Part shown: one piece after another, positions 1 to 64,000 of the stretch
Layout: the number at the start of each line of letters is the position of its first letter
How positions within the stretch are numbered: position 1 is the first letter of the stretch
Assembly (NCBI GenBank): GCA_938001865.1
Contig: CALLAW010000033.1
Coordinates: forward strand, 1 to 64,000
Length of the DNA stretch: 64,000 nt
Direction: 5' to 3'
DNA from: an uncultured Saprospiraceae bacterium
Lineage (GTDB): Bacteria > Bacteroidota > Bacteroidia > Chitinophagales > Saprospiraceae
The notes under the pieces: generated by a model
The model's input: only the letters and a program-made list of their open reading frames with translations
Told to the model about the DNA's origin: nothing
Database searches by the model: none
Made by a program: the position numbers and the translations under genes

Positions 1-379
1 ATGAGGTTCTTACGCTTCCGCTCTGGGCCCGCCCATCCGCTAGCGGTGCTCTCCTTTAAATGTCCCCCGGACATTTACCTTTCAGGATCAGTCGTTTATA
101 ATCGTGCCAGATACAGTATCGCAGACGGTTTCGAAGCCATTCATCTACTTGTTTGAGCTTAGTATAAATACTCGCCAATCTGTAGTTATTGATCCATCCT
201 TGATAGTGTAGTTCCCCCTTTCTCAGGACAATAATTAATTAGTTGAATTTCATTTAGATAATTTAACTCCACATCAGAATAACCAGTGTTACTTACTCAC
301 TAAGACTATTGCTATTTGTGACATCTCAAGGCAACCTAAGAGAGTAATCAATCATAATCTATGTATAAACTTACATATT
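1..379. other. Left-edge non-coding stretch with intron scar and GC-rich palindromes
   Basis: Apart from the maturase remnant at 56-238, no gene is visible here. Positions 1-76 are clearly more GC-rich than the surrounding DNA. They hold a perfect 10-bp palindrome (CCGCTAGCGG, 37-46) and an 8-bp inverted repeat with a 3-base loop (AAATGTCC/GGACATTT, 58-76). The GC-rich part is probably the end of the same mobile element. Positions 239-379 are AT-rich and presumably carry the upstream region of the lipoprotein gene at 380; I found no convincing promoter box. Confidence 0.4.
56..238 (-). pseudogene. C-terminal remnant of a group II intron reverse transcriptase/maturase
   Basis: Read on the minus strand, this stretch is open for 60 codons and ends in TAA. 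It contains QGWINNYRLA followed by VDEWLRNRLRYCIW. That is the typical ending of group II intron-encoded proteins (maturase domain X, GIIM type), where a QGW-N-Y segment precedes a D-EW-R-RLR-C-W helix. The RT palm and everything else N-terminal should lie at higher coordinates, but the frame closes at 238 and nothing RT-like was seen before the next gene at 380. Only the tail remains, so I call it a remnant. The family assignment rests on motif memory and is fairly firm; the exact limits are uncertain. Confidence 0.6.
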
Positions 380-1054
380 ATGAAAAATGTAATCTTTCTA
401 TTGATCACTTGTCAGATACTCTTACTCAACTCATGTATTGGAGACGACATCGTTGAAGATCGAGTAGACCCTGAATTGAGAATCATGAATCCTATTGATT
501 CATTGCAGTTAGGCTCCCAATATACATTTATCGCCACCTACTTCAATGAAGTGGGTATCGAAGAGTCACAAGAGATAGCATGGACCACTGATGATAATAG
601 TATTGTAAGTGTCTCTGATAATGGAGTGGCACAGGCGATCAGTCTGGGGACTACCCAATTAACTGCATTCACAACTGATGGAAGTACTAGCAATACCTTC
701 TCATTGGGTGTAGGCGAAAACCCAATCGTGACCGAAGTCGCAAGCAAAAATGGCACTATAGAACCATCGAGTTTCTACGAATTGGATGGAGACTTTACAA
801 TTACTCAAGAAGGTGATGATTTGAAAATAGTATTTGAAAATAACTATGTTGCAAGCTCTGCTCTCCCAGGTCTGTATGTGTATCTCACTAACAACCCAAA
901 CACGATAGGAGGTGCTACTGAGATTAGTGAAGTTACGGTCTTCTCTGGGGCACATGAGTATCTCGTTCCCAATCAAGACATTAATGGATTTAGTCACTTA
1001 CTCTATTTCTGCAAGCCATTCAATGTCAAAGTTGGTGATGGTGTCATCAATTAA
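380..1054 (+). CDS. Lipoprotein with Big_2-like and DM13-like domains
   Basis: The predicted 224-residue protein starts with a lipoprotein signal (hydrophobic stretch, then LNSC with the lipid-bearing Cys at 19). Residues about 33-112 resemble a bacterial Ig-like Big_2 domain, including the AWTTDDNSIVSVSDNGVAQA stretch where these domains carry W-S-d-ps-A-Vd-nG-v-A. Residues about 120-224 resemble a DM13 domain: a Y-l-G-f-i start, a central PGLYVYLTN strand, a HEYLVP segment and a late Cys in YFCKPFNVKVG. DM13 is regarded as a putative redox or electron-transfer domain. The gene lies 24 bases before a beta-barrel gene on the same strand, so the two probably form an operon and may act together in the envelope. 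Function is unknown; the DM13 call is moderately sure. Confidence 0.65.
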   Translation: MKNVIFLLITCQILLLNSCIGDDIVEDRVDPELRIMNPIDSLQLGSQYTFIATYFNEVGIEESQEIAWTTDDNSIVSVSDNGVAQAISLGTTQLTAFTTDGSTSNTFSLGVGENPIVTEVASKNGTIEPSSFYELDGDFTITQEGDDLKIVFENNYVASSALPGLYVYLTNNPNTIGGATEISEVTVFSGAHEYLVPNQDINGFSHLLYFCKPFNVKVGDGVIN

Positions 1055-1078
1055 TAATAACCATCAAATCAAACTAGG

Positions 1079-1957
1079 ATGAAAATATCTCACCAACTCA
1101 CAACTCTAGTCACACTTCTCTTGATCTCTCAATCAGTATATGCAGGAGGACCCTGGCCACAAGCGAAAGGCAATGCTTACTTCAAGCTATCAGAGTGGTG
1201 GGTGGTATTTGATCAGCATTACACAGATCAAGGACTCATAGACCCCAATGTTACAACTGGGATATATAATACATTTCTCTATGGAGAGTATGGTCTCACA
1301 GATCGATTGACTCTCAACCTCAATGCTAATCTATTCGGTAGAAATGTGACAAACAATGTAGTCTCGAAGACAACTGGGGAGATAATTATTCCAGGTGATG
1401 CGTTGAATGGTCTTGGAGACATTGACCTTGGACTCAAGTTTGGATTGACTCAGCCAGGAGCATCGATTCCTATTGCAGCAAGTATCTTACTTGGTATTCC
1501 GACAGGAAAGACCGGAGGAGGATTACAACAGAATCTTCAGACTGGCGATGGTGAGTTCAATCAACTTTTTCAGATAGATGCTGGCAGTGGTTTTAATCTC
1601 GGACAGATTCCTGCGTATTTTTCATTGTACAGCGGGATAAACGTAAGATCTAGAGGCTTTTCAGAAGAGTTGAGATTTGGAGGAGAAGTAGGTTTTTCAT
1701 TTGCTAAGAGCAAACTCTGGATTGTCACCAAATTAGCAGTTATAGAATCATTCAAAAATGGCGATACTGCTGCTAATAATACAAGTACGACGATATTTGC
1801 CAATAATACTGAGTTTGCAAGTCTTGCATTGGAGATCAATTATTACATCACTTCACAGGTTGGATTGTCAGCGAATTATGCTGGTGCTCTGCGAGGAGAA
1901 ATTATCGCTGCAGCACCGAGTTACTCTGTAGGAGTCTTCGTTGATCTAAGCAACTAA
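1079..1957 (+). CDS. Outer-membrane beta-barrel protein, transporter-like
   Basis: This 292-residue protein has a clear Sec signal peptide ending at VYA about residue 22. The rest is a run of alternating hydrophobic and polar strands such as GLTDRLTLNLNANLF, GDIDLGLKFGL and PIAASILLGIPTG. This pattern resembles Bacteroidota and proteobacterial barrel proteins of the MetA-pathway-of-phenol-degradation or generic transporter type. It follows the DM13-like lipoprotein by 24 bases and is probably co-transcribed with it. The substrate cannot be inferred, and a role as partner of the lipoprotein is only a guess. Confidence 0.6.
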   Translation: MKISHQLTTLVTLLLISQSVYAGGPWPQAKGNAYFKLSEWWVVFDQHYTDQGLIDPNVTTGIYNTFLYGEYGLTDRLTLNLNANLFGRNVTNNVVSKTTGEIIIPGDALNGLGDIDLGLKFGLTQPGASIPIAASILLGIPTGKTGGGLQQNLQTGDGEFNQLFQIDAGSGFNLGQIPAYFSLYSGINVRSRGFSEELRFGGEVGFSFAKSKLWIVTKLAVIESFKNGDTAANNTSTTIFANNTEFASLALEINYYITSQVGLSANYAGALRGEIIAAAPSYSVGVFVDLSN

Positions 1958-2034
1958 GTGGCGACTGATAAGAAAATCTATACTCTACTCTACTCTAGCA
2001 TAGTTACATGCTGAGGAGATGCTAAGGTGAAGCC

Positions 2035-5000
2035 TTAATTCTCTATTCCTTGATAGTTGAAGTCAAAGCCCTTGTCAGTGAAGTCCACTGCACTGATCTC
2101 ACTTACTCCCACCTCTTGCATAAATACTCCGTAGAGCATATCCACAGCGGCCATTGTAACCTTATTATGGGTAATGATCACAAACTGGCTATTCTTAGAG
2201 AATTGATTAATTAGCTTAGTGAATTTTTGGACATTCAGATCATCGAGTGGTGCATCTACCTCATCGAAGATACAGAATGGTGCAGGCTTCAGTAGGTAGA
2301 GTGCAAAGAGTAAGGCTGTTGCAGTTAACGTCTTCTCACCACCAGAGAGCTGACTGAGTGACTTCGGCCGCTTGCCCTTTGGTTGTGCAATGATCTCTAT
2401 CGTAGAATCAAGCGGATTGGACTCGTCTTCGAGGATCAGATCGCAGGCATCATCTTCAGTAAAGAAGGTCCTAAACACTTCTTGGAAATGGACTTTGATC
2501 TGGTCAAATGCAGTCTTAAATTTGGCATTAGCCTCTTCCTCTATCTCTTTGATCGTATTGTGTAGGTCTTCAGTAGCTTCTAGGATGTCATCTCTCTGAC
2601 CTATGATGTAGTCATAGCGTTCTTTGATCTCTTCGTACGCTGTGATTGCAAGAGGGTTGATATCTCCATAATTCTCTATTCGCTTCTCTATTCGTTCGAG
2701 TTTGAGCTTTACTTCATTGAGATCATCTGGTATCTCCTCAGTGTGCTCTTGATCGGCAAATATCTCACTCTCTTGGATACTAAATTCGATAAGGAGGCGA
2801 TCTACTAACCCCTTTCGTTCGTAGAGGAAGGTCTGCTCTCTTTCTTTACTTGCATTGATCTTCGACTGGAGACTGGTGTGCTCACTGTTGAGGTCACGGA
2901 GACTCTTCTCTTGGTCTTGGATATGAGATTTCTCTTGGAAGTACAGCTGCTCTATCGCATTGACAGATTGAGTTACTTCAGTTTTTTGATCATAGAGTGC
3001 TTTGATCTCACCGGTCATATCTGTCCCAGACGTCTTGAGTTCTTCGAGCTTGAGCTTTACTTCTTGGAGTGCTTTTTGATCTTTTTCAAGGGTAAGGTCA
3101 ACCTCGTTTTTTCTTTGATCTAACCGCTGTCTTGCCTCAGTGATGCTATTGAGATAATTTTCTTTTTTTATCTTCTCGATATTCTGGGCATTGACTGCAG
3201 CTGATTGTTGGCTCAGCTCTTGTTGTAGACCTGTGAGGAGTGATTTTTCGTCAGCAAGTATACTGTCAACTGCAATTTTGGCTTCTTTCTTTTCAGCTAG
3301 GAGTAGTGTTACCTCACTGATTTCTTTTTCGGTCTCAGCTAGAGTGGCTAGATATTGTGTACGTGACTCAGCATTGTGTTGCTTAGTAGATGTTGCTTTG
3401 AGATAATTTTTCTTTACTTGCTCATGCTTATATTTTTCATTCATATAAGCGACATCAATCTGAGCCTTTTCTTTTCTGAGTTCTTCGTTGTTAGTATTAG
3501 CGATTTTGTTTTCGATGACCTCTAGCTTCTCAGTTACTTTTTGGAGTTCCTTAGCGAGGTTCTCTACTGATTTGAGGCTCTCTTCATAGGCTTTTTTACG
3601 TCCTACCTTTTTCCCTGAGAAGAGTCCTACACTTCCACCAGATATAGTGTATTCTCTTTGGATGACTGTAGAGTCTTCTAAGATGTACTGACCTTGTCTC
3701 TCACCAGTATTAGGAGCGATGGCAATACCTCCAAAGAGATGATTGAACAGTGGTGCATACTTCTTATCGAATTCTAACTTACTGACAATCGAATCACTAG
3801 GCAATTGCCCCACGTCTGATGTTAACCTCTCCAAGATGAAGAAACTTGCTCTTCCCTTCTGCCCTTGCTTGAGGAGATCTATGGCTTTGAGGGCCTCAGC
3901 CTCAGTATCAGAGACGAAGTAATTGAGATAGTTTTCGAGGAATGACTCTACTGCATTACGATATGGCTTTGGGCAGAAAAACAGATCTGAGAGCAGAGGG
4001 ATCTTTCCCTCTGTTACCTCATGGACATACTTTACAGATTCTGGAAATCCCTCAAGTGAGTCCACCATGTTTTTGAGCATATTAGTCTCCGTGGTCACTC
4101 TATCGAGGTCTCTTGCTATTCTATTCTTAGCACTTGCAGTCTCTCGTCTATTCTCTTCTACTGCATTGGCATCAGCTACTGCCTTGTTATACTTCTCTTC
4201 TGCTTGCCGATGATCATTCTCCAACTTAGCGATAAGCAGAGTACTCTCTTGGATGACAGAGTTCAGCTCTTCGACTTGTTGGGTATTGGATGCTTGGGAT
4301 GCATCGAGCTCTTGGAGTCTCTCTTTAGTTCGTTGGAGATTACCCTCTGCTTTGACAAGTTGTTTTTCGTACTCAAATATTTCATTTTGATACTTGAGAG
4401 AGAGTTGTTCGTTTTCATTAGAGGACTCGGACTTATCAGTGACTTCAAGTCTAAATTTTTCGTAGGCATTCCTTACAGCGAGGAGTTGGTTGCTGACTGA
4501 TTTGAGTTGGATTTGTTCAGCTTCTTCGAGTTCCTTTTTTTGTTGTATTGCCCCTTCGAGCTCGATACTTTGATTTTTATTTTCCAGTATTCGCTTATGC
4601 AAATCTGTCTCAGATGTCCTGAGAAATGTCAACTCTTGTTTTCTGAGTGATTCTGTACCTTCTACAGATTGGATGGTACTGACGATAGTATTGAGTTGCT
4701 TTTGAGTCTCGTTGAGTTTGATCTCGTCATTAAGATTTTTTGTTTTTAGCTCCTCGAGTGTCACTTCAGCTTTAGCTATTGTTGCTTTTACCTCAGTGAG
4801 ATGCTTCATCCTTTCATCCTGGATGGTTTTCATTCCGAAGAGCTCACGATCATATTCTTTGATCTGTGACTTAGTAACAGTTATCTTGAGTCCCTTATAA
4901 TCTTCTTTGATTTTGTAGTAGCGTTCAGTCCTCTTTGCTTGTTTTTCGAGTGACTTCATGCTGTTTTCGAGTTCGAAGAGGAGGTCTTCTACCCTATCGA

Positions 5001-5562
5001 GATCTGCTTTGGTCAATGCCAATTTACTGAGTGCTTCTCGCTTTCGGATTTTGTACTTTGAGATTCCAGCTGCCTGCTCAAACATCTTCCTCCTAGAATT
5101 CTCTTTGTCGGAGAGAATCGAATCTACCATCCCTAACTCTATGATCGCATAGGTATTAGATCCTATCCCACTATCGATAAATAGGTTCTTGATATCCTTG
5201 AGTCTACACTTGACATTATTGAGCTTGTACTCACTCTCTCCTGATCTATAGAGTGTCCGAGAGATTGCGACTTCCTTATATTCTGTTGGTAAGACATTCT
5301 TAGTATTTTCAAATGTCAGAGTGACGCTTGCTGCCCCACCTTTCTTTCGTGTTTTGGTTCCATTGAAGATGACGTCCCCCATTGACTCGAGTCTGAGTTC
5401 TTTACTCTTCTGCTCACCTAGCACCCATCTGATACTATCTACGATATTGGATTTACCACTCCCATTAGGACCAACGATCCCAGTAACTCCCTCGTCAAAT
5501 TTGACGTGGATCGGGTTAGCAAAACTTTTAAACCCCTTAATATCAAGGCTTTTCAATCTCAT
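2035..5562 (-). CDS. smc: Chromosome segregation protein SMC
   Basis: The 1175-residue protein is a full-length SMC ATPase, which compacts and segregates chromosomes as a homodimer with ScpA/ScpB. Near the N-terminus is the Walker A loop GPNGSGKSN. Two long coiled coils rich in E, K, Q and L flank a hinge about residues 510-670. The C-terminal head carries the ABC signature LSGGEKTLTATALLF and Walker B FCIFDEVDAPLDD. I chose the ATG at 5562 (MRLKSLDIKGFK). The frame extends three codons further, but only to a TTG, and that extension overlaps a good -7 box at 5569-5576. No scp gene is adjacent. Confidence 0.95.
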   Translation of the reverse strand: MRLKSLDIKGFKSFANPIHVKFDEGVTGIVGPNGSGKSNIVDSIRWVLGEQKSKELRLESMGDVIFNGTKTRKKGGAASVTLTFENTKNVLPTEYKEVAISRTLYRSGESEYKLNNVKCRLKDIKNLFIDSGIGSNTYAIIELGMVDSILSDKENSRRKMFEQAAGISKYKIRKREALSKLALTKADLDRVEDLLFELENSMKSLEKQAKRTERYYKIKEDYKGLKITVTKSQIKEYDRELFGMKTIQDERMKHLTEVKATIAKAEVTLEELKTKNLNDEIKLNETQKQLNTIVSTIQSVEGTESLRKQELTFLRTSETDLHKRILENKNQSIELEGAIQQKKELEEAEQIQLKSVSNQLLAVRNAYEKFRLEVTDKSESSNENEQLSLKYQNEIFEYEKQLVKAEGNLQRTKERLQELDASQASNTQQVEELNSVIQESTLLIAKLENDHRQAEEKYNKAVADANAVEENRRETASAKNRIARDLDRVTTETNMLKNMVDSLEGFPESVKYVHEVTEGKIPLLSDLFFCPKPYRNAVESFLENYLNYFVSDTEAEALKAIDLLKQGQKGRASFFILERLTSDVGQLPSDSIVSKLEFDKKYAPLFNHLFGGIAIAPNTGERQGQYILEDSTVIQREYTISGGSVGLFSGKKVGRKKAYEESLKSVENLAKELQKVTEKLEVIENKIANTNNEELRKEKAQIDVAYMNEKYKHEQVKKNYLKATSTKQHNAESRTQYLATLAETEKEISEVTLLLAEKKEAKIAVDSILADEKSLLTGLQQELSQQSAAVNAQNIEKIKKENYLNSITEARQRLDQRKNEVDLTLEKDQKALQEVKLKLEELKTSGTDMTGEIKALYDQKTEVTQSVNAIEQLYFQEKSHIQDQEKSLRDLNSEHTSLQSKINASKEREQTFLYERKGLVDRLLIEFSIQESEIFADQEHTEEIPDDLNEVKLKLERIEKRIENYGDINPLAITAYEEIKERYDYIIGQRDDILEATEDLHNTIKEIEEEANAKFKTAFDQIKVHFQEVFRTFFTEDDACDLILEDESNPLDSTIEIIAQPKGKRPKSLSQLSGGEKTLTATALLFALYLLKPAPFCIFDEVDAPLDDLNVQKFTKLINQFSKNSQFVIITHNKVTMAAVDMLYGVFMQEVGVSEISAVDFTDKGFDFNYQGIEN

Positions 5563-5568
5563 AGGGGG

Positions 5569-5576
5569 CAAATATA
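5569..5576 (-). promoter_or_regulatory. Putative -7 box of smc (TATATTTG)
   Basis: On the minus strand the sequence TATATTTG matches the Bacteroidota sigma-ABfr -7 consensus TAnnTTTG and ends only 6 bases before the smc ATG. No good -33 TTTG lies at the expected distance. If the box is used, the transcript would start at or next to the ATG, giving a leaderless mRNA. Confidence 0.35.
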
Positions 5577-5843
5577 CTCAAATTAGAAAGTATTTGACAT
5601 TATCCTTCGCCCTTTCTGCTAGCCTCAAATAGACCATAGAATACCTAGACAATTGAGGATGAGAGTTGCCAAAATATAGAGTAAGTTATCCCTATATTTA
5701 AATCACTCATATGCAGTAAGATAGTCAAGTGTGGAGAGACTTATAACGATTCTAATCGTTGAGTAGACTTTATATTGACTTTTATGATGATAATGAAGTC
5801 CTATTGGCAGCCTACCAAGTGATACTACATTTCCGCTCCAGGC
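5577..5843. other. Intergenic region between smc and the first adhesin gene
   Basis: There is no open frame with coding character on either strand. The smc-proximal end must contain the smc promoter and the far end leads into the terminator of the adhesin gene. I see no repeat or RNA gene. Confidence 0.5.
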
Positions 5844-5877
5844 AAAAAAAAATGCCAGAAGATAAATCTCCTGGCAT
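5844..5877 (-). terminator. Rho-independent terminator of the 5.9-kb adhesin gene
   Basis: Minus-strand reading gives the stem ATGCCAG (5871-5877) and CTGGCAT (5852-5858) with a 12-base loop, followed by an unbroken T run (5844-5851). It lies 23 bases after the stop codon of the gene ending at 5901. Confidence 0.85.
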
Positions 5878-5900
5878 CCATAACTTACAAAACTAGTACA

Positions 5901-8900
5901 TTACTTGTCTAATAATATCATCTTCTTGACGATACTACTTTTTCCTGATTGTACTCTGTAGAATAATACTCCAGAGCTTGGTACATTATCTCCACTAAGA
6001 GTAAATTTATTGTGTCCTTTGGCAGCAGCCATACTTGTCTGATAGAGTGTCTTACCCGAAGCGTCAAATACTTCCAGAGATACTGTCGACTCTGCTGTAG
6101 TATAGTAAGGTACTGTCGTACTCCCTGCAAATGGGTTAGGCTCATTTTGGTATACGACTAAGTCGTTGCTAATCTGATTACCCGCCTCGAAGTCGAGAGT
6201 GATCTCCATGACCTCTTGATGCGTATTATACGCCTCTGCAACTGTCACTTCAGATGTCAAGTCTAACACATCTGAGAGTCTTCCATCCTGCTGAGCAATA
6301 AAGTAGATTGAAGTCAACTCAGAGTCTGCTGCAATCTCTCTTCCTTGGACAAAGTCTGCTGACAATGTCAATAGACCAGCATCAGCCTTAGTAGATGAGA
6401 GCTTATCTGCACTCAGGTCTAACTGTCCGACTGAGTAGTCAAGATAAGTCAATACGCTTGCATCAAAGTCCACTGTAAATTGTGCACCATAGAGCTCAGC
6501 AGTTTGACTTGCATTCAGTGTTACTTTTACTTGCTGACCAGCAGAGAATTTCTGATCCTTTGTACTGATGTGATATGCATCTGCACCTCTCACCTCTGTC
6601 TCATCATTGTGGAGATAGTAGCTGATACTATTGTTGACATCTCCTGTCTTGACAGCTACAAACTCTACATTAGCATAGTCTATGAAGAGAGTTGGTATCG
6701 ATACGCTAGTCTCATACTCCCATGGCTGAGTCGGGTCGATGAATACTTGATTAGCATCTACAAACTGCCAAGAAGTATTATCAGAGAACTCATCTTTGAC
6801 ATCGAGGATAAGCTTTCTCAATTCTACCAAATCAGCAGAACTGATAGAATTAGATTTGTTAGCATCAGCTGCGATCAACTTGTATGGAGAATCAAGTGCC
6901 TCGAGATTAAGGATGTGTCTTTGGATCAATATGATATCGAGAGTAGAGACACCTTCCTTGTGAAGATCATTCCTAACAGGCTCTACGATATATGAGTCAT
7001 AGTACTCTACTGATTCGAATTGGTAATCTCCTTCTTCGTCAGTAAGTTCCATCATCGTATCAGCATCAGTCATATCTTCTAACTCTACTTCGAACTCTTC
7101 TACTCCTTTGTAGTTTTCGTCATAGACTCTTCCTGCTACGAATGCATTTCTTGTATTACTATCGAGACAAGCATCTAGATTGTCTTGTAAGATAAGAGTG
7201 ACTTGACAGAATTCAGAGTTGCCACTACTATCCATGACATACATATTGAGTGATATCTCTGCTCCGATACCATTAGGGATATCGTCACATGTGAAATCCA
7301 ATGCTGGTGTAAGCCCATCTTCTGTAAATGAGAATGTCAACGTACTATCAGTCCCACATGCTGACTCACTCTTGATATTGAAGTCAGATGCCCAGACCTC
7401 TGTCGTACCATCTGCACCCAATGCCCAGACTAACTCTGCTCTACAGATCGGTGTAGGTTCTTTGTCACTTGTCACACAGAACTCTATCGTACACTCTGTG
7501 ATGTTACCACAATTATCTGAGGCAAAGAATGTAATCTCGTGACATCCAACTGGATAGACACCAGTGGCATCATTACCAGTACCAGTACCATCGATTATCC
7601 CATCACTGTCAGCATCAAGCTCCCAAGTGTAATCAATCTGCGATGAAGGCGTACATCCATCCTCATCAATCGCTTGTACGAGGAGTACTACTTCGTGCTC
7701 GCAATCTAAGTCACTATCAGCGACAGTGATCTTCTCATCACAATCGGTTGTAAATGTAGGACCATCAGAGCTATTAAAGTTCAACTGTTGCTCACAGAAA
7801 AATTCGCCTGTATTGGGGCTGTCTATATCGAACGTACACCAGTCAACGATTGTCCACTTTCTGATGATTGAGTAGCATGCTATCACATTAGGATCTTGGA
7901 ATGGCTCTCCATCTACATAGTTCATCACTACATCTGCACAAGAGCTAGAGAGGTTGATCACAGGCATACTGTTGAGAGCTGCTGGAGTGAAACTTCCACC
8001 ACAGTCAGTAACTATTACATCACCTGGGCAAGTAATATCAGACATAGATAGTCCACCGTCTCCAATGACATTGATGATCAGATCACATGACCCGATCGAC
8101 ACACCTGCACTATTATTATATGTTACAGTCTTGATTACCTCTCCTACACCACACTCATTGAGACCTGAATCATCATATGTAGTAACGGGAGTATATGTAC
8201 CAGGACAGTTAGAGCTTACTGTAATCTCACCAAATACTGCATCATCAAAGCTCTCTCCACACTCTATCGTATCCTCATCATTAGCTGGACAGAGTACGAC
8301 TGGTGTGACGAAATCAGAGACACAGACTGAACCTACACACTCATCAGTGTTGCCAAAAGCATCAGTAACTCTAAGCATTACAGGGATATCTTGACCGTGA
8401 GCATCTGTACAACAGAATGTTACTGTTGGCCCGTAAGTTGCATCCGATGATTCGCATAAGTTATTATCGATTCTCTTCACTTCATAGAGTACAATATCGC
8501 TGCACTCGTCAAAGCTGTTATCATCAATAGAAGTCGCTAATACTTCTACTTCTAAGCTTGCATTGAGTGATACCTTCGTGTTACCCTCACAGATAGCAAA
8601 CGGATCAGTACCGTCCTTCACGATGACATCTGCAGTACAGAAGTCAGGCTCACCTAATGAGTTAACTGGGACATTACCACATGCATCCACGAACTCATAT
8701 CTATACCAGTAGAGACCAAGTGTAGCATCTTCGTAGATATACTCACCAGCACTATTAGGGAGTACCTCTTCATACGTAATCGGTAAGTCGTTGAACTCCT
8801 CACCACATGGATCAGCATCTTCATCAAGATCAATTAAATCTTGATCAACAAATCCGATGAAGATTCTATATGTAACATCACTACAATCAATGTAAGACGG

Positions 8901-9941
8901 CAGTAATGGGTCAATACCATCATCAGCACCATTCACAGGGACTGGGATATTGAAGTCTACTGTACATCCATCTGTAGTAAAGATCTCATAACAAGTCTCT
9001 CCACATTGTGCCACTGGAGCTTCATCATCAAAGGCTTCAATATTCTGTCCTTCTTCTCTGAACTCTCCACTACACCAATCAACTACGAACCATGTACGGA
9101 GCATCTTAGTACTAGCTCCACACATCTCGAATTCTAAGTCACTATACTGAAACTGGAGACTTGGACATCCAAAGAATGTAGGCTCTCCACTTACCTCTGG
9201 CAATACTCCCTGTAGATCAAGGACACTGCATAGGCTACCTAGATTATAATCAACGATAAAGTCGCTTGGGAACACTACATCATCCACACTTACCTCTGCA
9301 AAATGGATAAATTGTGAGCATGATGATGAGTTACCATGTCCATCAGTGGCAGTCCATACTCTCTCTAAGATAGAAGAGTAACTCGTGAATGTACCTGCTG
9401 GATCTTCGACGACATCACACATGATGCCATCATCTAAGTCCTCGAATGTAAGTACTGCGTCACCACAGTTATCAACTATCGTCGGTGGAGTCATAGGGAT
9501 CGCCTCATCACAATCGATGAAGAGGTCTGTACATGTCAACTGCGGAGCTAACTTATCAAAGACAGATGCATATCCCCAACATGAAATACTGCAATCATCT
9601 AACTGAGCTGTTACCATAATGGTATCTCCTGCTTGAGCTAATGTTATGACATTGTCAGTAATCGTAGCTCCTGTAGGATCAAGGAGAGGATTGCCATCTA
9701 AGTCCGAGAGAGTGACTGTATATGTAGCGTCATCTGCTGGATTTTCGACGATCATGTCAAAGTCTAATGCCTGCTCACAGACACTATTGAGAGATACTTG
9801 TACCATATCGTTACAAGTAATAGTGACAGCATCACAATCCACCTGAGCTACAAGTTGTCCAGCAGTCAAGCCAAACAGGATCATAGAGACTGAAGTCACT
9901 AAGTATTTTAAGTTTGTAAGTAATGTATTTTTCATTTTCAT
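5901..9941 (-). CDS. Giant secreted HYR-like/dockerin-like/cohesin-like protein with T9SS sorting domain
   Basis: About 1346 residues if the ATG at 9941 (MKMKNTLL) is used; this start sits directly before a typical signal peptide ending AGQLVAQ. An upstream ATG at 9992 would add an unlikely charged leader. The body is a series of Cys-rich immunoglobulin-like HYR-type modules with recurring KWTIVDWC and DNCGN motifs. Residues about 988-1047 hold a dockerin-like block (GVSTLDIILIQRHIL, then DANKSNSISSADLVELR, an EF-hand-like Ca loop). Residues about 1130-1257 resemble a cohesin-like beta-sandwich (VKVTLNAS, GAQFTVDFDASVLTYL). The last 85 residues form a T9SS type A sorting domain (QNEPNPFAGST, ending VKKMILLDK). 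The next gene upstream is a paralogue. Likely a surface or biofilm-matrix adhesin; no enzymatic domain was seen. Confidence 0.8.
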   Translation of the reverse strand: MKMKNTLLTNLKYLVTSVSMILFGLTAGQLVAQVDCDAVTITCNDMVQVSLNSVCEQALDFDMIVENPADDATYTVTLSDLDGNPLLDPTGATITDNVITLAQAGDTIMVTAQLDDCSISCWGYASVFDKLAPQLTCTDLFIDCDEAIPMTPPTIVDNCGDAVLTFEDLDDGIMCDVVEDPAGTFTSYSSILERVWTATDGHGNSSSCSQFIHFAEVSVDDVVFPSDFIVDYNLGSLCSVLDLQGVLPEVSGEPTFFGCPSLQFQYSDLEFEMCGASTKMLRTWFVVDWCSGEFREEGQNIEAFDDEAPVAQCGETCYEIFTTDGCTVDFNIPVPVNGADDGIDPLLPSYIDCSDVTYRIFIGFVDQDLIDLDEDADPCGEEFNDLPITYEEVLPNSAGEYIYEDATLGLYWYRYEFVDACGNVPVNSLGEPDFCTADVIVKDGTDPFAICEGNTKVSLNASLEVEVLATSIDDNSFDECSDIVLYEVKRIDNNLCESSDATYGPTVTFCCTDAHGQDIPVMLRVTDAFGNTDECVGSVCVSDFVTPVVLCPANDEDTIECGESFDDAVFGEITVSSNCPGTYTPVTTYDDSGLNECGVGEVIKTVTYNNSAGVSIGSCDLIINVIGDGGLSMSDITCPGDVIVTDCGGSFTPAALNSMPVINLSSSCADVVMNYVDGEPFQDPNVIACYSIIRKWTIVDWCTFDIDSPNTGEFFCEQQLNFNSSDGPTFTTDCDEKITVADSDLDCEHEVVLLVQAIDEDGCTPSSQIDYTWELDADSDGIIDGTGTGNDATGVYPVGCHEITFFASDNCGNITECTIEFCVTSDKEPTPICRAELVWALGADGTTEVWASDFNIKSESACGTDSTLTFSFTEDGLTPALDFTCDDIPNGIGAEISLNMYVMDSSGNSEFCQVTLILQDNLDACLDSNTRNAFVAGRVYDENYKGVEEFEVELEDMTDADTMMELTDEEGDYQFESVEYYDSYIVEPVRNDLHKEGVSTLDIILIQRHILNLEALDSPYKLIAADANKSNSISSADLVELRKLILDVKDEFSDNTSWQFVDANQVFIDPTQPWEYETSVSIPTLFIDYANVEFVAVKTGDVNNSISYYLHNDETEVRGADAYHISTKDQKFSAGQQVKVTLNASQTAELYGAQFTVDFDASVLTYLDYSVGQLDLSADKLSSTKADAGLLTLSADFVQGREIAADSELTSIYFIAQQDGRLSDVLDLTSEVTVAEAYNTHQEVMEITLDFEAGNQISNDLVVYQNEPNPFAGSTTVPYYTTAESTVSLEVFDASGKTLYQTSMAAAKGHNKFTLSGDNVPSSGVLFYRVQSGKSSIVKKMILLDK

Positions 9942-10065
9942 GATTTTTAAATCAGTTTTAGCTATTGAAAATATTTCTTTGCTATTAGTCATTATGAGAT
10001 AAGATTATTCGTCGATTAGATACTACCAAGCGCTAACTCTCGATAGTATCTAACCACGATATTTA

Positions 10066-13000
10066 TTATTTTAAAATGACCATTTTCTTAGTTGATGAAT
10101 AAGTCTCTGTTTCGATTTGGTAATAGAGTATGCCCGTTGTATTTACAATAGAAGTATTGAATAGTACCTCATTGTATCCCTTGTTGTAAGTATCTGTCAC
10201 CGAGTATACTACCTTGCCAGTTACATCCATGATCGAGAGTGTAGCTGACTGCGTCACTGGCAGAGAGAAGCTAATAAGAGTAGACTCTGAGAATGGGTTT
10301 GGTCTATTCTGATAGAGGACAAATTCAGAGTCAGCCGTGATCCCTTCGATTACAATTGGTTGTATCGATAGTGCACCATCATCCTGCGTCGTATAGACCT
10401 CAGTACTAAATGCTGTCTCATCGAGTGAGATCTGAGTAGCATCATCTCCATCTACGACTAGCGTGAAGAGGACATCACCAGCATTTACATGAGTGGCATC
10501 CTGTGTATTCCAACTGAGTAAGAGTTGTCCTTTGTCAGACTCTGATAGATTGAGATTGGTATCATTGAGATCAAGTACTCCATCTGCAATCGTCTCGATC
10601 GCTGTCTGAGTCGTGATCCCCATCTGTAATCCAACTAAGCTATAATTATGAGCAGCAACGATATCTAAGTAAGTAGTACCTTGTACAGACTCTCTTACTG
10701 CTGTCTGTAATCTGAGTGGATTATTACCTCTACTCTCTACATTGCTTCCTTGTAACTCATCTACTGTGGCACTTTGGTTGACATCACCAATTTTCACAGC
10801 AGTGAAATCGATATTGGCATCTGTACCTAGATTATCTAGATCCACCTCTTCCTCAAATGGGAATGGCTGCGCAGGATCAAGGAATGCAAAATCACTCTTG
10901 ACAAATCTCCATGAGTTATTGTCAGGGAATTCAGTATAAATCTCCAAGATCAACTTCCTGATATCTACCAAGTCACTAGCACTGACATATCCACTATTAT
11001 CTGCATCAGCAGCAATTAGCTTATATGGAGAGTCAAGATCTTGAATATTGAGGATGTGTCTCTGTATCAAGATGATATCAAGTGTAGAGACTCCATTACC
11101 ATGAGCATCATTCTTCTCAGCTGTAACCATGTAAGTGTTATTACCTAAGAGCTCATCAAACATATAATCACCATTATCAGACATCTCTTCCATAGGGAAT
11201 TCTGGAAGACTAGAACTTAGTCTTACCATCGCATCAGTGATGATTCTATTGTTCTCTGTAGCGATCTCACCTGAGATTGCTACTCTGCTTGATCCCTCAT
11301 CGTCGCCTTCGTCCTCATCATCGATGACTGGAAGGTCAGGACAGAGATCATTGTTATCTTGTACGATCACTTGAGCCGTACAGAAGTCAGAGTTACCGTC
11401 TTCATCTATGACATAGACATTGACATCAAATGTGTCGACCACACCATTAGTCAGATCTTCGCAAGTAAAGAATCTGACAAGATCTCCAGGAGTCGGAGAG
11501 AATGAAACTTCTACATCACTTCCTCCATCTGGACAATTATCAAAGCTACCAGCATTGAGATCTTCTGCCCATACTTCTGCAGTACCTGTAGCTGCACTGA
11601 TTACCGTCACTACCTCATCTAGGCAGTATGGTGTCGGTAAGATATTATCGTCAATTGTGAATGAGAGGCTACACTGCCCTACATTACCACAATTATCTTC
11701 TGCAAAGAATGTCACTGAATGCGTACCTATTGGGAACAACTGTGTCGCATCACCTCCTGAAGAAGTCATAGCATTACCACCATTGATACTCACGGTATGA
11801 TACAGCGTCAGCTCAGAGGCATCAGTACAGTCATCGTTAGCTGTCGCTACCAATGTAACTTCCTTATTGCATGATCCAAAGATGAGATCATTAGAGAGAT
11901 CAGCTACTGGACAGAATACCACAGGTGCTGCGTTATCTTCTATACGGATTACTTGTGTATATACAGTCGTATTCCCTTGGTTACACCAATCGATTACTGA
12001 CCATTTTCTCAATATTTTTTCGCAATAGTTACTTCCTATCAATGATGTAAATCTCGTATCATCATAGCTATAGAGTACATTACTACATCCAATAGCGCTG
12101 ATTGATGGCTCACCTGTATCAGCGGGATCAGTGCTATCATTACATCCAACTGTAACATCTGCTGGGAAATCTTGATCGCTGATTGCAAATGGCGTCATAT
12201 TGGTAACTCTAATTGTCTGAGTACATGATTGACCTGCATTGCCTGATGCATCTACAAGTGTCCAAGATCTTACGATCGTACCAACACCACACTCGTCTAA
12301 GTCAATGACATCTGGAAGCTTAGTTAATGTTGCTCCACAATTATCAGTATTACTCGGTGCACCAAATGATGCTAAATTACCCAATCTTGTATCTTCACAG
12401 TCGACAGTAGTACTACTCGGACAGTCCGTGAGATTAGGGCTAATAGGATCTTTTACTGTAACCTCGACCATACATGAGCTACTATTACCTTCTTCGTCAG
12501 TGACGTTGAGGATTACCATTACAGGAACTGCAACATTTTCTCCATCAACTACAGTAAACTTCACATCATCACAACAGAACTCTACGAAGTCACCGAAGTT
12601 TTCTCCATTTGCATTGAAATCATCCATCCTCTGTACTCCAAAAGTCAACTCATCAGAACAGTTATCATGGCTAAAATCATTGAATGACTGAGGGCCTGCC
12701 TTAGTACATCCATTAGCACCCACTGATACTACAGAGAAGAGATCACATACTGGCTGCGGTGGAGTCACATCTTGATAGTTAATTTCATAGAAGCATGAGA
12801 CTTCGTCTGGAGCAAAATCATCTCCACTATTGTTGATTGCATCCGCAAATGCTGTGTTGCCACATGCATCCTCTACGAGGTATGTAATCCATACTCTCTT
12901 ACCATCCGTAGCAGGTACGATTACTGAGTCATCAGGACCATCAACAAATCCAAGACTCGTAAACTCATCGTTACCAGGGATAATAGTGCCAGGCAATGCT

Positions 13001-15138
13001 GCCTTATAGAATACCTCAAGGGTAAATGACGAACACTCAACTAGTGCTACGATCTCACCCAATCCATTACTCCCTGGATAAGGGAAGATCTCTACTGCTG
13101 TACCACACTCATATGGATCAGCAGGGATAAAAATATTATCTGCAGGACAAGTCGTTGCAGGTGGAGCATTATCAGCGATTGTAATTATCTGTGTAAGTGT
13201 TACTATCTCGCCTGTGCAAGCCTCATGAAGTGACCACTCTCTGATGATCTTCCTTGCTTCTGATCCTGTACCACACTTCTCCAATTCTCTGACATCATCG
13301 TATCCTCTCAGTGTGACATTCATACAGAACAATCCATCAGGATATCCTGTAAAGTCTGGGTGTGGATTACCATTCTCATCGAGTGGTATAGGGTTAGTTG
13401 AGAATGGATCGAGATCACAGAGATCTATAGATGGATTAGCACCAGCGATATTATCATCCCAAGAGAGAGGCCCTTCAATAGACGATATCTCTGGTCTAAT
13501 GATACTCACTAAATGTGTACATGACGATGAATGACCTAAAGCATCAGTGATCGTCCATGTCCGTGCTATGACGGTACCTGGCTCATCAAACTCACATGAC
13601 TCACTATCGATCGCATCTGTATATGTAAGAGTTGCATCTGTACAATTGTCAAATCCTGTAACCAACCAACTATCGTCAGTACTTCCATTATTACTTGCAG
13701 ATGGTGTTACTGTCACCTCATTCGGATCAAATACTGGAAATCCAGTCAATGTATAATCATAGAGCTGCTCACAATTAACGAGAGACTCTTCAGGACATTC
13801 AAGTGTAGGTATGCCTTTATCTTCTACTTTGATAAATCCCCAACAAGAGTTGAGAGAGCAATCCTCGATCACCATCACTTGGAATGTACCACCAACATGA
13901 GAGTAATCCAATACATCTGGCAATTCTTCACCAGTATCAATATCAGTTATCACCACTGAAAATCTATCAGGATCATCATCAGTCCCTTCTAATATCATAT
14001 CTGGAGTTACAATCAACTCACAGTTTTGATTAAGTGTAATATTTACCAAATTGTTACAAGCCATCTGACTTGCAGTACCATCAGAGAATGTAATCTCTAA
14101 AGTCTCTGGCTCAGCGAGGTTACAATTAATCCCAGCTGTACAATCAAATGTCAACGTATATGGAGAATTAGCATCTGCACCTGCAGGCCATGCGATTCCT
14201 GTAGAGAATGCTGGATCAACTCCTGGTTGAGTACCTATGATAAGGAAAGATGAAACATCTGCTCCACTGGCATCCATCAACGTAAATTCTGGAGTACAAT
14301 CTAGATCACTATCTGACTGAAAAAAGTATACGGATGCAGGATCATCATCACAGACAAAACTATCACCCTCGATCGAACCAGTAGGCTCAGCAGCAGAGAA
14401 TGGAGCCGTTGTAGTAAACGTACATCCCTCGGCAGTCACTAAAGACAGTCCTATCGTATAATTACCAGCTCCTTCAAATGCAAATGATATGGTCTCACCA
14501 TCTACAGCTACTTCTGATTGGATCTGAACTCCACCAGCATTCGTAACTGACCATGTCCCATCAGTAGCAGGATCAATCGAAGCAACAAACTCAGCACTAT
14601 CTTCGCTACCGACACATGCCTCGCTAGGCCCACTAATAGAGAGTATAGGAGCTGCTGGTGCCGTAATTGTTCCAGTAGATCCAGTGCCTGCAATAGGATT
14701 GTTGACCGCATCTCTTATAACATACGTGACTGACTCACCATACTGCATGTAGAATCCATCAAAACAATACGTATCATCTTCTGTGTTTTCAAACACAAAT
14801 CTAGGCGCAGATACAGGTCCATGGCTGTCAATAAGCACAGGACAAGCATCGGAGAGAGGTTTGTAATGAAAATCTCCACTACTTGTAGATACAGGTGGAT
14901 TAGCTTGAGATGTAGTGATACAGAGCTCTAGTTGCAAAAAGCCCTCACAATCTGCATCACATGTAAATGATGGAGTTGCCTGACTGAAGCCACTGATAGT
15001 CATCAGTAACATAAGTAATGGTACCAACATGACGCTACGTAAGTTGATACCAGAGTTAGATTCTACCAAATTGTAAAATTGTGTAAGTGATGGGTTTCTC
15101 ATCGATCTTTGGTTTTTGTAAAATTCGTTTTCACTCAT
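10066..15138 (-). CDS. Giant secreted HYR-like/dockerin-like protein with T9SS sorting domain (paralogue)
   Basis: The 1690-residue product has an N-terminal membrane-spanning signal (VMLVPLLMLLMTISGFSQ, about residues 36-53). The leader before it is unusually long, so the ATG at residue 13 is an alternative start. The middle is a string of HYR-like Ig modules with paired Cys and motifs such as RKWSVIDWCNQ and FFAEDNCGNVGQC. Residues about 1341-1402 are a dockerin-like block nearly identical in places to that of the downstream gene (GVSTLDIILIQRHILN, LDSPYKLIAADA). A cohesin-like region follows, then a T9SS sorting domain (QNRPNPFSEST, ending STKKMVILK). No catalytic domain was found. The two genes are about 125 bases apart and probably arose by duplication. 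Role inferred: cell-surface or matrix adhesin. Confidence 0.8.
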   Translation of the reverse strand: MSENEFYKNQRSMRNPSLTQFYNLVESNSGINLRSVMLVPLLMLLMTISGFSQATPSFTCDADCEGFLQLELCITTSQANPPVSTSSGDFHYKPLSDACPVLIDSHGPVSAPRFVFENTEDDTYCFDGFYMQYGESVTYVIRDAVNNPIAGTGSTGTITAPAAPILSISGPSEACVGSEDSAEFVASIDPATDGTWSVTNAGGVQIQSEVAVDGETISFAFEGAGNYTIGLSLVTAEGCTFTTTAPFSAAEPTGSIEGDSFVCDDDPASVYFFQSDSDLDCTPEFTLMDASGADVSSFLIIGTQPGVDPAFSTGIAWPAGADANSPYTLTFDCTAGINCNLAEPETLEITFSDGTASQMACNNLVNITLNQNCELIVTPDMILEGTDDDPDRFSVVITDIDTGEELPDVLDYSHVGGTFQVMVIEDCSLNSCWGFIKVEDKGIPTLECPEESLVNCEQLYDYTLTGFPVFDPNEVTVTPSASNNGSTDDSWLVTGFDNCTDATLTYTDAIDSESCEFDEPGTVIARTWTITDALGHSSSCTHLVSIIRPEISSIEGPLSWDDNIAGANPSIDLCDLDPFSTNPIPLDENGNPHPDFTGYPDGLFCMNVTLRGYDDVRELEKCGTGSEARKIIREWSLHEACTGEIVTLTQIITIADNAPPATTCPADNIFIPADPYECGTAVEIFPYPGSNGLGEIVALVECSSFTLEVFYKAALPGTIIPGNDEFTSLGFVDGPDDSVIVPATDGKRVWITYLVEDACGNTAFADAINNSGDDFAPDEVSCFYEINYQDVTPPQPVCDLFSVVSVGANGCTKAGPQSFNDFSHDNCSDELTFGVQRMDDFNANGENFGDFVEFCCDDVKFTVVDGENVAVPVMVILNVTDEEGNSSSCMVEVTVKDPISPNLTDCPSSTTVDCEDTRLGNLASFGAPSNTDNCGATLTKLPDVIDLDECGVGTIVRSWTLVDASGNAGQSCTQTIRVTNMTPFAISDQDFPADVTVGCNDSTDPADTGEPSISAIGCSNVLYSYDDTRFTSLIGSNYCEKILRKWSVIDWCNQGNTTVYTQVIRIEDNAAPVVFCPVADLSNDLIFGSCNKEVTLVATANDDCTDASELTLYHTVSINGGNAMTSSGGDATQLFPIGTHSVTFFAEDNCGNVGQCSLSFTIDDNILPTPYCLDEVVTVISAATGTAEVWAEDLNAGSFDNCPDGGSDVEVSFSPTPGDLVRFFTCEDLTNGVVDTFDVNVYVIDEDGNSDFCTAQVIVQDNNDLCPDLPVIDDEDEGDDEGSSRVAISGEIATENNRIITDAMVRLSSSLPEFPMEEMSDNGDYMFDELLGNNTYMVTAEKNDAHGNGVSTLDIILIQRHILNIQDLDSPYKLIAADADNSGYVSASDLVDIRKLILEIYTEFPDNNSWRFVKSDFAFLDPAQPFPFEEEVDLDNLGTDANIDFTAVKIGDVNQSATVDELQGSNVESRGNNPLRLQTAVRESVQGTTYLDIVAAHNYSLVGLQMGITTQTAIETIADGVLDLNDTNLNLSESDKGQLLLSWNTQDATHVNAGDVLFTLVVDGDDATQISLDETAFSTEVYTTQDDGALSIQPIVIEGITADSEFVLYQNRPNPFSESTLISFSLPVTQSATLSIMDVTGKVVYSVTDTYNKGYNEVLFNTSIVNTTGILYYQIETETYSSTKKMVILK

Positions 15139-15957
15139 AATGTACTATTAGCCAGCCCTAGTTTGAAGCTGGGTGTTGTTAGTTAGTTTCACGACTTGTA
15201 GACCAAGTACTATTCCAAAAGGCGAGTCGAATAATGACTAATTTTAATATGAAAACACATGGTTTTTTTTCATCACATATAAGAGATCAGTTTATCAATA
15301 CTTTAGTCCTAAATCTTTTTTAATTTATTTTTATTGAAATCTTTACGAATTATTAAAGATTGGGATACCCATCACCATTTTTAGCTTGACTGATTGAGAC
15401 ATTGAAGGAGAGCAAGCCAACACTTAACACAAATAGAAGCTATATAACTATTTATTTTACTGATACTTACACTTAATACATATTTGTAATATCAGTAATT
15501 TTAGAAGTGAATACTCCTACCGATTGACTCTAGGTTCACTCAATTCACTGTTAGATTATGACCTATATATCATGAGTGATAGAGGCCTGTGAGGCATTTA
15601 CACAAGTACACTACTTGGCATAAGACATAGCTCTAGCATGACTCGATAGGTACAGCTAAAAGCATTGACCGATCTTAGGTATCAAGAGTCTTGAGTGTTG
15701 TTATTATTAACTGCTATCGACGAGAGTATGGAAGAGTGATCAAAGACATGTAGATCACGATAAGGAGATGAGTTGTAGTGTAACTCAATGATGAGATACA
15801 AGTCAGAAACAGAACCAGCAAATCCAGATCCAGATCCAATAGAAGTAATTAAATGATGACCGCATATCTCTTCGTACCTCAGAGAGACGACCACATATCA
15901 TTCTACGATAAGTTGCAGACTAGGACTATCTTCATAACTATGATTAGTGTCTAGATT
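15139..15957. other. Long intergenic region without a convincing gene
   Basis: The part next to the adhesin gene (15139-15360) is AT-rich with runs of A and T and is probably its leader and promoter. The rest has stop codons in all frames except one 70-codon minus-strand frame (15682-15894) of no recognisable character. There is no tRNA, terminator or repeat that I can support. Confidence 0.45.
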
Positions 15958-16896
15958 TCAATCTTTGAACTCAGCGATCGACTGTCTCTCTCGGTTGACC
16001 GAGAGTCTTGTGATGTCTGGTCTTGAGTAATGTCCGACCGGGTCAAAATTTTGTCTCTCTTGAAGTACTTTATTGAAGTCCAACTCAGCAGTGAATATTC
16101 CCTCTTGATTAGCAATCGGCTCTATGACCCAGCTGCCATCTGGCGCTGCGATACATGAGCCTCCTTCTGCGATGACTGTAGGACAGTTCTCTTGGATCAT
16201 ATCATAGTGAGGAATATCGTTGGTTATCTGTTCTTTACCAAAGAGTCCACAGACACTGATAGAGTACGATCTTGATTCCTTTGCAATAAATGGAGTGATG
16301 TCAACTGTATTTCTCACACAGCCAGGCCAGACAGCAACATGGACATTTTCGCCTTGAGCATACAGAGCTGTCCTACTCAGTGGCATCCAATTTTCCCAAC
16401 AATTGAGACCCCCTAGAGTAAACTCTTGCAACTGATGAGTCACAAGACCATGACCATCACCAGGACTCCAGACAAGTCTCTCTTCAAAGGTAGGACGGAT
16501 CTTTCGATGTGATGATTGGATGATTCCATTCGCATCAATATAGATCAGCGTACAATATAGACTGTGCCCTCCCCTATCTTTGGGAGCTTCAATGGCTCCA
16601 AGATAAACAGCAATTGACTTGTCCTTAGCGAGCTTGCATATTGCTGACAAATCACCATCTTCGATGCAGACGGCATTCTTTATGTAGTGTGCATGGATTT
16701 CTTTTTGGATTTGGTCATTAAAGGTTGCTCCATTAGTGATAGACAACCAAAATGGGTAAGCTGGGAGTACTGCCTCTCCGAAGATGACTAAGTCACACTT
16801 CTCATCAGCAGCTTGACTGATGTACTCCAAGACCTTGACTGTAGTCTTTTCTTTATTTAACCAGACTGAGGCGATTTGTGCTAAGGCTACTTTCAA
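15958..16896 (-). CDS. Nitrilase (carbon-nitrogen hydrolase superfamily)
   Basis: The 312-residue protein has the Glu-Lys-Cys triad of the nitrilase superfamily: E41 in VIFGEAVLPAYPFW, K132 in HRKIRPTFEE and C166 in GGLNCWENWMPLSR. The CWENWMPL sequence is typical of branch-1 (true) nitrilases, which hydrolyse nitriles to carboxylic acids and ammonia, or of the related cyanide hydratases. Length and start (MKVALAQIASVWLN) fit the family, and no signal peptide is present, so the enzyme is cytosolic. It is isolated from the xylan locus by a 182-base gap and is probably transcribed independently. The substrate cannot be told from sequence. Confidence 0.85.
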   Translation of the reverse strand: MKVALAQIASVWLNKEKTTVKVLEYISQAADEKCDLVIFGEAVLPAYPFWLSITNGATFNDQIQKEIHAHYIKNAVCIEDGDLSAICKLAKDKSIAVYLGAIEAPKDRGGHSLYCTLIYIDANGIIQSSHRKIRPTFEERLVWSPGDGHGLVTHQLQEFTLGGLNCWENWMPLSRTALYAQGENVHVAVWPGCVRNTVDITPFIAKESRSYSISVCGLFGKEQITNDIPHYDMIQENCPTVIAEGGSCIAAPDGSWVIEPIANQEGIFTAELDFNKVLQERQNFDPVGHYSRPDITRLSVNRERQSIAEFKD

Positions 16897-17078
16897 AGGA
16901 TCACATATTTATTAGATGATATATAATACAATTACTCTGAGATGACACACGTCTGATAAGTTGACCGAGACTATCTCTAACTCTAGAACAAGCATTGAAG
17001 TCAATACTCATCCAGATATTCTTGACATGGATAGATGGATATAATACTAATCTTCCTTGCTCAGAAATTACGTATTAG

Positions 17079-19589
17079 CTAGTCGACCTTTAACCATCGA
17101 GTTGTGTATATTTTATCCTGATCTATCAACCGACAGATATAGATTCCTTTAGCTAACTGTGAGACGTCAATATATGGACTCAATGTAGAGCTTAGCTGTA
17201 ATACAACCTGTCCGCTCTGACTGTAGATCTGTAGTTCCTGGTTACTTCCTTCTCTGATCTGAGGAAGATAGACAGTGTTACTTCCTGGATTGGGCAATAC
17301 TTGGAGAGCATACGTTTCATTCCGACTAACCTCTTGTACTGAAGAGGAGATGCCATTCTGATAAAAATGAAGCGCATTGACCACATATGCTAATGGTGCA
17401 TTCCAATTGATTGTCACCTCATTGGATGCATAAGAGCACCAGCTATCTACATAAGAGTTGGCTGGGAGATTCCCGATGTAATTGGAACAGCCATCTTGTT
17501 GATCTGGGTTAGGACCACCAGCAAGCATTCCTGGTACTGGTATAGAAAAATTATCAGATTGCGATTGTCTATGGTGAGGCTTGAGTGGTGATAGCTCTCC
17601 AAATCCAGAGATATAACAGTATCCTGTACCGTTGCGACCTAAGAGATAGTCTATAGCGATATAAGCTGCTTGGAGATAGCTGAGATCATCTTCTAACTCA
17701 TATGCACGGATCAATATCATGATTTGATTAGCAGCGTGGCCATTGCTACCCCAGATGAAGTCATTATCATTCAACCCCATGGCCACTCTTAGTGGAGTTA
17801 GAGCCACAGTACCTCTCAATTGATTTGCAGTTTGCAATAGCCTATTGTTAATGACATCTATATCAATATCATTGCCTAAGTCTTCACCATGATTGGCCAA
17901 TGAGATCAATGCCAAAGGTGCGGTATATTGCCATGAAGGGATACCATTACCGATCTGATTAATATTGATGTCAGTGAGGTAGAGGCTATTCCGCGTAGTG
18001 ATATACAACTCTGATGCTGCCCATTGAAACTCGTCTTGGACGTTGGAGTCTCCATACTCTCCGGTATTGACATTGCTTGGTTGGACGTAATAAGCAGAAG
18101 GGTTAGACTTGGCCCATGTGTAGGCACTCTCGGAGGCACTGAGCAACTTGTCACTGTATCCTGGTTTGATTGCTTCAAACTCTGAAAATATTCTTGCTGC
18201 TACAGCAGTGACGGCTGCGAAGTTTAATGCTGCAGCAGTTGATTTTTGCACGACATATCTATCTAGATTATATTGGTGTGGCATGATGATTCCAGAAAAA
18301 TTGAGTCCTGTCAATTTGTGATAGACTCCTCCATCTTCAGGATCTTGCATCGTCAGCATCCAGTCAAGGTTCCAGATGATTTCGTCTAAGATATCGGGCA
18401 AATCATTGTTCTGCTCAGGGATATCGATACTCAAGTTATTATAATAATCGGGGTAATGCTCGTATGCAGCTAATAGTGTGTAAGTAGAGATTCCCGAGTT
18501 GACAATATACTTATTGTAATCGCCAGCATCATACCATCCCTTAGGTGATGAGATGATGGTACCTGTAGGTCGAGACTCGGAGGCAGCTGAGGCATGTACG
18601 ATTACTTCTTGATCAGGATGTCCTAGAGGTCTACTCCATGACCCTGCGTACTCTGATGTAAGCTCTTGAGATGCTCTATTGTAATAGTAGTACTTCAGTG
18701 AGGCTTCGCAGAGATCTTCATAGCCATCTTCACTGACCATAAACTCGATAGACTCTAATGCCGTCTCAAAGGTATAGTTGCCGGGCTGATCAATCGCTGA
18801 TATATCGACATTGGCAACATACTCTTGGCTAGGCTGCCATCTACTATTACCAGTTACTGAGTTAGTCATTATTGGAGTTCCTGAGGACTCTCCAAATATT
18901 CGATACTCTAGGTTTTCAAATGGTGAGTCTGCAACTACGCTAATGATCTTTCTTTGCCCTGTGAGGTATGTCACTTGGTTATATCTGATCTCATGCTCAA
19001 CCGTTACAACTGCACCATCGAGAGGAGCCCCTACTGTAATCCAATCAATATCTATCGTCCCTTCATAACCACCATCAGCCGCATCGACGAACAATAAGAG
19101 TCCTTGAATATTAGCGGGATCGACCGGACATGGAGAGACTGGACATGGACCACCAAAAGCTCCATCATTGAGATGATTACTATAATCTAACTCATAGACA
19201 TTATAATTCTCATTGAGTGTAATGTCTACTGGTTCAAGATTAGTCATATAGCCTGATTGATCTTGAAAGTCTATTCTCACCTCAGGTTGACCACTCCCCT
19301 TTGCCCTGATATAGAGCTTAGGTGATGCACTTGCATTGATGATTGATGGAGAACTCCCATCATCATGCATCATGTAATTCATAGAAGCCCAAGGACTTGC
19401 ATTACCATTCCCTACGATCTGAAATGCCTCATCTACGATGTCAATAGCATAGCCAGCTGGTGGATTACTTACTGATAGGTAACCAGAATCATAATTGTCT
19501 TCATAGACAACACTTTGAGATAAGCAGATGAGTACGCTTAAGTTTAAGATTAATATAAGTAATGCTTTCATAGTACCTAATTTTTTCAT
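17079..19589 (-). CDS. Secreted GH9 endoglucanase with N-terminal binding-like module and T9SS tail
   Basis: The 836-residue product starts with a signal peptide (to about residue 25). Residues about 26-190 form a beta-sandwich-like module with the signature FGGPCPVSPCPVD and the ending IDWITVGAPL; this module occurs five more times in the gene ending at 28969. Residues 195-290 look like the Ig-like domain that precedes many GH9 catalytic domains. The GH9 domain follows, with the Asp pair in GWYDAGDYNKY (D354, D357), the HHRQSQSD motif and the acid Glu in NEVTINWNAPL (E724). A T9SS sorting domain (LPNPGSN) ends the protein. GH9 enzymes cleave beta-1,4-glucan, sometimes mixed-linkage glucan or xylan. 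Last gene of the xylan operon, 39 bases after the symporter gene. Confidence 0.9.
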   Translation of the reverse strand: MKKLGTMKALLILILNLSVLICLSQSVVYEDNYDSGYLSVSNPPAGYAIDIVDEAFQIVGNGNASPWASMNYMMHDDGSSPSIINASASPKLYIRAKGSGQPEVRIDFQDQSGYMTNLEPVDITLNENYNVYELDYSNHLNDGAFGGPCPVSPCPVDPANIQGLLLFVDAADGGYEGTIDIDWITVGAPLDGAVVTVEHEIRYNQVTYLTGQRKIISVVADSPFENLEYRIFGESSGTPIMTNSVTGNSRWQPSQEYVANVDISAIDQPGNYTFETALESIEFMVSEDGYEDLCEASLKYYYYNRASQELTSEYAGSWSRPLGHPDQEVIVHASAASESRPTGTIISSPKGWYDAGDYNKYIVNSGISTYTLLAAYEHYPDYYNNLSIDIPEQNNDLPDILDEIIWNLDWMLTMQDPEDGGVYHKLTGLNFSGIIMPHQYNLDRYVVQKSTAAALNFAAVTAVAARIFSEFEAIKPGYSDKLLSASESAYTWAKSNPSAYYVQPSNVNTGEYGDSNVQDEFQWAASELYITTRNSLYLTDININQIGNGIPSWQYTAPLALISLANHGEDLGNDIDIDVINNRLLQTANQLRGTVALTPLRVAMGLNDNDFIWGSNGHAANQIMILIRAYELEDDLSYLQAAYIAIDYLLGRNGTGYCYISGFGELSPLKPHHRQSQSDNFSIPVPGMLAGGPNPDQQDGCSNYIGNLPANSYVDSWCSYASNEVTINWNAPLAYVVNALHFYQNGISSSVQEVSRNETYALQVLPNPGSNTVYLPQIREGSNQELQIYSQSGQVVLQLSSTLSPYIDVSQLAKGIYICRLIDQDKIYTTRWLKVD

Positions 19590-19628
19590 TTGATTACAAT
19601 CACAACACGATTACTTAGCGGATGTTGC

Positions 19629-21242
19629 TTAACCACTGAAGTAATATAATATCCCAATAATAATTATTATCAATACTACAGATGCTCCAATATCAACTAA
19701 AGTGTATGTATTCTTTGCAGAGGCTTTCTGTTCGTCTGTCAAAGTCCCAAATGTCAATCCTTCGATCTGATCCTCGTTTGGTGCTTTGGTCAACAAGCTC
19801 ACGACAATAAGGACCGCGACATAGAAACAGAAAAGATAAATACAAAGATGTGAGAAGTTTATAGATGCAAACTGAGCCATGATGCCTGTAGAGGTGTCAT
19901 CAGTGATGAGCTCCGCAGTAATTCGCAATGCAGCAATGACAATACCAACTAACAATGTCGTGATTGCACCCTGAGAGGTAGCCCTCTTCCAAAGGATACC
20001 AACTAAGAATACCGCTGTGATTGGTGGAGCTATGTATGCTTGCACACTTTGTAAGTACTGATAGAGTGTCCCCTTAGATAATGCCTCTAAGAATGGTACC
20101 CACAAGAATCCAATAATCATGATTACTACCGTTGCTATCTTACCTGTCCTGAGCAATTTATCCTCTGGAGTATCGGGATACATTTTCTTGAAAATGTCTA
20201 CGGTAAATATTGTAGAACTCGAGTTGAACACGGAGGCTAGTGAACTCATCAATGCTGCCATCAACCCTGCCGCTACAAGACCTCTCAATCCTGCAGGTAA
20301 GAGATACTGCACAAGAGCTGGGAATACTTCATCACTCTTAGAGTACTCAAGTACACCTTGCTGTGCAAGTACATAAGCGATAATTCCAGGCACTAAGAAT
20401 ATGAAAATTGGTAATATCTTAAGGTAAGCACCAAAGATGGCACCTCTCCTTCCAATCTGAATATTAGCAGCTGCGAGAGTACGTTGGACGATATATTGGT
20501 CTGTACACCAATACCAAATCCCCACAATAGTCCCACCAAATACCATCCCAGTCCAAGGAAAATCAGGATCATTAGATGGTCGCCACATATTGAAGTGATC
20601 AGGACCGGCAGCGGCACGTAACTCAGACCACCCTCCTACTGCATTGAGGCCAAGTATCGTAATCACAAAAGCACCAAATATCAAGATTACCGTCTGTATC
20701 GCTTCCGTGTAAACGACAGCTTTCATCCCTCCTAAGACGGTGTACAACCCTGTAATCCCTACAGTCAACAATGCCGATACTGTAAAATCTAGTCCAAGAA
20801 GATTAGAGATAACTATCCCTCCAGCGTAGATGGTAACAGAGACTTTCGTCAAAATGTAACCAAGTATAGAGAAGATCGACAAGAACCATCTCGATCGACT
20901 ATCAAACCGTTTCTCGAGAAACTCTGGCATCGTAAATACCCCACTCCGCATATAGAATGGGAGAAAGAACCACCCTAACAATAACACTATCCAGGCATGT
21001 AACTCATAGTGAGCTAAAGGCATATTCCCTTCTGCACCTGTGCCTGCAAGACCGACTACATGCTCTGATCCAATGTTAGAGGCAAATATGGATGCACCGA
21101 TCACAAACCATCCAACATTTCGGCCAGCAAGGAAGTAGTCTTCTGTATTCTTGCTTTCTCTCTTTATGACCCAATAGGCTACACCTAGCAGTACCACGAA
21201 GTACCCTACTAAAACTATCCAGTCTAATAATTCAAAAGTCAT
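19629..21242 (-). CDS. Sodium/sugar symporter (SSS family)
   Basis: This 537-residue membrane protein has about 14 hydrophobic helices. Early features of the sodium:solute symporter family are visible: YFLAGRNVGWFVIGASIFASNIGSEH near residues 36-60 and GGMKAVVYTEAIQ about residues 171-183. It resembles vSGLT-type sugar symporters. In this operon, directly after xylose isomerase (33-base gap), it most likely imports xylose or short xylo-sugars across the inner membrane with Na+. The substrate is inferred from position only. Confidence 0.85.
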   Translation of the reverse strand: MTFELLDWIVLVGYFVVLLGVAYWVIKRESKNTEDYFLAGRNVGWFVIGASIFASNIGSEHVVGLAGTGAEGNMPLAHYELHAWIVLLLGWFFLPFYMRSGVFTMPEFLEKRFDSRSRWFLSIFSILGYILTKVSVTIYAGGIVISNLLGLDFTVSALLTVGITGLYTVLGGMKAVVYTEAIQTVILIFGAFVITILGLNAVGGWSELRAAAGPDHFNMWRPSNDPDFPWTGMVFGGTIVGIWYWCTDQYIVQRTLAAANIQIGRRGAIFGAYLKILPIFIFLVPGIIAYVLAQQGVLEYSKSDEVFPALVQYLLPAGLRGLVAAGLMAALMSSLASVFNSSSTIFTVDIFKKMYPDTPEDKLLRTGKIATVVIMIIGFLWVPFLEALSKGTLYQYLQSVQAYIAPPITAVFLVGILWKRATSQGAITTLLVGIVIAALRITAELITDDTSTGIMAQFASINFSHLCIYLFCFYVAVLIVVSLLTKAPNEDQIEGLTFGTLTDEQKASAKNTYTLVDIGASVVLIIIIIGILYYFSG

Positions 21243-21275
21243 AATTTATATTTTCTAATTCACAATATAATGAGG

Positions 21276-22595
21276 TTATATATGATCGTTGATAATCATC
21301 TCAAAGAGCTCCTGTCTACCACTGATCAACTGTGGCTCACTCCTATCGGTAGCATATCTAGCGAGATCTGCCAAGCCCATCTTACCCTCTTCAAATAACT
21401 TACCATCACCACTCTCAAACGAAGCATATCTCTCCGTACGTAATTGATTGAAATCAGATTGCTCAAGGATCGAATCTGCAATCAATAATGCTCTAGCGAA
21501 TGCATCCATCCCTCCGATATGAGCATAGAACAAATCAACTAGATCAGTTGAATTTCTTCTCGTCTTCGCATCAAAGTTGATCCCACCTCCTTGGAATCCG
21601 CCTTCTCTGAGTATGACTAACATAGCCTCTGATAGCTCATACAGATTGATCGGAAACTGGTCCGTATCCCAGCCATTCTGATAGTCACCTCGATTAGCAT
21701 CCATAGATCCTAGTGCTCCCGCATCTGCCGCGACTTGGAGCTCGTGGGCAAATGTGTGATTGGCTAATGTAGCATGATTGACCTCAATATTTATCTTATA
21801 ATCACCGAGTAGATCATATTGTCTCAAAAACCCTATTACTGTTGCACAGTCAAAATCATACTGATGCTTAGAAGGTTCCATTGGCTTCGGCTCGATAAAG
21901 AATGTCCCCTTAAACCCTTGAGCTCTTGCATAATCTTTGGCCATATGCAAAAACTTAGCCATATGCTCTTGCTCTCTCTTCATGTCTGTATTCAACAATG
22001 ACATGTAACCTTCTCTACCTCCCCAGAATACATAATTCTCTCCATTGAGTTTGATCGTAGCATCAAGTGCATTTTTGACCTGAGCTCCAGCATATGCTAC
22101 CACATCAAAGTGAGGATTAGTAGAGGCACCATTCATATATCTCTGATTGGAGAAAAGGTTGGCAGTACCCCAGAGTACTTTGACATTAGTGCTCTCCATC
22201 TTCTCCAATGCATAATCAGAGATGAGGTCTAATCGCTTTGCAGACTCGGCAAGCGTTGGCCCTTCATCGATCAAGTCAAAATCATGAAAACAGAAGTAAT
22301 CAATGCCTACCTTATCCATAAACTCGAAAGCTGCATCCATTTTGTCCTTTGCTCTTACTACTACATCATCTGACTTGTCCCAAGGATAAGACTTCGTTGC
22401 TGTACCAAATGGATCATTCCCTCCATTATTGAATGCATGCCAATATGCAACTGCAAATTTGAAATGCTCGGCCATCGTCTTACCTCTGACTTCCTTATTT
22501 GGTTGGTAATACTTGAATGCGAGGGGATTCTTTGATCCTTTACCCTCAAATGCAATCCTACCTATTCCTTTAAAATATTCTTTACCTGTTTTCAT
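21276..22595 (-). CDS. xylA: Xylose isomerase
   Basis: The 439-residue enzyme converts D-xylose to D-xylulose and is full length for the long (type II) family. The active-site residues align with those of the Escherichia coli enzyme with a shift of three: H104 and D107 in FCFHDFDL, E235 and K237 in [18 protein letters not shown]271 and H274 in [11 protein letters not shown], and the metal ligands D299, D310, D312 and D342. It is cytosolic, with no signal peptide. The gene is 94 bases downstream of the kinase-HTH gene and precedes the symporter gene, completing the intracellular arm of the locus. Confidence 0.97.
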
Positions 22596-22689
22596 TATTG
22601 ATTATTGGTTTCTTATAAGGTTATGTTACTCCATTGCCATCATCATTCTTGATAAAGGTAGGCTGAAGTAGTATTGAGTTATAACGTAT

Positions 22690-24630
22690 CTACTTACTTC
22701 CTACAGAATCGAGAAAAGTAAATAGAGACACACCTTTGTTAATATTCATTTTTTTTCTGAGTCTGTATCGTTTAGTTTCAGCTCCTCTATATGATAAGCT
22801 CAGTTTCTCTGCAATCTCTTTAGTAGTAAATCTCAATTTAAGAAAATTACACATCTTCAGTTCTTCAAAACTCAGGTCAGGGTAAGTTGATTTCAGATTA
22901 TCAATATAGGGATTGTCTAATAAATCTATATGATTTGAAATCTCTTCTACTCGTTTGACATTTCTCTCCAGACCAGAAATCATTAGAGTGATATCTTTAC
23001 TATTGTAATCGGTTTTCAATGATTGTAGGCCTCTAATGACCTCATTGAGCTTTCTATCTTGCTCTTCAATGAGGAGTGATTGCTTTGCGATAAGTTTATT
23101 TTTCTCAGTGATTTCTTGAGATTCTAATTCTTTGCCTCTTGAGGTATTATTGATAATATTGTAGAGGTTGTCTTCCCAGAATCGATATGCTTGAGAGTAT
23201 TCCGCATGATTATGAGCTGGGGAGAATGTCCTGATTGGTTCTATAGATGAGAGGACACTCTCAAGTGAGTCATATCTCCCACTCCCATGACCTGATGCCA
23301 ATGCGGCCCCTACAGCTCCTGTTGTATCGTACACTTCGAGATCAATATTGAGCAGGGTTGCGATCGTTGTCGAAAACACCTCTGATCTAAACATGTTATC
23401 ATTACCAACTCTCATTTTGTTTACTTTGATACCCATCTCGATAAGGATATGGATACCGTAGACAAATGTAAATGCGATTCCTTCAAGTGCAGCTCTATAC
23501 AGATGAGCTCTTGTATGTCTATTAAACTCTACGTTGAGGATATGACTCTCTAAGTTACGATTATTGAATATTCTTTCTGCTCCATTTCCATAAGGAAACA
23601 TAAGGATACCTTCTGATCCAACTGGTACCGTAGACACCATCCTCTCCATATCCTCATAGCTCCGATTGGATCTTGCTACTTGATTTTTGAGCCAACTATA
23701 CTGGATGCCTGCCCCATTGATACAGAGGAGTACTCCTGTCCTCTTGGTATCATCTGAGTAATTGACATGTGCAAAGGCATTGACCCGAGACTCTTCATCG
23801 ACGACGATCTTATCTACTACTCCATACACTACACCCGAAGTCCCGCTGGTAGCTGCGACCTCTCCGGGTCTCAAGACATTGAGGCTTAGAGCATTATTGG
23901 GCTGATCTCCAGCTCGATAGGTAACAATTGTATTCTCTGAGAGACCAGTCTCCTTAGATGCTTCGGCAGTTAGCTTACCCGATTGCGAAAAAGTTGGCAA
24001 TACCTCAGGGATCAGATCATGTTGGATTTGATAGTGATCAAGGAGCTTAGTAGCGATTCTATTTTCTTTAAAATTCCAAAGAATCCCTTCGGATAGTCCA
24101 GAGATGGTAGTCGATATCCTACCAGTGAGCTTCATTGCAATATAATCTCCTGGTAGCATCACTTTATATATCTTTCGATATGTATCTGGCTCATTATCCT
24201 TGATCCACTTAATCTTACTTGCGGTAAAATTTCCTGGAGAATTTTGATAATTACTTAAGCAGAAATCTGGTCCCATTTGCTCGAAAGCTCGATTACCAAT
24301 AGAGACTGCTCTACTATCACACCAGATTATTGCTGGTCTCAGTACTTGTAATTCTTTATTGACTACCACTAGACCGTGCATCTGATAGCTTATCCCGATA
24401 GATTCAATAGATGCCGCATCTATGTTATTCTTCTCTAAGATTGATTTGGTACCAATGCAGAGATATCTCCACCACAGCTCTGGCTGCTGTTCTGCCCAAC
24501 CCTTCTGTCTAGACATGATTTCCATCTCTTGCTCTGGATACTTCACCACATCTATGACTGCTCGAGTTTTGGCATCGACCAATGCTGTCTTGACCGAAGA
24601 ACTTCCTATATCGTAACCTAGTAAATACAT
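22690..24630 (-). CDS. Xylulokinase (FGGY) fused to a coiled coil and LuxR-type helix-turn-helix
   Basis: Residues 1-495 are a complete FGGY sugar kinase of xylulokinase type, phosphorylating xylulose to xylulose 5-phosphate. Visible are the N-terminal phosphate loop GYDIGSSSVKTALV, the QMHG substrate motif (83-86), the catalytic Asp in RAGDQPNNAL (D242), the TSGTSGV phosphate motif and the adenosine-side motif at about 407-412. XylB proteins normally end here (about 484-500 residues). This frame continues without a break for 150 residues: a charged coiled coil (about 500-570), then a C-terminal block with YPDLSFEELKMCNFLKL, TTKEIAEKLSLSYRGAE and RYRLRKKMNI. That block is the LuxR/NarL-like HTH found at the end of Bacteroidota sensor regulators. 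The gene follows the GH3 gene by 16 bases. Kinase call firm; HTH call fairly firm; dual role is inference. Confidence 0.9.
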   Translation of the reverse strand: MYLLGYDIGSSSVKTALVDAKTRAVIDVVKYPEQEMEIMSRQKGWAEQQPELWWRYLCIGTKSILEKNNIDAASIESIGISYQMHGLVVVNKELQVLRPAIIWCDSRAVSIGNRAFEQMGPDFCLSNYQNSPGNFTASKIKWIKDNEPDTYRKIYKVMLPGDYIAMKLTGRISTTISGLSEGILWNFKENRIATKLLDHYQIQHDLIPEVLPTFSQSGKLTAEASKETGLSENTIVTYRAGDQPNNALSLNVLRPGEVAATSGTSGVVYGVVDKIVVDEESRVNAFAHVNYSDDTKRTGVLLCINGAGIQYSWLKNQVARSNRSYEDMERMVSTVPVGSEGILMFPYGNGAERIFNNRNLESHILNVEFNRHTRAHLYRAALEGIAFTFVYGIHILIEMGIKVNKMRVGNDNMFRSEVFSTTIATLLNIDLEVYDTTGAVGAALASGHGSGRYDSLESVLSSIEPIRTFSPAHNHAEYSQAYRFWEDNLYNIINNTSRGKELESQEITEKNKLIAKQSLLIEEQDRKLNEVIRGLQSLKTDYNSKDITLMISGLERNVKRVEEISNHIDLLDNPYIDNLKSTYPDLSFEELKMCNFLKLRFTTKEIAEKLSLSYRGAETKRYRLRKKMNINKGVSLFTFLDSVGSK

Positions 24631-24646
24631 TCTTGTTTTTCTTGTT

Positions 24647-26827
24647 CTATTTTACTTTAATCAAATAAGACTCTCTCTGGTCAGAACCAAGTACTGACGA
24701 TCTCTCAATCGGCAATGAGGACGATACCGTCACATTGTACTCTCCAGGTATGAGATGCAAATTACCTTGATCGTCGTATTGACTAAATGCTTTATCGTCC
24801 AATTCAATTTCAACTTTTTCTGTCGAATTCGCTTTTATCGAAATCCGCTTGAATGCTTTCAAAGCTTGATGAGGGTCTGTACTCGACTTCTGAGTTTTGG
24901 AGACATAGACTTGTACTACTTCTTGTGCATCTCTATCACTCTTATTGACGACATCAAGAGTCAGAGTGAGAGATTTACCTTCCTTCATAGACTTAGATGA
25001 AGACTTGAGATTCTGATATTCAAGGTCAGAGTAGCTCAATCCGAATCCAAATGGATAAAGAGGTTCGACATCAAGATACCGATAAGTCCTGCCCTTCATA
25101 TTGTAATCTTCATAAGGTGGAAGATCATTGATAGATTTGACAAAGGTTACGGGCAGTTTCCCCGAAGGATTTACATTTCCAAATAGGATATCCCCCAAAG
25201 CGTTACCTCCTTGCTCACCTGGATACCATGCGTAGAGGATTGCATCAGCCAGTTCATGAATCTCTGGGATAGATATAGCACTTCCTCCGGTGATCACAAC
25301 TATGAGTTTTTTTGCCTTTGTACGGAGTAATTTGAGATACTCTATCTGATGAGGTGGGAGTGTGATATAATCTCTATCTCCTGCTGATGGTGAGGAGATG
25401 GCTTCACCTTCTTCACCTTCGAGAAGCTGAGTTATCCCCATACAAGCTATGGTGACATCTGCGACTTCTGCCTCCTCCGAATACCAATCCATCGGATTAA
25501 CATTCTCTCTATCAAGTAGACTTCCCTGCACATAACGTATCGCTGTGTGGGATGATACAGATGAAGTGATGCCCTCCAATAATGTCCTCAGATCATCACT
25601 TACCCCATAGTAGTTAGCAAGGAGAGCTTGAGCATCTGCTGCTGTTGGTCCTGTGACGAATAGATTCCTCATATTGGGATCGAGAGGAAGGGTGTTATCT
25701 TTATTTTTGAGTAGGACGATAGACTTGGATGCCGCTTCATATGTGAGATTGATGTGTTCTTCACTTCGGACTTTTTCTATCCCTATACGATCGTAAGCTG
25801 AGACATCACTATCAAATAATCCAAGTTTGAATCGTGTTGGTAATAACTGCTTGAGATTGGCATCTAAAGTTGCCTCGTCAGTCAGACCAGACTCTATTGA
25901 CTCGATTAGACTTGGATAAGTGTTGCCACAGTTCAAGTTACAGCCTGCATTGAGAGCTTTAGCTGCAGCGTCTTTCCGATCTTTACTGATCAGGTGTCCT
26001 TCAAAGAAATCTTGAATTGCCCAACAGTCAGAGACGTAATAACCATCAAATCCCCACTTCTTTCTGAGTACCTCGTCCATTAAGTAAGAGTGGGCACAGC
26101 ACGGTTCTCCATTAGTTCTATTATATGCTCCCATTACGCCTTCTACGTTAGCCTCAGTTACGAGTGCCTCGAAAGCAGGGAGGTAGGTATTCCATAGGTC
26201 GTGCCTTGAGACTACTGCATCGAAGGTATGTCTGAGTTTTTCTGGACCACTATGAACGGCAAAATGTTTAGCCATAGCGGCAACCTTGAGTTGTTCGCCA
26301 TCACCCTGTAATCCATTGACAAAAGAAACTCCTAGTCTACTGATAAGATGTGGATCTTCACCATAAGTCTCTTGACCTCTTCCCCATCGAGGATCTCTGA
26401 ATAGATTAACATTGGGTGACCAATAAGTCAACCCGGCATATCTATCCATGTAACCAGTCTTCTGATTGACGTTGAACTTGGCTCTTCCTTCAATTGCTAT
26501 TGCCTCTCCGATACGAAACATGAGATCGTCGTCAAATGCTGCTGCCATACCAATCGCCTGAGGAAACACAGTAGCTTTACCGTTACGTGCTATCCCATGT
26601 AGGCATTCATTCCACCAGTTATATGCTGGGATATTGAGACGTGGAATTGCCGGAGACTCAAACATCAATTGTTGGACTTTCTCCTCTAGAGTCATTCTAC
26701 TCACTAGATCATCGACTCGCTTCTCTATTGAAAGACTTGAATCTTCAAATGGAAACTTTTCCTCTTGTGCTACTACGTTTGAAACCATAAATACTATTAT
26801 AGTCAAGAATAAAAAAAATTTGTTCAT
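24647..26827 (-). CDS. GH3 beta-xylosidase/beta-glucosidase
   Basis: The 726-residue protein has a Sec signal peptide ending at VVA about residue 20 and is presumably periplasmic, because no lipobox or T9SS tail is present. The GH3 N-terminal barrel shows YNWWNECLHGIARNG, the KHFAVHSGPE region and the nucleophile Asp in GYYVSDCWAI (D267). The C-terminal alpha/beta sandwich and a fibronectin III-like domain with YPFGFGLSYS follow. The WWNECLHGIAR signature is common in bacterial GH3 beta-xylosidases. In this operon it most likely trims xylo-oligosaccharides to xylose after SusC import. Beta-glucosidase activity on products of the GH9 enzyme is possible. Confidence 0.9.
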   Translation of the reverse strand: MNKFFLFLTIIVFMVSNVVAQEEKFPFEDSSLSIEKRVDDLVSRMTLEEKVQQLMFESPAIPRLNIPAYNWWNECLHGIARNGKATVFPQAIGMAAAFDDDLMFRIGEAIAIEGRAKFNVNQKTGYMDRYAGLTYWSPNVNLFRDPRWGRGQETYGEDPHLISRLGVSFVNGLQGDGEQLKVAAMAKHFAVHSGPEKLRHTFDAVVSRHDLWNTYLPAFEALVTEANVEGVMGAYNRTNGEPCCAHSYLMDEVLRKKWGFDGYYVSDCWAIQDFFEGHLISKDRKDAAAKALNAGCNLNCGNTYPSLIESIESGLTDEATLDANLKQLLPTRFKLGLFDSDVSAYDRIGIEKVRSEEHINLTYEAASKSIVLLKNKDNTLPLDPNMRNLFVTGPTAADAQALLANYYGVSDDLRTLLEGITSSVSSHTAIRYVQGSLLDRENVNPMDWYSEEAEVADVTIACMGITQLLEGEEGEAISSPSAGDRDYITLPPHQIEYLKLLRTKAKKLIVVITGGSAISIPEIHELADAILYAWYPGEQGGNALGDILFGNVNPSGKLPVTFVKSINDLPPYEDYNMKGRTYRYLDVEPLYPFGFGLSYSDLEYQNLKSSSKSMKEGKSLTLTLDVVNKSDRDAQEVVQVYVSKTQKSSTDPHQALKAFKRISIKANSTEKVEIELDDKAFSQYDDQGNLHLIPGEYNVTVSSSLPIERSSVLGSDQRESYLIKVK

Positions 26828-26834
26828 TTCAATT

Positions 26835-28958
26835 TTACTTTTGCATTACAATTTTCTTGGTCACCTGTAGACCATCCACAGATATGACAAGATAATACAG
26901 CCCTGAGGTGACTGACAGCTCTAAATCTTCACCACTTCGTACTCCTCTATATGTCTCAATTAATCTCCGGGAATCATCAAAGAGTTGGATATCAACTCCA
27001 TCATAATGAGTGGGAAACTTTACATTGAGCTTATTCTCAGTGACAGGATTTGGAAAGAAGGTGAATGATTCTTTATCAACCTCTTCCAATGCTGTAATCA
27101 CTGGTAACTGTATATTGATGATTGTATCTGAGAGTAGATACAATTGTTGGGTTATCGACACATCTCCTTTGGAGACGGTTACTTCGTGCTTCCCTTTGAA
27201 AGCTCTTATTGTACTCTTACCTGACTGATCGGATAATTGAGTTTCACTTGTCCACCATTCGTCATATACTTTCTGGATAAATACTTCACCAGATGGCTTC
27301 AACGACCAATCTAGATTATACATAGGTGCATTGTCTTTCCAATGGTTACCATCCCAAAATCCCCACATAATGAATGCATCCATCCCAGGGTGGCTGAAGG
27401 TAAGAGTCAAGAGATCTCGCATATAATCTGCCTGAGTATCTTCATCAATATTGCCATTGATATCGTACTCCGTTACTTTCATTCGCTTACCATATCGCTG
27501 ATAGAATTCATTAAATATTTGCTCCACTTGTGGTATTCCGTTGGGAATAGAGCCGATATGACATTGAAATCCAATCCCATCAAAGGGTACATTGGCATCT
27601 CTTAGCTCGTCGAGGAATGTCTTGTATCTCGCCACTAGGTTAGCCGATCCTGATGAGATAGCCATATAATCATTGATATATAACTCTAGCCCTGGATCAT
27701 ACTCTTTTACTCTCTCAAATATTTGATTATACAATTTTCTACCATTCGCAAGATTGGAGTCATTATTATAAGCATTCTCCAATGTTCTATTCGTTGTAAT
27801 TTCATTCAACACATCCCAGTCTCTGACATAGTCACGGAGCTCAGGGTGATTGATCATTTCATCTATTCGACTTTCGATTCTATTCGTGATGTAAGGCAGA
27901 TTGTCCAAGTTATTGTTAATATCATCTGGCAACCAAGCACTCCCGGGCCAGATCAAATTGTGTCCCCTCATCGTGACTCCTTGCTCTGTCAACCACTTGA
28001 ATGCTGCTACCGTTTCGTCAGGTGTGCCGAGCCATTGTTGCTCCCATGCTCTCCACTTAAGCGAATTTTCATTTACACATTCGTTGAATCCATGTCCTTT
28101 CCCATCTAAGTCTAATACTTTGCTGACATAGGTCTCGTCGTAGCAATTATTACCTGGAAATCGGCAAGTCACTAGAGCCGAGCCAAACCCAAAATCATGC
28201 TGTTGCATCTCGACAGAGACGTGAGCATCTTCTATAGGATTACCAGACTCGTCATCAACATTGACAGTAATGTTACTCTTCCTTAATGACTCTATCCGAG
28301 ATGCTGCCAAGCCACGCCAAGGTGCATCTAACTCTCTTCCATCATAGTTGAATGAAGAGTAGGACGATGGCAAATCATCTACCGAATAGTTATCCTTAAA
28401 GTTGATTGCATTTAACCCTGCAATATCTATTGTCTGCTGCAATGAAGCGAGATGAAATCCAGCCTGTAAACTCCCTATATCAAAACTCTCAGAAGCTCTA
28501 AAAGCAACATAGTATTGAGTCCAATCAGGAGTAAAACTGAGGGGCAGATAAAACTCTTTTTCGTAATCCACACCGTTCTCTGCGAACACAAATACTTGGG
28601 ATGGACCAGAAGTCTGTTTTGCCCAAAAGCCTAACAGAATCAAATCATCTTTTGCAATACTGGTTGTATTTCGTAACGACAATCCTGTATCCCATGCATT
28701 TTGACTTTCAGTGATCACTTCGATATGCTTACTTATCGTAAAGTCCATAGCATCGACGCTTTGATTCTCTACAGACAGAGAGCCATACTCGAATATTGAA
28801 CCAAATAGCTCAGGTTCTGTATCTGGAAATACAAAAACTCCATCTTCCAAACCATATGAGTCACTCAGATTCTGAAGTAAACTCATATGGTATGCATCTT
28901 GTGAATAAAGCCACAAGGGAAGGAAGAGGAAAGCAAGAACTTTAATGTTCATTAACAA
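26835..28958 (-). CDS. Secreted GH10 endo-beta-1,4-xylanase with T9SS tail
   Basis: The 707-residue product has a signal peptide (about 1-20) and an N-terminal CBM4/9-like beta-sandwich (about 25-190). The GH10 barrel spans about 225-570, with MRGHNLIWPGS, the acid/base Glu in WDVLNE (E386) and the nucleophile Glu in MKVTEYD (E497). GH10 enzymes cleave the xylan backbone. The tail (FFPNPVTENK, ending TKKIVMQK) is a T9SS sorting domain, so the enzyme should be secreted or attached at the cell surface. It sits between the five-module binding protein (10-base gap) and the GH3 gene (7-base gap). A second ATG at codon 3 is an equally good start. Confidence 0.95.
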   Translation of the reverse strand: MLMNIKVLAFLFLPLWLYSQDAYHMSLLQNLSDSYGLEDGVFVFPDTEPELFGSIFEYGSLSVENQSVDAMDFTISKHIEVITESQNAWDTGLSLRNTTSIAKDDLILLGFWAKQTSGPSQVFVFAENGVDYEKEFYLPLSFTPDWTQYYVAFRASESFDIGSLQAGFHLASLQQTIDIAGLNAINFKDNYSVDDLPSSYSSFNYDGRELDAPWRGLAASRIESLRKSNITVNVDDESGNPIEDAHVSVEMQQHDFGFGSALVTCRFPGNNCYDETYVSKVLDLDGKGHGFNECVNENSLKWRAWEQQWLGTPDETVAAFKWLTEQGVTMRGHNLIWPGSAWLPDDINNNLDNLPYITNRIESRIDEMINHPELRDYVRDWDVLNEITTNRTLENAYNNDSNLANGRKLYNQIFERVKEYDPGLELYINDYMAISSGSANLVARYKTFLDELRDANVPFDGIGFQCHIGSIPNGIPQVEQIFNEFYQRYGKRMKVTEYDINGNIDEDTQADYMRDLLTLTFSHPGMDAFIMWGFWDGNHWKDNAPMYNLDWSLKPSGEVFIQKVYDEWWTSETQLSDQSGKSTIRAFKGKHEVTVSKGDVSITQQLYLLSDTIINIQLPVITALEEVDKESFTFFPNPVTENKLNVKFPTHYDGVDIQLFDDSRRLIETYRGVRSGEDLELSVTSGLYYLVISVDGLQVTKKIVMQK

Positions 28959-28968
28959 AGTTATAGGA

Positions 28969-31932
28969 CTACTTGACGATTAGTTTATTAACTGATGCAG
29001 TAGTATTATCTAACTGTAAATTGACTAAGTAGAATCCTGCATCCAGTGCTGAGATATCTACAGAGTGTGTATTGAGACCTGCTTGTGTTGTACCAATAGA
29101 GACATTCTGGACCACCTTACCTGAGATATCTAAGATAGAGATATTCCCATTTGCAGATTTCTGGCTATCAAATTCTAGGACAAACTTATCGCTAGTTGGA
29201 TTAGGATAGATCTGAGCAGAATTCAACTTTGCATGATCAATCACATCAAGTATTTCAATTGGAGAACCAAAAGAAATCCAGTCGATGTGTACCTCTCCAG
29301 AGAATGCCCCGATACCCGGATTTAAGTACAAGAGGATATTCTGAAGTCGTTCGCCATCTACCGGACATGGTCCAGCTTCGCAAGCAGTACCACCAAATCC
29401 TCCATCACTATAATTATTAGTGAAGTCAAACTCGTAGACTGCAAAATCTTCAGTGAGTCCTTGAGTCAATCCAGCAAGTGATGTCAAGAAACTTTGATTA
29501 TCCTGTACATCAACTCTGAGCGGCAATCCATCCACAGTTGATCTTGCTTTGATGTAGAGCTTATTCTCGTTATTGACAGCATTCACAATTACTGAATCCA
29601 TTCCTTCATGCATTTCATAGACAATTGGGCTAAATGCTCCAGATGTACCGTCTCCTACTATTTTTAACTGACCCTCCTCTGCAAGCGTTACAAGTCCATC
29701 ATTATCTGAGATAAAATCTAATAGATTATCGTCCATTGAGTCAGCATAATCATCAATCCCTACAGGACCATTATCTACAACAGGAGTCTCATCTATTGGT
29801 CTGATAGTAGATATCCAATCTATGGTCATCGTACCTCCATATCCCCCAGTAGTTGGGTCAATATAGAAGAGCATATTCTGAACAGTCATCCCATCTACAT
29901 CACAAGGTCCCATATCACATGCTGTACCGCCATAACCACCGTCGGTATATGTCCCCGTGTAATCAAATTCTAGGATAGCATATTCTTCGTTTATCGTAGC
30001 AGTTGTTGCTGGTTCTGTAGTTACGAATCCATCAGCATCTACAAGATCGATACGTAGAGTTGAATTTGGTACGGTTGACTTTGCCTTGACATAAAGTTTG
30101 TTATTAGAGGTCATATCCACTGTTAGTGCTGATAAGTCTTCTGTATTGTGAGTGATATAATTAAATGCAGCAAATGCACCACCAGTACCATCTCCAGTCA
30201 GTATCAACTCTCCTCCTGTCTCTTCAACAGTAAATCCATCAACATCAGAAAACTGATCTTTGACATCATTATCAAACTGATCTTCATACCTCAATACATC
30301 TTCGCCAAGAGGAGCACCGAATGAGATATAGTCGATCTCTATGCATCCTGCAAACATTCCATCCGCTGGATTGGGATAGAGAAGTACTGTACTGATAGCA
30401 GTTGGATCCACTGGACAAGGGGCATCATCAGACTCACACGCTGTCCCTCCATATCCTGCATCGACATACTGTCCTGTAAAGTCAAGCTCCAATGTCGTAT
30501 AATCACTCTCGATCAGACGAGTGATCGATGGCAATGTAGTTGTAAATCCTGATGTGTCGATAAGATCTACTCTCAATAGTGTGTTAGCCGCGTCAGACTT
30601 AGCTCTTAGGTACACCTTATTGTTGCCACTGGCATCTACAAATGAGCCTTCGCCAGTACCCATATCGTGGATAGAGTATGCGATAGACGCAAATGGAGAA
30701 TCAAATCCAGATCCAGTGATTTTGAGATTTGAAGCATCAACTGAGAGTTCAAATGCTGCCGTAGTATTTACAAATTCACTGCTCTCTGAAAAGTGTTCGC
30801 CATAGACTAATAATCCTTCAGGGTTTTCTATTTCTTCCAATGCACTACCGATAGAGATATAATCAATCTCTACCTCACCAACAAATGCTCCAGCACCTGG
30901 ATTGATGAATACAATCATATTAGCTATCCTATCTCCGTCGACTGGACAAGGCGCTTGATCTGATGTACATCCTGTACCTCCGAATCCTAAGTCAGTATAC
31001 GTACCTGAAAAACTATACTCATAAGTCGTCCACTCATCTGTAATTGGCTTAGTAATACTTGCTCCAGTAGTTGCCATATCGTTGATATCTTGGAGATCAA
31101 GTCTGACTGTGGTCCCAGGTGTATTTGTTTTCATTCTGATAAACACCTTATCATTTCCTTCTGTAACAGGGACATCTATTGTGTCTAAAGTGGTTTGATT
31201 GTAGAACAACATATTTACTGGTTCCCAAAGTCCTCCAGTACCGTCACCAGTGATTACCCAATTAGAGTTAGATACTGAATTAACTAATCCTGTACCGGAT
31301 CCATTCATATACTCGAGTGCTACTCCATCATCAAAGTGGTCTTGCCATACGTCAGATTCTGGACCAACATTTGGCGCAGACCCTACCGCGATAAAGTCCA
31401 TTACGATCGATCCTCCAAAGGCACCTTGGCCCGGATTGACATAGAAGTTAAACTCTACAATCTGAGTTGGGTCAACTGGGCATGGTGCATCTGCTGACAT
31501 ACAGCTCGTACCGCCAAAGCCACCATCACTAAGGTTACCGTTGAAGTCAAACTCAAATACTGTATAATCGCTGACAAGTGTCTTCGTCAGTCCAGCTAAA
31601 GTGGTTGCGAATCCATCAGCATCCTTGACGTCCAACCTAAGTTGTGTACCAAGATTACTTGCTTTTGCCCTGAGAAAAATTTTATTATTCTCAGAGATAT
31701 CGATGGTAGCGACTGTACCATCATCATTATTTGGTGTCAATACGAATAATTCGAAGGCACCTGTGCTTCCGTCTCCTGTAATAGTCCATTCGCCGTCTTG
31801 TTCTGCGCTACTATATCCATTACCGAGGGCCACATTGTTTTCTATACCATCATCAAAGTTATCAATATAGACTTGACCCGAAAGTGGTCCAAGTATCATT
31901 AATAAGAGTAAAATTGTAAAGATGTGTTTCAT
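28969..31932 (-). CDS. Secreted protein of five tandem carbohydrate-binding-like modules with T9SS tail
   Basis: The 987-residue protein has a signal peptide (1-19). Five homologous modules of about 165 residues follow, at about 20-186, 194-364, 375-541, 546-710 and 724-892, and a T9SS sorting domain (IYPNPTSDK) covers 905-987. Each module begins with an F-D-aromatic stretch, has ITGDGTGGAF-like and NKLYVKAKS-like strands, a LRLDVKDADGF-like strand, a two-Cys signature GGTxC...PCPVD (GPCDVD in the fourth), and ends in IDWISFGSP-like sequence. The same module fronts the GH9 enzyme. No catalytic domain is present. From position between the glycan-binding lipoprotein and the xylanase, a polysaccharide-binding role at the cell surface is likely. 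I do not recognise the module as a named CBM family. Confidence 0.8.
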   Translation of the reverse strand: MKHIFTILLLLMILGPLSGQVYIDNFDDGIENNVALGNGYSSAEQDGEWTITGDGSTGAFELFVLTPNNDDGTVATIDISENNKIFLRAKASNLGTQLRLDVKDADGFATTLAGLTKTLVSDYTVFEFDFNGNLSDGGFGGTSCMSADAPCPVDPTQIVEFNFYVNPGQGAFGGSIVMDFIAVGSAPNVGPESDVWQDHFDDGVALEYMNGSGTGLVNSVSNSNWVITGDGTGGLWEPVNMLFYNQTTLDTIDVPVTEGNDKVFIRMKTNTPGTTVRLDLQDINDMATTGASITKPITDEWTTYEYSFSGTYTDLGFGGTGCTSDQAPCPVDGDRIANMIVFINPGAGAFVGEVEIDYISIGSALEEIENPEGLLVYGEHFSESSEFVNTTAAFELSVDASNLKITGSGFDSPFASIAYSIHDMGTGEGSFVDASGNNKVYLRAKSDAANTLLRVDLIDTSGFTTTLPSITRLIESDYTTLELDFTGQYVDAGYGGTACESDDAPCPVDPTAISTVLLYPNPADGMFAGCIEIDYISFGAPLGEDVLRYEDQFDNDVKDQFSDVDGFTVEETGGELILTGDGTGGAFAAFNYITHNTEDLSALTVDMTSNNKLYVKAKSTVPNSTLRIDLVDADGFVTTEPATTATINEEYAILEFDYTGTYTDGGYGGTACDMGPCDVDGMTVQNMLFYIDPTTGGYGGTMTIDWISTIRPIDETPVVDNGPVGIDDYADSMDDNLLDFISDNDGLVTLAEEGQLKIVGDGTSGAFSPIVYEMHEGMDSVIVNAVNNENKLYIKARSTVDGLPLRVDVQDNQSFLTSLAGLTQGLTEDFAVYEFDFTNNYSDGGFGGTACEAGPCPVDGERLQNILLYLNPGIGAFSGEVHIDWISFGSPIEILDVIDHAKLNSAQIYPNPTSDKFVLEFDSQKSANGNISILDISGKVVQNVSIGTTQAGLNTHSVDISALDAGFYLVNLQLDNTTASVNKLIVK
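29257..31875 (-). repeat. Five-fold tandem repeat of the GGTxC-PCPVD module
   Basis: The repeat is internal to the binding-like gene and has a period of about 520-540 bases. It is visible at protein level through the recurring GGTxC...PCPVD and IDxIS motifs. Divergence between copies suggests old duplication; modules 4 and 5 share a shortened Cys signature (CDMGPC, CEAGPC). Confidence 0.85.
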
Positions 31933-31947
31933 AATAGTAAAATTTAA

Positions 31948-33057
31948 TTATTGGATTTGTATGAATTTTAGATTATCAATGTTGACTTCCATTTTTTGAC
32001 TTGAACTGAGTTCATTAAATAAGTGCAACTTGATTGTTCTTAATTTTTGTGGATCTGGTGTTGCTCCATTGATATCGGAGAATCTATTGAGTGGAATACT
32101 TACATTATTCCATCCTGACCAGTTAACAGCGACCGTCTCAGTAAAGTCATTCGTCGATCCGTCTCGTTCGGCTAGAATCAGGATGAGGTGAGTATCGTCT
32201 TGACCGTTACTATTAATATCCAACTGCAAGAATGTGTTATTGATATCAGAAGAGATCTCAAATGTATTGAACACATCTACATCTCCCGAGTTGGACTCAG
32301 CACCTCCTACCCATGACGACCCTTGGTCAGTACCGGAGAGTTTCAAAAAATTCCCATCTATCGGGTCTGGAGACTCATTATTCACTGCATTGGAGGCATT
32401 CTGATCTATACCTCCGTAGAAGAGCCACTTATCGGTCTCTGATCTGACCCCATTACCATCGAAGTCATTGACTAACAACTCTTGAGTAGAAAAGAATAAT
32501 TCTGGAGTCAAAGAGAATCCACCATTTGCTTTTACTTTGATCCTTCCTTTCTGCACATTTGGCGGGACCACCACTACTAATGAGTCTTCCTGATGATATA
32601 CGATATCACCTGGGATAGAATCAAAGAATAGTACCTCAAGGGGTTCAAAGAAGTTTTTTCCTGTAATCCAGACATGCTCTCCTTCATTACCAAACTTAGG
32701 ACCGAAATCAAATACAGAAGGCGCATCTAAGGTGACCCTAAATGGAATTTCGACCTGCCCATGCTCAGATTCTATTTTGATCATATTGTCTCCAACGATT
32801 GCATCATTTGGCACTCGGAATAAGAGGACATCTTCCTTCCCAAATGACGGATTGAAATCAGCGGCTACCTCTTCATCGAAATCAATCGCAACAAGATCAA
32901 CGAAGTTTTGACCATGGACTGTAATCAAGGTCTGAGCAGGTCCTGTTTCTGGACCGTACATGTCGACGGCTGGAGCTCCTACCCTAGTACAAGAGCCTAA
33001 GCCTATGATGATGAGTACAGCTAGACCTAACTGAGTTATTGTAGTTATTACTTTCAT
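31948..33057 (-). CDS. IPT/TIG-domain glycan-binding surface lipoprotein
   Basis: I start at the ATG at 33057 (MKVITTITQLG), one base after the stop of susD. It gives a lipoprotein signal with lipobox LGSC at residues 20-23. The longer frame starting inside susD adds 32 residues of no signal character. The 369-residue protein has two IPT/TIG immunoglobulin-like domains (GPETGPAQTLITVHGQNF and GPKFGNEGEHVWITGKNFF). A C-terminal beta-rich domain follows (DFDGNG, WVGGAES, NVSIPLNRF). This architecture is typical of surface glycan-binding proteins encoded after susCD in polysaccharide utilisation loci. Binding of xylan at the outer surface is inferred from the locus. Confidence 0.85.
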   Translation of the reverse strand: MKVITTITQLGLAVLIIIGLGSCTRVGAPAVDMYGPETGPAQTLITVHGQNFVDLVAIDFDEEVAADFNPSFGKEDVLLFRVPNDAIVGDNMIKIESEHGQVEIPFRVTLDAPSVFDFGPKFGNEGEHVWITGKNFFEPLEVLFFDSIPGDIVYHQEDSLVVVVPPNVQKGRIKVKANGGFSLTPELFFSTQELLVNDFDGNGVRSETDKWLFYGGIDQNASNAVNNESPDPIDGNFLKLSGTDQGSSWVGGAESNSGDVDVFNTFEISSDINNTFLQLDINSNGQDDTHLILILAERDGSTNDFTETVAVNWSGWNNVSIPLNRFSDINGATPDPQKLRTIKLHLFNELSSSQKMEVNIDNLKFIQIQ

Positions 33058-33058
33058 A

Positions 33059-34540
33059 TTAATAGCCAACATTTTGAGTGAGATTAGGATTGATTGATAT
33101 CTCCGCTGCTGGTATTGGGAAGAGCACACTATGGTCTTGGAATTGCTTTCCATGGACCTGCATGATTTCTTTGACTTTGCCAGACCTCAGTAAATCAAAC
33201 CATCTCTGATTTTCGAATGCAAACTCTGCTCTTCGTTCGTCAAATAGCATATCGATAGTGACATTACCTACTTCAGAAAGACCAGCTCGAGTCCTTACTG
33301 CATTGAAAGATTCTATAACATCTGGTGTGACTGATATCCCGCCACTCAACCTACATGAAGCCTCTACCAATGTCAGCAGCACATCGGCATATCTGATTGC
33401 ATGTTGGTTCTGTGGAGTACTCATAAAGCAGACATCTGGACCACCACCTATGACATATTTCTTGATATTTGATTGCCCTCTTGATGCTCCAGTTGCAGGA
33501 TAGATATATCCACCAGTCTCTGCATTAATCATTGGATACTCATCACCAGGGGTCATGATAGTATGATATTTCCTTAGGTCATCATTAGAGTAGACGTCTA
33601 ATATGGTAGTTGTAGGATTATCTATCGAGGGAGCTGTGGGGATTTGAGAGCCCCATCCATCAGTATTGCCTGTGATCGCTTGACCCCATGGCGCAAAGAA
33701 TGCTTGCAGAGCATTCCCAGTGTTACCAGGACCGCAACCCACATATTGGATTTGCCAGATAGACTCACTATTATTATCACTCTTATCTCTCAGCCAATTG
33801 TTAGCAAAGTCTTGCTCAAGACTGTAGAGTCCAGAGGCAATCACATTTCTACATAGCTCCATACTCTCGTCATATCTGCCAATTGTAACAAACACCTTAG
33901 CAAGAATCGCATTAGCGGCGTGACTTGTCACTCTTCCGTTCTCCGACGCAGCCCTTGTTAGAGGCAACCATATTATTGCTTTCTGCAAGTCGTCTATGAT
34001 GAAATCGTAGACCTCATCTACAGAGTTACGAGGAACATTGAGATCACTAGAGATTGTCGGTACTTCATCTATGATAGGTACTGCTCCAAATATCCTTACC
34101 AAGTCAAAGTAGGCATAAGCACGTAGGAATCTTGCTTCACCTAGGATGGCATTTTTTTGATCTTCGTCCATGTCTATTGGTGAGACAAATGTGAGTATCT
34201 GATTGGTTAATGTGACGAGCCTGTAATGTTCGGTCCAGTACTCAAGTACTGGTACATTATCTGCACTTGTCGTAAAGTTATCTATTGGAGAGAAATCAGG
34301 ATCGTTACCACCTGGTGTCGTATTATCCGATGGTATTTCTTCGATCATCCAAGACTTTCCTTTCCAATTGATCGCTTGGATGGCACTATACATAGACTTA
34401 GCAGCAAGGTCTGCTTCCTCAGCATTGGTATAGAATGTCGCAGTAGATATTTCATCCAAGGGTTGACGATCCAAAAAATCGCTACATCCAAGTGATAAGA
34501 TGACTATTCCAAAGAGTGGTAATAAATATATTTTTTTCAT
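33059..34540 (-). CDS. susD-like: SusD/RagB family glycan-binding lipoprotein
   Basis: The 493-residue protein has a lipoprotein signal (ILSLGC) followed by SDFLDRQPLDEIS, the usual SusD N-terminus. Helical TPR-like segments follow (ARFLRAYAYFDLVRIFG, NAILAKVFVTIGRYDESM), and the C-terminal RRAEFAFENQRWFDLLRSG block is nearly diagnostic of the family. SusD proteins cap the SusC barrel and deliver oligosaccharides to it. It lies 10 bases after susC and 1 base before the IPT lipoprotein gene. Confidence 0.96.
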   Translation of the reverse strand: MKKIYLLPLFGIVILSLGCSDFLDRQPLDEISTATFYTNAEEADLAAKSMYSAIQAINWKGKSWMIEEIPSDNTTPGGNDPDFSPIDNFTTSADNVPVLEYWTEHYRLVTLTNQILTFVSPIDMDEDQKNAILGEARFLRAYAYFDLVRIFGAVPIIDEVPTISSDLNVPRNSVDEVYDFIIDDLQKAIIWLPLTRAASENGRVTSHAANAILAKVFVTIGRYDESMELCRNVIASGLYSLEQDFANNWLRDKSDNNSESIWQIQYVGCGPGNTGNALQAFFAPWGQAITGNTDGWGSQIPTAPSIDNPTTTILDVYSNDDLRKYHTIMTPGDEYPMINAETGGYIYPATGASRGQSNIKKYVIGGGPDVCFMSTPQNQHAIRYADVLLTLVEASCRLSGGISVTPDVIESFNAVRTRAGLSEVGNVTIDMLFDERRAEFAFENQRWFDLLRSGKVKEIMQVHGKQFQDHSVLFPIPAAEISINPNLTQNVGY

Positions 34541-34550
34541 CGCGGTTACT

Positions 34551-37500
34551 TTAAAAGTTCACATTAGCACCTAGAGTAAATGATCTTGCAATCGGGAATC
34601 GACCGTTATCTACTCCATTAATGAGAGGATTTTGATTGAATGAGCCGATCTCTGGGTCATAACCAGAATAGCCAGTGACAGTCCACAGATTCTGCCCACT
34701 GATATAGAATCTTAGACTCCCTATCCTTATCTTATCTGACAAGGTAGAAGGCAAGGAGTAGCCTAGAGAAATATTCTGTAATCGGATAAAACTTCCTGAT
34801 TCCACAAATCTATCTGATACTCTTCTATTGATATTCGGATCTATTCCAGTTGCTCTTGGTTGTGTGCCATCAGGATGGGTTGGCTGCCATCTGTCTTGGA
34901 CGACGATAGATTGATTATGCCAAGCTCCAGTACCAGCAATATCACGCTTGAGCATGTTGTAGACTTCATTCCCAAATACTCCTCTAAAGAATACTGAAAA
35001 ATCCCAATTCCCTACATTGACGTCATTGATCATATTGACTGTATAGTCAGGATGAGGACTTCCGATATAAGTTCTGTCTTCGTCATCGATAACGCCGTCT
35101 TCATTCAGATCGGCGAAGATCAGGTCACCAGCTCTAGTCCCTGCTTCTTGGAATGCATGACTAGCGACTTGATCAGCATCTCTGAAGATGCCAATTACCT
35201 TATGGCCAAAATACTGACCGATAGGCCTCCCCTCCTCTGTCCGTGTTATTGGTTGGCCTTGGATCACACCTGAGATAAATCCATTTTCACCAAGATCAAT
35301 TACTTCATTTCTATTGATCGATAGGTTTGCGGAAGTCTTCCAGACGAGTTTACCTACAGTGTTACGTGTATTTACCGATAGTTCGATTCCAGTATTCTTA
35401 ATTTCTCCAATATTTACGAATGGAGGAGCTAGACTTCCAGCTGTTGCAGGTAAGATAGACTCTAATAGCATATCACTAGAAGTTTTTTGGTAGGCATCTA
35501 TGACTACTTCGACTCTATTATCCCAGAGTCCAAGATCCAATCCTACATTGGATTGGATAGAGCTTTCCCACTTGACTCCTGGATTAGCAATGTTAGCTGG
35601 AGCAAATGCTGTAGTACGGATATCTCCTACTACCACGTCTGTTGGACGTAACTTACTTAAGAATGAGTAAAGTCCTATCTCTTGATTCCCTACTGCACCA
35701 TATCCAAGACGCAACTTAAGGTTGTATATCGAACTGATATTCTTGATAAATTGCTCATTGGACAACCTCCAAGCAAATGCAACAGATGGGAAGTATCCAA
35801 ACTTATTCTCAGGTCCAAATCTTGATGATCCATCTGCTCTGAAGGTAGCAGTCAGGAGATATCTCTCGTCAAAGTTATAATTCAATCTTCCGAAGTAAGA
35901 GAGCAAAGCCCAATGTCCAGCTCCACCTTCGACATTCTGAGTCGCTGCGTCACCCAGTACGAGCTCACTCAAGTTGTTAGTTGGGAGGTTCTCCCTTACG
36001 GCAAATAACCAATTGTAAGTCCCTTCCTGAGCTTCGAATCCTGATAAGAGTACAAATTTATTGCGAGGATTGATTGCATGATTAAGCGTGAGTAGGTGCT
36101 TGTTATTCCAGTACGTTGTATTCCCTGGATTCCTAGTCACTTTTGAGTTTTTACTTTGAGTCCCTCGATCAAATGAAGGTTCAAATCTATCATGATTAGA
36201 GTAGAGTAAGTCTGTTGCAAACTCTGTCCGATACTTCAACCAAGGTGTAATATCGACCTCACTGTAGAGACTTCCTAGCAATCTGAACTTTGCATTGACA
36301 TCTTCGATCTCTATGGCATTAGCCAGTGGATTGTCAAATGTCAGTACGATATTCTCTCCTGTAGGCGCTACCCCAAAACTCCCATCTAGAGTCCTATCTG
36401 GTACGATTGGTGGCGTCAGTAATGCTGTATAGATGACACCTTTATCATTGTCATTAAATACAATATTCTCTCTTGTCTTCGCAGTGAGGATATTCATTCC
36501 CACTCTGAATTTTCCGATATTTTGATTGATATTGAGCTTGGCCGAATATCTTTTGAAATTAGACCCTTGCACGATTCCATCCTTATTATGTGCTCCTATT
36601 GAGGCAGAAAACCGAGTATCCTTATTCCCACCAGAGACTGATACTTGATGATTCTGCATACCGGCATTGCGAAAGATCACATCTTGCCAGTCAGTACCTT
36701 TACCTAGTAATTCTGGATTTTCAAATTCTTCGATACTCCCCACTTCGACTTCAGAGATATATTGGGCATAGTTAGAGAGATCCATCATTGGTATCTTCCT
36801 ATAGAGACTTTGACTACCAGTATAGAAGTCATAAGAGACTTTGGTCTTCCCTGCTGTACCTGTTTTGGTGGTGATGATTACGACTCCGTTAGCTGCTCTC
36901 GATCCATAGATTGCTGAGGCAGATGCATCCTTTAATATTTCGATTGACTCGATATCATTAGGATTGATGGTAGTAAGGGCATTACTATTCTGTCCTTGAC
37001 CGTCTCTGAGGTTAGATGACCCTGCATTATCACTAGAGATCGGGATACCATCTACGACATAGAGTGGCTCAGTCGATAGTGTCGATCCAGAACCTCTAAT
37101 CTGTATCGACATCGCTCCACCTGGAGATCCACTGTTCTGAGTGATATATACACCAGCACTTCTTCCTTGCAATGCTTGCTCCAACCCAGTAGAGGGGAGT
37201 TGCTTCAACTCTTTGACTCCGATACTTGATATTGCTCCTGTGAGATCGCTTTTTTTCTGCGAACCGTATCCAATCACTACTACCTCTTCTAATACTTTGG
37301 CATCCGATCCTAAGTAGATCGTCATCTCAGTATTAGTGGCTGCTACTTGTTTATCTGTATATCCTATATAACTGATAAGGAGTGTTGCTCCAGTTGTGAT
37401 TGTAAATTCGAACTGACCATCTATATCAGTGATCGTTCCATTGTCAGTGTCTAACTCTAAGACACTTGCTCCGATGAGAGGCTCACTACTTTCTTGATCA

Positions 37501-37640
37501 AGTATGACCCCTTTGACATTTATTGTATTCTGACCATTAGATTGCTCTTGAGAGTAAGAGTTCAGAGTAAAAGATAGAGCCACTATTAACAATAGACACT
37601 TTCTTAAGAATACTTGATTAGACATTCTCATTGATATCAC
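34551..37640 (-). CDS. susC-like: SusC/RagA family TonB-dependent outer-membrane transporter
   Basis: The 1029-residue protein has a signal peptide (to about residue 31), a carboxypeptidase-D-like N-terminal extension (VKGVILDQESSEPLIGASV), a TonB-box-like VVIGYGSQKKSDLTGAISS segment and a plug with PLYVVDGIPI. A large barrel follows, ending in the usual ARSFTLGANVNF. SusC proteins import oligosaccharides across the outer membrane using TonB energy, with SusD as lid. It is the first gene of the ten-gene xylan locus and has a -7 box and direct repeats upstream. No N-terminal STN signalling domain is present, so control through an ECF sigma/anti-sigma pair is less likely. Confidence 0.96.
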   Translation of the reverse strand: MISMRMSNQVFLRKCLLLIVALSFTLNSYSQEQSNGQNTINVKGVILDQESSEPLIGASVLELDTDNGTITDIDGQFEFTITTGATLLISYIGYTDKQVAATNTEMTIYLGSDAKVLEEVVVIGYGSQKKSDLTGAISSIGVKELKQLPSTGLEQALQGRSAGVYITQNSGSPGGAMSIQIRGSGSTLSTEPLYVVDGIPISSDNAGSSNLRDGQGQNSNALTTINPNDIESIEILKDASASAIYGSRAANGVVIITTKTGTAGKTKVSYDFYTGSQSLYRKIPMMDLSNYAQYISEVEVGSIEEFENPELLGKGTDWQDVIFRNAGMQNHQVSVSGGNKDTRFSASIGAHNKDGIVQGSNFKRYSAKLNINQNIGKFRVGMNILTAKTRENIVFNDNDKGVIYTALLTPPIVPDRTLDGSFGVAPTGENIVLTFDNPLANAIEIEDVNAKFRLLGSLYSEVDITPWLKYRTEFATDLLYSNHDRFEPSFDRGTQSKNSKVTRNPGNTTYWNNKHLLTLNHAINPRNKFVLLSGFEAQEGTYNWLFAVRENLPTNNLSELVLGDAATQNVEGGAGHWALLSYFGRLNYNFDERYLLTATFRADGSSRFGPENKFGYFPSVAFAWRLSNEQFIKNISSIYNLKLRLGYGAVGNQEIGLYSFLSKLRPTDVVVGDIRTTAFAPANIANPGVKWESSIQSNVGLDLGLWDNRVEVVIDAYQKTSSDMLLESILPATAGSLAPPFVNIGEIKNTGIELSVNTRNTVGKLVWKTSANLSINRNEVIDLGENGFISGVIQGQPITRTEEGRPIGQYFGHKVIGIFRDADQVASHAFQEAGTRAGDLIFADLNEDGVIDDEDRTYIGSPHPDYTVNMINDVNVGNWDFSVFFRGVFGNEVYNMLKRDIAGTGAWHNQSIVVQDRWQPTHPDGTQPRATGIDPNINRRVSDRFVESGSFIRLQNISLGYSLPSTLSDKIRIGSLRFYISGQNLWTVTGYSGYDPEIGSFNQNPLINGVDNGRFPIARSFTLGANVNF

Positions 37641-37683
37641 AGGTTGAGTATAAATACACTTAAATTAATCCTCTTTCAAAACA

Positions 37684-37705
37684 AAAGTTGGTGTATGTCA
37701 ACTTT
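37684..37705. promoter_or_regulatory. Inverted repeat in the susC leader
   Basis: AAAGTTG (37684-37690) and CAACTTT (37699-37705) form a perfect 7-bp inverted repeat around an 8-base centre, just downstream of the -7 box. It could be an operator or an RNA hairpin in the leader. There is no T tract, so it is not a terminator. Confidence 0.3.
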
Positions 37706-37711
37706 ATTTAT

Positions 37712-37719
37712 CAAAAATA
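37712..37719 (-). promoter_or_regulatory. Putative -7 box of the xylan operon (TATTTTTG)
   Basis: TATTTTTG on the minus strand matches the Bacteroidota -7 consensus TAnnTTTG and lies 71 bases before the susC ATG. A TTTG is present upstream (37745-37748) but 25 bases away, longer than the usual 19-21. The weak -33 spacing is compatible with a promoter needing an activator. Confidence 0.45.
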
Positions 37720-37778
37720 GTGTAAAAAGGTCTGCTGGACGATTCAAATGGCTCAGAAAATTCCCGACAATTACACTT

Positions 37779-37814
37779 CGTCAAACATACGTCAATACTT
37801 CGACTTCACGTCAA
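37779..37814 (-). promoter_or_regulatory. Three direct TTGACG repeats upstream of the xylan operon
   Basis: On the plus strand CGTCAA occurs at 37779-37784, 37790-37795 and 37809-37814; on the coding strand these are TTGACG. The last two share the longer core ACGTCAAT. Spacings are 11 and 19 bases, and the cluster lies 60-95 bases upstream of the -7 box, a usual place for activator binding. Which protein binds, if any, is unknown; the kinase-HTH fusion in the operon is one candidate. Confidence 0.4.
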
Positions 37815-37843
37815 TGATTGCAACTCTCTGATATTTATTGATT

Positions 37844-38542
37844 CTACTTGGTGCTGACGTTACCAAATAGATCTATGATTTCAATAAAAGGTGATGTAGA
37901 CATCCCACCTGGATTGAGACCTGGTTGTCCCTCAGGAATCACCAAGCCAAGGTTAGCATAGTAATCAACCCAGATGTCAAATGTCTTACCAGTTCCAGGA
38001 TCAACGAAGGTCATTGGCTTAAGTTCAAAGAGAGGAGTCCCTTCATTGGCATTCTTAAAAGCCCAATAGATGAGCTCCGAACAATAGTAACTATCATTAT
38101 TGATATCAAAGACTTCATCGTAGGATTTACCAAGGAGTGCCTTACTTTCAGCTATTGCAGACGGGATGAGATTTCTGTATTGTGGCTTGAGTCTAGCTTG
38201 TATTACTTTGGGATTTCCCTGTAGGTCTAACTGTCTATTGAGAAATGTATCGATTGGAGTTATGATTACTCCGTCTCCATTTGCCTCAATGACTACATTG
38301 TGTCCAGATTCGCTAGTCACTACCATCCCTACATGCGAGAGATTGGAATTGTTATACCCGGTTGTTACCTTCTCTATCGCATCACAGAATGGTCCACAAT
38401 CCAAATCTTGAAACAGAATATCTCCGTCTTGAAACTGCATTACATTTGGCTGGACCACAGCGTGCCTCACCTTGCTTGTACAACTCCATAGAGTGCCAAT
38501 CACCGTGTACAATATCAATATCTGCGAAAGTCTGTAACCCAC
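37844..38542 (-). CDS. YiiX/NlpC-P60-like lipoprotein (permuted papain-like fold)
   Basis: The 232-residue protein has a lipoprotein signal with LWSC at residues 18-21. The segment DGDILFQDL, then SHVGMVV, and later SYYCSELIYWAF give the His and Cys of the permuted NlpC/P60 (YiiX/YebB, formerly DUF830) family. These are thought to be amidases or acyl-linkage hydrolases acting on cell-wall or lipid substrates. It lies head-to-tail behind the Calx-beta gene with a 16-base gap and may share its transcript. The substrate is unknown. Confidence 0.75.
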   Translation of the reverse strand: MGYRLSQILILYTVIGTLWSCTSKVRHAVVQPNVMQFQDGDILFQDLDCGPFCDAIEKVTTGYNNSNLSHVGMVVTSESGHNVVIEANGDGVIITPIDTFLNRQLDLQGNPKVIQARLKPQYRNLIPSAIAESKALLGKSYDEVFDINNDSYYCSELIYWAFKNANEGTPLFELKPMTFVDPGTGKTFDIWVDYYANLGLVIPEGQPGLNPGGMSTSPFIEIIDLFGNVSTK

Positions 38543-38558
38543 CTCTATTATTATTCAA

Positions 38559-39785
38559 TTAATCTGGACAGGAAACACTTACTGTATTGAGACTCCCATC
38601 ATTCTGCACCACTATCACCCAACAGTCACCATTGTTTGACTGTACGATGATCCCAGAGTAGAGTTTATTGACATAAATGTAATCTTGAAACTCAGCTACT
38701 TGTGAGATTGTCGTCTCAGGATCGCAGACATCTCCTAACCCATCTCCATCAAAATCTTCTTGAAACTCATTGGCTGTATCTGGACAGTTATCGATAGAGT
38801 TCTCCACTCCGTCATCATCGTCATCGTCATTATCTACAATGACAATTGTAGTGGCATAGTCCACACCAATGACAGCATTCCCTCCGCTAACACTTATAAC
38901 CTCGAAGGTGACACTCTCATCTGACTCAGCGAGTACGTCATCTATCGGCGTAAATGTAAAGCATTGATCACTTGTGCTATTTGCAGGAAATGTAAATGAT
39001 TGCACCCATGGTATACTCGCATAGTCTACTCCATTAGTTGCAGTACTTGATAGATTGATCCTCTGGACATCAACACTTACAGTTCCATCCACTTCAGAGT
39101 TGAGACTGAGGCATACCTGGATACTTGAGTCGTCCTCTGCTACCATAGAGTTATCAGCACTGAACTGGACTTGAATATACTCGACCTTAATATCGATGGT
39201 ATGTGTCTCAGATTGATTACCACACTCATCCATAGTAAATACTTCAAAGTACTCGTGAGAGTCACACTCTAGGATCGAGATGTCTGGGATGACATTTAAC
39301 TCGACCTGGCCACTACAGTTATCATCTTCTACGGTCAAGGTGTAGTTATCATTGATGAGTTCCTGCAATCCTTCGATATTGCCATCACTATCACAGTAGA
39401 GCACATGACTCATCATACTCGGTGGATCGAGGTTGGGTGGTGTCAAGTCCTCAATGGTGACGTTCCCAAATGTAAAGTCCGAATCTCCACATGCATCAGT
39501 TACTGTAAATTCTACGATAATATTACCAAAGCAATCTTGGATTGTCTCTCCACTGTAGTCATGTGACCAGACTTCGTCCACTGGATCACAATCTGATGTC
39601 ACGGTGACTGCTGAGAGGTAATCATCGATCCAGTCATAGACCAATTGTGTATCATAGCCTTCGGGACTATCATTACACTCTATATTGAGGTCTTCAGGAT
39701 AAATGTCTATCAGTATAGCGGCATGGACGTCGCCAATCCAAAGGATGGAGATTGCAAAGAATAGAGTGAAGAATATCTCTTTCAT
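38559..39785 (-). CDS. Secreted Calx-beta/thrombospondin type 3 repeat protein
   Basis: I start at the ATG at 39785 (MKEIFFTLFF), which opens directly into a signal peptide ending VHA; the frame extends 17 codons further without signal character. The 408-residue product has HYR-like N-terminal modules with paired Cys (about 25-200), a Calx-beta domain (about 210-320, with NGVDYASIP and DVLAESDESVTFEVISV), and a Ca-binding TSP3 repeat (DDDGVENSIDNCPDTAN, DFDGDGLGDVCD). It has no T9SS tail, and the last residues are VSCPD. Probably an exported surface protein. Function unknown. Confidence 0.7.
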   Translation of the reverse strand: MKEIFFTLFFAISILWIGDVHAAILIDIYPEDLNIECNDSPEGYDTQLVYDWIDDYLSAVTVTSDCDPVDEVWSHDYSGETIQDCFGNIIVEFTVTDACGDSDFTFGNVTIEDLTPPNLDPPSMMSHVLYCDSDGNIEGLQELINDNYTLTVEDDNCSGQVELNVIPDISILECDSHEYFEVFTMDECGNQSETHTIDIKVEYIQVQFSADNSMVAEDDSSIQVCLSLNSEVDGTVSVDVQRINLSSTATNGVDYASIPWVQSFTFPANSTSDQCFTFTPIDDVLAESDESVTFEVISVSGGNAVIGVDYATTIVIVDNDDDDDDGVENSIDNCPDTANEFQEDFDGDGLGDVCDPETTISQVAEFQDYIYVNKLYSGIIVQSNNGDCWVIVVQNDGSLNTVSVSCPD

Positions 39786-39933
39786 AATTGTGTGTTGATT
39801 ATCCAAAGATAACGATTTTCCATAGGAATCTAGCACTACATCTCAACAGTGTAGGATTGAATTACGGTTCACTCGACTCATCTAGACATCAGCAAAATGT
39901 ATCGTTTGGCTTTATCGCTAACCGAAGAAAGCC

Positions 39934-39941
39934 TACATTTG
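39934..39941 (+). promoter_or_regulatory. Putative -7 box of trkA-trkH (TACATTTG)
   Basis: TACATTTG matches TAnnTTTG, 63 bases upstream of the trkA ATG. A TTTG is present upstream but about 25 bases away, so the -33 element is not ideal. Confidence 0.35.
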
Positions 39942-40004
39942 TGGCTTTGTGACATTTACCTAGAGTAAGACTCATCAGGTATCATTGTCAAATGATCGCC
40001 AATT

Positions 40005-41345
40005 ATGAAAATCATTATCGCAGGAGCTGGATCCGTGGGTTATCACCTCGCAAAACTCCTCTCAAGAGAAAATCAAGATATCTCCATTATCGATAGTGAT
40101 GATGATGTACTTGATTATGTCAGAGACAAGCTTGATGTCATGACTATCTCGGGCAATGCTACCTCACTTCATGTCATGGAAGAGGCGGAGGTAGGAAGTG
40201 CTGATCTCTTCATCGCTGTCACGACGAGTGAAGACACCAATATGTTGACAGCAATACTTGCTAAGCAGAAAGGAGCTAAAAAGACCATTGCTAGAGTGGC
40301 CAATTCTGAATTTCTCTCGGCTAAACAGAAAGAGTATTTCTGCAAGATTGGAATAGACACTTTGATCTCTCCTACTCAATTAGCTGCCTTGGAGATAAAG
40401 CGACTCATCAAAAGAGCATCACTCACCGATAGTTTTGACTTCGAAGAAGGACGATTGAGTATCGTAGGGTTCTCAATAGATGCACTCTCTAACTTGATCG
40501 GTAAGACAGTCGCAGAGATCAATGAGGGTAATAGCGAATTTACCTACAGAGGTGTGGCGATACTCAGAGATCACCAGACTATTATACCTAGGGGAAGCAC
40601 TCACCTCTACAAGGGTGATCACCTCTACCTCAGTCTCAAGACTAAGGATATTGATAAGGCTATGCCATTCCTTGGCAAGCAAAGCAAGAAGATCAAAAAT
40701 GTAATGATCATCGGAGACACCCCTCTCAGCCTCCGTACCGCTGAGCTCTTGCAGGATATCTATAATGTCTCTGTATTGATGCCGAGCAAAGAGATTGGCA
40801 AGCAGTTTCTCAAGACACTTAACAACTGTCTCGTCTCTATTGGTGATCCCAGTAACAAGGAATTCTTAGAGTCAGAGGGAATCGAAAGAATGGATGCCTT
40901 CGTTGCCTTGACGCCTAACTCTGAGATCAATATCCTGACAAGTCTCCTAGCAGAAGAAAGTGGTGTCTACAAGACGATAGCACAGGTCAATAATGACGTC
41001 TATACTCATATCTCTCAAAATATTGGAGTAGATACGATTATCAATAAGAGGATCATCGCCGCAAATAATATTTTCAGATTTGTCCGTAAAGGGAAGGTAG
41101 AGGCAATCGCTACGCTACATGGTGTAGATGCTGAGATTATAGAATTCAAAATCACAGAACAAGGAAGACTTACTCAACTCTCACTCGGAGAACTCAATCT
41201 CCCTCATACGTGTATCGTTGCTGGTGTGATTAGAGGTCACTCCACTCTCATTCCTGGTGGTGACTTCGTGATGAATCTGGGAGATAAAGTAATCATCTTC
41301 GTCCTACCGGAAGCAATCAAAACTGTAGAAGAAATCTTCAAGTAA
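40005..41345 (+). CDS. trkA: Trk potassium uptake regulatory protein TrkA
   Basis: The 446-residue protein is the cytoplasmic NAD(H)-binding gating subunit of Trk K+ transport. It contains two RCK units, each an N-terminal Rossmann fold plus a C-terminal TrkA-C domain. The first shows GAGSVGYHLAKLL (7-19) and IDSDDDVLDYV. The second, starting near residue 232 (KNVMIIGDTPLSLRTAELL), has lost the Gly-rich loop, as is common. Its stop codon overlaps the trkH start by one base (TAATG), so the two genes are translationally coupled. Confidence 0.95.
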   Translation: MKIIIAGAGSVGYHLAKLLSRENQDISIIDSDDDVLDYVRDKLDVMTISGNATSLHVMEEAEVGSADLFIAVTTSEDTNMLTAILAKQKGAKKTIARVANSEFLSAKQKEYFCKIGIDTLISPTQLAALEIKRLIKRASLTDSFDFEEGRLSIVGFSIDALSNLIGKTVAEINEGNSEFTYRGVAILRDHQTIIPRGSTHLYKGDHLYLSLKTKDIDKAMPFLGKQSKKIKNVMIIGDTPLSLRTAELLQDIYNVSVLMPSKEIGKQFLKTLNNCLVSIGDPSNKEFLESEGIERMDAFVALTPNSEINILTSLLAEESGVYKTIAQVNNDVYTHISQNIGVDTIINKRIIAANNIFRFVRKGKVEAIATLHGVDAEIIEFKITEQGRLTQLSLGELNLPHTCIVAGVIRGHSTLIPGGDFVMNLGDKVIIFVLPEAIKTVEEIFK

Positions 41346-42808
41346 TGTCTATCAACTTCCCAATCATCATCAAGGTTATCGGTGCCATTTCGTTTTGTAT
41401 AGGGGCATTGATGCTGATTCCTCTTGTGGTTGCATTCACCTATGACATCAACTCATGTAGAGGACTATTCTACGCATCACTTATTGGTATCATTATAGGA
41501 GCATTGCTCTTTGCCAGTACTCGTACTGCCAGTCCCAAACTCGGTAAGAGAGAAGGTTACCTCATCGTATCGATTGGGTGGCTTACGGCAGGTATCATTA
41601 GTGCTCTTCCCTACCTACTCACAGACTTGGGCATTACACTCTACGATAGCGTCTTCGAGAGTATCTCTGGGATGACTACTACAGGTGCTACGATATTCAC
41701 CGATATCGAAGCCCTACCATCTGGGATCATGCTCTGGCGGAGTATGACTCAGTGGATTGGGGGGATGGGGATCATAGTGTTGACTGTAGCGATCTTTCCA
41801 CTCCTAGGGATTGGAGGTGTCGAGCTCTTCGTCGCTGAGTCTCCAGGACCGACATCCAATAAGATACACCCAAGAATCAAGGAAACAGCCAAGCGACTTT
41901 GGCTGCTCTACCTAGGCATCTCACTCCTGATTATCATTACACTAAGGCTCTTGGGTATGACGACATTTGATGCGATCAATCATGGGTTGACAACTGTCGC
42001 TACTGGAGGCTTCTCTACTAAGAATGCAAGTATGGCAGCCTTTGGTCCAGCGATTCAATATTGTGTACTATTCTTCATGTTTGTGGCAGGGATCAACTAC
42101 TCTCTGATCTATGCTGGCATCCAAGGAAAATTATCTAAGGTATGGCAAAGTGATGAATTCAAAGCGTATCTAGGTCTGGTATCCCTGTCTATCTTAATCG
42201 TTACCTCTGTCAAACTCTACCATACCGACATCGGCATAGAGAAGGCATTTAGAGATGGTGCATTCCATGTGGTATCTCTCATCACTACTACCGGATATGT
42301 CTCAGCAGACTATACACTTTGGCATCCGTCGCTGACAGTATTCTGCTTCGTGCTGCTCTTCGCAGGGGCTTGTGCAGGCTCTACTGCGGGCGGTATTAAG
42401 ATAGTAAGGCATATGGTATTTGCCAAAAATTCAATCTTAGAATTCAAACGAATCCTTCATCCCAATGGACTGATTAGATTGAGGATTGACAATCAACTCG
42501 TAGCGCCGAGGATACTTACACACGTCTTAGTCTTCCTCTTGCTCTACCTTGCGATCTTTGCAATTGGTACAGTGATCATGACATTCATGATCCCCAATGT
42601 ACACCAACCATTGTTGACATCAGCAGGCGCAGTGGCGACCTCGCTGGGAAATGTCGGACCAGCTATCGGAGGTTTAGGACCACAGGACAACTTTGCTCAC
42701 TTACCCGCTGTAGCTAAAGTCTTTTTGAGCTTCATCATGCTACTCGGAAGACTGGAGTTATTCTCAATCCTCATCCTATTTTCTCCTTACTTCTGGAAGA
42801 GTAATTAA
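41345..42808 (+). CDS. trkH: Trk potassium uptake membrane protein TrkH
   Basis: The 487-residue membrane protein has four M-P-M repeats with the K+ selectivity-filter motifs TTTGATIF, TVATGGFST, TTTGYVSAD and LGNVGPAIG. It forms the channel-like pore gated by TrkA encoded immediately upstream. Length and topology are those of TrkH/TrkG. Confidence 0.95.
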   Translation: MSINFPIIIKVIGAISFCIGALMLIPLVVAFTYDINSCRGLFYASLIGIIIGALLFASTRTASPKLGKREGYLIVSIGWLTAGIISALPYLLTDLGITLYDSVFESISGMTTTGATIFTDIEALPSGIMLWRSMTQWIGGMGIIVLTVAIFPLLGIGGVELFVAESPGPTSNKIHPRIKETAKRLWLLYLGISLLIIITLRLLGMTTFDAINHGLTTVATGGFSTKNASMAAFGPAIQYCVLFFMFVAGINYSLIYAGIQGKLSKVWQSDEFKAYLGLVSLSILIVTSVKLYHTDIGIEKAFRDGAFHVVSLITTTGYVSADYTLWHPSLTVFCFVLLFAGACAGSTAGGIKIVRHMVFAKNSILEFKRILHPNGLIRLRIDNQLVAPRILTHVLVFLLLYLAIFAIGTVIMTFMIPNVHQPLLTSAGAVATSLGNVGPAIGGLGPQDNFAHLPAVAKVFLSFIMLLGRLELFSILILFSPYFWKSN

Positions 42809-42886
42809 GGTTGAGGTTGTAGCGATGGTCTATTAATATTTCTATGATCAATAATCGACCTAAAGAGAGAAAGACTCCAATGTGCT

Positions 42887-45064
42887 CTACAACTTCTCTA
42901 ACACAAACTCGGTCATCTTGGTATACAGATGTAGTCTCGCATTATCACCATAGATCCCATGATTACGATTCGTATAGAAGTATGTATCGAATTGTTTATT
43001 AGCTCCAATCAAAGCGTTGGCCATCTCTGCAGTATTCTGAAAGTGGACATTATCGTCTGCCATCCCATGTATGAGTAGGTAGTTTCCTTTGAGTCGATCA
43101 ACAAAGTGAATCGGGCTATTATCATCAAATCCATCTTTGTTTTCGCTATAAGTACGCATATATCTTTCGGTATAGATGCTATCGTACCACTTCCAGTTAG
43201 TCACTGGGGCTACTGCTATTGCTGCTTTGAAGACATCATTTCCTTTGAGCAGACACAGACTACTCATATAACCTCCGTACGACCATCCAAATATCCCAAT
43301 ACGACTAGCATCAGTATACTTAAGCCCTCCTAAGTAGCGAGCAGCATCGATTTGATCCTCAGTCTCATACTTCCCGAGTTGCATATAAGTCATCTTCTTG
43401 AACTCTTCTCCTCTGCCACCAGTACCTCTATTATCAACAACAGCAATCAGATATCCAAGACTCGCTAAGTGTTGGAACCACCAATAGTTTTGACCCTTCC
43501 AAGCATCAGTCACTTGCTGACTACCAGGCCCTCCGTATAGAAACATGAAGACAGGATACTCATTGCTCTCATCAAAGTTTTTTGGCTTGATCATATAGCC
43601 ATTGAGCTCGACTCCAGTCGACTGGGTAAATGTAAAAAACTCCGCTGGCTGAGTACCTACACTCGATTGAATCTTGGACATCTCGGCATTGTCTTCTATG
43701 ACTCTCACCACTTCGCCCTGACGGTCATGGACAGTATATGTTGGCGCTGTATTGATGGTACTCAGTGTGTTGACAAAGTAATCGTAGGTACTACTGAACT
43801 GTGCTGAGTTAGTCCCCTTCATTGGCGTCAGACAAGTTTTCTGACCACTTTCGATATTGACTCTATAGACCTTTTTCTCCAAGGCAGTATCCCCTATAGA
43901 CCTGTAATAGATATCACCATTAGAGACATCCATACCTTGGTAGGCTACCACGTCAGTATTGCCAGTCGTGAGAGCTTTCACCTCATTACCTTTCATATCA
44001 TAGAGATAGATATGATTATATCCACTCTTCTCACTCGTCCAGATGAAGCCTTCCCCATCCTTGGTAAATGTCAAGTCATCTGTAATATCTATGAAATACT
44101 TATTCGTCTCGTTCAAGAGTGCTTTGACCTTACCTTTCTTACGGTTAGCAAGGTAGAGAGTGAGGTCATTTTGATGTCGATTGAGATGGAAGACACAGAG
44201 CTCATCTGGGTCCTCTGTCCACTTGAGCCTAGGGATATACATCTCAGGATCTTCAGCAAGGTCAACCTTGACAGTTTGCTTCTTAGCAAGGTTGTAGATA
44301 TGTGCAGATACTGTGGCATTCTGCTCACCTACCTTCGGATATTTGAATGTCTGATAGACTGGATACATCTTATCATAGTGGAGTGTCATGGTAAATTCCT
44401 TGACGGCAGTCTCATCAAACTTCATGTAAGCGAGACTTGTACCATCTGTGTTCCAAAAGAATGCCTTTGCGAAAGCAAACTCCTCTTCATAGACCCAGTC
44501 TGCAGCTCCATTGATGATTGCATTGGATTTTCCATCAAAGGTGATTTGAGTAATGGTATTTGATTTGAGATCTTTGATATAGACATTATTCTGAAAGACG
44601 AATGCTACTTGCTCTGCAGTAGGACTCAGGGTCGCATACTGGATCTGCCCCTTATCGTAGACTTGTGTGAGCTGCTTTGACTCGAGGTCAAATAAATAAT
44701 AATCAGCGAAATAACTACGGCGATAAAGTGACTTGACATTATCGGTAATGAAGAGCTTAGATTCATTGTCTACAAGCTCATACGAGCCAAACTGACCATC
44801 AAATCCAGCAACATCCTTATACTTAGACGAATCCCAAATGACATCAACCATACTCCCTGTTGTCAAGTCATACTTGACTATCTGATCGTCTTCTTTGCGG
44901 CTATAATGTTTGCCATCAGCCATAAATGTAAAGCCAGGCACACGATTGTATGCATAGCTATAGTCCTTCCAGAGACCCTCTAGGGAAATGGAATCTTGGC
45001 TAGAGAGGCTAAATGTTAACAATACTGTTATCGATATCAGTAAAGAGAGCTTAGGAAATTTCAT
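42887..45064 (-). CDS. S9 family peptidase, dipeptidyl peptidase IV type
   Basis: The 725-residue protein has an N-terminal signal peptide (to about residue 22), an eight-bladed beta-propeller (DPPIV_N) and a C-terminal alpha/beta-hydrolase domain. The catalytic Ser is in GWSYGGYMS, the Asp in MADDNVHFQ and the His in NRNHGIY. The substrate-binding double Glu motif EEEFAFAKAF is present near residue 190, as in true DPP-IV enzymes, which remove X-Pro dipeptides. It is likely periplasmic and involved in peptide use. It stands alone, with its own promoter-like sequence upstream. Confidence 0.93.
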   Translation of the reverse strand: MKFPKLSLLISITVLLTFSLSSQDSISLEGLWKDYSYAYNRVPGFTFMADGKHYSRKEDDQIVKYDLTTGSMVDVIWDSSKYKDVAGFDGQFGSYELVDNESKLFITDNVKSLYRRSYFADYYLFDLESKQLTQVYDKGQIQYATLSPTAEQVAFVFQNNVYIKDLKSNTITQITFDGKSNAIINGAADWVYEEEFAFAKAFFWNTDGTSLAYMKFDETAVKEFTMTLHYDKMYPVYQTFKYPKVGEQNATVSAHIYNLAKKQTVKVDLAEDPEMYIPRLKWTEDPDELCVFHLNRHQNDLTLYLANRKKGKVKALLNETNKYFIDITDDLTFTKDGEGFIWTSEKSGYNHIYLYDMKGNEVKALTTGNTDVVAYQGMDVSNGDIYYRSIGDTALEKKVYRVNIESGQKTCLTPMKGTNSAQFSSTYDYFVNTLSTINTAPTYTVHDRQGEVVRVIEDNAEMSKIQSSVGTQPAEFFTFTQSTGVELNGYMIKPKNFDESNEYPVFMFLYGGPGSQQVTDAWKGQNYWWFQHLASLGYLIAVVDNRGTGGRGEEFKKMTYMQLGKYETEDQIDAARYLGGLKYTDASRIGIFGWSYGGYMSSLCLLKGNDVFKAAIAVAPVTNWKWYDSIYTERYMRTYSENKDGFDDNSPIHFVDRLKGNYLLIHGMADDNVHFQNTAEMANALIGANKQFDTYFYTNRNHGIYGDNARLHLYTKMTEFVLEKL

Positions 45065-45165
45065 GGATACTTAATTATTAAAAAATGATTACTGCTGCTG
45101 CTAAATTAGTCAAAATATGTGTACCAATATCCTCAACAGAATCAATAGCACTCATAGACCTTTTT

Positions 45166-45197
45166 CAAAATTACAAATCTTGAACACAACAAGACAA
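45166..45197 (-). promoter_or_regulatory. Putative promoter of the S9 peptidase gene
   Basis: Minus-strand TAATTTTG (45166-45173) fits TAnnTTTG, and a TTG (45195-45197) lies 21 bases upstream, a normal -33/-7 spacing for Bacteroidota. The leader would be about 95 bases. Confidence 0.4.
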
Positions 45198-45338
45198 TTT
45201 TACATCAAATCACAATGATCAGCATTTTCTGCCTTGACAAAAAAAACATTGGTAAAGATTACTTTCAATTTAAAGAGTCTAAAGACATCCCTATCTTTGG
45301 GTGATAGTTCTGAGCTATCATACCAAAATAAGACTTCA

Positions 45339-45944
45339 ATGGAAAACCCAATCGAACACAAGCAGACTCTAGATCAACCACAGCATCTACCACTTATCGA
45401 CTACCTCAAAGTCTTTGGAGCATACTGTTTGAGACCGACACATCGAGATCCAGAGATCAATGCACCTCTCTACTCTAATCAGAATCTTATTGGAGGCTTT
45501 TTTGTGCTTTTTTTGATGTATATGTTATTGATGGCGGGGATGTCTTCTCTCTTAGGACTTGATGACATCCCACATGCGATGACCGAGATGGAGCTGGAGC
45601 TTACGCCATTGATGTTATTCTTCGTTGCAGTCATCCTTGCACCGATTATAGAAGAAGCACTCTTCAGATATCCTCTCAAGTGGTTTACTCGCTACTTTGC
45701 CATAGCATTCTATCTCTTCACACTAGGATTTGCGGCACTGCATATCTTCAACTTCACCCTTGGTGCTGAGGACTATTGGAAGATGCCATTTTTGGTGATA
45801 CCACAATTAATCCTTGGTTTCTACCTAGGGTTTGTGAGGATGCAATTTAGCTGGCCTCATAGTGTCATGATTCATGCATTGAACAATCTCATCCCAACTT
45901 GCATGCTCCTCATCGCTCAAGCAATGGGGATAGAGATGATGTAA
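45339..45944 (+). CDS. CPBP family intramembrane metalloprotease
   Basis: From the ATG at 45339 (MENPIEHKQ) the product is 201 residues; the frame is open another 35 codons upstream, but that part is low-complexity and lacks homology character. Hydrophobic segments carry the CPBP (Abi/CAAX protease) motifs: EEALFR with the paired Glu and Arg, a His in FAALHIFNF and a second in MIHALNNLIP. Family members are membrane proteases or bacteriocin-immunity-like proteins. The substrate is unknown. It is convergent with the small barrel gene at 45962. Confidence 0.8.
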   Translation: MENPIEHKQTLDQPQHLPLIDYLKVFGAYCLRPTHRDPEINAPLYSNQNLIGGFFVLFLMYMLLMAGMSSLLGLDDIPHAMTEMELELTPLMLFFVAVILAPIIEEALFRYPLKWFTRYFAIAFYLFTLGFAALHIFNFTLGAEDYWKMPFLVIPQLILGFYLGFVRMQFSWPHSVMIHALNNLIPTCMLLIAQAMGIEMM

Positions 45945-45961
45945 CTCTAGAGCCACCGCGA

Positions 45962-46495
45962 CTATTCAGATCGTGATTTTTTGAAGAGCTGACCTTCGAA
46001 TGCATAGACACCAACTAGAGCAGCTGTACTCCACCCACTTGTCAGGGATAGACTCGACTCTGACACAGATAGACTAGGCAATATCTCTATCCCGATGATA
46101 AAATCATCATTAACAGTGTAGTTCAATCCTACGATATAACTCAAAGTCACCCGAATGAAAGAAATATCCCCTCCAGTCGAACTATCAACTATCGAGGTAA
46201 AAACCCCGAACTCTGGACCAGTCACCATCTTTAATTTTGGGTTGATACTCCTTCGTTTTTCAAGTCCTAGAGAGAGGCCAAACTGCACAGATTCTGAAAA
46301 ATCATTTAAATTTATTCCTGAGGTAAAATTCCTTATCCTCCAATACTTATTTTCATTTCTATGTTTCTTATAGATGAAGGAGAAGTCTCTCAGACTATTC
46401 AACCTCAGACCTACCTCGTGACTGGGAGATGATTGACCACTTAGATCCAAAGTAAACATAAATACTAATGCGAGTAATGTAATTAGATATTTCAT
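45962..46495 (-). CDS. Small hypothetical outer-membrane-like protein
   Basis: The 177-residue protein has a signal peptide ending DLSGQ about residue 21. Amphipathic strands follow (EVGLRLNS, SVQFGLSLGLEKR, RVTLSYIVGLNYTV, FIIGIEILPSLSV), a pattern like a small eight-stranded barrel. I recognise no family. It is monocistronic, with its 3' end facing the CPBP gene. Confidence 0.6.
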   Translation of the reverse strand: MKYLITLLALVFMFTLDLSGQSSPSHEVGLRLNSLRDFSFIYKKHRNENKYWRIRNFTSGINLNDFSESVQFGLSLGLEKRRSINPKLKMVTGPEFGVFTSIVDSSTGGDISFIRVTLSYIVGLNYTVNDDFIIGIEILPSLSVSESSLSLTSGWSTAALVGVYAFEGQLFKKSRSE

Positions 46496-46595
46496 AAGAT
46501 GTGTTATTTTACACTCAATATAGCTTATTCTCTATTGCATGACATCATAATGGAAGCAATTCATTCCCAAAAATATTACTAAACTTCAAAACCTC

Positions 46596-47069
46596 ATGTT
46601 AGATAAAATCTGGAAAAAAATGCTCCTTGGGGCAATTATATGCTTTGCATTGGGCACTGCATCTGGACTCAGTACTGTCAGTGAAATAGGCTCATGGTAT
46701 CAAACTCTAAACAAACCTTCATGGAATCCTCCATCTTGGATATTCGGACCAATGTGGACTACATTGTACATCATGATTGGATGTGCCATAGGGAGGATCT
46801 GGCATCTCTTACCATCAACGAGTCGCAAGTCAGCTATTGGTCTATTCATAGCACAGTTTGTCCTCAATCTTGCTTGGTCACCAGTGTTCTTCGGACTACA
46901 TCAGATAGGTCTAGCACTAGTGATCATTATCGTGCTCGTAATCGGGATCATCCTTACGATTAAGGCATTCAATCAGTTAGATAAGACTGCAGCACTGCTC
47001 ATGATCCCTTATTTGATCTGGGTGAGCTTTGCTACATTTCTCAACTATACTATCTACACATTAAACTAA
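46596..47069 (+). CDS. tspO: TspO/MBR family tryptophan-rich sensory protein
   Basis: The 157-residue protein has five transmembrane helices and the family core: WYQTLNKPSWNPPSWIFGPMWTTLYIMIG in the first third and the NLAWSPVFFGLHQIGLALV stretch. TspO proteins bind porphyrins and take part in stress or photooxidative responses. It lies 27 bases before msrB on the same strand, so a shared oxidative-stress transcript is plausible. Confidence 0.95.
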   Translation: MLDKIWKKMLLGAIICFALGTASGLSTVSEIGSWYQTLNKPSWNPPSWIFGPMWTTLYIMIGCAIGRIWHLLPSTSRKSAIGLFIAQFVLNLAWSPVFFGLHQIGLALVIIIVLVIGIILTIKAFNQLDKTAALLMIPYLIWVSFATFLNYTIYTLN

Positions 47070-47096
47070 GTCTCCGACTTATCGGTTATACTACGC

Positions 47097-47474
47097 ATGA
47101 GTGATAACAATTATAATAAACTTACGCCAGAGGAGGCACATGTCATCCTCAACAAAGGAACAGAACGACCATTTACCGGCGAGTATGATAAGCATACAGA
47201 ATCTGGTATGTATGTGTGTAGACAGTGTGAAACCCCTCTCTACACTTCAACTGACAAGTTTGATAGTGGATGCGGTTGGCCAGCATTTGATGATGAGATA
47301 GCTGGTGCAGTCAAGCGAGTGACTGATGCCGATGGTCGGAGGACCGAGATCGTGTGCAATACTTGTGATGGACACCTTGGACATGTCTTCATAGGTGAGC
47401 GGTTGACTACTAAGAATACAAGACACTGTGTCAATTCGATCTCACTTAAGTTTGTGAAATCATCAGAGATATAA
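47097..47474 (+). CDS. msrB: Peptide-methionine (R)-S-oxide reductase MsrB
   Basis: The 125-residue enzyme reduces methionine-R-sulfoxide in proteins. The motifs are complete: [22 protein letters not shown], the zinc Cys pairs CRQC and [19 protein letters not shown] and the catalytic Cys in TRHCVNS. Length and start are standard for a stand-alone cytosolic MsrB. It follows tspO closely. Confidence 0.97.
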
Positions 47475-47590
47475 GTACTCCTATCCTTTGGAGTAAAAGT
47501 ATCTCCCTCTCAATGTAAATACTCTCAACATGTCGCAAAGGTCATAGTGAAATAAGTGAAGGCATCACTAAATCACTAAAACACTAAATC

Positions 47591-48772
47591 TTAGCTCAAT
47601 GCTAACCATGCCATCAAACCAACGCTAGTCAATAAGCAGTCCTCATCGACATTAAAGGTCGGTGTATGTACAGATGATCCATAATCATTGGATGCATTAT
47701 TAGTGCCTACACGATAGAAACATGATGGTACTTCATGACTATAGTAGGCAAAGTCTTCCGATGTTGTCCTTATTGGGAGATCAACCACGGAGTCGATCCC
47801 TAAGTATCTGATCGCTGACTGTCGACAATGCTCGGTAAGTGTGGGATCATTGTATAGAGATGGATAGCCAACTCTGATCTCTAGATTAGCGACTGCTCCA
47901 TGCGCTTGTGCAATCTGCTCTACCCGCTGTCTGATAAGTCGATGTGCCTCAGACCGCCATCCCTCATCGAATGTTCTGAATGTCCCCTGAAGTGAGATCT
48001 TACTCGGGATGATATTAGTAGCTCCACCATCAGAATTGATCTTACCAAATGTCAAGACTGTTGGCAACGATGGGTTGGCTGATCGACTGACGACAGTCTG
48101 TAGACTCGTAATGATCTCAGCAACGATCGGTAGAGGATCGATACAGAGATGGGGCATAGCACCATGCCCTCCTTTGCCGATGACATCAAGATAGATTTCA
48201 TCAGCAGACGCCATATAGATCCCCGTTTTGAATCCCACTTGACCTGCCATAAGCGGTGGATGGACATGATTACCAATCATCTTGGCAGTTGCCTTCGTAC
48301 TCTCAAAGAGTCCATCTTTAATCAATAATGATGCACCTCCTGGGAGTTTTTCTTCTCCAGGCTGGAATACGCAGTGTACATGATACTTAAGGTCAGCCTC
48401 TTTTGCCTTGAGTACTGCCATGGCTCCGAGCAATGTGGCAGTGTGGACATCATGTCCACAAGCATGCATCACACCAGTATGAGATGATGCATAATCCACA
48501 GTACTAGCCTCCTGGATAGGCAGGGCATCGATATCTGCTCTCAGGTATAGAGGTGGCTTACTTGGATTCCCGATCGTAGCGATGATGCCTGTGTCTACAG
48601 ATCGTCTGACTTCTTTGATATCGAGTGACTTGATCTGAGATTCGATGTAACTTGCAGTCTCAGTCTCTTGGAATGAAAGTTCTGGATACTTATGAAGATG
48701 ACGTCTGATCTTGACGACATTAGGATGTCTGCTCTCTACGAGTTTTTTGACATCTGTGCTGAGCTTATCCAT
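47591..48772 (-). CDS. M20 family metallopeptidase/amidohydrolase
   Basis: The 393-residue cytosolic enzyme has the M20D motifs: RRHLHKYPELSFQE near the start, LRADIDALPIQE, MHACGHDVHTATLLG (metal ligands), a FQPGEEKLPGG segment and the C-terminal RTTSEDFAYY. Such enzymes hydrolyse N-acyl amino acids, hippurate-like compounds or indole-acetyl-amino acids. The start overlaps the end of the glycosyltransferase gene by 8 bases, so the two are co-transcribed, although their functions seem unrelated. Confidence 0.9.
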   Translation of the reverse strand: MDKLSTDVKKLVESRHPNVVKIRRHLHKYPELSFQETETASYIESQIKSLDIKEVRRSVDTGIIATIGNPSKPPLYLRADIDALPIQEASTVDYASSHTGVMHACGHDVHTATLLGAMAVLKAKEADLKYHVHCVFQPGEEKLPGGASLLIKDGLFESTKATAKMIGNHVHPPLMAGQVGFKTGIYMASADEIYLDVIGKGGHGAMPHLCIDPLPIVAEIITSLQTVVSRSANPSLPTVLTFGKINSDGGATNIIPSKISLQGTFRTFDEGWRSEAHRLIRQRVEQIAQAHGAVANLEIRVGYPSLYNDPTLTEHCRQSAIRYLGIDSVVDLPIRTTSEDFAYYSHEVPSCFYRVGTNNASNDYGSSVHTPTFNVDEDCLLTSVGLMAWLALS

Positions 48773-50711
48773 AGATTATAAGGTTTATCCACATGGTTAT
48801 GTCTTGCCACACACTGTAGTTTTTGGCATAATTTAGGTGGAGGATATTTAATTGTTGGATTGGTTGATATTGGTCTTTCACATCGAAGACACTCTGTCTG
48901 ATTACGGGCAATTCTTCTGTAGTTGGGTAGCCCCACCATGTCAGCCTACCTCCCAATACTTGTGGGAGGTGAGTCAACAATTGCCTCGTACGCTTAGACC
49001 GCAAGATGAGATATGGTGAGCAGACAATATTGATGATGCAGATAAGGATATCAATGAGCCTTTTCAATCTCTTATTAGCACCAGTATTGATATTGAAAGC
49101 CAATTCCTCCGTGTACCATTTACCTAGAGTGTACTGACTATCAGACCCGAGTACCGCTTGATTAGAGTGATTAGCGATCCGATATCTGATATTAGCTCCG
49201 AGTCGCGACATACTGCTGAATACCGCTGACATAGAAAGGTCACGACTACAATAAATAATCTCATTGACTTCCATGATATTGCAGACATCTTGGATGTGGT
49301 TAAGATCGGTCAGATAGTAAGACTTATCATACTCTGGCTTACCATTATTGATGTGAGATGATGGAGCTATCCTCGCTACGATACATTGACTCAGTTGACT
49401 GCCTAGTAATCCTTCGATGATTGAGATTGATGCTTTGTTACCGACTACAGCTAACCTCCTCTTGCGATTGTGCTCGTAGGCAAATGTAAATCCATGGATA
49501 CGATTACGTATGAGGCGTGACAGAAATGCCACCATGCCAGGAAGGAGAGATGACAATACAACAAGTACTCTTGAAAAACGACACTGCTCAGGAAGTAAAG
49601 AATAAAAGACTAATACTCCTCCCCCATAGAGCAATACTGCGGGGACATACCTTCTCCGTCTTGCATCATCATCATAGTGCCCAATCACAAAGAGTAAGAG
49701 CATCAACCCTACTACTATCCCTACAATCCAATAGAGATATGGACTTTGGTCAAAGTAATCAGATCCACCATGCCAAGTATGAGCCCAAAGTGGTACTAGA
49801 GAGAGGAGGATCGCCAAACTGACTGCGACATCTATCAGCCATGCTGCTACCTTCCCTCCGATATGCTTGAGATAGCTCAGTGCACCCACTGTCACGACAG
49901 CGATCTTAAGGGTAGCTAGCGTCACTTGCGAACTCCGATCTGTAAAGTGCTTACTCAAGAAGATCTGCATAGCACCATAGAAGGCAGTATTGTACTTCCG
50001 AGAGCTCTTCTTCGTACTCTCACCTTTGTAGTGGATGATACTCGTAGTAGGTAAGTAAGTGATCTCATATCCGGCCTTCTGTATCTGGTAGCTGAGATCT
50101 ATATCCTCTCCATACATCCAATAGTCTTCGTCGAGACCTCCTACCTGATTCACTACATCCCTTCGCATATACATGAATGCTCCACACAACACATCGACAT
50201 TGCCAATAGCATCATGATCTATATGACCTGCATAGTAAGCATTGAATCTCCTCGACCTAGGGAAGAACTTGTACAGCCCTGTAATCTTGCAGAATGCAGC
50301 CATAGCTGTCGGAAAACCCCTCTTACTCTCTGGGAGATAGCTGCCTGATCCATCAAGCATCTTGACTCCGATAGCACCCACATGAGTATTCTGCTCTGCA
50401 TACTGGTAGCAATGCATCAGAGTATCTTCTTGGATGATCGTATCTGGATTGAGGAGGAGTACATACTTACCTTTGGCTAGAGCTATCCCTTGATTGTTGG
50501 CTTTGGAGAAACCTACGTTATCAGTATTCTCTATGCAAGTCACGGAGGGAAACTCCTCCTTGAGCATCTGGACAGATCCATCTACACTTGTATTATCTAC
50601 TACTATAGTCTCTACTGAGAGGTCATGTGTAGCTGCCACCACAGACTCGATACACTGCCTGAGGAAGTGCTTCACATTATAGTTTACAATAATGACAGAG
50701 ATGTCAGTCAT
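48765..50711 (-). CDS. GT2 glycosyltransferase fused to a membrane and sugar-transferase-like region
   Basis: Residues 1-250 of this 648-residue protein are a GT2 (GT-A fold) transferase with VIIVNYNVKHFL, VDNTSVDGS, LLNPDT and the late acidic motif GEDIDLSYQI (200-210), similar to rhamnosyltransferases. Residues about 265-400 contain four or five hydrophobic segments. Residues about 418-540 look like the Rossmann domain of polyprenyl glycosylphosphotransferases (RRLAVVGNKA). The C-terminus from 547 (KRLKRLIDILIC...) resembles a shortened bacterial sugar transferase, with GGRLTWWGYP and LNYAKNYSVWQD. Function is likely in surface polysaccharide assembly. Whether the last part is catalytic is doubtful. 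It is 9 bases from recR upstream. Confidence 0.8.
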   Translation of the reverse strand: MTDISVIIVNYNVKHFLRQCIESVVAATHDLSVETIVVDNTSVDGSVQMLKEEFPSVTCIENTDNVGFSKANNQGIALAKGKYVLLLNPDTIIQEDTLMHCYQYAEQNTHVGAIGVKMLDGSGSYLPESKRGFPTAMAAFCKITGLYKFFPRSRRFNAYYAGHIDHDAIGNVDVLCGAFMYMRRDVVNQVGGLDEDYWMYGEDIDLSYQIQKAGYEITYLPTTSIIHYKGESTKKSSRKYNTAFYGAMQIFLSKHFTDRSSQVTLATLKIAVVTVGALSYLKHIGGKVAAWLIDVAVSLAILLSLVPLWAHTWHGGSDYFDQSPYLYWIVGIVVGLMLLLFVIGHYDDDARRRRYVPAVLLYGGGVLVFYSLLPEQCRFSRVLVVLSSLLPGMVAFLSRLIRNRIHGFTFAYEHNRKRRLAVVGNKASISIIEGLLGSQLSQCIVARIAPSSHINNGKPEYDKSYYLTDLNHIQDVCNIMEVNEIIYCSRDLSMSAVFSSMSRLGANIRYRIANHSNQAVLGSDSQYTLGKWYTEELAFNINTGANKRLKRLIDILICIINIVCSPYLILRSKRTRQLLTHLPQVLGGRLTWWGYPTTEELPVIRQSVFDVKDQYQPIQQLNILHLNYAKNYSVWQDITMWINLIIYG

Positions 50712-50720
50712 GCCGCCAAA

Positions 50721-51338
50721 TTACGACAATTGTTTTTGTTGGTAAGGGAGTCTTGCTTTAATCGATCTCCCAAGTGTAAATTCATCCGCATACTCCAGGT
50801 CTCCACCAAACGAAACGCCTCGTGCTATCGTAGAGATTGTTACATCTTTTGCCTCGAGCAATCTACTGATGTAGAAGATTGTCGTCTCCCCATCGATCGT
50901 AGGACTCAGGGCCATCACCAACTCTCGAGTCTGTAAGGTATCTAATCGTGTGACGAGAGAGTCTATCTCTAAGTGTTCGGGGCCGATACCCTCTAGAGGA
51001 GAGATGATGCCGCCGAGGACGTGGTAGAGACCTCGATAGCTGCCAGTGTCTTCGATCGCTATGAGATCTCTTATAGACTCTACGACACAGAGAGTATGTT
51101 GATCTCTGGCTGGATTGCTACAGATACTACAGATAGCTGTATCGGAGAACCCATGACACTCACTACAGAGCTTCAGATCATTGATCATCCTAGTCATGGA
51201 TGAGATCAACTTTTCTTTCTTGTCAAACGAGTCTGAGGCTAGGTGGATAGCTAACCGCATCGCAGACTTCTTACCAATGGATGGCAATGCACTCAGTGCT
51301 TCTACTACTTCTTCTATAATCTTGGAGGAATATCCCAT
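50721..51338 (-). CDS. recR: Recombination protein RecR
   Basis: I use the ATG at 51338 (MGYSSKIIEEVVEAL); the frame extends four codons to a TTG. The 205-residue protein works with RecF and RecO in RecA loading at gaps. It shows the N-terminal LPSIGKKSAMRLAIHL helix-hairpin-helix, the zinc-finger Cys (CSECHGFSDTAICSIC), the Toprim segment CVVESIRDLIAIE, and the C-terminal LARGVSFGGDLEYADE-like motif (here IARGV). Confidence 0.96.
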   Translation of the reverse strand: MGYSSKIIEEVVEALSALPSIGKKSAMRLAIHLASDSFDKKEKLISSMTRMINDLKLCSECHGFSDTAICSICSNPARDQHTLCVVESIRDLIAIEDTGSYRGLYHVLGGIISPLEGIGPEHLEIDSLVTRLDTLQTRELVMALSPTIDGETTIFYISRLLEAKDVTISTIARGVSFGGDLEYADEFTLGRSIKARLPYQQKQLS

Positions 51339-51437
51339 ATGGCAATTCAATCTGCTTACTACATATTATAAATACGTAAATATACCGCTAATTGACATTT
51401 TTTTTGAAGATATCAACATTAATGGTAAGTGAGTTGT

Positions 51438-51445
51438 TATTTTTG
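51438..51445 (+). promoter_or_regulatory. Putative -7 box of the dehydrogenase E2 gene (TATTTTTG)
   Basis: TATTTTTG fits TAnnTTTG, 54 bases before the ATG at 51500. No good -33 element is evident at 19-21 bases. Confidence 0.3.
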
Positions 51446-51499
51446 TTTTTTGGAGCAAATTATTAGACTCTCGTTATCGAGAAAAACAGATCAAAATAT

Positions 51500-52765
51500 A
51501 TGGCTGAAATAATCAGAATGCCTCGTCTCAGTGACACAATGGAAGAAGGAATCATCATCGGATGGCTCATGAAAGTAGGTGATGTCGTAAAACCTGGCGA
51601 CATCCTCGCAGAAGTTGAAACAGACAAAGCAACTATGGAGCTTGAAAATTATGTAGAAGGTACTCTCCTACATATCGGTGTCAAAGAAGGTGCCGTACCA
51701 GTAGATGCAGTCATCGCTATCGTCGGCGAAAAAGGAGAAAATGTAGAAGAAATACTTGCAAATATCAAGGATGAAGCTCCAGCCAAAGAGGAGCCAGCAA
51801 CACCTGCAGCGGAGACTCCCAAACCATCACCTGAACCGCAGCCGGCTGCAACAGCACCAAAACCTACACCTGTGACGGCGCCAATACCAACATCTAGTGG
51901 CAGAATATTCGCATCACCATTAGCCAAAAAACTTGCTGCAGAGGGCAATGTGGATATTGCTAGTATTACCGGAAGTGGAGAAGGCGGAAGAGTAGTCAAG
52001 GCAGATATCGAAAACTATATAGCAAGCGGTGGTGCATCAGCACAATCATCAGCAACTTACAATAGCACTCCTGCACTTGCAGACTTCCAGTATGGCGATG
52101 TGCCTGTATCTCAGATGCGTAAGACTATTGCCCGTAGACTCGGTGAGAGTAAGTTCAGTGCTCCACACTTCTATCTCACTATGGAGATAGATATGACCAA
52201 TGCAATGGCAGCAAGAAAAATGCTCAACCAAGACGAGGAACAACGCATCTCATATAATGACATGGTGGTCAAAGCGTGTGCATCTGCCCTGCGCAAAAAT
52301 CCAGCAATCAATAGTAGCTGGCATGGTGATAAGATGACCTTCCACAAGGATATCAATATCGGCGTAGCTGTAGCAGTAGAGGATGGACTCCTTGTACCTG
52401 TCATCAAAAATGCAGATGCAAAACCACTTAGCGTCATCTATAGCGACATCAGAGAGCTGGCTGGAAAAGCAAAAAATAAGAAGCTTGGAATGGATGAAAT
52501 GACTGGTAATACATTCACAATATCCAATCTTGGAATGTTTGGCATTACTGAGTTCACTGCAATCGTCAATCCACCTGATGCCTGTATCTTAGCAGTAGGC
52601 ACTATTGTGCAAAAACCCGTCGTCAAAGATGGTGAAATCGTAGTAGGCAATACGATGAAGGTCACTCTAAGTTGTGATCACAGGATAGTAGATGGGGCTA
52701 AAGGAGCAGCATTCCTACAGACCCTCAAAGACTACTTAGAGAATCCAATGAAATTATTGAGATAA
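51500..52765 (+). CDS. pdhC: Dihydrolipoamide acetyltransferase (pyruvate dehydrogenase E2)
   Basis: The 421-residue protein has one lipoyl domain (about 1-77) with the lipoylated Lys in EVETDKATMELE, a Pro/Ala/Thr-rich linker and a peripheral subunit-binding domain (about 133-172, SPLAKKLAAEGNVDIASITG). The catalytic 2-oxoacid dehydrogenase acyltransferase domain has its active-site His in SCDHRIVDGA. The MPRLSDTMEEGIIIGWLMKVGD start matches pyruvate dehydrogenase E2 of Bacteroidota rather than the oxoglutarate enzyme. E1 and E3 genes are not adjacent. A strong terminator follows at 52803. Confidence 0.93.
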   Translation: MAEIIRMPRLSDTMEEGIIIGWLMKVGDVVKPGDILAEVETDKATMELENYVEGTLLHIGVKEGAVPVDAVIAIVGEKGENVEEILANIKDEAPAKEEPATPAAETPKPSPEPQPAATAPKPTPVTAPIPTSSGRIFASPLAKKLAAEGNVDIASITGSGEGGRVVKADIENYIASGGASAQSSATYNSTPALADFQYGDVPVSQMRKTIARRLGESKFSAPHFYLTMEIDMTNAMAARKMLNQDEEQRISYNDMVVKACASALRKNPAINSSWHGDKMTFHKDINIGVAVAVEDGLLVPVIKNADAKPLSVIYSDIRELAGKAKNKKLGMDEMTGNTFTISNLGMFGITEFTAIVNPPDACILAVGTIVQKPVVKDGEIVVGNTMKVTLSCDHRIVDGAKGAAFLQTLKDYLENPMKLLR

Positions 52766-52802
52766 GGAATTATCTCAGCATAAAGCCATGTTACAATCGT
52801 GT

Positions 52803-52847
52803 AAAGTAAAAGGGTTGATTCTATGAGTCAACCCTTTACTTTTTTTT
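52803..52847 (+). terminator. Rho-independent terminator after pdhC
   Basis: The arms AAAGTAAAAGGGTTGA (52804-52819) and TCAACCCTTTACTTT (52828-52842) pair with one bulged A and end in an eight-T run. It lies about 40 bases after the pdhC stop. Confidence 0.85.
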
Positions 52848-53124
52848 AGCAAGACTACCCCCTAGCTTATACTTCATGCTAACTGGTTGTAATAATCGCA
52901 ATATGTAGGGTATATGATAGTTAGGTGCAAGCAGCTCATTAAAACCAGAATTAGAATCTTCGTTCAAATGAAATAATCAGACAGAGAAATGTTAACCCTA
53001 AAAAACTAAGAGTCTTCCGGACACATTGTTACTTCTTCCATTCAGAACCTTTTTCCATCCACCATTCTACTATTTGGTGATTTTTCTTCAAATATTTAGA
53101 ATGAGGAATTAATTTAGCTTAATG
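52848..53124. other. Intergenic region before hipBA with a possible gene remnant
   Basis: There is no intact gene. On the minus strand 53029-53118 is an open stretch of 29 codons before a TAA, with natural-looking composition (PHSKYLKKN, IVEWWMEKGSEWKK), reading like the C-terminus of a lost protein. No family was recognised. The hipB promoter lies at the right edge. Confidence 0.3.
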
Positions 53125-53155
53125 CTTGTATATAGAAACACATTAAGTATATTTG
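53125..53155 (+). promoter_or_regulatory. Promoter of hipBA
   Basis: CTTG (53125-53128) and TATATTTG (53148-53155) are separated by exactly 19 bases, matching the Bacteroidota -33/-7 arrangement. The -7 box ends 18 bases before the hipB ATG. Confidence 0.6.
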
Positions 53156-53171
53156 TCCGTAAATAGAAACA
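53132..53171 (+). promoter_or_regulatory. Direct repeat ATAGAAACA flanking the hipBA -7 box
   Basis: ATAGAAACA occurs at 53132-53140 and again at 53163-53171, 31 bases apart (about three helical turns). The copies lie on both sides of the -7 box. This position suits an operator for HipB autorepression, which is the known mode for this family. Binding is inference. Confidence 0.45.
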
Positions 53172-53173
53172 TT

Positions 53174-53482
53174 ATGAAATCTAAGAAGGCTGTTTTAATG
53201 CCTAAAGAACGGAAAATGCTTACTGACCTGGGAGAAAATCTCAAACTTGCAAGAAGAAGAAGACGCTTAACTTCAGAGCAAGTAGCAGAAAGGGCAAACA
53301 TCGGCAGGTCTACCCTTTGGCATGTAGAAAAAGGCAGTGATCATATTAGTATTGGAATATACCTCCAGGTTTTTTCAGTTCTTGGATTAACAGACGATTT
53401 CAAGAAGCTTGCTAGTAATGATCCGTTAGGGAGAAAACTTCAAGATGCTCAATTGACCACCAAGAAAAGAATAAAGAAGTGA
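53174..53482 (+). CDS. hipB-like: HipB-like antitoxin, XRE-family helix-turn-helix protein
   Basis: I start at the ATG at 53174 (MKSKKAVLMPKE); the frame reaches a TTG seven codons earlier that lies inside the -7 box. The 102-residue protein has an XRE HTH (about 18-70): LGENLKLARRRRRLTSEQVAERANIGRSTLWHVEKG. It ends in a basic tail. The stop is one base from the hipA start. As in HipBA systems, it should bind and neutralise the toxin kinase and repress the operon. Confidence 0.88.
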   Translation: MKSKKAVLMPKERKMLTDLGENLKLARRRRRLTSEQVAERANIGRSTLWHVEKGSDHISIGIYLQVFSVLGLTDDFKKLASNDPLGRKLQDAQLTTKKRIKK

Positions 53483-53483
53483 G

Positions 53484-54734
53484 ATGAAGGAAATTTTCGT
53501 ATACGCGGATTGGATTAATTTGGAAGGACCCCATTTGATGGGAACATTAAAGGCAGAACTTCTGAGAGGAAAAGAGATCTTCTCTTTCTCCTACGATAAA
53601 TCTTGGCTTGAAACTGGAATGGCCCAAGAATTAGATCCAGATTTAAAAATGTACACAGGTCCACAATTTGTAAATGATGACAAGCCTAATTTTGGTCTAT
53701 TTCTCGATTCTTCGCCAGATAGATGGGGACGTGAATTGATGAAACGAAGAGAAGCGATTAAAGCAAGAGACGAACAGAGAAGGCAAAATCCACTTTTTGA
53801 ATCTGATTTTTTGTTAGGAGTGAATGATGAAACAAGAATGGGAGCACTACGATTTAAACTAGATCCTGCTGGGTCATTTTTGCATGAAGGAAATGAGATG
53901 CCGACACCACCTATCAACACGATCAGAGAATTGGAGCAAGCGAGTCTTAGATATGAAAATGATAACTTCATTGATGATCCCAAAGCAAAGGAATGGTTAA
54001 ATCTCCTGTTTGCACCAGGGTCTCCTCTTGGAGGAGCACGTCCTAAAGCAAACGTCATAGATCCAAAAGGAAATCTTCTGATTGCTAAATTCCCCAGTAA
54101 GAATGATGAAAGAGATACCGGAGCATGGGAATATATTTGTTATCAAATGGCCATCGATTTCGGTATTCGAATGGCAAACTGTGATGCTCGAATCTATTCA
54201 AGAGATCAACATACTTTTTTAACAAAACGCTTTGATCGATCAGGAACTGATCGAACTCATTTTGCTTCAGCAATGACACTACTAGGCTATAAAGATGGTC
54301 ATGATCATGCTCAAGGTGGTTCCTATTTAGAAATTGTAGAAATGATCGAACAATACGGAGCGGACCCAACAGCCGATATACGTGAGTTGTGGAAAAGGAT
54401 CGTTTTTTCTGTTGCCGTCTCCAATACAGATGATCATCTACGAAATCATGGATTTCTTCTAAACCCAAAAGAAGGATGGAAGTTGAGTCCAGCTTATGAT
54501 ATCAATCCAAACCCAGATGGATATGGATTGAGCTTAAATATTGACGAAGATGATAATAGTCTCAATTTTGATCTTTGCTTAGAAGTGCATTCTTACTTTA
54601 GATTGAAGGAAGAAGAAGCAAAAAAAGAGATTGATAAAATAAAGGAGATCTGCCAATCCTGGGAAGCAAGAGCAGGGCAAATGAAACTAAAAAGAAACGA
54701 AGTAGAATTAGTGAGACCCGCTTTTGAAAAATAG
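53484..54734 (+). CDS. hipA-like: HipA-like toxin serine/threonine kinase
   Basis: The 416-residue protein is close to the usual HipA length. An N-terminal HipA_N-type domain (VYADWINLEGPHLMGTL...) is followed by the HipA_C kinase fold. Visible are the SPLGGARPKANV loop, the LIAKFPS Lys strand, the catalytic segment SNTDDHLRNHGFLL and the Mg-binding Asp in LSPAYDINP. Canonical HipA phosphorylates glutamyl-tRNA synthetase and induces growth arrest or persistence; the target here is unknown. The gene pair is more A-rich than its neighbours and lies between two scar-like non-coding stretches, suggesting transfer. Confidence 0.92.
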   Translation: MKEIFVYADWINLEGPHLMGTLKAELLRGKEIFSFSYDKSWLETGMAQELDPDLKMYTGPQFVNDDKPNFGLFLDSSPDRWGRELMKRREAIKARDEQRRQNPLFESDFLLGVNDETRMGALRFKLDPAGSFLHEGNEMPTPPINTIRELEQASLRYENDNFIDDPKAKEWLNLLFAPGSPLGGARPKANVIDPKGNLLIAKFPSKNDERDTGAWEYICYQMAIDFGIRMANCDARIYSRDQHTFLTKRFDRSGTDRTHFASAMTLLGYKDGHDHAQGGSYLEIVEMIEQYGADPTADIRELWKRIVFSVAVSNTDDHLRNHGFLLNPKEGWKLSPAYDINPNPDGYGLSLNIDEDDNSLNFDLCLEVHSYFRLKEEEAKKEIDKIKEICQSWEARAGQMKLKRNEVELVRPAFEK

Positions 54735-55247
54735 TCTAGAGCAAAAAAATAGACCAGAAAGACAACCCAAGAAAGAGATAGTAAATTAACAAATGATAGT
54801 AAACAAGTAGAATTGCCAGGCACACATCGAGTAGACGGCTGACAAGATTGTAGTCCTGCCAATACGCCTCTCATAGCTCTGCTGAACAATGTCGAAGTAC
54901 AACCGTACCCATTAGACTGTGCTCAGAGCAAAAGTTGAATAGCTGGCTGTACGGTTCTCGTATACGGCGGTTCACCAAATCGAAACTTTGAATTTAGAGA
55001 AGTAGTCAATCATAGGAAGGTACTTTCTACGCAGGTGTTACCACAGCATATCTCTCTATCGTCCAGAGACGGAGGGTATTATTATCCAATGTGACTAATA
55101 TTTATATCTCATAGCGGGAGGACATCCCTATCCTATTGAGTGAAGGACTTCTGCCACAATTTGCAATATTCTTTGAGGTATTTCACAACTCCTCATGCGG
55201 TTTGATGTTTTCCATCATGTTGACATCAATTACTCTATGATCATTTC
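54735..55247. other. Intergenic stretch after hipA with mobile-element scar
   Basis: There is no coding frame of any character on either strand. A group II intron domain V-like fragment lies at 54948-54974, described separately. The rest shows no terminator, tRNA or repeat that I can support. Its right end leads into the oxidase subunit III gene. Confidence 0.45.
54948..54974 (-). mobile_element. Group II intron domain V-like fragment
   Basis: On the minus strand the sequence around GAACCGCCGTATACGAGAAC followed by CGTAC matches what I remember as the 5' half of domain V in bacterial group II introns carrying maturases. In an intact intron this is followed by a complementary arm of the type GTACGGTGGT; here the continuation is AGCCAGCT, so the hairpin is broken. 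No RT or maturase frame is next to it. I therefore call it a decayed fragment; the identification is from memory of the motif. Confidence 0.4.
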
Positions 55248-55853
55248 ATGAAAAAATCTATGACTAATCCTAGACAGCCACTCATTCATCCATCTTATAT
55301 CGTCATGACTCTTGTACTTGCTGGAGTATCAGCACTCTTTCTAGGGTTCTCTGCTTCGTACTTGTACAATCGATTTACGGTAGGGCTAGAGCCTATCGCT
55401 GTCCCCATACTCTTCTATATCAATACACTTATCCTTATCGGGAGCAGTTATACTCTCATCCAAGCTAAGAAGCAATACTTAGAAGATAACACCAGTAAGT
55501 ATAAGACCTATCTATGGATTACGATGGGACTGACAGTGCTCTTTCTGATTGCTCAGATAGTCGCTTGGAACCAAATGTTAGCTCAGAATATCAGTCTGAA
55601 AAGTGGCAATATGGCAGCATACCTCTACTTGATCTCAGCAGTCCACTTAGCCCATGTCGTGGCCGGTATCCCCTTCTTAGGATATCACATCTATATTGCC
55701 ATCAAGAAGATGGTATCACCAGTCAGTGTACTCGTCTACTTTTCAGATCAAGATAAAAAACGGGGCTTAGACCTTCTGACACTCTATTGGCACTTTTTGG
55801 ATGGTCTTTGGATCTATCTTGTAATATTTTTTCTTGTTAATTATCTCTTCTAA
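55248..55853 (+). CDS. Cytochrome c oxidase subunit III-like protein
   Basis: The 201-residue membrane protein has five hydrophobic helices and family features: HLAHVVAGIPFLGYH, and the C-terminal LLTLYWHFLDGLWIYLVIFFLVNYLF, in which YWHFLDGLWIYLV is the hallmark of heme-copper oxidase subunit III. It resembles the short form found in Bacteroidota. No subunit I, II or IV gene is adjacent, so the rest of the complex must be encoded elsewhere. The start ATG (MKKSMTNPRQP) is the only good one. Confidence 0.88.
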   Translation: MKKSMTNPRQPLIHPSYIVMTLVLAGVSALFLGFSASYLYNRFTVGLEPIAVPILFYINTLILIGSSYTLIQAKKQYLEDNTSKYKTYLWITMGLTVLFLIAQIVAWNQMLAQNISLKSGNMAAYLYLISAVHLAHVVAGIPFLGYHIYIAIKKMVSPVSVLVYFSDQDKKRGLDLLTLYWHFLDGLWIYLVIFFLVNYLF

Positions 55854-56133
55854 GTCACACAATAGACCAATCTTAGTCAGCTTCTCTTTCGGTGTCTTAC
55901 GACAAAATGTGTCCAGCAGAATGATGCGATCAAGAGTAACCCAGCAATATATACGACTGTATTAACAATGCAGATCAGAATACTATTTGTCAATACTCCA
56001 TCGTAAGACAAATCCGTCATTAAGGCAGTATCCTCAGTAGCTTAGGGTCAATTAGGTCTCACAACCAATAGATAACAGATTTGATTATTTAATAATATGA
56101 TACTCTTGATTGCTGTCACTTGTAATTTTATAC
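55854..56133. other. Intergenic region between the oxidase gene and rhlE
   Basis: The region contains a possible small minus-strand membrane protein gene (55877-56020) and, at its right end, the rhlE promoter. Nothing else was recognised. Confidence 0.4.
55877..56020 (-). CDS. Possible small single-pass membrane protein
   Basis: This 47-codon frame, ATG to TGA, gives an acidic start (MTDLSYDGVLTNS), one strongly hydrophobic helix of about 25 residues (ILICIVNTVVYIAGLLL...) and a basic end (VVRHRKRS). The positive-inside rule gives a clean topology with the C-terminus in the cytoplasm. It lies in an otherwise empty gap, convergent with the oxidase subunit gene. No homologue is known to me, and chance is not excluded. 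Confidence 0.35.
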   Translation of the reverse strand: MTDLSYDGVLTNSILICIVNTVVYIAGLLLIASFCWTHFVVRHRKRS

Positions 56134-56141
56134 TATCTTTG
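56110..56141 (+). promoter_or_regulatory. Putative promoter of rhlE
   Basis: A TTG (56110-56112) and TATCTTTG (56134-56141) stand 21 bases apart and fit the Bacteroidota -33/-7 elements. The leader before the ATG would be about 75 bases, long enough for post-transcriptional (for example cold) control, as known for DEAD-box helicase genes in other bacteria. Confidence 0.5.
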
Positions 56142-56223
56142 CCGACATTAAATAACAGAGTCTTCCAGTCAAATTTTTTTTGTGCAGTAGAGTTTGAGTA
56201 GGTAGGACAACAAATTTGATTAT

Positions 56224-57486
56224 ATGAAATTTACAGAATTGGATCTAATTGATCCGGTACTTTCTGCATTGAAAGACAAAGGCTATGAAGAGCCAACCCC
56301 CATCCAAGAAAAATCAATTCCACTTGTACTTGACAGAGAAGACCTCCTAGGAGTAGCTCAGACAGGTACAGGTAAGACAGCAGCTTTTTCGATTCCAATC
56401 ATTCAATTGATCCATCAGTTTGACGGCAGTCATCATAGAGATGCACCACTGAGATGTCTCATCGTCACACCGACAAGAGAGCTCGCTATACAGATCGATG
56501 AAAACATCAGAGATTACAGTAAATACACAAAGACATCTCACACGGTAATCTTTGGAGGAGTCAAGCAACACAGCCAAGTACAAGCACTGAAGAGAGGTGT
56601 ACAGATACTTGTAGCAACACCAGGAAGACTCTTGGATCTGATCAGTCAAGGATATATCTCTCTGGATGATATCAAGATGTTTGTCTTAGATGAGGCAGAT
56701 AGGATGTTAGATATGGGATTCATCAATGACATCAAGAAGCTCCTCAAACTCTTGCCAGCTGATAGACAATCACTCTTCTTCTCGGCTACTATGCCAGATA
56801 ATATCTTGCAACTCTCTAAGACTATCTTAGATAATCCAAAGAAGGTAGAGGTCACGCCTAAGTCATCAACTGCCGAGACGATCAAGCAGTATGTGTACTA
56901 TACCAATAGAGTGACCAAGCATAGTCTACTTGTACATATCTTGAAAAATGAAGACATCGAGCAAGTATTACTCTTCTCTAGGACAAAGCACGGAGCCGAT
57001 AGAATAGTAAGAAACCTCAAAAAATCTAATATTCACTCCGCAGCTATCCACGGCAATAAGAGCCAAAATCAGAGACAAAAGGCACTCAAGGATTTCAAAA
57101 ATGGAAATCTGAGAGTACTCGTTGCTACAGATATCGCGGCACGTGGTATCGACATAGACAAACTGAGATATGTCATCAATTATGACATTCCAAATGTGCC
57201 AGAAACTTATGTCCATAGAATAGGCAGATCAGGAAGAGCAGGAGAAGAAGGAATCGCATTGTCAATCAGCGAACCAGAAGAAAACTGCTTCATTAGAGAC
57301 GTTGAAAAATTAATCAACCAATCTATAGAAGTCGTAGAAGGACATCCATTCCCGCAGACCGAAAGACCAATGACTGCAGCAGAAAAGAAAGAATGGAATA
57401 AAGAAAAGCAAAGACGTAAGCAGGAGTTTCATGCCAATCGTAAGAAGAGTGGCAATAGTCGAGGCAGACAATACTCTAGAAGATAA
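56224..57486 (+). CDS. rhlE: DEAD-box ATP-dependent RNA helicase, RhlE type
   Basis: The 420-residue protein has all DEAD-box motifs: Q motif (GYEEPTPIQEKSIP), AQTGTGKT, PTRELA, TPGRLLD, DEAD, SAT, the GNKSQNQRQKAL region, ARGIDI and HRIGRSGRAG. A short basic C-terminal tail (KKSGNSRGRQYSRR) is typical of RhlE. It remodels RNA in ribosome assembly and mRNA decay. Single gene with its own promoter and terminator. Confidence 0.95.
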   Translation: MKFTELDLIDPVLSALKDKGYEEPTPIQEKSIPLVLDREDLLGVAQTGTGKTAAFSIPIIQLIHQFDGSHHRDAPLRCLIVTPTRELAIQIDENIRDYSKYTKTSHTVIFGGVKQHSQVQALKRGVQILVATPGRLLDLISQGYISLDDIKMFVLDEADRMLDMGFINDIKKLLKLLPADRQSLFFSATMPDNILQLSKTILDNPKKVEVTPKSSTAETIKQYVYYTNRVTKHSLLVHILKNEDIEQVLLFSRTKHGADRIVRNLKKSNIHSAAIHGNKSQNQRQKALKDFKNGNLRVLVATDIAARGIDIDKLRYVINYDIPNVPETYVHRIGRSGRAGEEGIALSISEPEENCFIRDVEKLINQSIEVVEGHPFPQTERPMTAAEKKEWNKEKQRRKQEFHANRKKSGNSRGRQYSRR

Positions 57487-57510
57487 CTCTCGACAGAGAT
57501 ATCACTAAAT

Positions 57511-57550
57511 AAAAAGAGGGAATCCCAGTATCGGGCTTCCCTCTTTTTTA
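57511..57550 (+). terminator. Rho-independent terminator after rhlE
   Basis: AAAAAGAGGGAA (57511-57522) pairs with TTCCCTCTTTTT (57537-57548) around an inner CCC/GGG, followed by more T. It lies 24 bases after the stop. The A-rich 5' arm means it could also serve the opposite strand, where the DUF4197 gene stops at 57643. Confidence 0.88.
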
Positions 57551-57642
57551 TTTCTACCATCCACAAAGTGGGTTTAGTATGTATCTAATAACTCCTCTCC
57601 TCCTTCAAGCTCAAGAGGGAGTAGCATGGATGTCTTCTATAC

Positions 57643-58353
57643 TTAATCTTGTTGTGAAAATACATTCTTCAATAAGTCGGTAGTTCTTTGCGAGACATCT
57701 GTCCTTATTCCTTTTTCCTTTTTAGCGATTAATGCAAACAATCCTACAAGTGCTTTATCTGTAATATGCTTCGAGATGTCTGGATTTTTCTGCTCTACAA
57801 AAGGAATCTTATTGTGAGCATTGATGATATCTGTGTAGAGATCTAGAGCTCCTACCTTATTCAATGAATTCACGATTACAGGCTTGAATTCATTGAAGAG
57901 TGGATTATAAGTCTTGTTGTTGAGGTATTGAGTCGCAGCATTGTTTTTACCCTTAAGTATCGTCATCGCATCGTCAAATGTAATAGACTTGATAGCACTG
58001 ACAAAGATTGGTGTAGCCTTAGTCGCAGCATCCTCTGCCGCTGCATTGATCTTAGAGATTATCCGAGTTTCTATATTTTGAAATCCAGGAACTTTCTTTA
58101 CCAAATTTACCACATTCTGTGCTTCTTGCGGCAGTGCAATCTTATAGATACTATTGAGGTAGCCTCCGTCAGCAGAGAGCTTCTTGACACTTGCATCTAC
58201 ACCAAAGTTTAGCGCTTCTTTGAGACCGTCTGCTACACTGAATTGGCTACCTTGAGCCGTACTATTAATGATATCCAAGGCAGTCTGCAATTGCTTAGGA
58301 TCACAAGAGACTAGTCCAAGTGTTAAGCATAGTATTGAGAGATATTTGTACAT
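57643..58353 (-). CDS. DUF4197 lipoprotein
   Basis: The 236-residue protein has a lipobox (LGLVSC, Cys 17). The remainder is the DUF4197 domain, recognisable from the VADGLKEALNFGVDASVKKL start, LPQEAQNVVNLVKKVPGF and the central FDDAMTILKGKNNAATQYL segment. Members are helical envelope lipoproteins of unknown function. The 3' end faces the rhlE terminator. Confidence 0.88.
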   Translation of the reverse strand: MYKYLSILCLTLGLVSCDPKQLQTALDIINSTAQGSQFSVADGLKEALNFGVDASVKKLSADGGYLNSIYKIALPQEAQNVVNLVKKVPGFQNIETRIISKINAAAEDAATKATPIFVSAIKSITFDDAMTILKGKNNAATQYLNNKTYNPLFNEFKPVIVNSLNKVGALDLYTDIINAHNKIPFVEQKNPDISKHITDKALVGLFALIAKKEKGIRTDVSQRTTDLLKNVFSQQD

Positions 58354-58474
58354 GATGTTATTTATAATTAGTGATTAATATATTTTTAATTTTACTCTAA
58401 GAGACCCTTCGGCATCTCAGCTTATTAACGAGCTCAACGACCTTAAACAATCCGAAGGTCAAGTTAATTTTCAT

Positions 58475-58828
58475 TTAAAATTCTAAAGTAATCGTACTAT
58501 ACTTGACCCTGCCTCCCAACTGAGGTGTTGCTTTCTTTAGTATTACCTGAGCTGATGACACACTAGACCATGTAAGCTTGATAACATCCAAGATATTAGC
58601 AGCTACAGTCTCTAAGAGGAGTTGAGTGCTTGCCATTTGCTCAGAGCACACCCTATAGAGGTCTTCATAATTGATCGTATCCTGTATCTCATCATCTGCT
58701 GAGTCAAAAGAATCCACCTTGCACTTTACAGTCAGATAAAAATCATTTCCCATTTTTCTCTCTTGCTCATAGTACCCATGATAGGCATAGAAATGCATCT
58801 CCTCGAGTGCTACTGTAGTCTTATACAT
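58475..58828 (-). CDS. folB: Dihydroneopterin aldolase FolB
   Basis: I use the ATG at 58828 (MYKTTVALEEMHFYAYHGYYEQERKMGN), which begins at the conserved N-terminal strand; an upstream ATG at 58852 adds eight residues. The 117-residue enzyme performs the aldolase step of folate synthesis. Conserved are the HGYYEQER segment, YEDLYRVC, LLETVAANI and the C-terminal Lys-containing ILKKATPQLGG. It is upstream of and co-directional with the DUF4197 gene, with a 121-base gap. Confidence 0.93.
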   Translation of the reverse strand: MYKTTVALEEMHFYAYHGYYEQERKMGNDFYLTVKCKVDSFDSADDEIQDTINYEDLYRVCSEQMASTQLLLETVAANILDVIKLTWSSVSSAQVILKKATPQLGGRVKYSTITLEF

Positions 58829-58901
58829 AGTAATAATTGTATCAAGAATCAAATAATGATATAAATGTACTGTTGTTTCAAATACTAACTAATGAATATA
58901 T

Positions 58902-58909
58902 TACTTTTG
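58902..58909 (+). promoter_or_regulatory. Putative -7 box of the acyl-CoA dehydrogenase gene (TACTTTTG)
   Basis: TACTTTTG fits TAnnTTTG and ends 42 bases before the ATG at 58952. The region is divergent with folB. The -33 spacing is poor. Confidence 0.3.
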
Positions 58910-58951
58910 TCAATAATTAGATTACAATTATTCTGACTACAAACTAGAAAG

Positions 58952-60166
58952 ATGGACACCACTACAAGCAACGGAGTACACAAAAGTGTAAAAACTGACC
59001 TATACCAGCATCATGACTATTTTGCAATAGACGATCTCTTGGATGAAGATCATTTGATGGCAAGAGATGCAGTAAGAGATTGGGTCAAGCAAGAAGTCAG
59101 CCCTATCATAGAGCATCATGCCAATGAAGCTACATGTCCTCAACACCTCTTCAAGGCATTGGGAGATATCGGTGCTTATGGACCTAGCCTCCCCGCAGAG
59201 TACGGTGGCGGAGGTATGGATGATATTGCCTATGGTATCATCATGCAGGAACTCGAACGAGGTGATAGCGGTATCCGTAGTATGGCATCAGTCCAAGGGT
59301 CTCTCGTCATGTACCCGATCTATAGATTTGGATCAGAAGAACAAAAGAAAAAATGGCTACCCAAGCTTGGATCAGGAGAGTTGATCGGATGCTTTGGATT
59401 GACTGAACCAGATCACGGAAGTAATCCAAATGGCATGGTCACAAACCTCGTAGATGATGGAGATCACTATATCCTGAATGGAGCCAAGATGTGGATCACT
59501 AATAGCCCCGTGGCTGACATGGCTGTAGTCTGGGCTAAAGATCCCGAAGGGATCATCAGAGGGATCATCGTCGAGAAAGGGATGAAAGGATTCACTACAC
59601 CAGAGATCCATGGCAAATGGTCACTCAGAGCATCGATCACAGGAGAGCTAGTCTTCGAAGATGTCAGAGTACCTAAGTCTAATGTACTACCTAATATCAA
59701 AGGTCTCAAAGGACCACTGAGCTGCCTATCTAAGGCAAGATATGGGATCGCATGGGGAGCAATAGGTGCAGCTCTTGACTGCTATGATTCGGCTCTTCGA
59801 TATTCACAACAGAGAATACAGTTTGGTAAGCCAATCGGACAATTCCAACTGACACAGAAAAAACTCGCTGAGATGATTACTGAAATCACCAAAGCACAGC
59901 TCATGGTCTGGAGACTCGGTAAACTGATGAATGAAGGCAAGGCGACACCGCAGCAAATCTCAATGGCTAAGCGTAATAGTTGCATCATGGCACTCGAAGT
60001 AGCTAGAGAAGCAAGACAGATTCATGGAGGAATGGGAATCACTAACGAATATCCAATCATGAGACACATGATGAATCTCGAGACCGTCCTTACTTATGAA
60101 GGAACTCATGACATTCATTTGCTAATAACCGGTTATGATGTTACTGGATTAAACGCTTTCTCATAG
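58952..60166 (+). CDS. Glutaryl-CoA dehydrogenase-like acyl-CoA dehydrogenase
   Basis: The 404-residue flavoenzyme has the acyl-CoA dehydrogenase signatures FGLTEPDHGSNP and QIHGGMGITNEYPIMRH, and the catalytic Glu in TYEGTHDIH near the C-terminus. The SKARYGIAWGAIGAA stretch and the Glu position match glutaryl-CoA dehydrogenases, which decarboxylate glutaryl-CoA to crotonyl-CoA in lysine and tryptophan breakdown. It is cytosolic and monocistronic. A different short-chain substrate cannot be excluded. Confidence 0.85.
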   Translation: MDTTTSNGVHKSVKTDLYQHHDYFAIDDLLDEDHLMARDAVRDWVKQEVSPIIEHHANEATCPQHLFKALGDIGAYGPSLPAEYGGGGMDDIAYGIIMQELERGDSGIRSMASVQGSLVMYPIYRFGSEEQKKKWLPKLGSGELIGCFGLTEPDHGSNPNGMVTNLVDDGDHYILNGAKMWITNSPVADMAVVWAKDPEGIIRGIIVEKGMKGFTTPEIHGKWSLRASITGELVFEDVRVPKSNVLPNIKGLKGPLSCLSKARYGIAWGAIGAALDCYDSALRYSQQRIQFGKPIGQFQLTQKKLAEMITEITKAQLMVWRLGKLMNEGKATPQQISMAKRNSCIMALEVAREARQIHGGMGITNEYPIMRHMMNLETVLTYEGTHDIHLLITGYDVTGLNAFS

Positions 60167-60244
60167 TTCTACGTTAGTACTTTAGATTCAATTTGATTTG
60201 GTCACACTGTCGTGTAAAAATCGAACGAAGTTTTGAAATTAAGT

Positions 60245-61597
60245 ATGAACTCAAACTTATTTACGCTTATCGCAATACTGTGTCTTGGATCACAGGTATT
60301 CGGACAAGATATCAAGGTGAAAAATCCTTCATTTGAAGGAATTGCTAGACAAGGTCTCATCGCTGGAGGACACTATATCTTTCAATTAGATGACTGGGAA
60401 GACTGTGGTCAATACAAATTTAGAGGAGAAACTCCGCCTGATATCCATCCTGGAAATTTCTGGGGCAAGACTAAAGCTGACCAAACAAAAGGCAAAGGAA
60501 TAACTCATCCTCCATCGCAAGGTACAACTTACTTAGGGATGGTTGCTAGAGCCAACAACACTTACGAGTCCATCAGTCAGAAATTATCCACACCGCTCAA
60601 GGAGGGTCAGTGTTACTTGTTTTCAGTCGATATGGTCAGGTCACTTCACTATTGGTCAATAGCCAAAGGGCTTGGTGATCAAGAACAAAACTTTGACGTG
60701 CCTCTTGTCTTGAGAATCTGGGGTAGCAATACACTCTGCTATAAAGATCCGACAAGTGGCAATATCGAACTCCTTGCAGAATCCGGAGCAGTCGGCAATA
60801 CCAAATGGCAGACCAATATCTTCACAATCAGTCCTACGCATAACTATAGATATATCACATTAGAAGCATTCTATCAGACACCACTCTTCGATGCTTACTT
60901 GGGACACTTGCTTATAGATAATGCAAGTGATTTCATTCAGATAGACTGCGGTGACACAGATGTTGTGATGGAATTCTTCGAAGAGAGAGAAGAGATGAAT
61001 ATTAGAAATGAAGAGGAAATAAAGAAGAAAAATGAAGATCTCATCGCAGCCAATAACAAGCAACGAAGAAAGCGAAGTATCAAGAAACCTAACCAACCAA
61101 AAGAGTTAGCTACAACTCCACCTCCGACACCCCAAACCAAAGGTCAGATAAATACTCAACCCAAAATAGTCGCAAGTCCAAATAATAAAATCACGCAGAA
61201 GAAGAACGATGAAAAAATATTAAAGGACTTACAAAAAGATAAATTAGTCGTAGGCCAAAAACTCAAGTTGAAGAAGCTATACTTCTTGCCTGATACCACT
61301 CAACTCAAAGAAGGATCTACAATAGTCTTAGAAGAACTTGCGGAATTTTTAAAAGAAAATAAAACTGTGAAAATTGAGATCGGAGGACATACCAATGGTG
61401 TGCCTAATCATGATTACTGCGATAAACTCTCAACAGCTCGGGCTAAAATGATAGCAGATTACCTTGTAGAGAACGGAGTAGAGAGATCTAGTCTCAATTA
61501 TAAGGGTTATGGTAAAAGAAAACCAATTGCCTCCAACAAATCAATCGCTGGACGTAAGCTCAACCAAAGAGTAGAAATCACCATCCTCCAAATATAG
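60245..61597 (+). CDS. OmpA-family protein with N-terminal beta-sandwich-like domain
   Basis: From the ATG at 60245 (MNSNLFTLIAIL) the product is 450 residues with a signal peptide ending VFGQ. The frame extends four codons to a TTG. Residues about 20-235 begin with VKNPSFEG and read as a jelly-roll-like domain of the type seen before OmpA domains in Bacteroidota. A short charged helix (EEREEMNIRNEEEIKKKNED) and a Pro/Thr-rich linker follow. The last 115 residues are an OmpA C-terminal peptidoglycan-binding domain (IEIGGHTNGVPNHDYCDKLSTARA, YKGYGKRKPIASN). It probably links the outer membrane to peptidoglycan. Confidence 0.88.
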   Translation: MNSNLFTLIAILCLGSQVFGQDIKVKNPSFEGIARQGLIAGGHYIFQLDDWEDCGQYKFRGETPPDIHPGNFWGKTKADQTKGKGITHPPSQGTTYLGMVARANNTYESISQKLSTPLKEGQCYLFSVDMVRSLHYWSIAKGLGDQEQNFDVPLVLRIWGSNTLCYKDPTSGNIELLAESGAVGNTKWQTNIFTISPTHNYRYITLEAFYQTPLFDAYLGHLLIDNASDFIQIDCGDTDVVMEFFEEREEMNIRNEEEIKKKNEDLIAANNKQRRKRSIKKPNQPKELATTPPPTPQTKGQINTQPKIVASPNNKITQKKNDEKILKDLQKDKLVVGQKLKLKKLYFLPDTTQLKEGSTIVLEELAEFLKENKTVKIEIGGHTNGVPNHDYCDKLSTARAKMIADYLVENGVERSSLNYKGYGKRKPIASNKSIAGRKLNQRVEITILQI

Positions 61598-61710
61598 CAG
61601 TACACCTCTACGATCAGCTCACTTCATTTCACTCTGAGGTTGATTGGTGAGTATGCCGTACCTTTACACTTAGTGAACATCCTTATTACAAAAAACAGAG
61701 ATACCTAGAT

Positions 61711-63111
61711 ATGAAAGTAGAACAAATCTATACAGGATGCCTCTCTCAAGGCACATACTATATCGAATGCAACGGCGAAGTTGCAATCATAGACCCTCTC
61801 AGAGAAGTGGACCAATATATCGCAAAAGCAGAATCTGCTAATGCCAAGATCAAATACATCTTCGAGACTCACTTCCATGCTGACTTCGTAAGTGGTCACT
61901 TGACTCTCGCAGAGAAGACTGGAGCACCTATCATCTATGGACCTCATGCCAATCCTACCTACGATTGTATAATCGCAAAGGATCGACAGGTGTTTTCACT
62001 CGGACAAGTGACGATAGAAGTCATCCATACACCAGGACATACACTTGAGAGTACATGCTACCTTCTCAAGGATGCTGACGGCAAACCGCATTCAATATTT
62101 ACCGGCGACACACTCTTCTTAGGTGATGTAGGTCGACCTGATCTCTCTCAGAAATCTGATGACATGACCACGGATGACCTCGCTGGGATGCTCTATGATA
62201 GCTTGCGTGGCAAGATCATGACATTACCCAATGATGTGATGGTCTATCCTGCACATGGAGCAGGCTCAGCCTGTGGTAAAAACATGATGAAAATCACGAT
62301 GGACACCTTAGAGAATCAAAAGAAGATGAACTATGCTCTCCGTGCTGATATGACTAAAGAAGAATTTATCGCTGAAGTTACTGAAGGACTAGCACCGCCA
62401 CCGGCATACTTCCCACTCAATGTCAAACTCAACAAAGAGGGTTATGAGCATATCGATAGCATCATCTCACAAGGCACTCAACCACTCGATCCAGCCTCTT
62501 TTGAGGCAATCGCAGAGTCCAGTAAAGCCCTAGTCCTAGATGTCAGATCCAAAACCGACTATGCGAGTAGTCATATCCCTCGATCAATTTTTATTGGTCT
62601 TGATGGTGGATTTGCACCTTGGGTCGGTGATATGATTACTGATATCACCACTCCTATCCTACTCGTCACAGATCCTGGCAGAGAAGAAGAAGCCGTGACT
62701 AGGCTCTCTAGAGTAGGCTTTGATAATACGCTTGGATATCTAGAGGGAGGCATCGATGCGTGGTCTAAGTCTGGAAGAGAACTAGACCAAATCACACAGA
62801 TTACGGCGAGCAATCTCGCCGACATGAATGCATCTGCACTCTACGATATGAGGAAACCAGCAGAGTATGCTAATGGACATGTCGATCATGCACTCAATAC
62901 ACCTCTCTCTGAGATCAATGACCACTTGTCGAGCTATCCCGATGAGGGACACTTCTATATTCATTGCCAGAGTGGTTATCGTTCTCTCATTGCAGCTTCG
63001 ATACTCAAGTCCAGAGGAATCCACAATTTCAAAGAAGTCATTGGTGGATATAAGAGTCTAATAGAAACGTCACTACCAATCGTAAGTACAAAGACAGCAT
63101 GTAGTGCATAG
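61711..63111 (+). CDS. CstB-like persulfide dioxygenase/sulfurtransferase (MBL plus two rhodanese domains)
   Basis: The 466-residue protein has an N-terminal metallo-beta-lactamase domain with iron ligands in THFHADFVSGH (H54, H56, D58), HTPGH (H110), TGDT (D133) and PAHG (H182). It continues with two rhodanese folds. The first (about 255-352) has Asp in place of the catalytic Cys (VTDPGREEE, D321) and is a pseudo-rhodanese. The second (about 365-455) has an active loop HCQSGYRS with C419. This order is that of CstB, which oxidises persulfide and produces thiosulfate in sulfide detoxification. No CstR-type repressor or sulfide:quinone reductase gene is adjacent. Confidence 0.9.
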   Translation: MKVEQIYTGCLSQGTYYIECNGEVAIIDPLREVDQYIAKAESANAKIKYIFETHFHADFVSGHLTLAEKTGAPIIYGPHANPTYDCIIAKDRQVFSLGQVTIEVIHTPGHTLESTCYLLKDADGKPHSIFTGDTLFLGDVGRPDLSQKSDDMTTDDLAGMLYDSLRGKIMTLPNDVMVYPAHGAGSACGKNMMKITMDTLENQKKMNYALRADMTKEEFIAEVTEGLAPPPAYFPLNVKLNKEGYEHIDSIISQGTQPLDPASFEAIAESSKALVLDVRSKTDYASSHIPRSIFIGLDGGFAPWVGDMITDITTPILLVTDPGREEEAVTRLSRVGFDNTLGYLEGGIDAWSKSGRELDQITQITASNLADMNASALYDMRKPAEYANGHVDHALNTPLSEINDHLSSYPDEGHFYIHCQSGYRSLIAASILKSRGIHNFKEVIGGYKSLIETSLPIVSTKTACSA

Positions 63112-63201
63112 TCATACTTGCGAGAATCGACCGTAAACTCTTACGACTCTAGGGTGTTTACTGTATATTAGAGACTTACATCAAACCCATATTATCAAAC
63201 C

Positions 63202-64000
63202 ATGATTCAGCGATACTTTGATATATTTATAAATGCGTATAGTAACTATGCGGGATATCTATGGAATGAGATTACGACTCCTTCTTTCCAAAACTATTTT
63301 TACTGGCTCATTGGAGTGTCATTGTTTTTCTTTTTCCTTGAGGTAATCATCCCTTGGCGCAAAGATCAAGCTATTCTTAGGAGAGACTTTTGGTTAGATC
63401 TCTTCTATATGTTTTTCAATTTTTTCCTCTTTTCACTGATCATCTATAACGCTGCATCAGATGTAGTGGTTAACCTCTTCAATGATGGAATCAAAGGATT
63501 GACAGGATGGAATATGCAAGCCAGTAACCCACTACGATCCTTACCCATGTGGTCTATACTCTTGATTGGATTCCTAGTGAGAGACTTTGTCCAATGGTGG
63601 ATTCATCGCTTGCTTCATCGCTTTGATTGGTTATGGAACTTCCATAAGGTTCATCACAGTGTAGAGCAGATGGGATTCGCGGCACACTTGAGATATCACT
63701 GGATGGAAAATGTTGTCTATCGATCACTTGAGTATCTCCCACTGGCCTTGCTTGGTATAGGACTCTATGACTTCTTCATTATTCATATCTTCACTCTAGC
63801 ATGGGGACATTACAATCACTCCAATATTAGCATCCCTTCCAGAGTTACTGGAGGCATCCTAGGTGCAGGTATTGGTACCATTATAGCTATAGGAGCATTT
63901 GATGTCAATCTCTATAACGATCCAGGAATCGGCTTACAACTCATCACCATAGGAGTAGGAGCCATGATAGGTGCTCTAGTATTGAGTCCACTGATGAAAA
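63202..64000 (+). CDS. Sterol desaturase/fatty acid hydroxylase family protein (cut by window end)
   Basis: The frame from the ATG at 63202 (MIQRYFDIFINAYSNY) is open to the last base; at least 266 residues are present and the end is missing. Hydrophobic helices surround the histidine clusters of the non-heme di-iron family: HRLLH (HxxxH) and HKVHH (HxxHH), with a third cluster expected around HYNHSNI. Members hydroxylate or desaturate lipids; plasmalogen, sterol or carotenoid substrates are possible and cannot be separated here. It is downstream of the CstB-like gene by 90 bases. Confidence 0.88.
   Translation, partial: MIQRYFDIFINAYSNYAGYLWNEITTPSFQNYFYWLIGVSLFFFFLEVIIPWRKDQAILRRDFWLDLFYMFFNFFLFSLIIYNAASDVVVNLFNDGIKGLTGWNMQASNPLRSLPMWSILLIGFLVRDFVQWWIHRLLHRFDWLWNFHKVHHSVEQMGFAAHLRYHWMENVVYRSLEYLPLALLGIGLYDFFIIHIFTLAWGHYNHSNISIPSRVTGGILGAGIGTIIAIGAFDVNLYNDPGIGLQLITIGVGAMIGALVLSPLMK

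Follow-up and report, generated by a model that had tools for sequence, protein, structure and literature searches.

The window, as we call the whole stretch of 64,000 nt analyzed here from an uncultured Saprospiraceae bacterium, carries a xylan PUL in which the xylulokinase frame continues beyond the kinase into a coiled coil and a LuxR-type helix-turn-helix (HTH). This architecture raises the question of whether a catabolic kinase controls the expression of its own locus. Judged from sequence comparisons and structure models, the fused protein is quite likely an enzyme-type one-component regulator of xylan and xylose loci, in which the kinase would act as catalyst and likely sensor, the coil as relay, and the HTH as binder of direct repeats. 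The gene and the parts of its product are located as follows:

22690..24630, minus strand: fused gene encoding xylulokinase, coiled coil, and LuxR/GerE HTH (646 aa)
23896..24627, minus strand: FGGY_N domain (residues 2-245, holding D7, Q83-M84-H85, and D242; Pfam, 3.5e-48)
23293..23856, minus strand: FGGY_C domain (residues 259-446; Pfam, 2.1e-9)
23005..23208, minus strand: long helix or coiled-coil linker (residues 475-542; AlphaFold2 model; fast evolving)
22702..22884, minus strand: LuxR/GerE HTH domain (about residues 583-643; Pfam, AlphaFold2, and Foldseek)
22750..22791, minus strand: recognition helix (residues 614-627, ..RGAETKRYRLRKK; helix in the AlphaFold model)

The 646 codons form a single open frame without internal stop, and the uninterrupted joining of kinase and extension read in the first-pass annotation recurs in the 32 loci collected below. 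Both FGGY domains exceeded their Pfam cut-offs in the window protein and were detected at E ≤ 0.01 in 32/32 fused proteins. The kinase motifs named in the annotation were all located in the fused protein: QMHG at residues 83-86, D242, and TSGTSG at 261-266. In the alignment to E. coli XylB (PDB 2itm), D6, M77-H78, and D233, which we take to serve as catalytic Asp and xylulose-binding Met-His residues, correspond to D7, M84-H85, and D242. The active-site residues D7, M84, H85, and D242 are invariant in 32/32 fused proteins, and no decay of the catalytic residues was seen in the fused copies. XylB (TIGR01312) was the top NCBIfam match of the fused protein at 307.8 bits, below the cut-off of 380.25; because four unfused relatives also fall below it with scores of 279-313, the low score is a trait of the subfamily.

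The C-terminal extension spans about residue 490 to 646. An HTH had been proposed for residues 583-646, and a GerE domain (PF00196) was indeed matched at residues 602-636 (2.4e-5), where its 24.3 bits barely exceed the gathering cut-off of 23.5; at E ≤ 0.01, GerE was found in 24/32 fused proteins and missed in 8/32. The AlphaFold model of the full protein, which is of moderate quality (pLDDT 68, 6-row alignment), shows the kinase followed by a long helix (residues 475-542) and a series of shorter ones, of which the final four fall at 588-643. When the C-terminal module was modeled alone, the HTH reached a pLDDT of 87-92, better than in the full-length model. The ten best Foldseek rows obtained with this module model were all of the LuxR/NarL type, with probabilities of 0.98-1.00 but E ≥ 0.03, and include FixJ, VpsT, EvgA, RcsB, EL222, and StyR; the HTH domains of DosR and GerE ranked lower. 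Within the recognition helix, R615, G616, E618, T619, R621, and R623 are invariant in the 32 fused sequences. Neither Pfam nor the structure model revealed a periplasmic sensor domain or membrane span in the fused protein, the part N-terminal of the coil being kinase only, and a Pfam search at E ≤ 0.1 gave no match to a ROK domain, FGGY being present instead. In the fused protein, a xylulokinase that is complete and retains its active site is joined to a coiled coil and an HTH of the LuxR/GerE type.

The PUL runs on the minus strand in the order SusC, SusD, glycan-binding protein, 987-aa T9SS protein, GH10, GH3, fused gene, xylose isomerase, symporter, and GH9. The neighbors of the fused gene are:

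34551..37640, minus strand: SusC-like TonB receptor, first gene of the PUL
33059..34540, minus strand: SusD-like protein
31948..33153, minus strand: surface glycan-binding protein (IPT/TIG, SGBP_B_XBD)
28969..31932, minus strand: 987-aa T9SS cargo protein, function unassigned, its cluster found in 5 loci
26835..28958, minus strand: GH10 xylanase
24647..26827, minus strand: GH3 glycosidase, ending 19 bp upstream of the fused gene
21276..22595, minus strand: xylose isomerase (TIGR02630 above cut-off)
19629..21242, minus strand: sodium:solute symporter (SSF)

Among 34 other window proteins scanned, the whole PUL included, Pfam detected no LuxR, AraC/HTCS, ECF sigma, or anti-sigma protein. The lack of another regulator nearby had been put forward in favor of a regulatory fusion; the observation stands for the window but loses its force as a discriminating argument, as the unfused Saprospiraceae relatives examined are likewise without an adjacent NrtR. 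For B. theta, an NrtR-type XylR (BT0791) is given as the regulator of xylose use (PMC3878776). No NrtR-type regulator lies beside xylAB in the Saprospiraceae loci examined, except in the unfused locus L034, and complementarity between the fused gene and an adjacent NrtR was rejected since fused and unfused Saprospiraceae loci are alike in this respect. NrtR-like proteins are present in 55/59 genomes, and xylose control may therefore be shared. Nor do fused homologues always occur without another regulator, as a LacI gene lies near the fused loci of G280 and G314.

We then asked how widely the fusion is distributed. A profile search of 60 relatives gave a full match in 6, the own genome counted. 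Among 398 Saprospiraceae genomes, 31 have a full-length fused match, defined as one reaching profile position ≥655, among the matches listed (at most the three best candidates per genome); in addition, G288 holds a fused fragment and the match in G132 is cut by a contig end. Any close XylB at E ≤ 1e-80 was found in 228 of these 398 genomes. A phylum-wide set of 395 genomes contained the fusion in the own genome only and any close XylB in 122. At the strict threshold of E ≤ 1e-265, which admits near-full-length fusions only, a class-wide set of 395 genomes yielded the own genome and G985, and 13 genomes of another family, to which G985 belongs, yielded G985 and G1146 (2/13). Six relatives in a contig collection included fused proteins of Fulvivirga marina and Saprospiraceae UBA7687, the latter already counted as G280. 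The complete architecture is thus present in 32 loci from separate assemblies (31 Saprospiraceae and Fulvivirga), which rules out the assembly or frame artefact that the first-pass annotation had considered.

All fused proteins formed one clade in three trees of the kinase domain, with SH-aLRT values of 95, 98, and 100. The first tree was built after four doubles had been taken out of 71 unfused rows. For the second, 18 high-scoring unfused rows were added (20 loci had been taken, of which G146 and G220 gave no usable row) and 13 unfused rows of the first tree were dropped; for the third, G985 and G1146 were added and 10 such rows dropped. A simpler model was used in both. The sole 'unfused' row within the fused clade is G132, cut by its contig end, and the extension is present in 32/33 members. 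Repeated fusion events are not supported by this single clade, and the fusion appears to have a single origin.

The extension might be inert or serve oligomerization only, leaving an ordinary kinase, and the operon shared with xylA is as expected of an ordinary XylB. However, the module is kept across the clade apart from the truncated row, its recognition residues are invariant, and the predicted operator described below accompanies the fusion. Conservation is lowest in the linker in 11/11 pairs compared, and the HTH falls below the kinase in 10/11. The dN/dS of the HTH was finite in 4/11 pairs (0.008, 0.08, 0.128, and 0.152) and that of the kinase in 2/11 (0.044 and 0.048, where the HTH gave 0.008 and 0.08). 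Purifying selection acts on the HTH in the four of these 11 pairs that have a finite HTH dS, while the linker diverges. With these observations, an inert or purely oligomerizing extension is very improbable.

A second close XylB match occurs in 23/31 fused Saprospiraceae genomes, and an unfused xylB directly follows the fused gene in 7/32 loci (G032, G035, G189, G314, G077, G105, and Fulvivirga), which suggests a kinase duplication followed by gain of the C-terminal module. Where a genome has such an additional, unfused XylB, the fusion could be a sensor only, binding xylulose and ATP while the other copy catalyzes. In support, the fused gene outside the window group is often followed by a gap of 129-515 bp and then an operon, a regulator-like position. 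We consider this reading possible but unlikely, given on the other side the invariant catalytic residues of all fused proteins. It is unlikely in the own genome because of these residues and because no other close XylB was found there: the profile search at E ≤ 0.001, with remote FGGY kinases outside its reach, returned two matches only, the fusion and a Y_Y_Y protein (G000:C101). As the only close xylulokinase found in its genome, the fused protein probably also carries out catalysis there. The window group (G000, G001, G369, G330, G229, and G347) has one close XylB match per genome, and in these bacteria the fused protein must catalyze the reaction, provided that the pathway operates and that no match was overlooked.

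We searched the flanks of the fused genes for a shared sequence. A Gibbs sampler without a prior motif was applied to 42 flanking regions. These were gaps next to the fused gene in 25 loci, at least 60 bp long on its upstream side or 120 bp on its downstream side; neither the six window-group loci nor G280 contributed any. This blind search returned a direct repeat, TTGACGTA-N3-TTGACGTA (TGACGTA-N4-TGACGTA), with an 11-bp period and 19.6 bits per site, compared with 10.2-10.3 bits in three dinucleotide-shuffled controls. A palindromic operator of the LuxR type was rejected, as its 12.9 and 13.6 bits (controls, 7.9-8.7) fall below the 19.6 and 20.5 bits of the direct repeat (controls, 10.2-10.9). 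With up to 2 mismatches, the repeat adjoins the fused gene in 25/32 loci (up to 300 bp away on the upstream side, up to 450 bp on the downstream side), mostly within ~40 bp of the start codon where it lies upstream; it was found in 4/1131 random 300-bp regions of the same loci, to be read against the 750 bp tested per fused gene. Two fused loci outside the motif discovery also carry it: in G985, an exact site lies at the stop codon of the fused gene, ahead of SusC, and G1146 has a site with 2 mismatches 247 bp before xylB.

In the seven loci without an adjoining repeat, the fused gene is internal to an operon, with 9-39 bp between it and the preceding gene. The operon head is available in five of these and has the repeat in four (G000, G229, G347, and G280); the contigs of G001 and G330 end before the operon head and were left out of this count. 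In the window, the predicted elements are:

37777..37794, minus strand: predicted operator ~137 bp upstream of the SusC start; the direct repeat reads TGACGTA-TGTT-TGACGAA (1 mismatch of 14)
37796..37813, minus strand: weaker repeat element with 3 mismatches, adjoining the first repeat

The first element is the one match at ≤1 mismatch in the window, compared with 0.03 expected, and the pair falls inside 37700-37820, the stretch proposed beforehand for binding of the fused protein. G229 and G347 each have a repeat with 1 mismatch 143 bp before SusC, in the same place as in the window genome (G000). In G280, SusC is preceded at ~400 bp by two repeats with 2 mismatches each, 32 bp apart; the distance from these to the fused gene is 12 kb. 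The PUL head of G369 contains no site with ≤3 mismatches and was counted as a miss; it has a degenerate pair 143 bp upstream of SusC, its two members spaced by 33 bp and with 4 mismatches each, and 0/400 shuffles of the region contained a pair of this kind.

The repeat also precedes genes of the pathway. It lies upstream of an unfused xylB in 11/20 usable fused genomes versus 1/31 usable unfused-only genomes (Fisher p 3.4e-5, relatedness of genomes ignored). Usable upstream rows numbered 20/22 in fused genomes and 46/63 in unfused-only genomes, of which the test took 31 (Saprospiraceae and OFTM152), the remaining 15 being without a site. Five of the 11 xylB sites (G032, G189, G314, G077, and Fulvivirga) are the same site as that downstream of the fused gene, and six are separate. 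Distant repeats were found at a GH26-GH3 operon in G185 and before xylB on other contigs in G355, G023, and G176. At the target operons, a weaker repeat ending in TGnAGTA follows 32-33 bp past the main repeat in 22/28 cases, and TTTG occurs 23 times in 28 sites at an offset of 86-88. A reading in which the repeat is centered close to position -41 of a TAnnTTTG box was abandoned, as the exact box is rare at offsets 37-38 (3 in 28 sites). Since the repeats closely flank the gene on either side in many loci, they could mark a mobile cassette instead of operators. The same sequence at distant xylB, GH26-GH3, and PUL promoters, together with the second element and the TTTG at fixed offsets, makes a cassette hardly credible.

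Across 63 genomes, exact matches numbered 15 in the 31 fused genomes and one in the 32 others, the latter inside a coding frame. Sites with ≤1 mismatch are present in 26/31 fused and 13/32 other genomes, and their totals were 53 versus 39 for the reversed control pattern in the fused genomes and 18 versus 32 in the others. Of the 53 sites in fused genomes, 38 are located at a fused gene or the head of its operon, at xylB, or at GH26. The repeat is enriched by place, not by number, and whole-genome counts are noisy. One genome, G242, has the repeat directly before xylB without a fusion, placed as before fused genes; we conjecture that it once had a fused gene, since lost.

Which protein would bind the repeat? 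The C-terminal module resembles the output end of Y_Y_Y membrane sensors: an alignment of 141 residues with the end of the 965-aa Y_Y_Y protein G000:C101 shows 37% identity. Similar repeats are found close to the starts of this protein and of its G001 orthologue, both of which have a related HTH. Among 20 further long proteins with a related HTH, which were judged by length and HTH, the Pfam Y_Y_Y check covering G000:C101 only, 14 scored ≥10/12 on TGAnGTA repeats near the start, compared with 63/600 random windows, some from motif-holding loci that raise the control. Relatives of the module occur in 24/24 genomes searched, fused genes included. The repeat could accordingly belong to another regulator, such as a membrane sensor with a related HTH, the fusion merely being part of its regulon; the repeat of G242 is in keeping with this. 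However, long related-HTH proteins are present in the unfused-only genomes G004, G009, G018, G019, and G033, and among the 31 usable unfused-only genomes G242 alone has a site before xylB. Moreover, all six proteins with the clear half-site TGATGTA have E-I in the recognition helix, whereas the fusion has E-T. We regard another regulator as the owner of the repeat as improbable. The correspondence between helix residue and half-site across related HTHs is a lead for now: G005:C107 reads E-T yet has TGTAGTA/TGAAGTA, and therefore speaks against a simple recognition code.

We return to the fused protein as regulator. The case that its own HTH binds the predicted operator is strong, and regulation of its own locus, as the first-pass annotation had suggested, is well supported by the conserved repeat beside the fused gene and before xylose and xylan genes. 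In the proposed mechanism, the cytoplasmic xylulokinase domain would be the catalyst and likely the sensor, the coiled coil would relay its signal, and the LuxR-type HTH would bind the 11-bp direct repeats. The operator predicted at 37777-37813 would here control the PUL (SusC, SusD, SGBP, GH10, GH3, fused gene, xylA, and symporter); in most relatives, the fused protein would control its own gene and the next xylB, xylA, SusCD, or GH3 operon. From the positions of the repeat at the targets and relative to the fused start codon, we infer with moderate confidence that target operons are activated from upstream sites and the own promoter is repressed. With similar, moderate confidence, the signal would be xylulose or its turnover with ATP, and the dimer would form through the coil. 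A more far-reaching reading seems to us evenly balanced between right and wrong. It holds that the fusion represents a new class of transcription factor, in which an active FGGY pentulose kinase senses substrate or flux by domain closure and passes the signal through the coil to a Y_Y_Y-type output module. The 11-bp repeat code would read TGnnGTA, with middle letters following residue 619; a kinase duplicate would have become the regulator in most genomes, and one protein would do both in the lineage of the window.

An enzyme with its own DNA-binding domain is of a known kind: PutA, BirA, NadR, and archaeal RbkR are active enzymes that control their own pathways in this manner, with enzymes and DNA-binding folds different from those of the fusion. 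To our knowledge, no FGGY kinase with a LuxR HTH is among such enzyme-regulators. The ROK repressors (NagC, Mlc, and XylR) join an HTH to a sugar-kinase fold of the same superfamily, but their winged HTH is N-terminal, the fold is ROK and not FGGY, and they are often catalytically dead. The NrtR-family XylR of Bacteroides is likewise a xylose regulator (PMC3878776). Its enzyme-like domain is of the Nudix type, a fold unrelated to that of the FGGY fusion. XylB itself (FGGY, TIGR01312; PDB 2itm and 5vm1) shares the fold, active-site residues, and xylA link, to which the fused protein adds ~150 residues with coil and HTH. Unlike the Y_Y_Y/SusR-like sensors, the fusion has a cytoplasmic enzyme in place of the periplasmic sensor and membrane span. 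For SusR-like regulators of B. theta, the predicted binding sites are direct repeats whose centers are 67 or 77 bp apart (PMC3878776), in contrast to the 11-bp period here. In agreement with the earlier remark that the architecture is not a standard one, the open-access papers that our searches returned, judged by their titles and opening abstract lines, describe no fusion of an FGGY kinase to an HTH, and the accessible part of a review of hemicellulase regulation holds nothing of its kind (PMC10766802). The combination of an FGGY kinase with a Y_Y_Y-type output module appears to be new.

The fusion suggests a compact xylulose-responsive part for engineering, and the comparison of related HTHs hints at a code for DNA recognition in a large family of Bacteroidota sensors that has received little study. 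For the bacteria themselves, it provides a candidate regulator and a predicted operator for xylan loci in which no adjacent NrtR, HTCS, or sigma factor was seen. The output module of a membrane sensor would have been re-used on a metabolic enzyme, and the catabolic kinase itself could set the expression of its pathway.

The polysaccharide utilization locus (PUL) of the window encodes a T9SS protein of 987 aa between the glycan-binding protein and GH10, and a further T9SS gene with a paralogue, a GH9 gene and a HipA-like kinase gene lie elsewhere in the window:

5901-9992, (-): T9SS protein, 1363 aa (cohesin match 1.6e-7; weak dockerin match)
10066-15138: 1690-aa paralogue of the 1363-aa protein, adjoining its gene
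17079: GH9, near this paralogue pair
28969-31932, (-): T9SS protein, 987 aa
53484-54734, (+): HipA-like kinase

No catalytic family was matched in a Pfam scan of the 987-aa protein. Its position is conserved in loci of the window group, and a counterpart with a weaker match occupies the same place in the distant locus of G985, making this protein a candidate xylan enzyme of unrecognised kind. The HipA-like kinase is preceded by a 109-aa ORF, which would be a putative HipB (53153-54734 (+) for both genes), and a related pair was found near the fused operon in G347.

The HTH of the fused xylulokinase also has counterparts in other proteins. Directly downstream of the fused gene in G068 (L131, 8015-8545 (-)), a 177-aa protein comprises only a coil and a GerE HTH, like a free copy of the C-terminal module. 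A related HTH is borne by a 965-aa Y_Y_Y protein of the window's own genome (L173, G000:C101, 3670-6567 (-)); a TGATGTA-type direct repeat lies immediately ahead of its start, and the same repeat precedes the start of its G001 orthologue. In G242, a genome without the fusion, a match to the predicted operator with one mismatch is located immediately before an unfused xylB (L183, G242:C13, about 4083) and may have been left behind when a fused gene was lost.

In G985, a genome of another family, the PUL order of the locus (L251, 9359-19998) is nearly identical to that of the window, both sharing the order glycan-binding protein, 987-type protein, GH10, GH3 and fused gene. This near-identity suggests that the locus was transferred.
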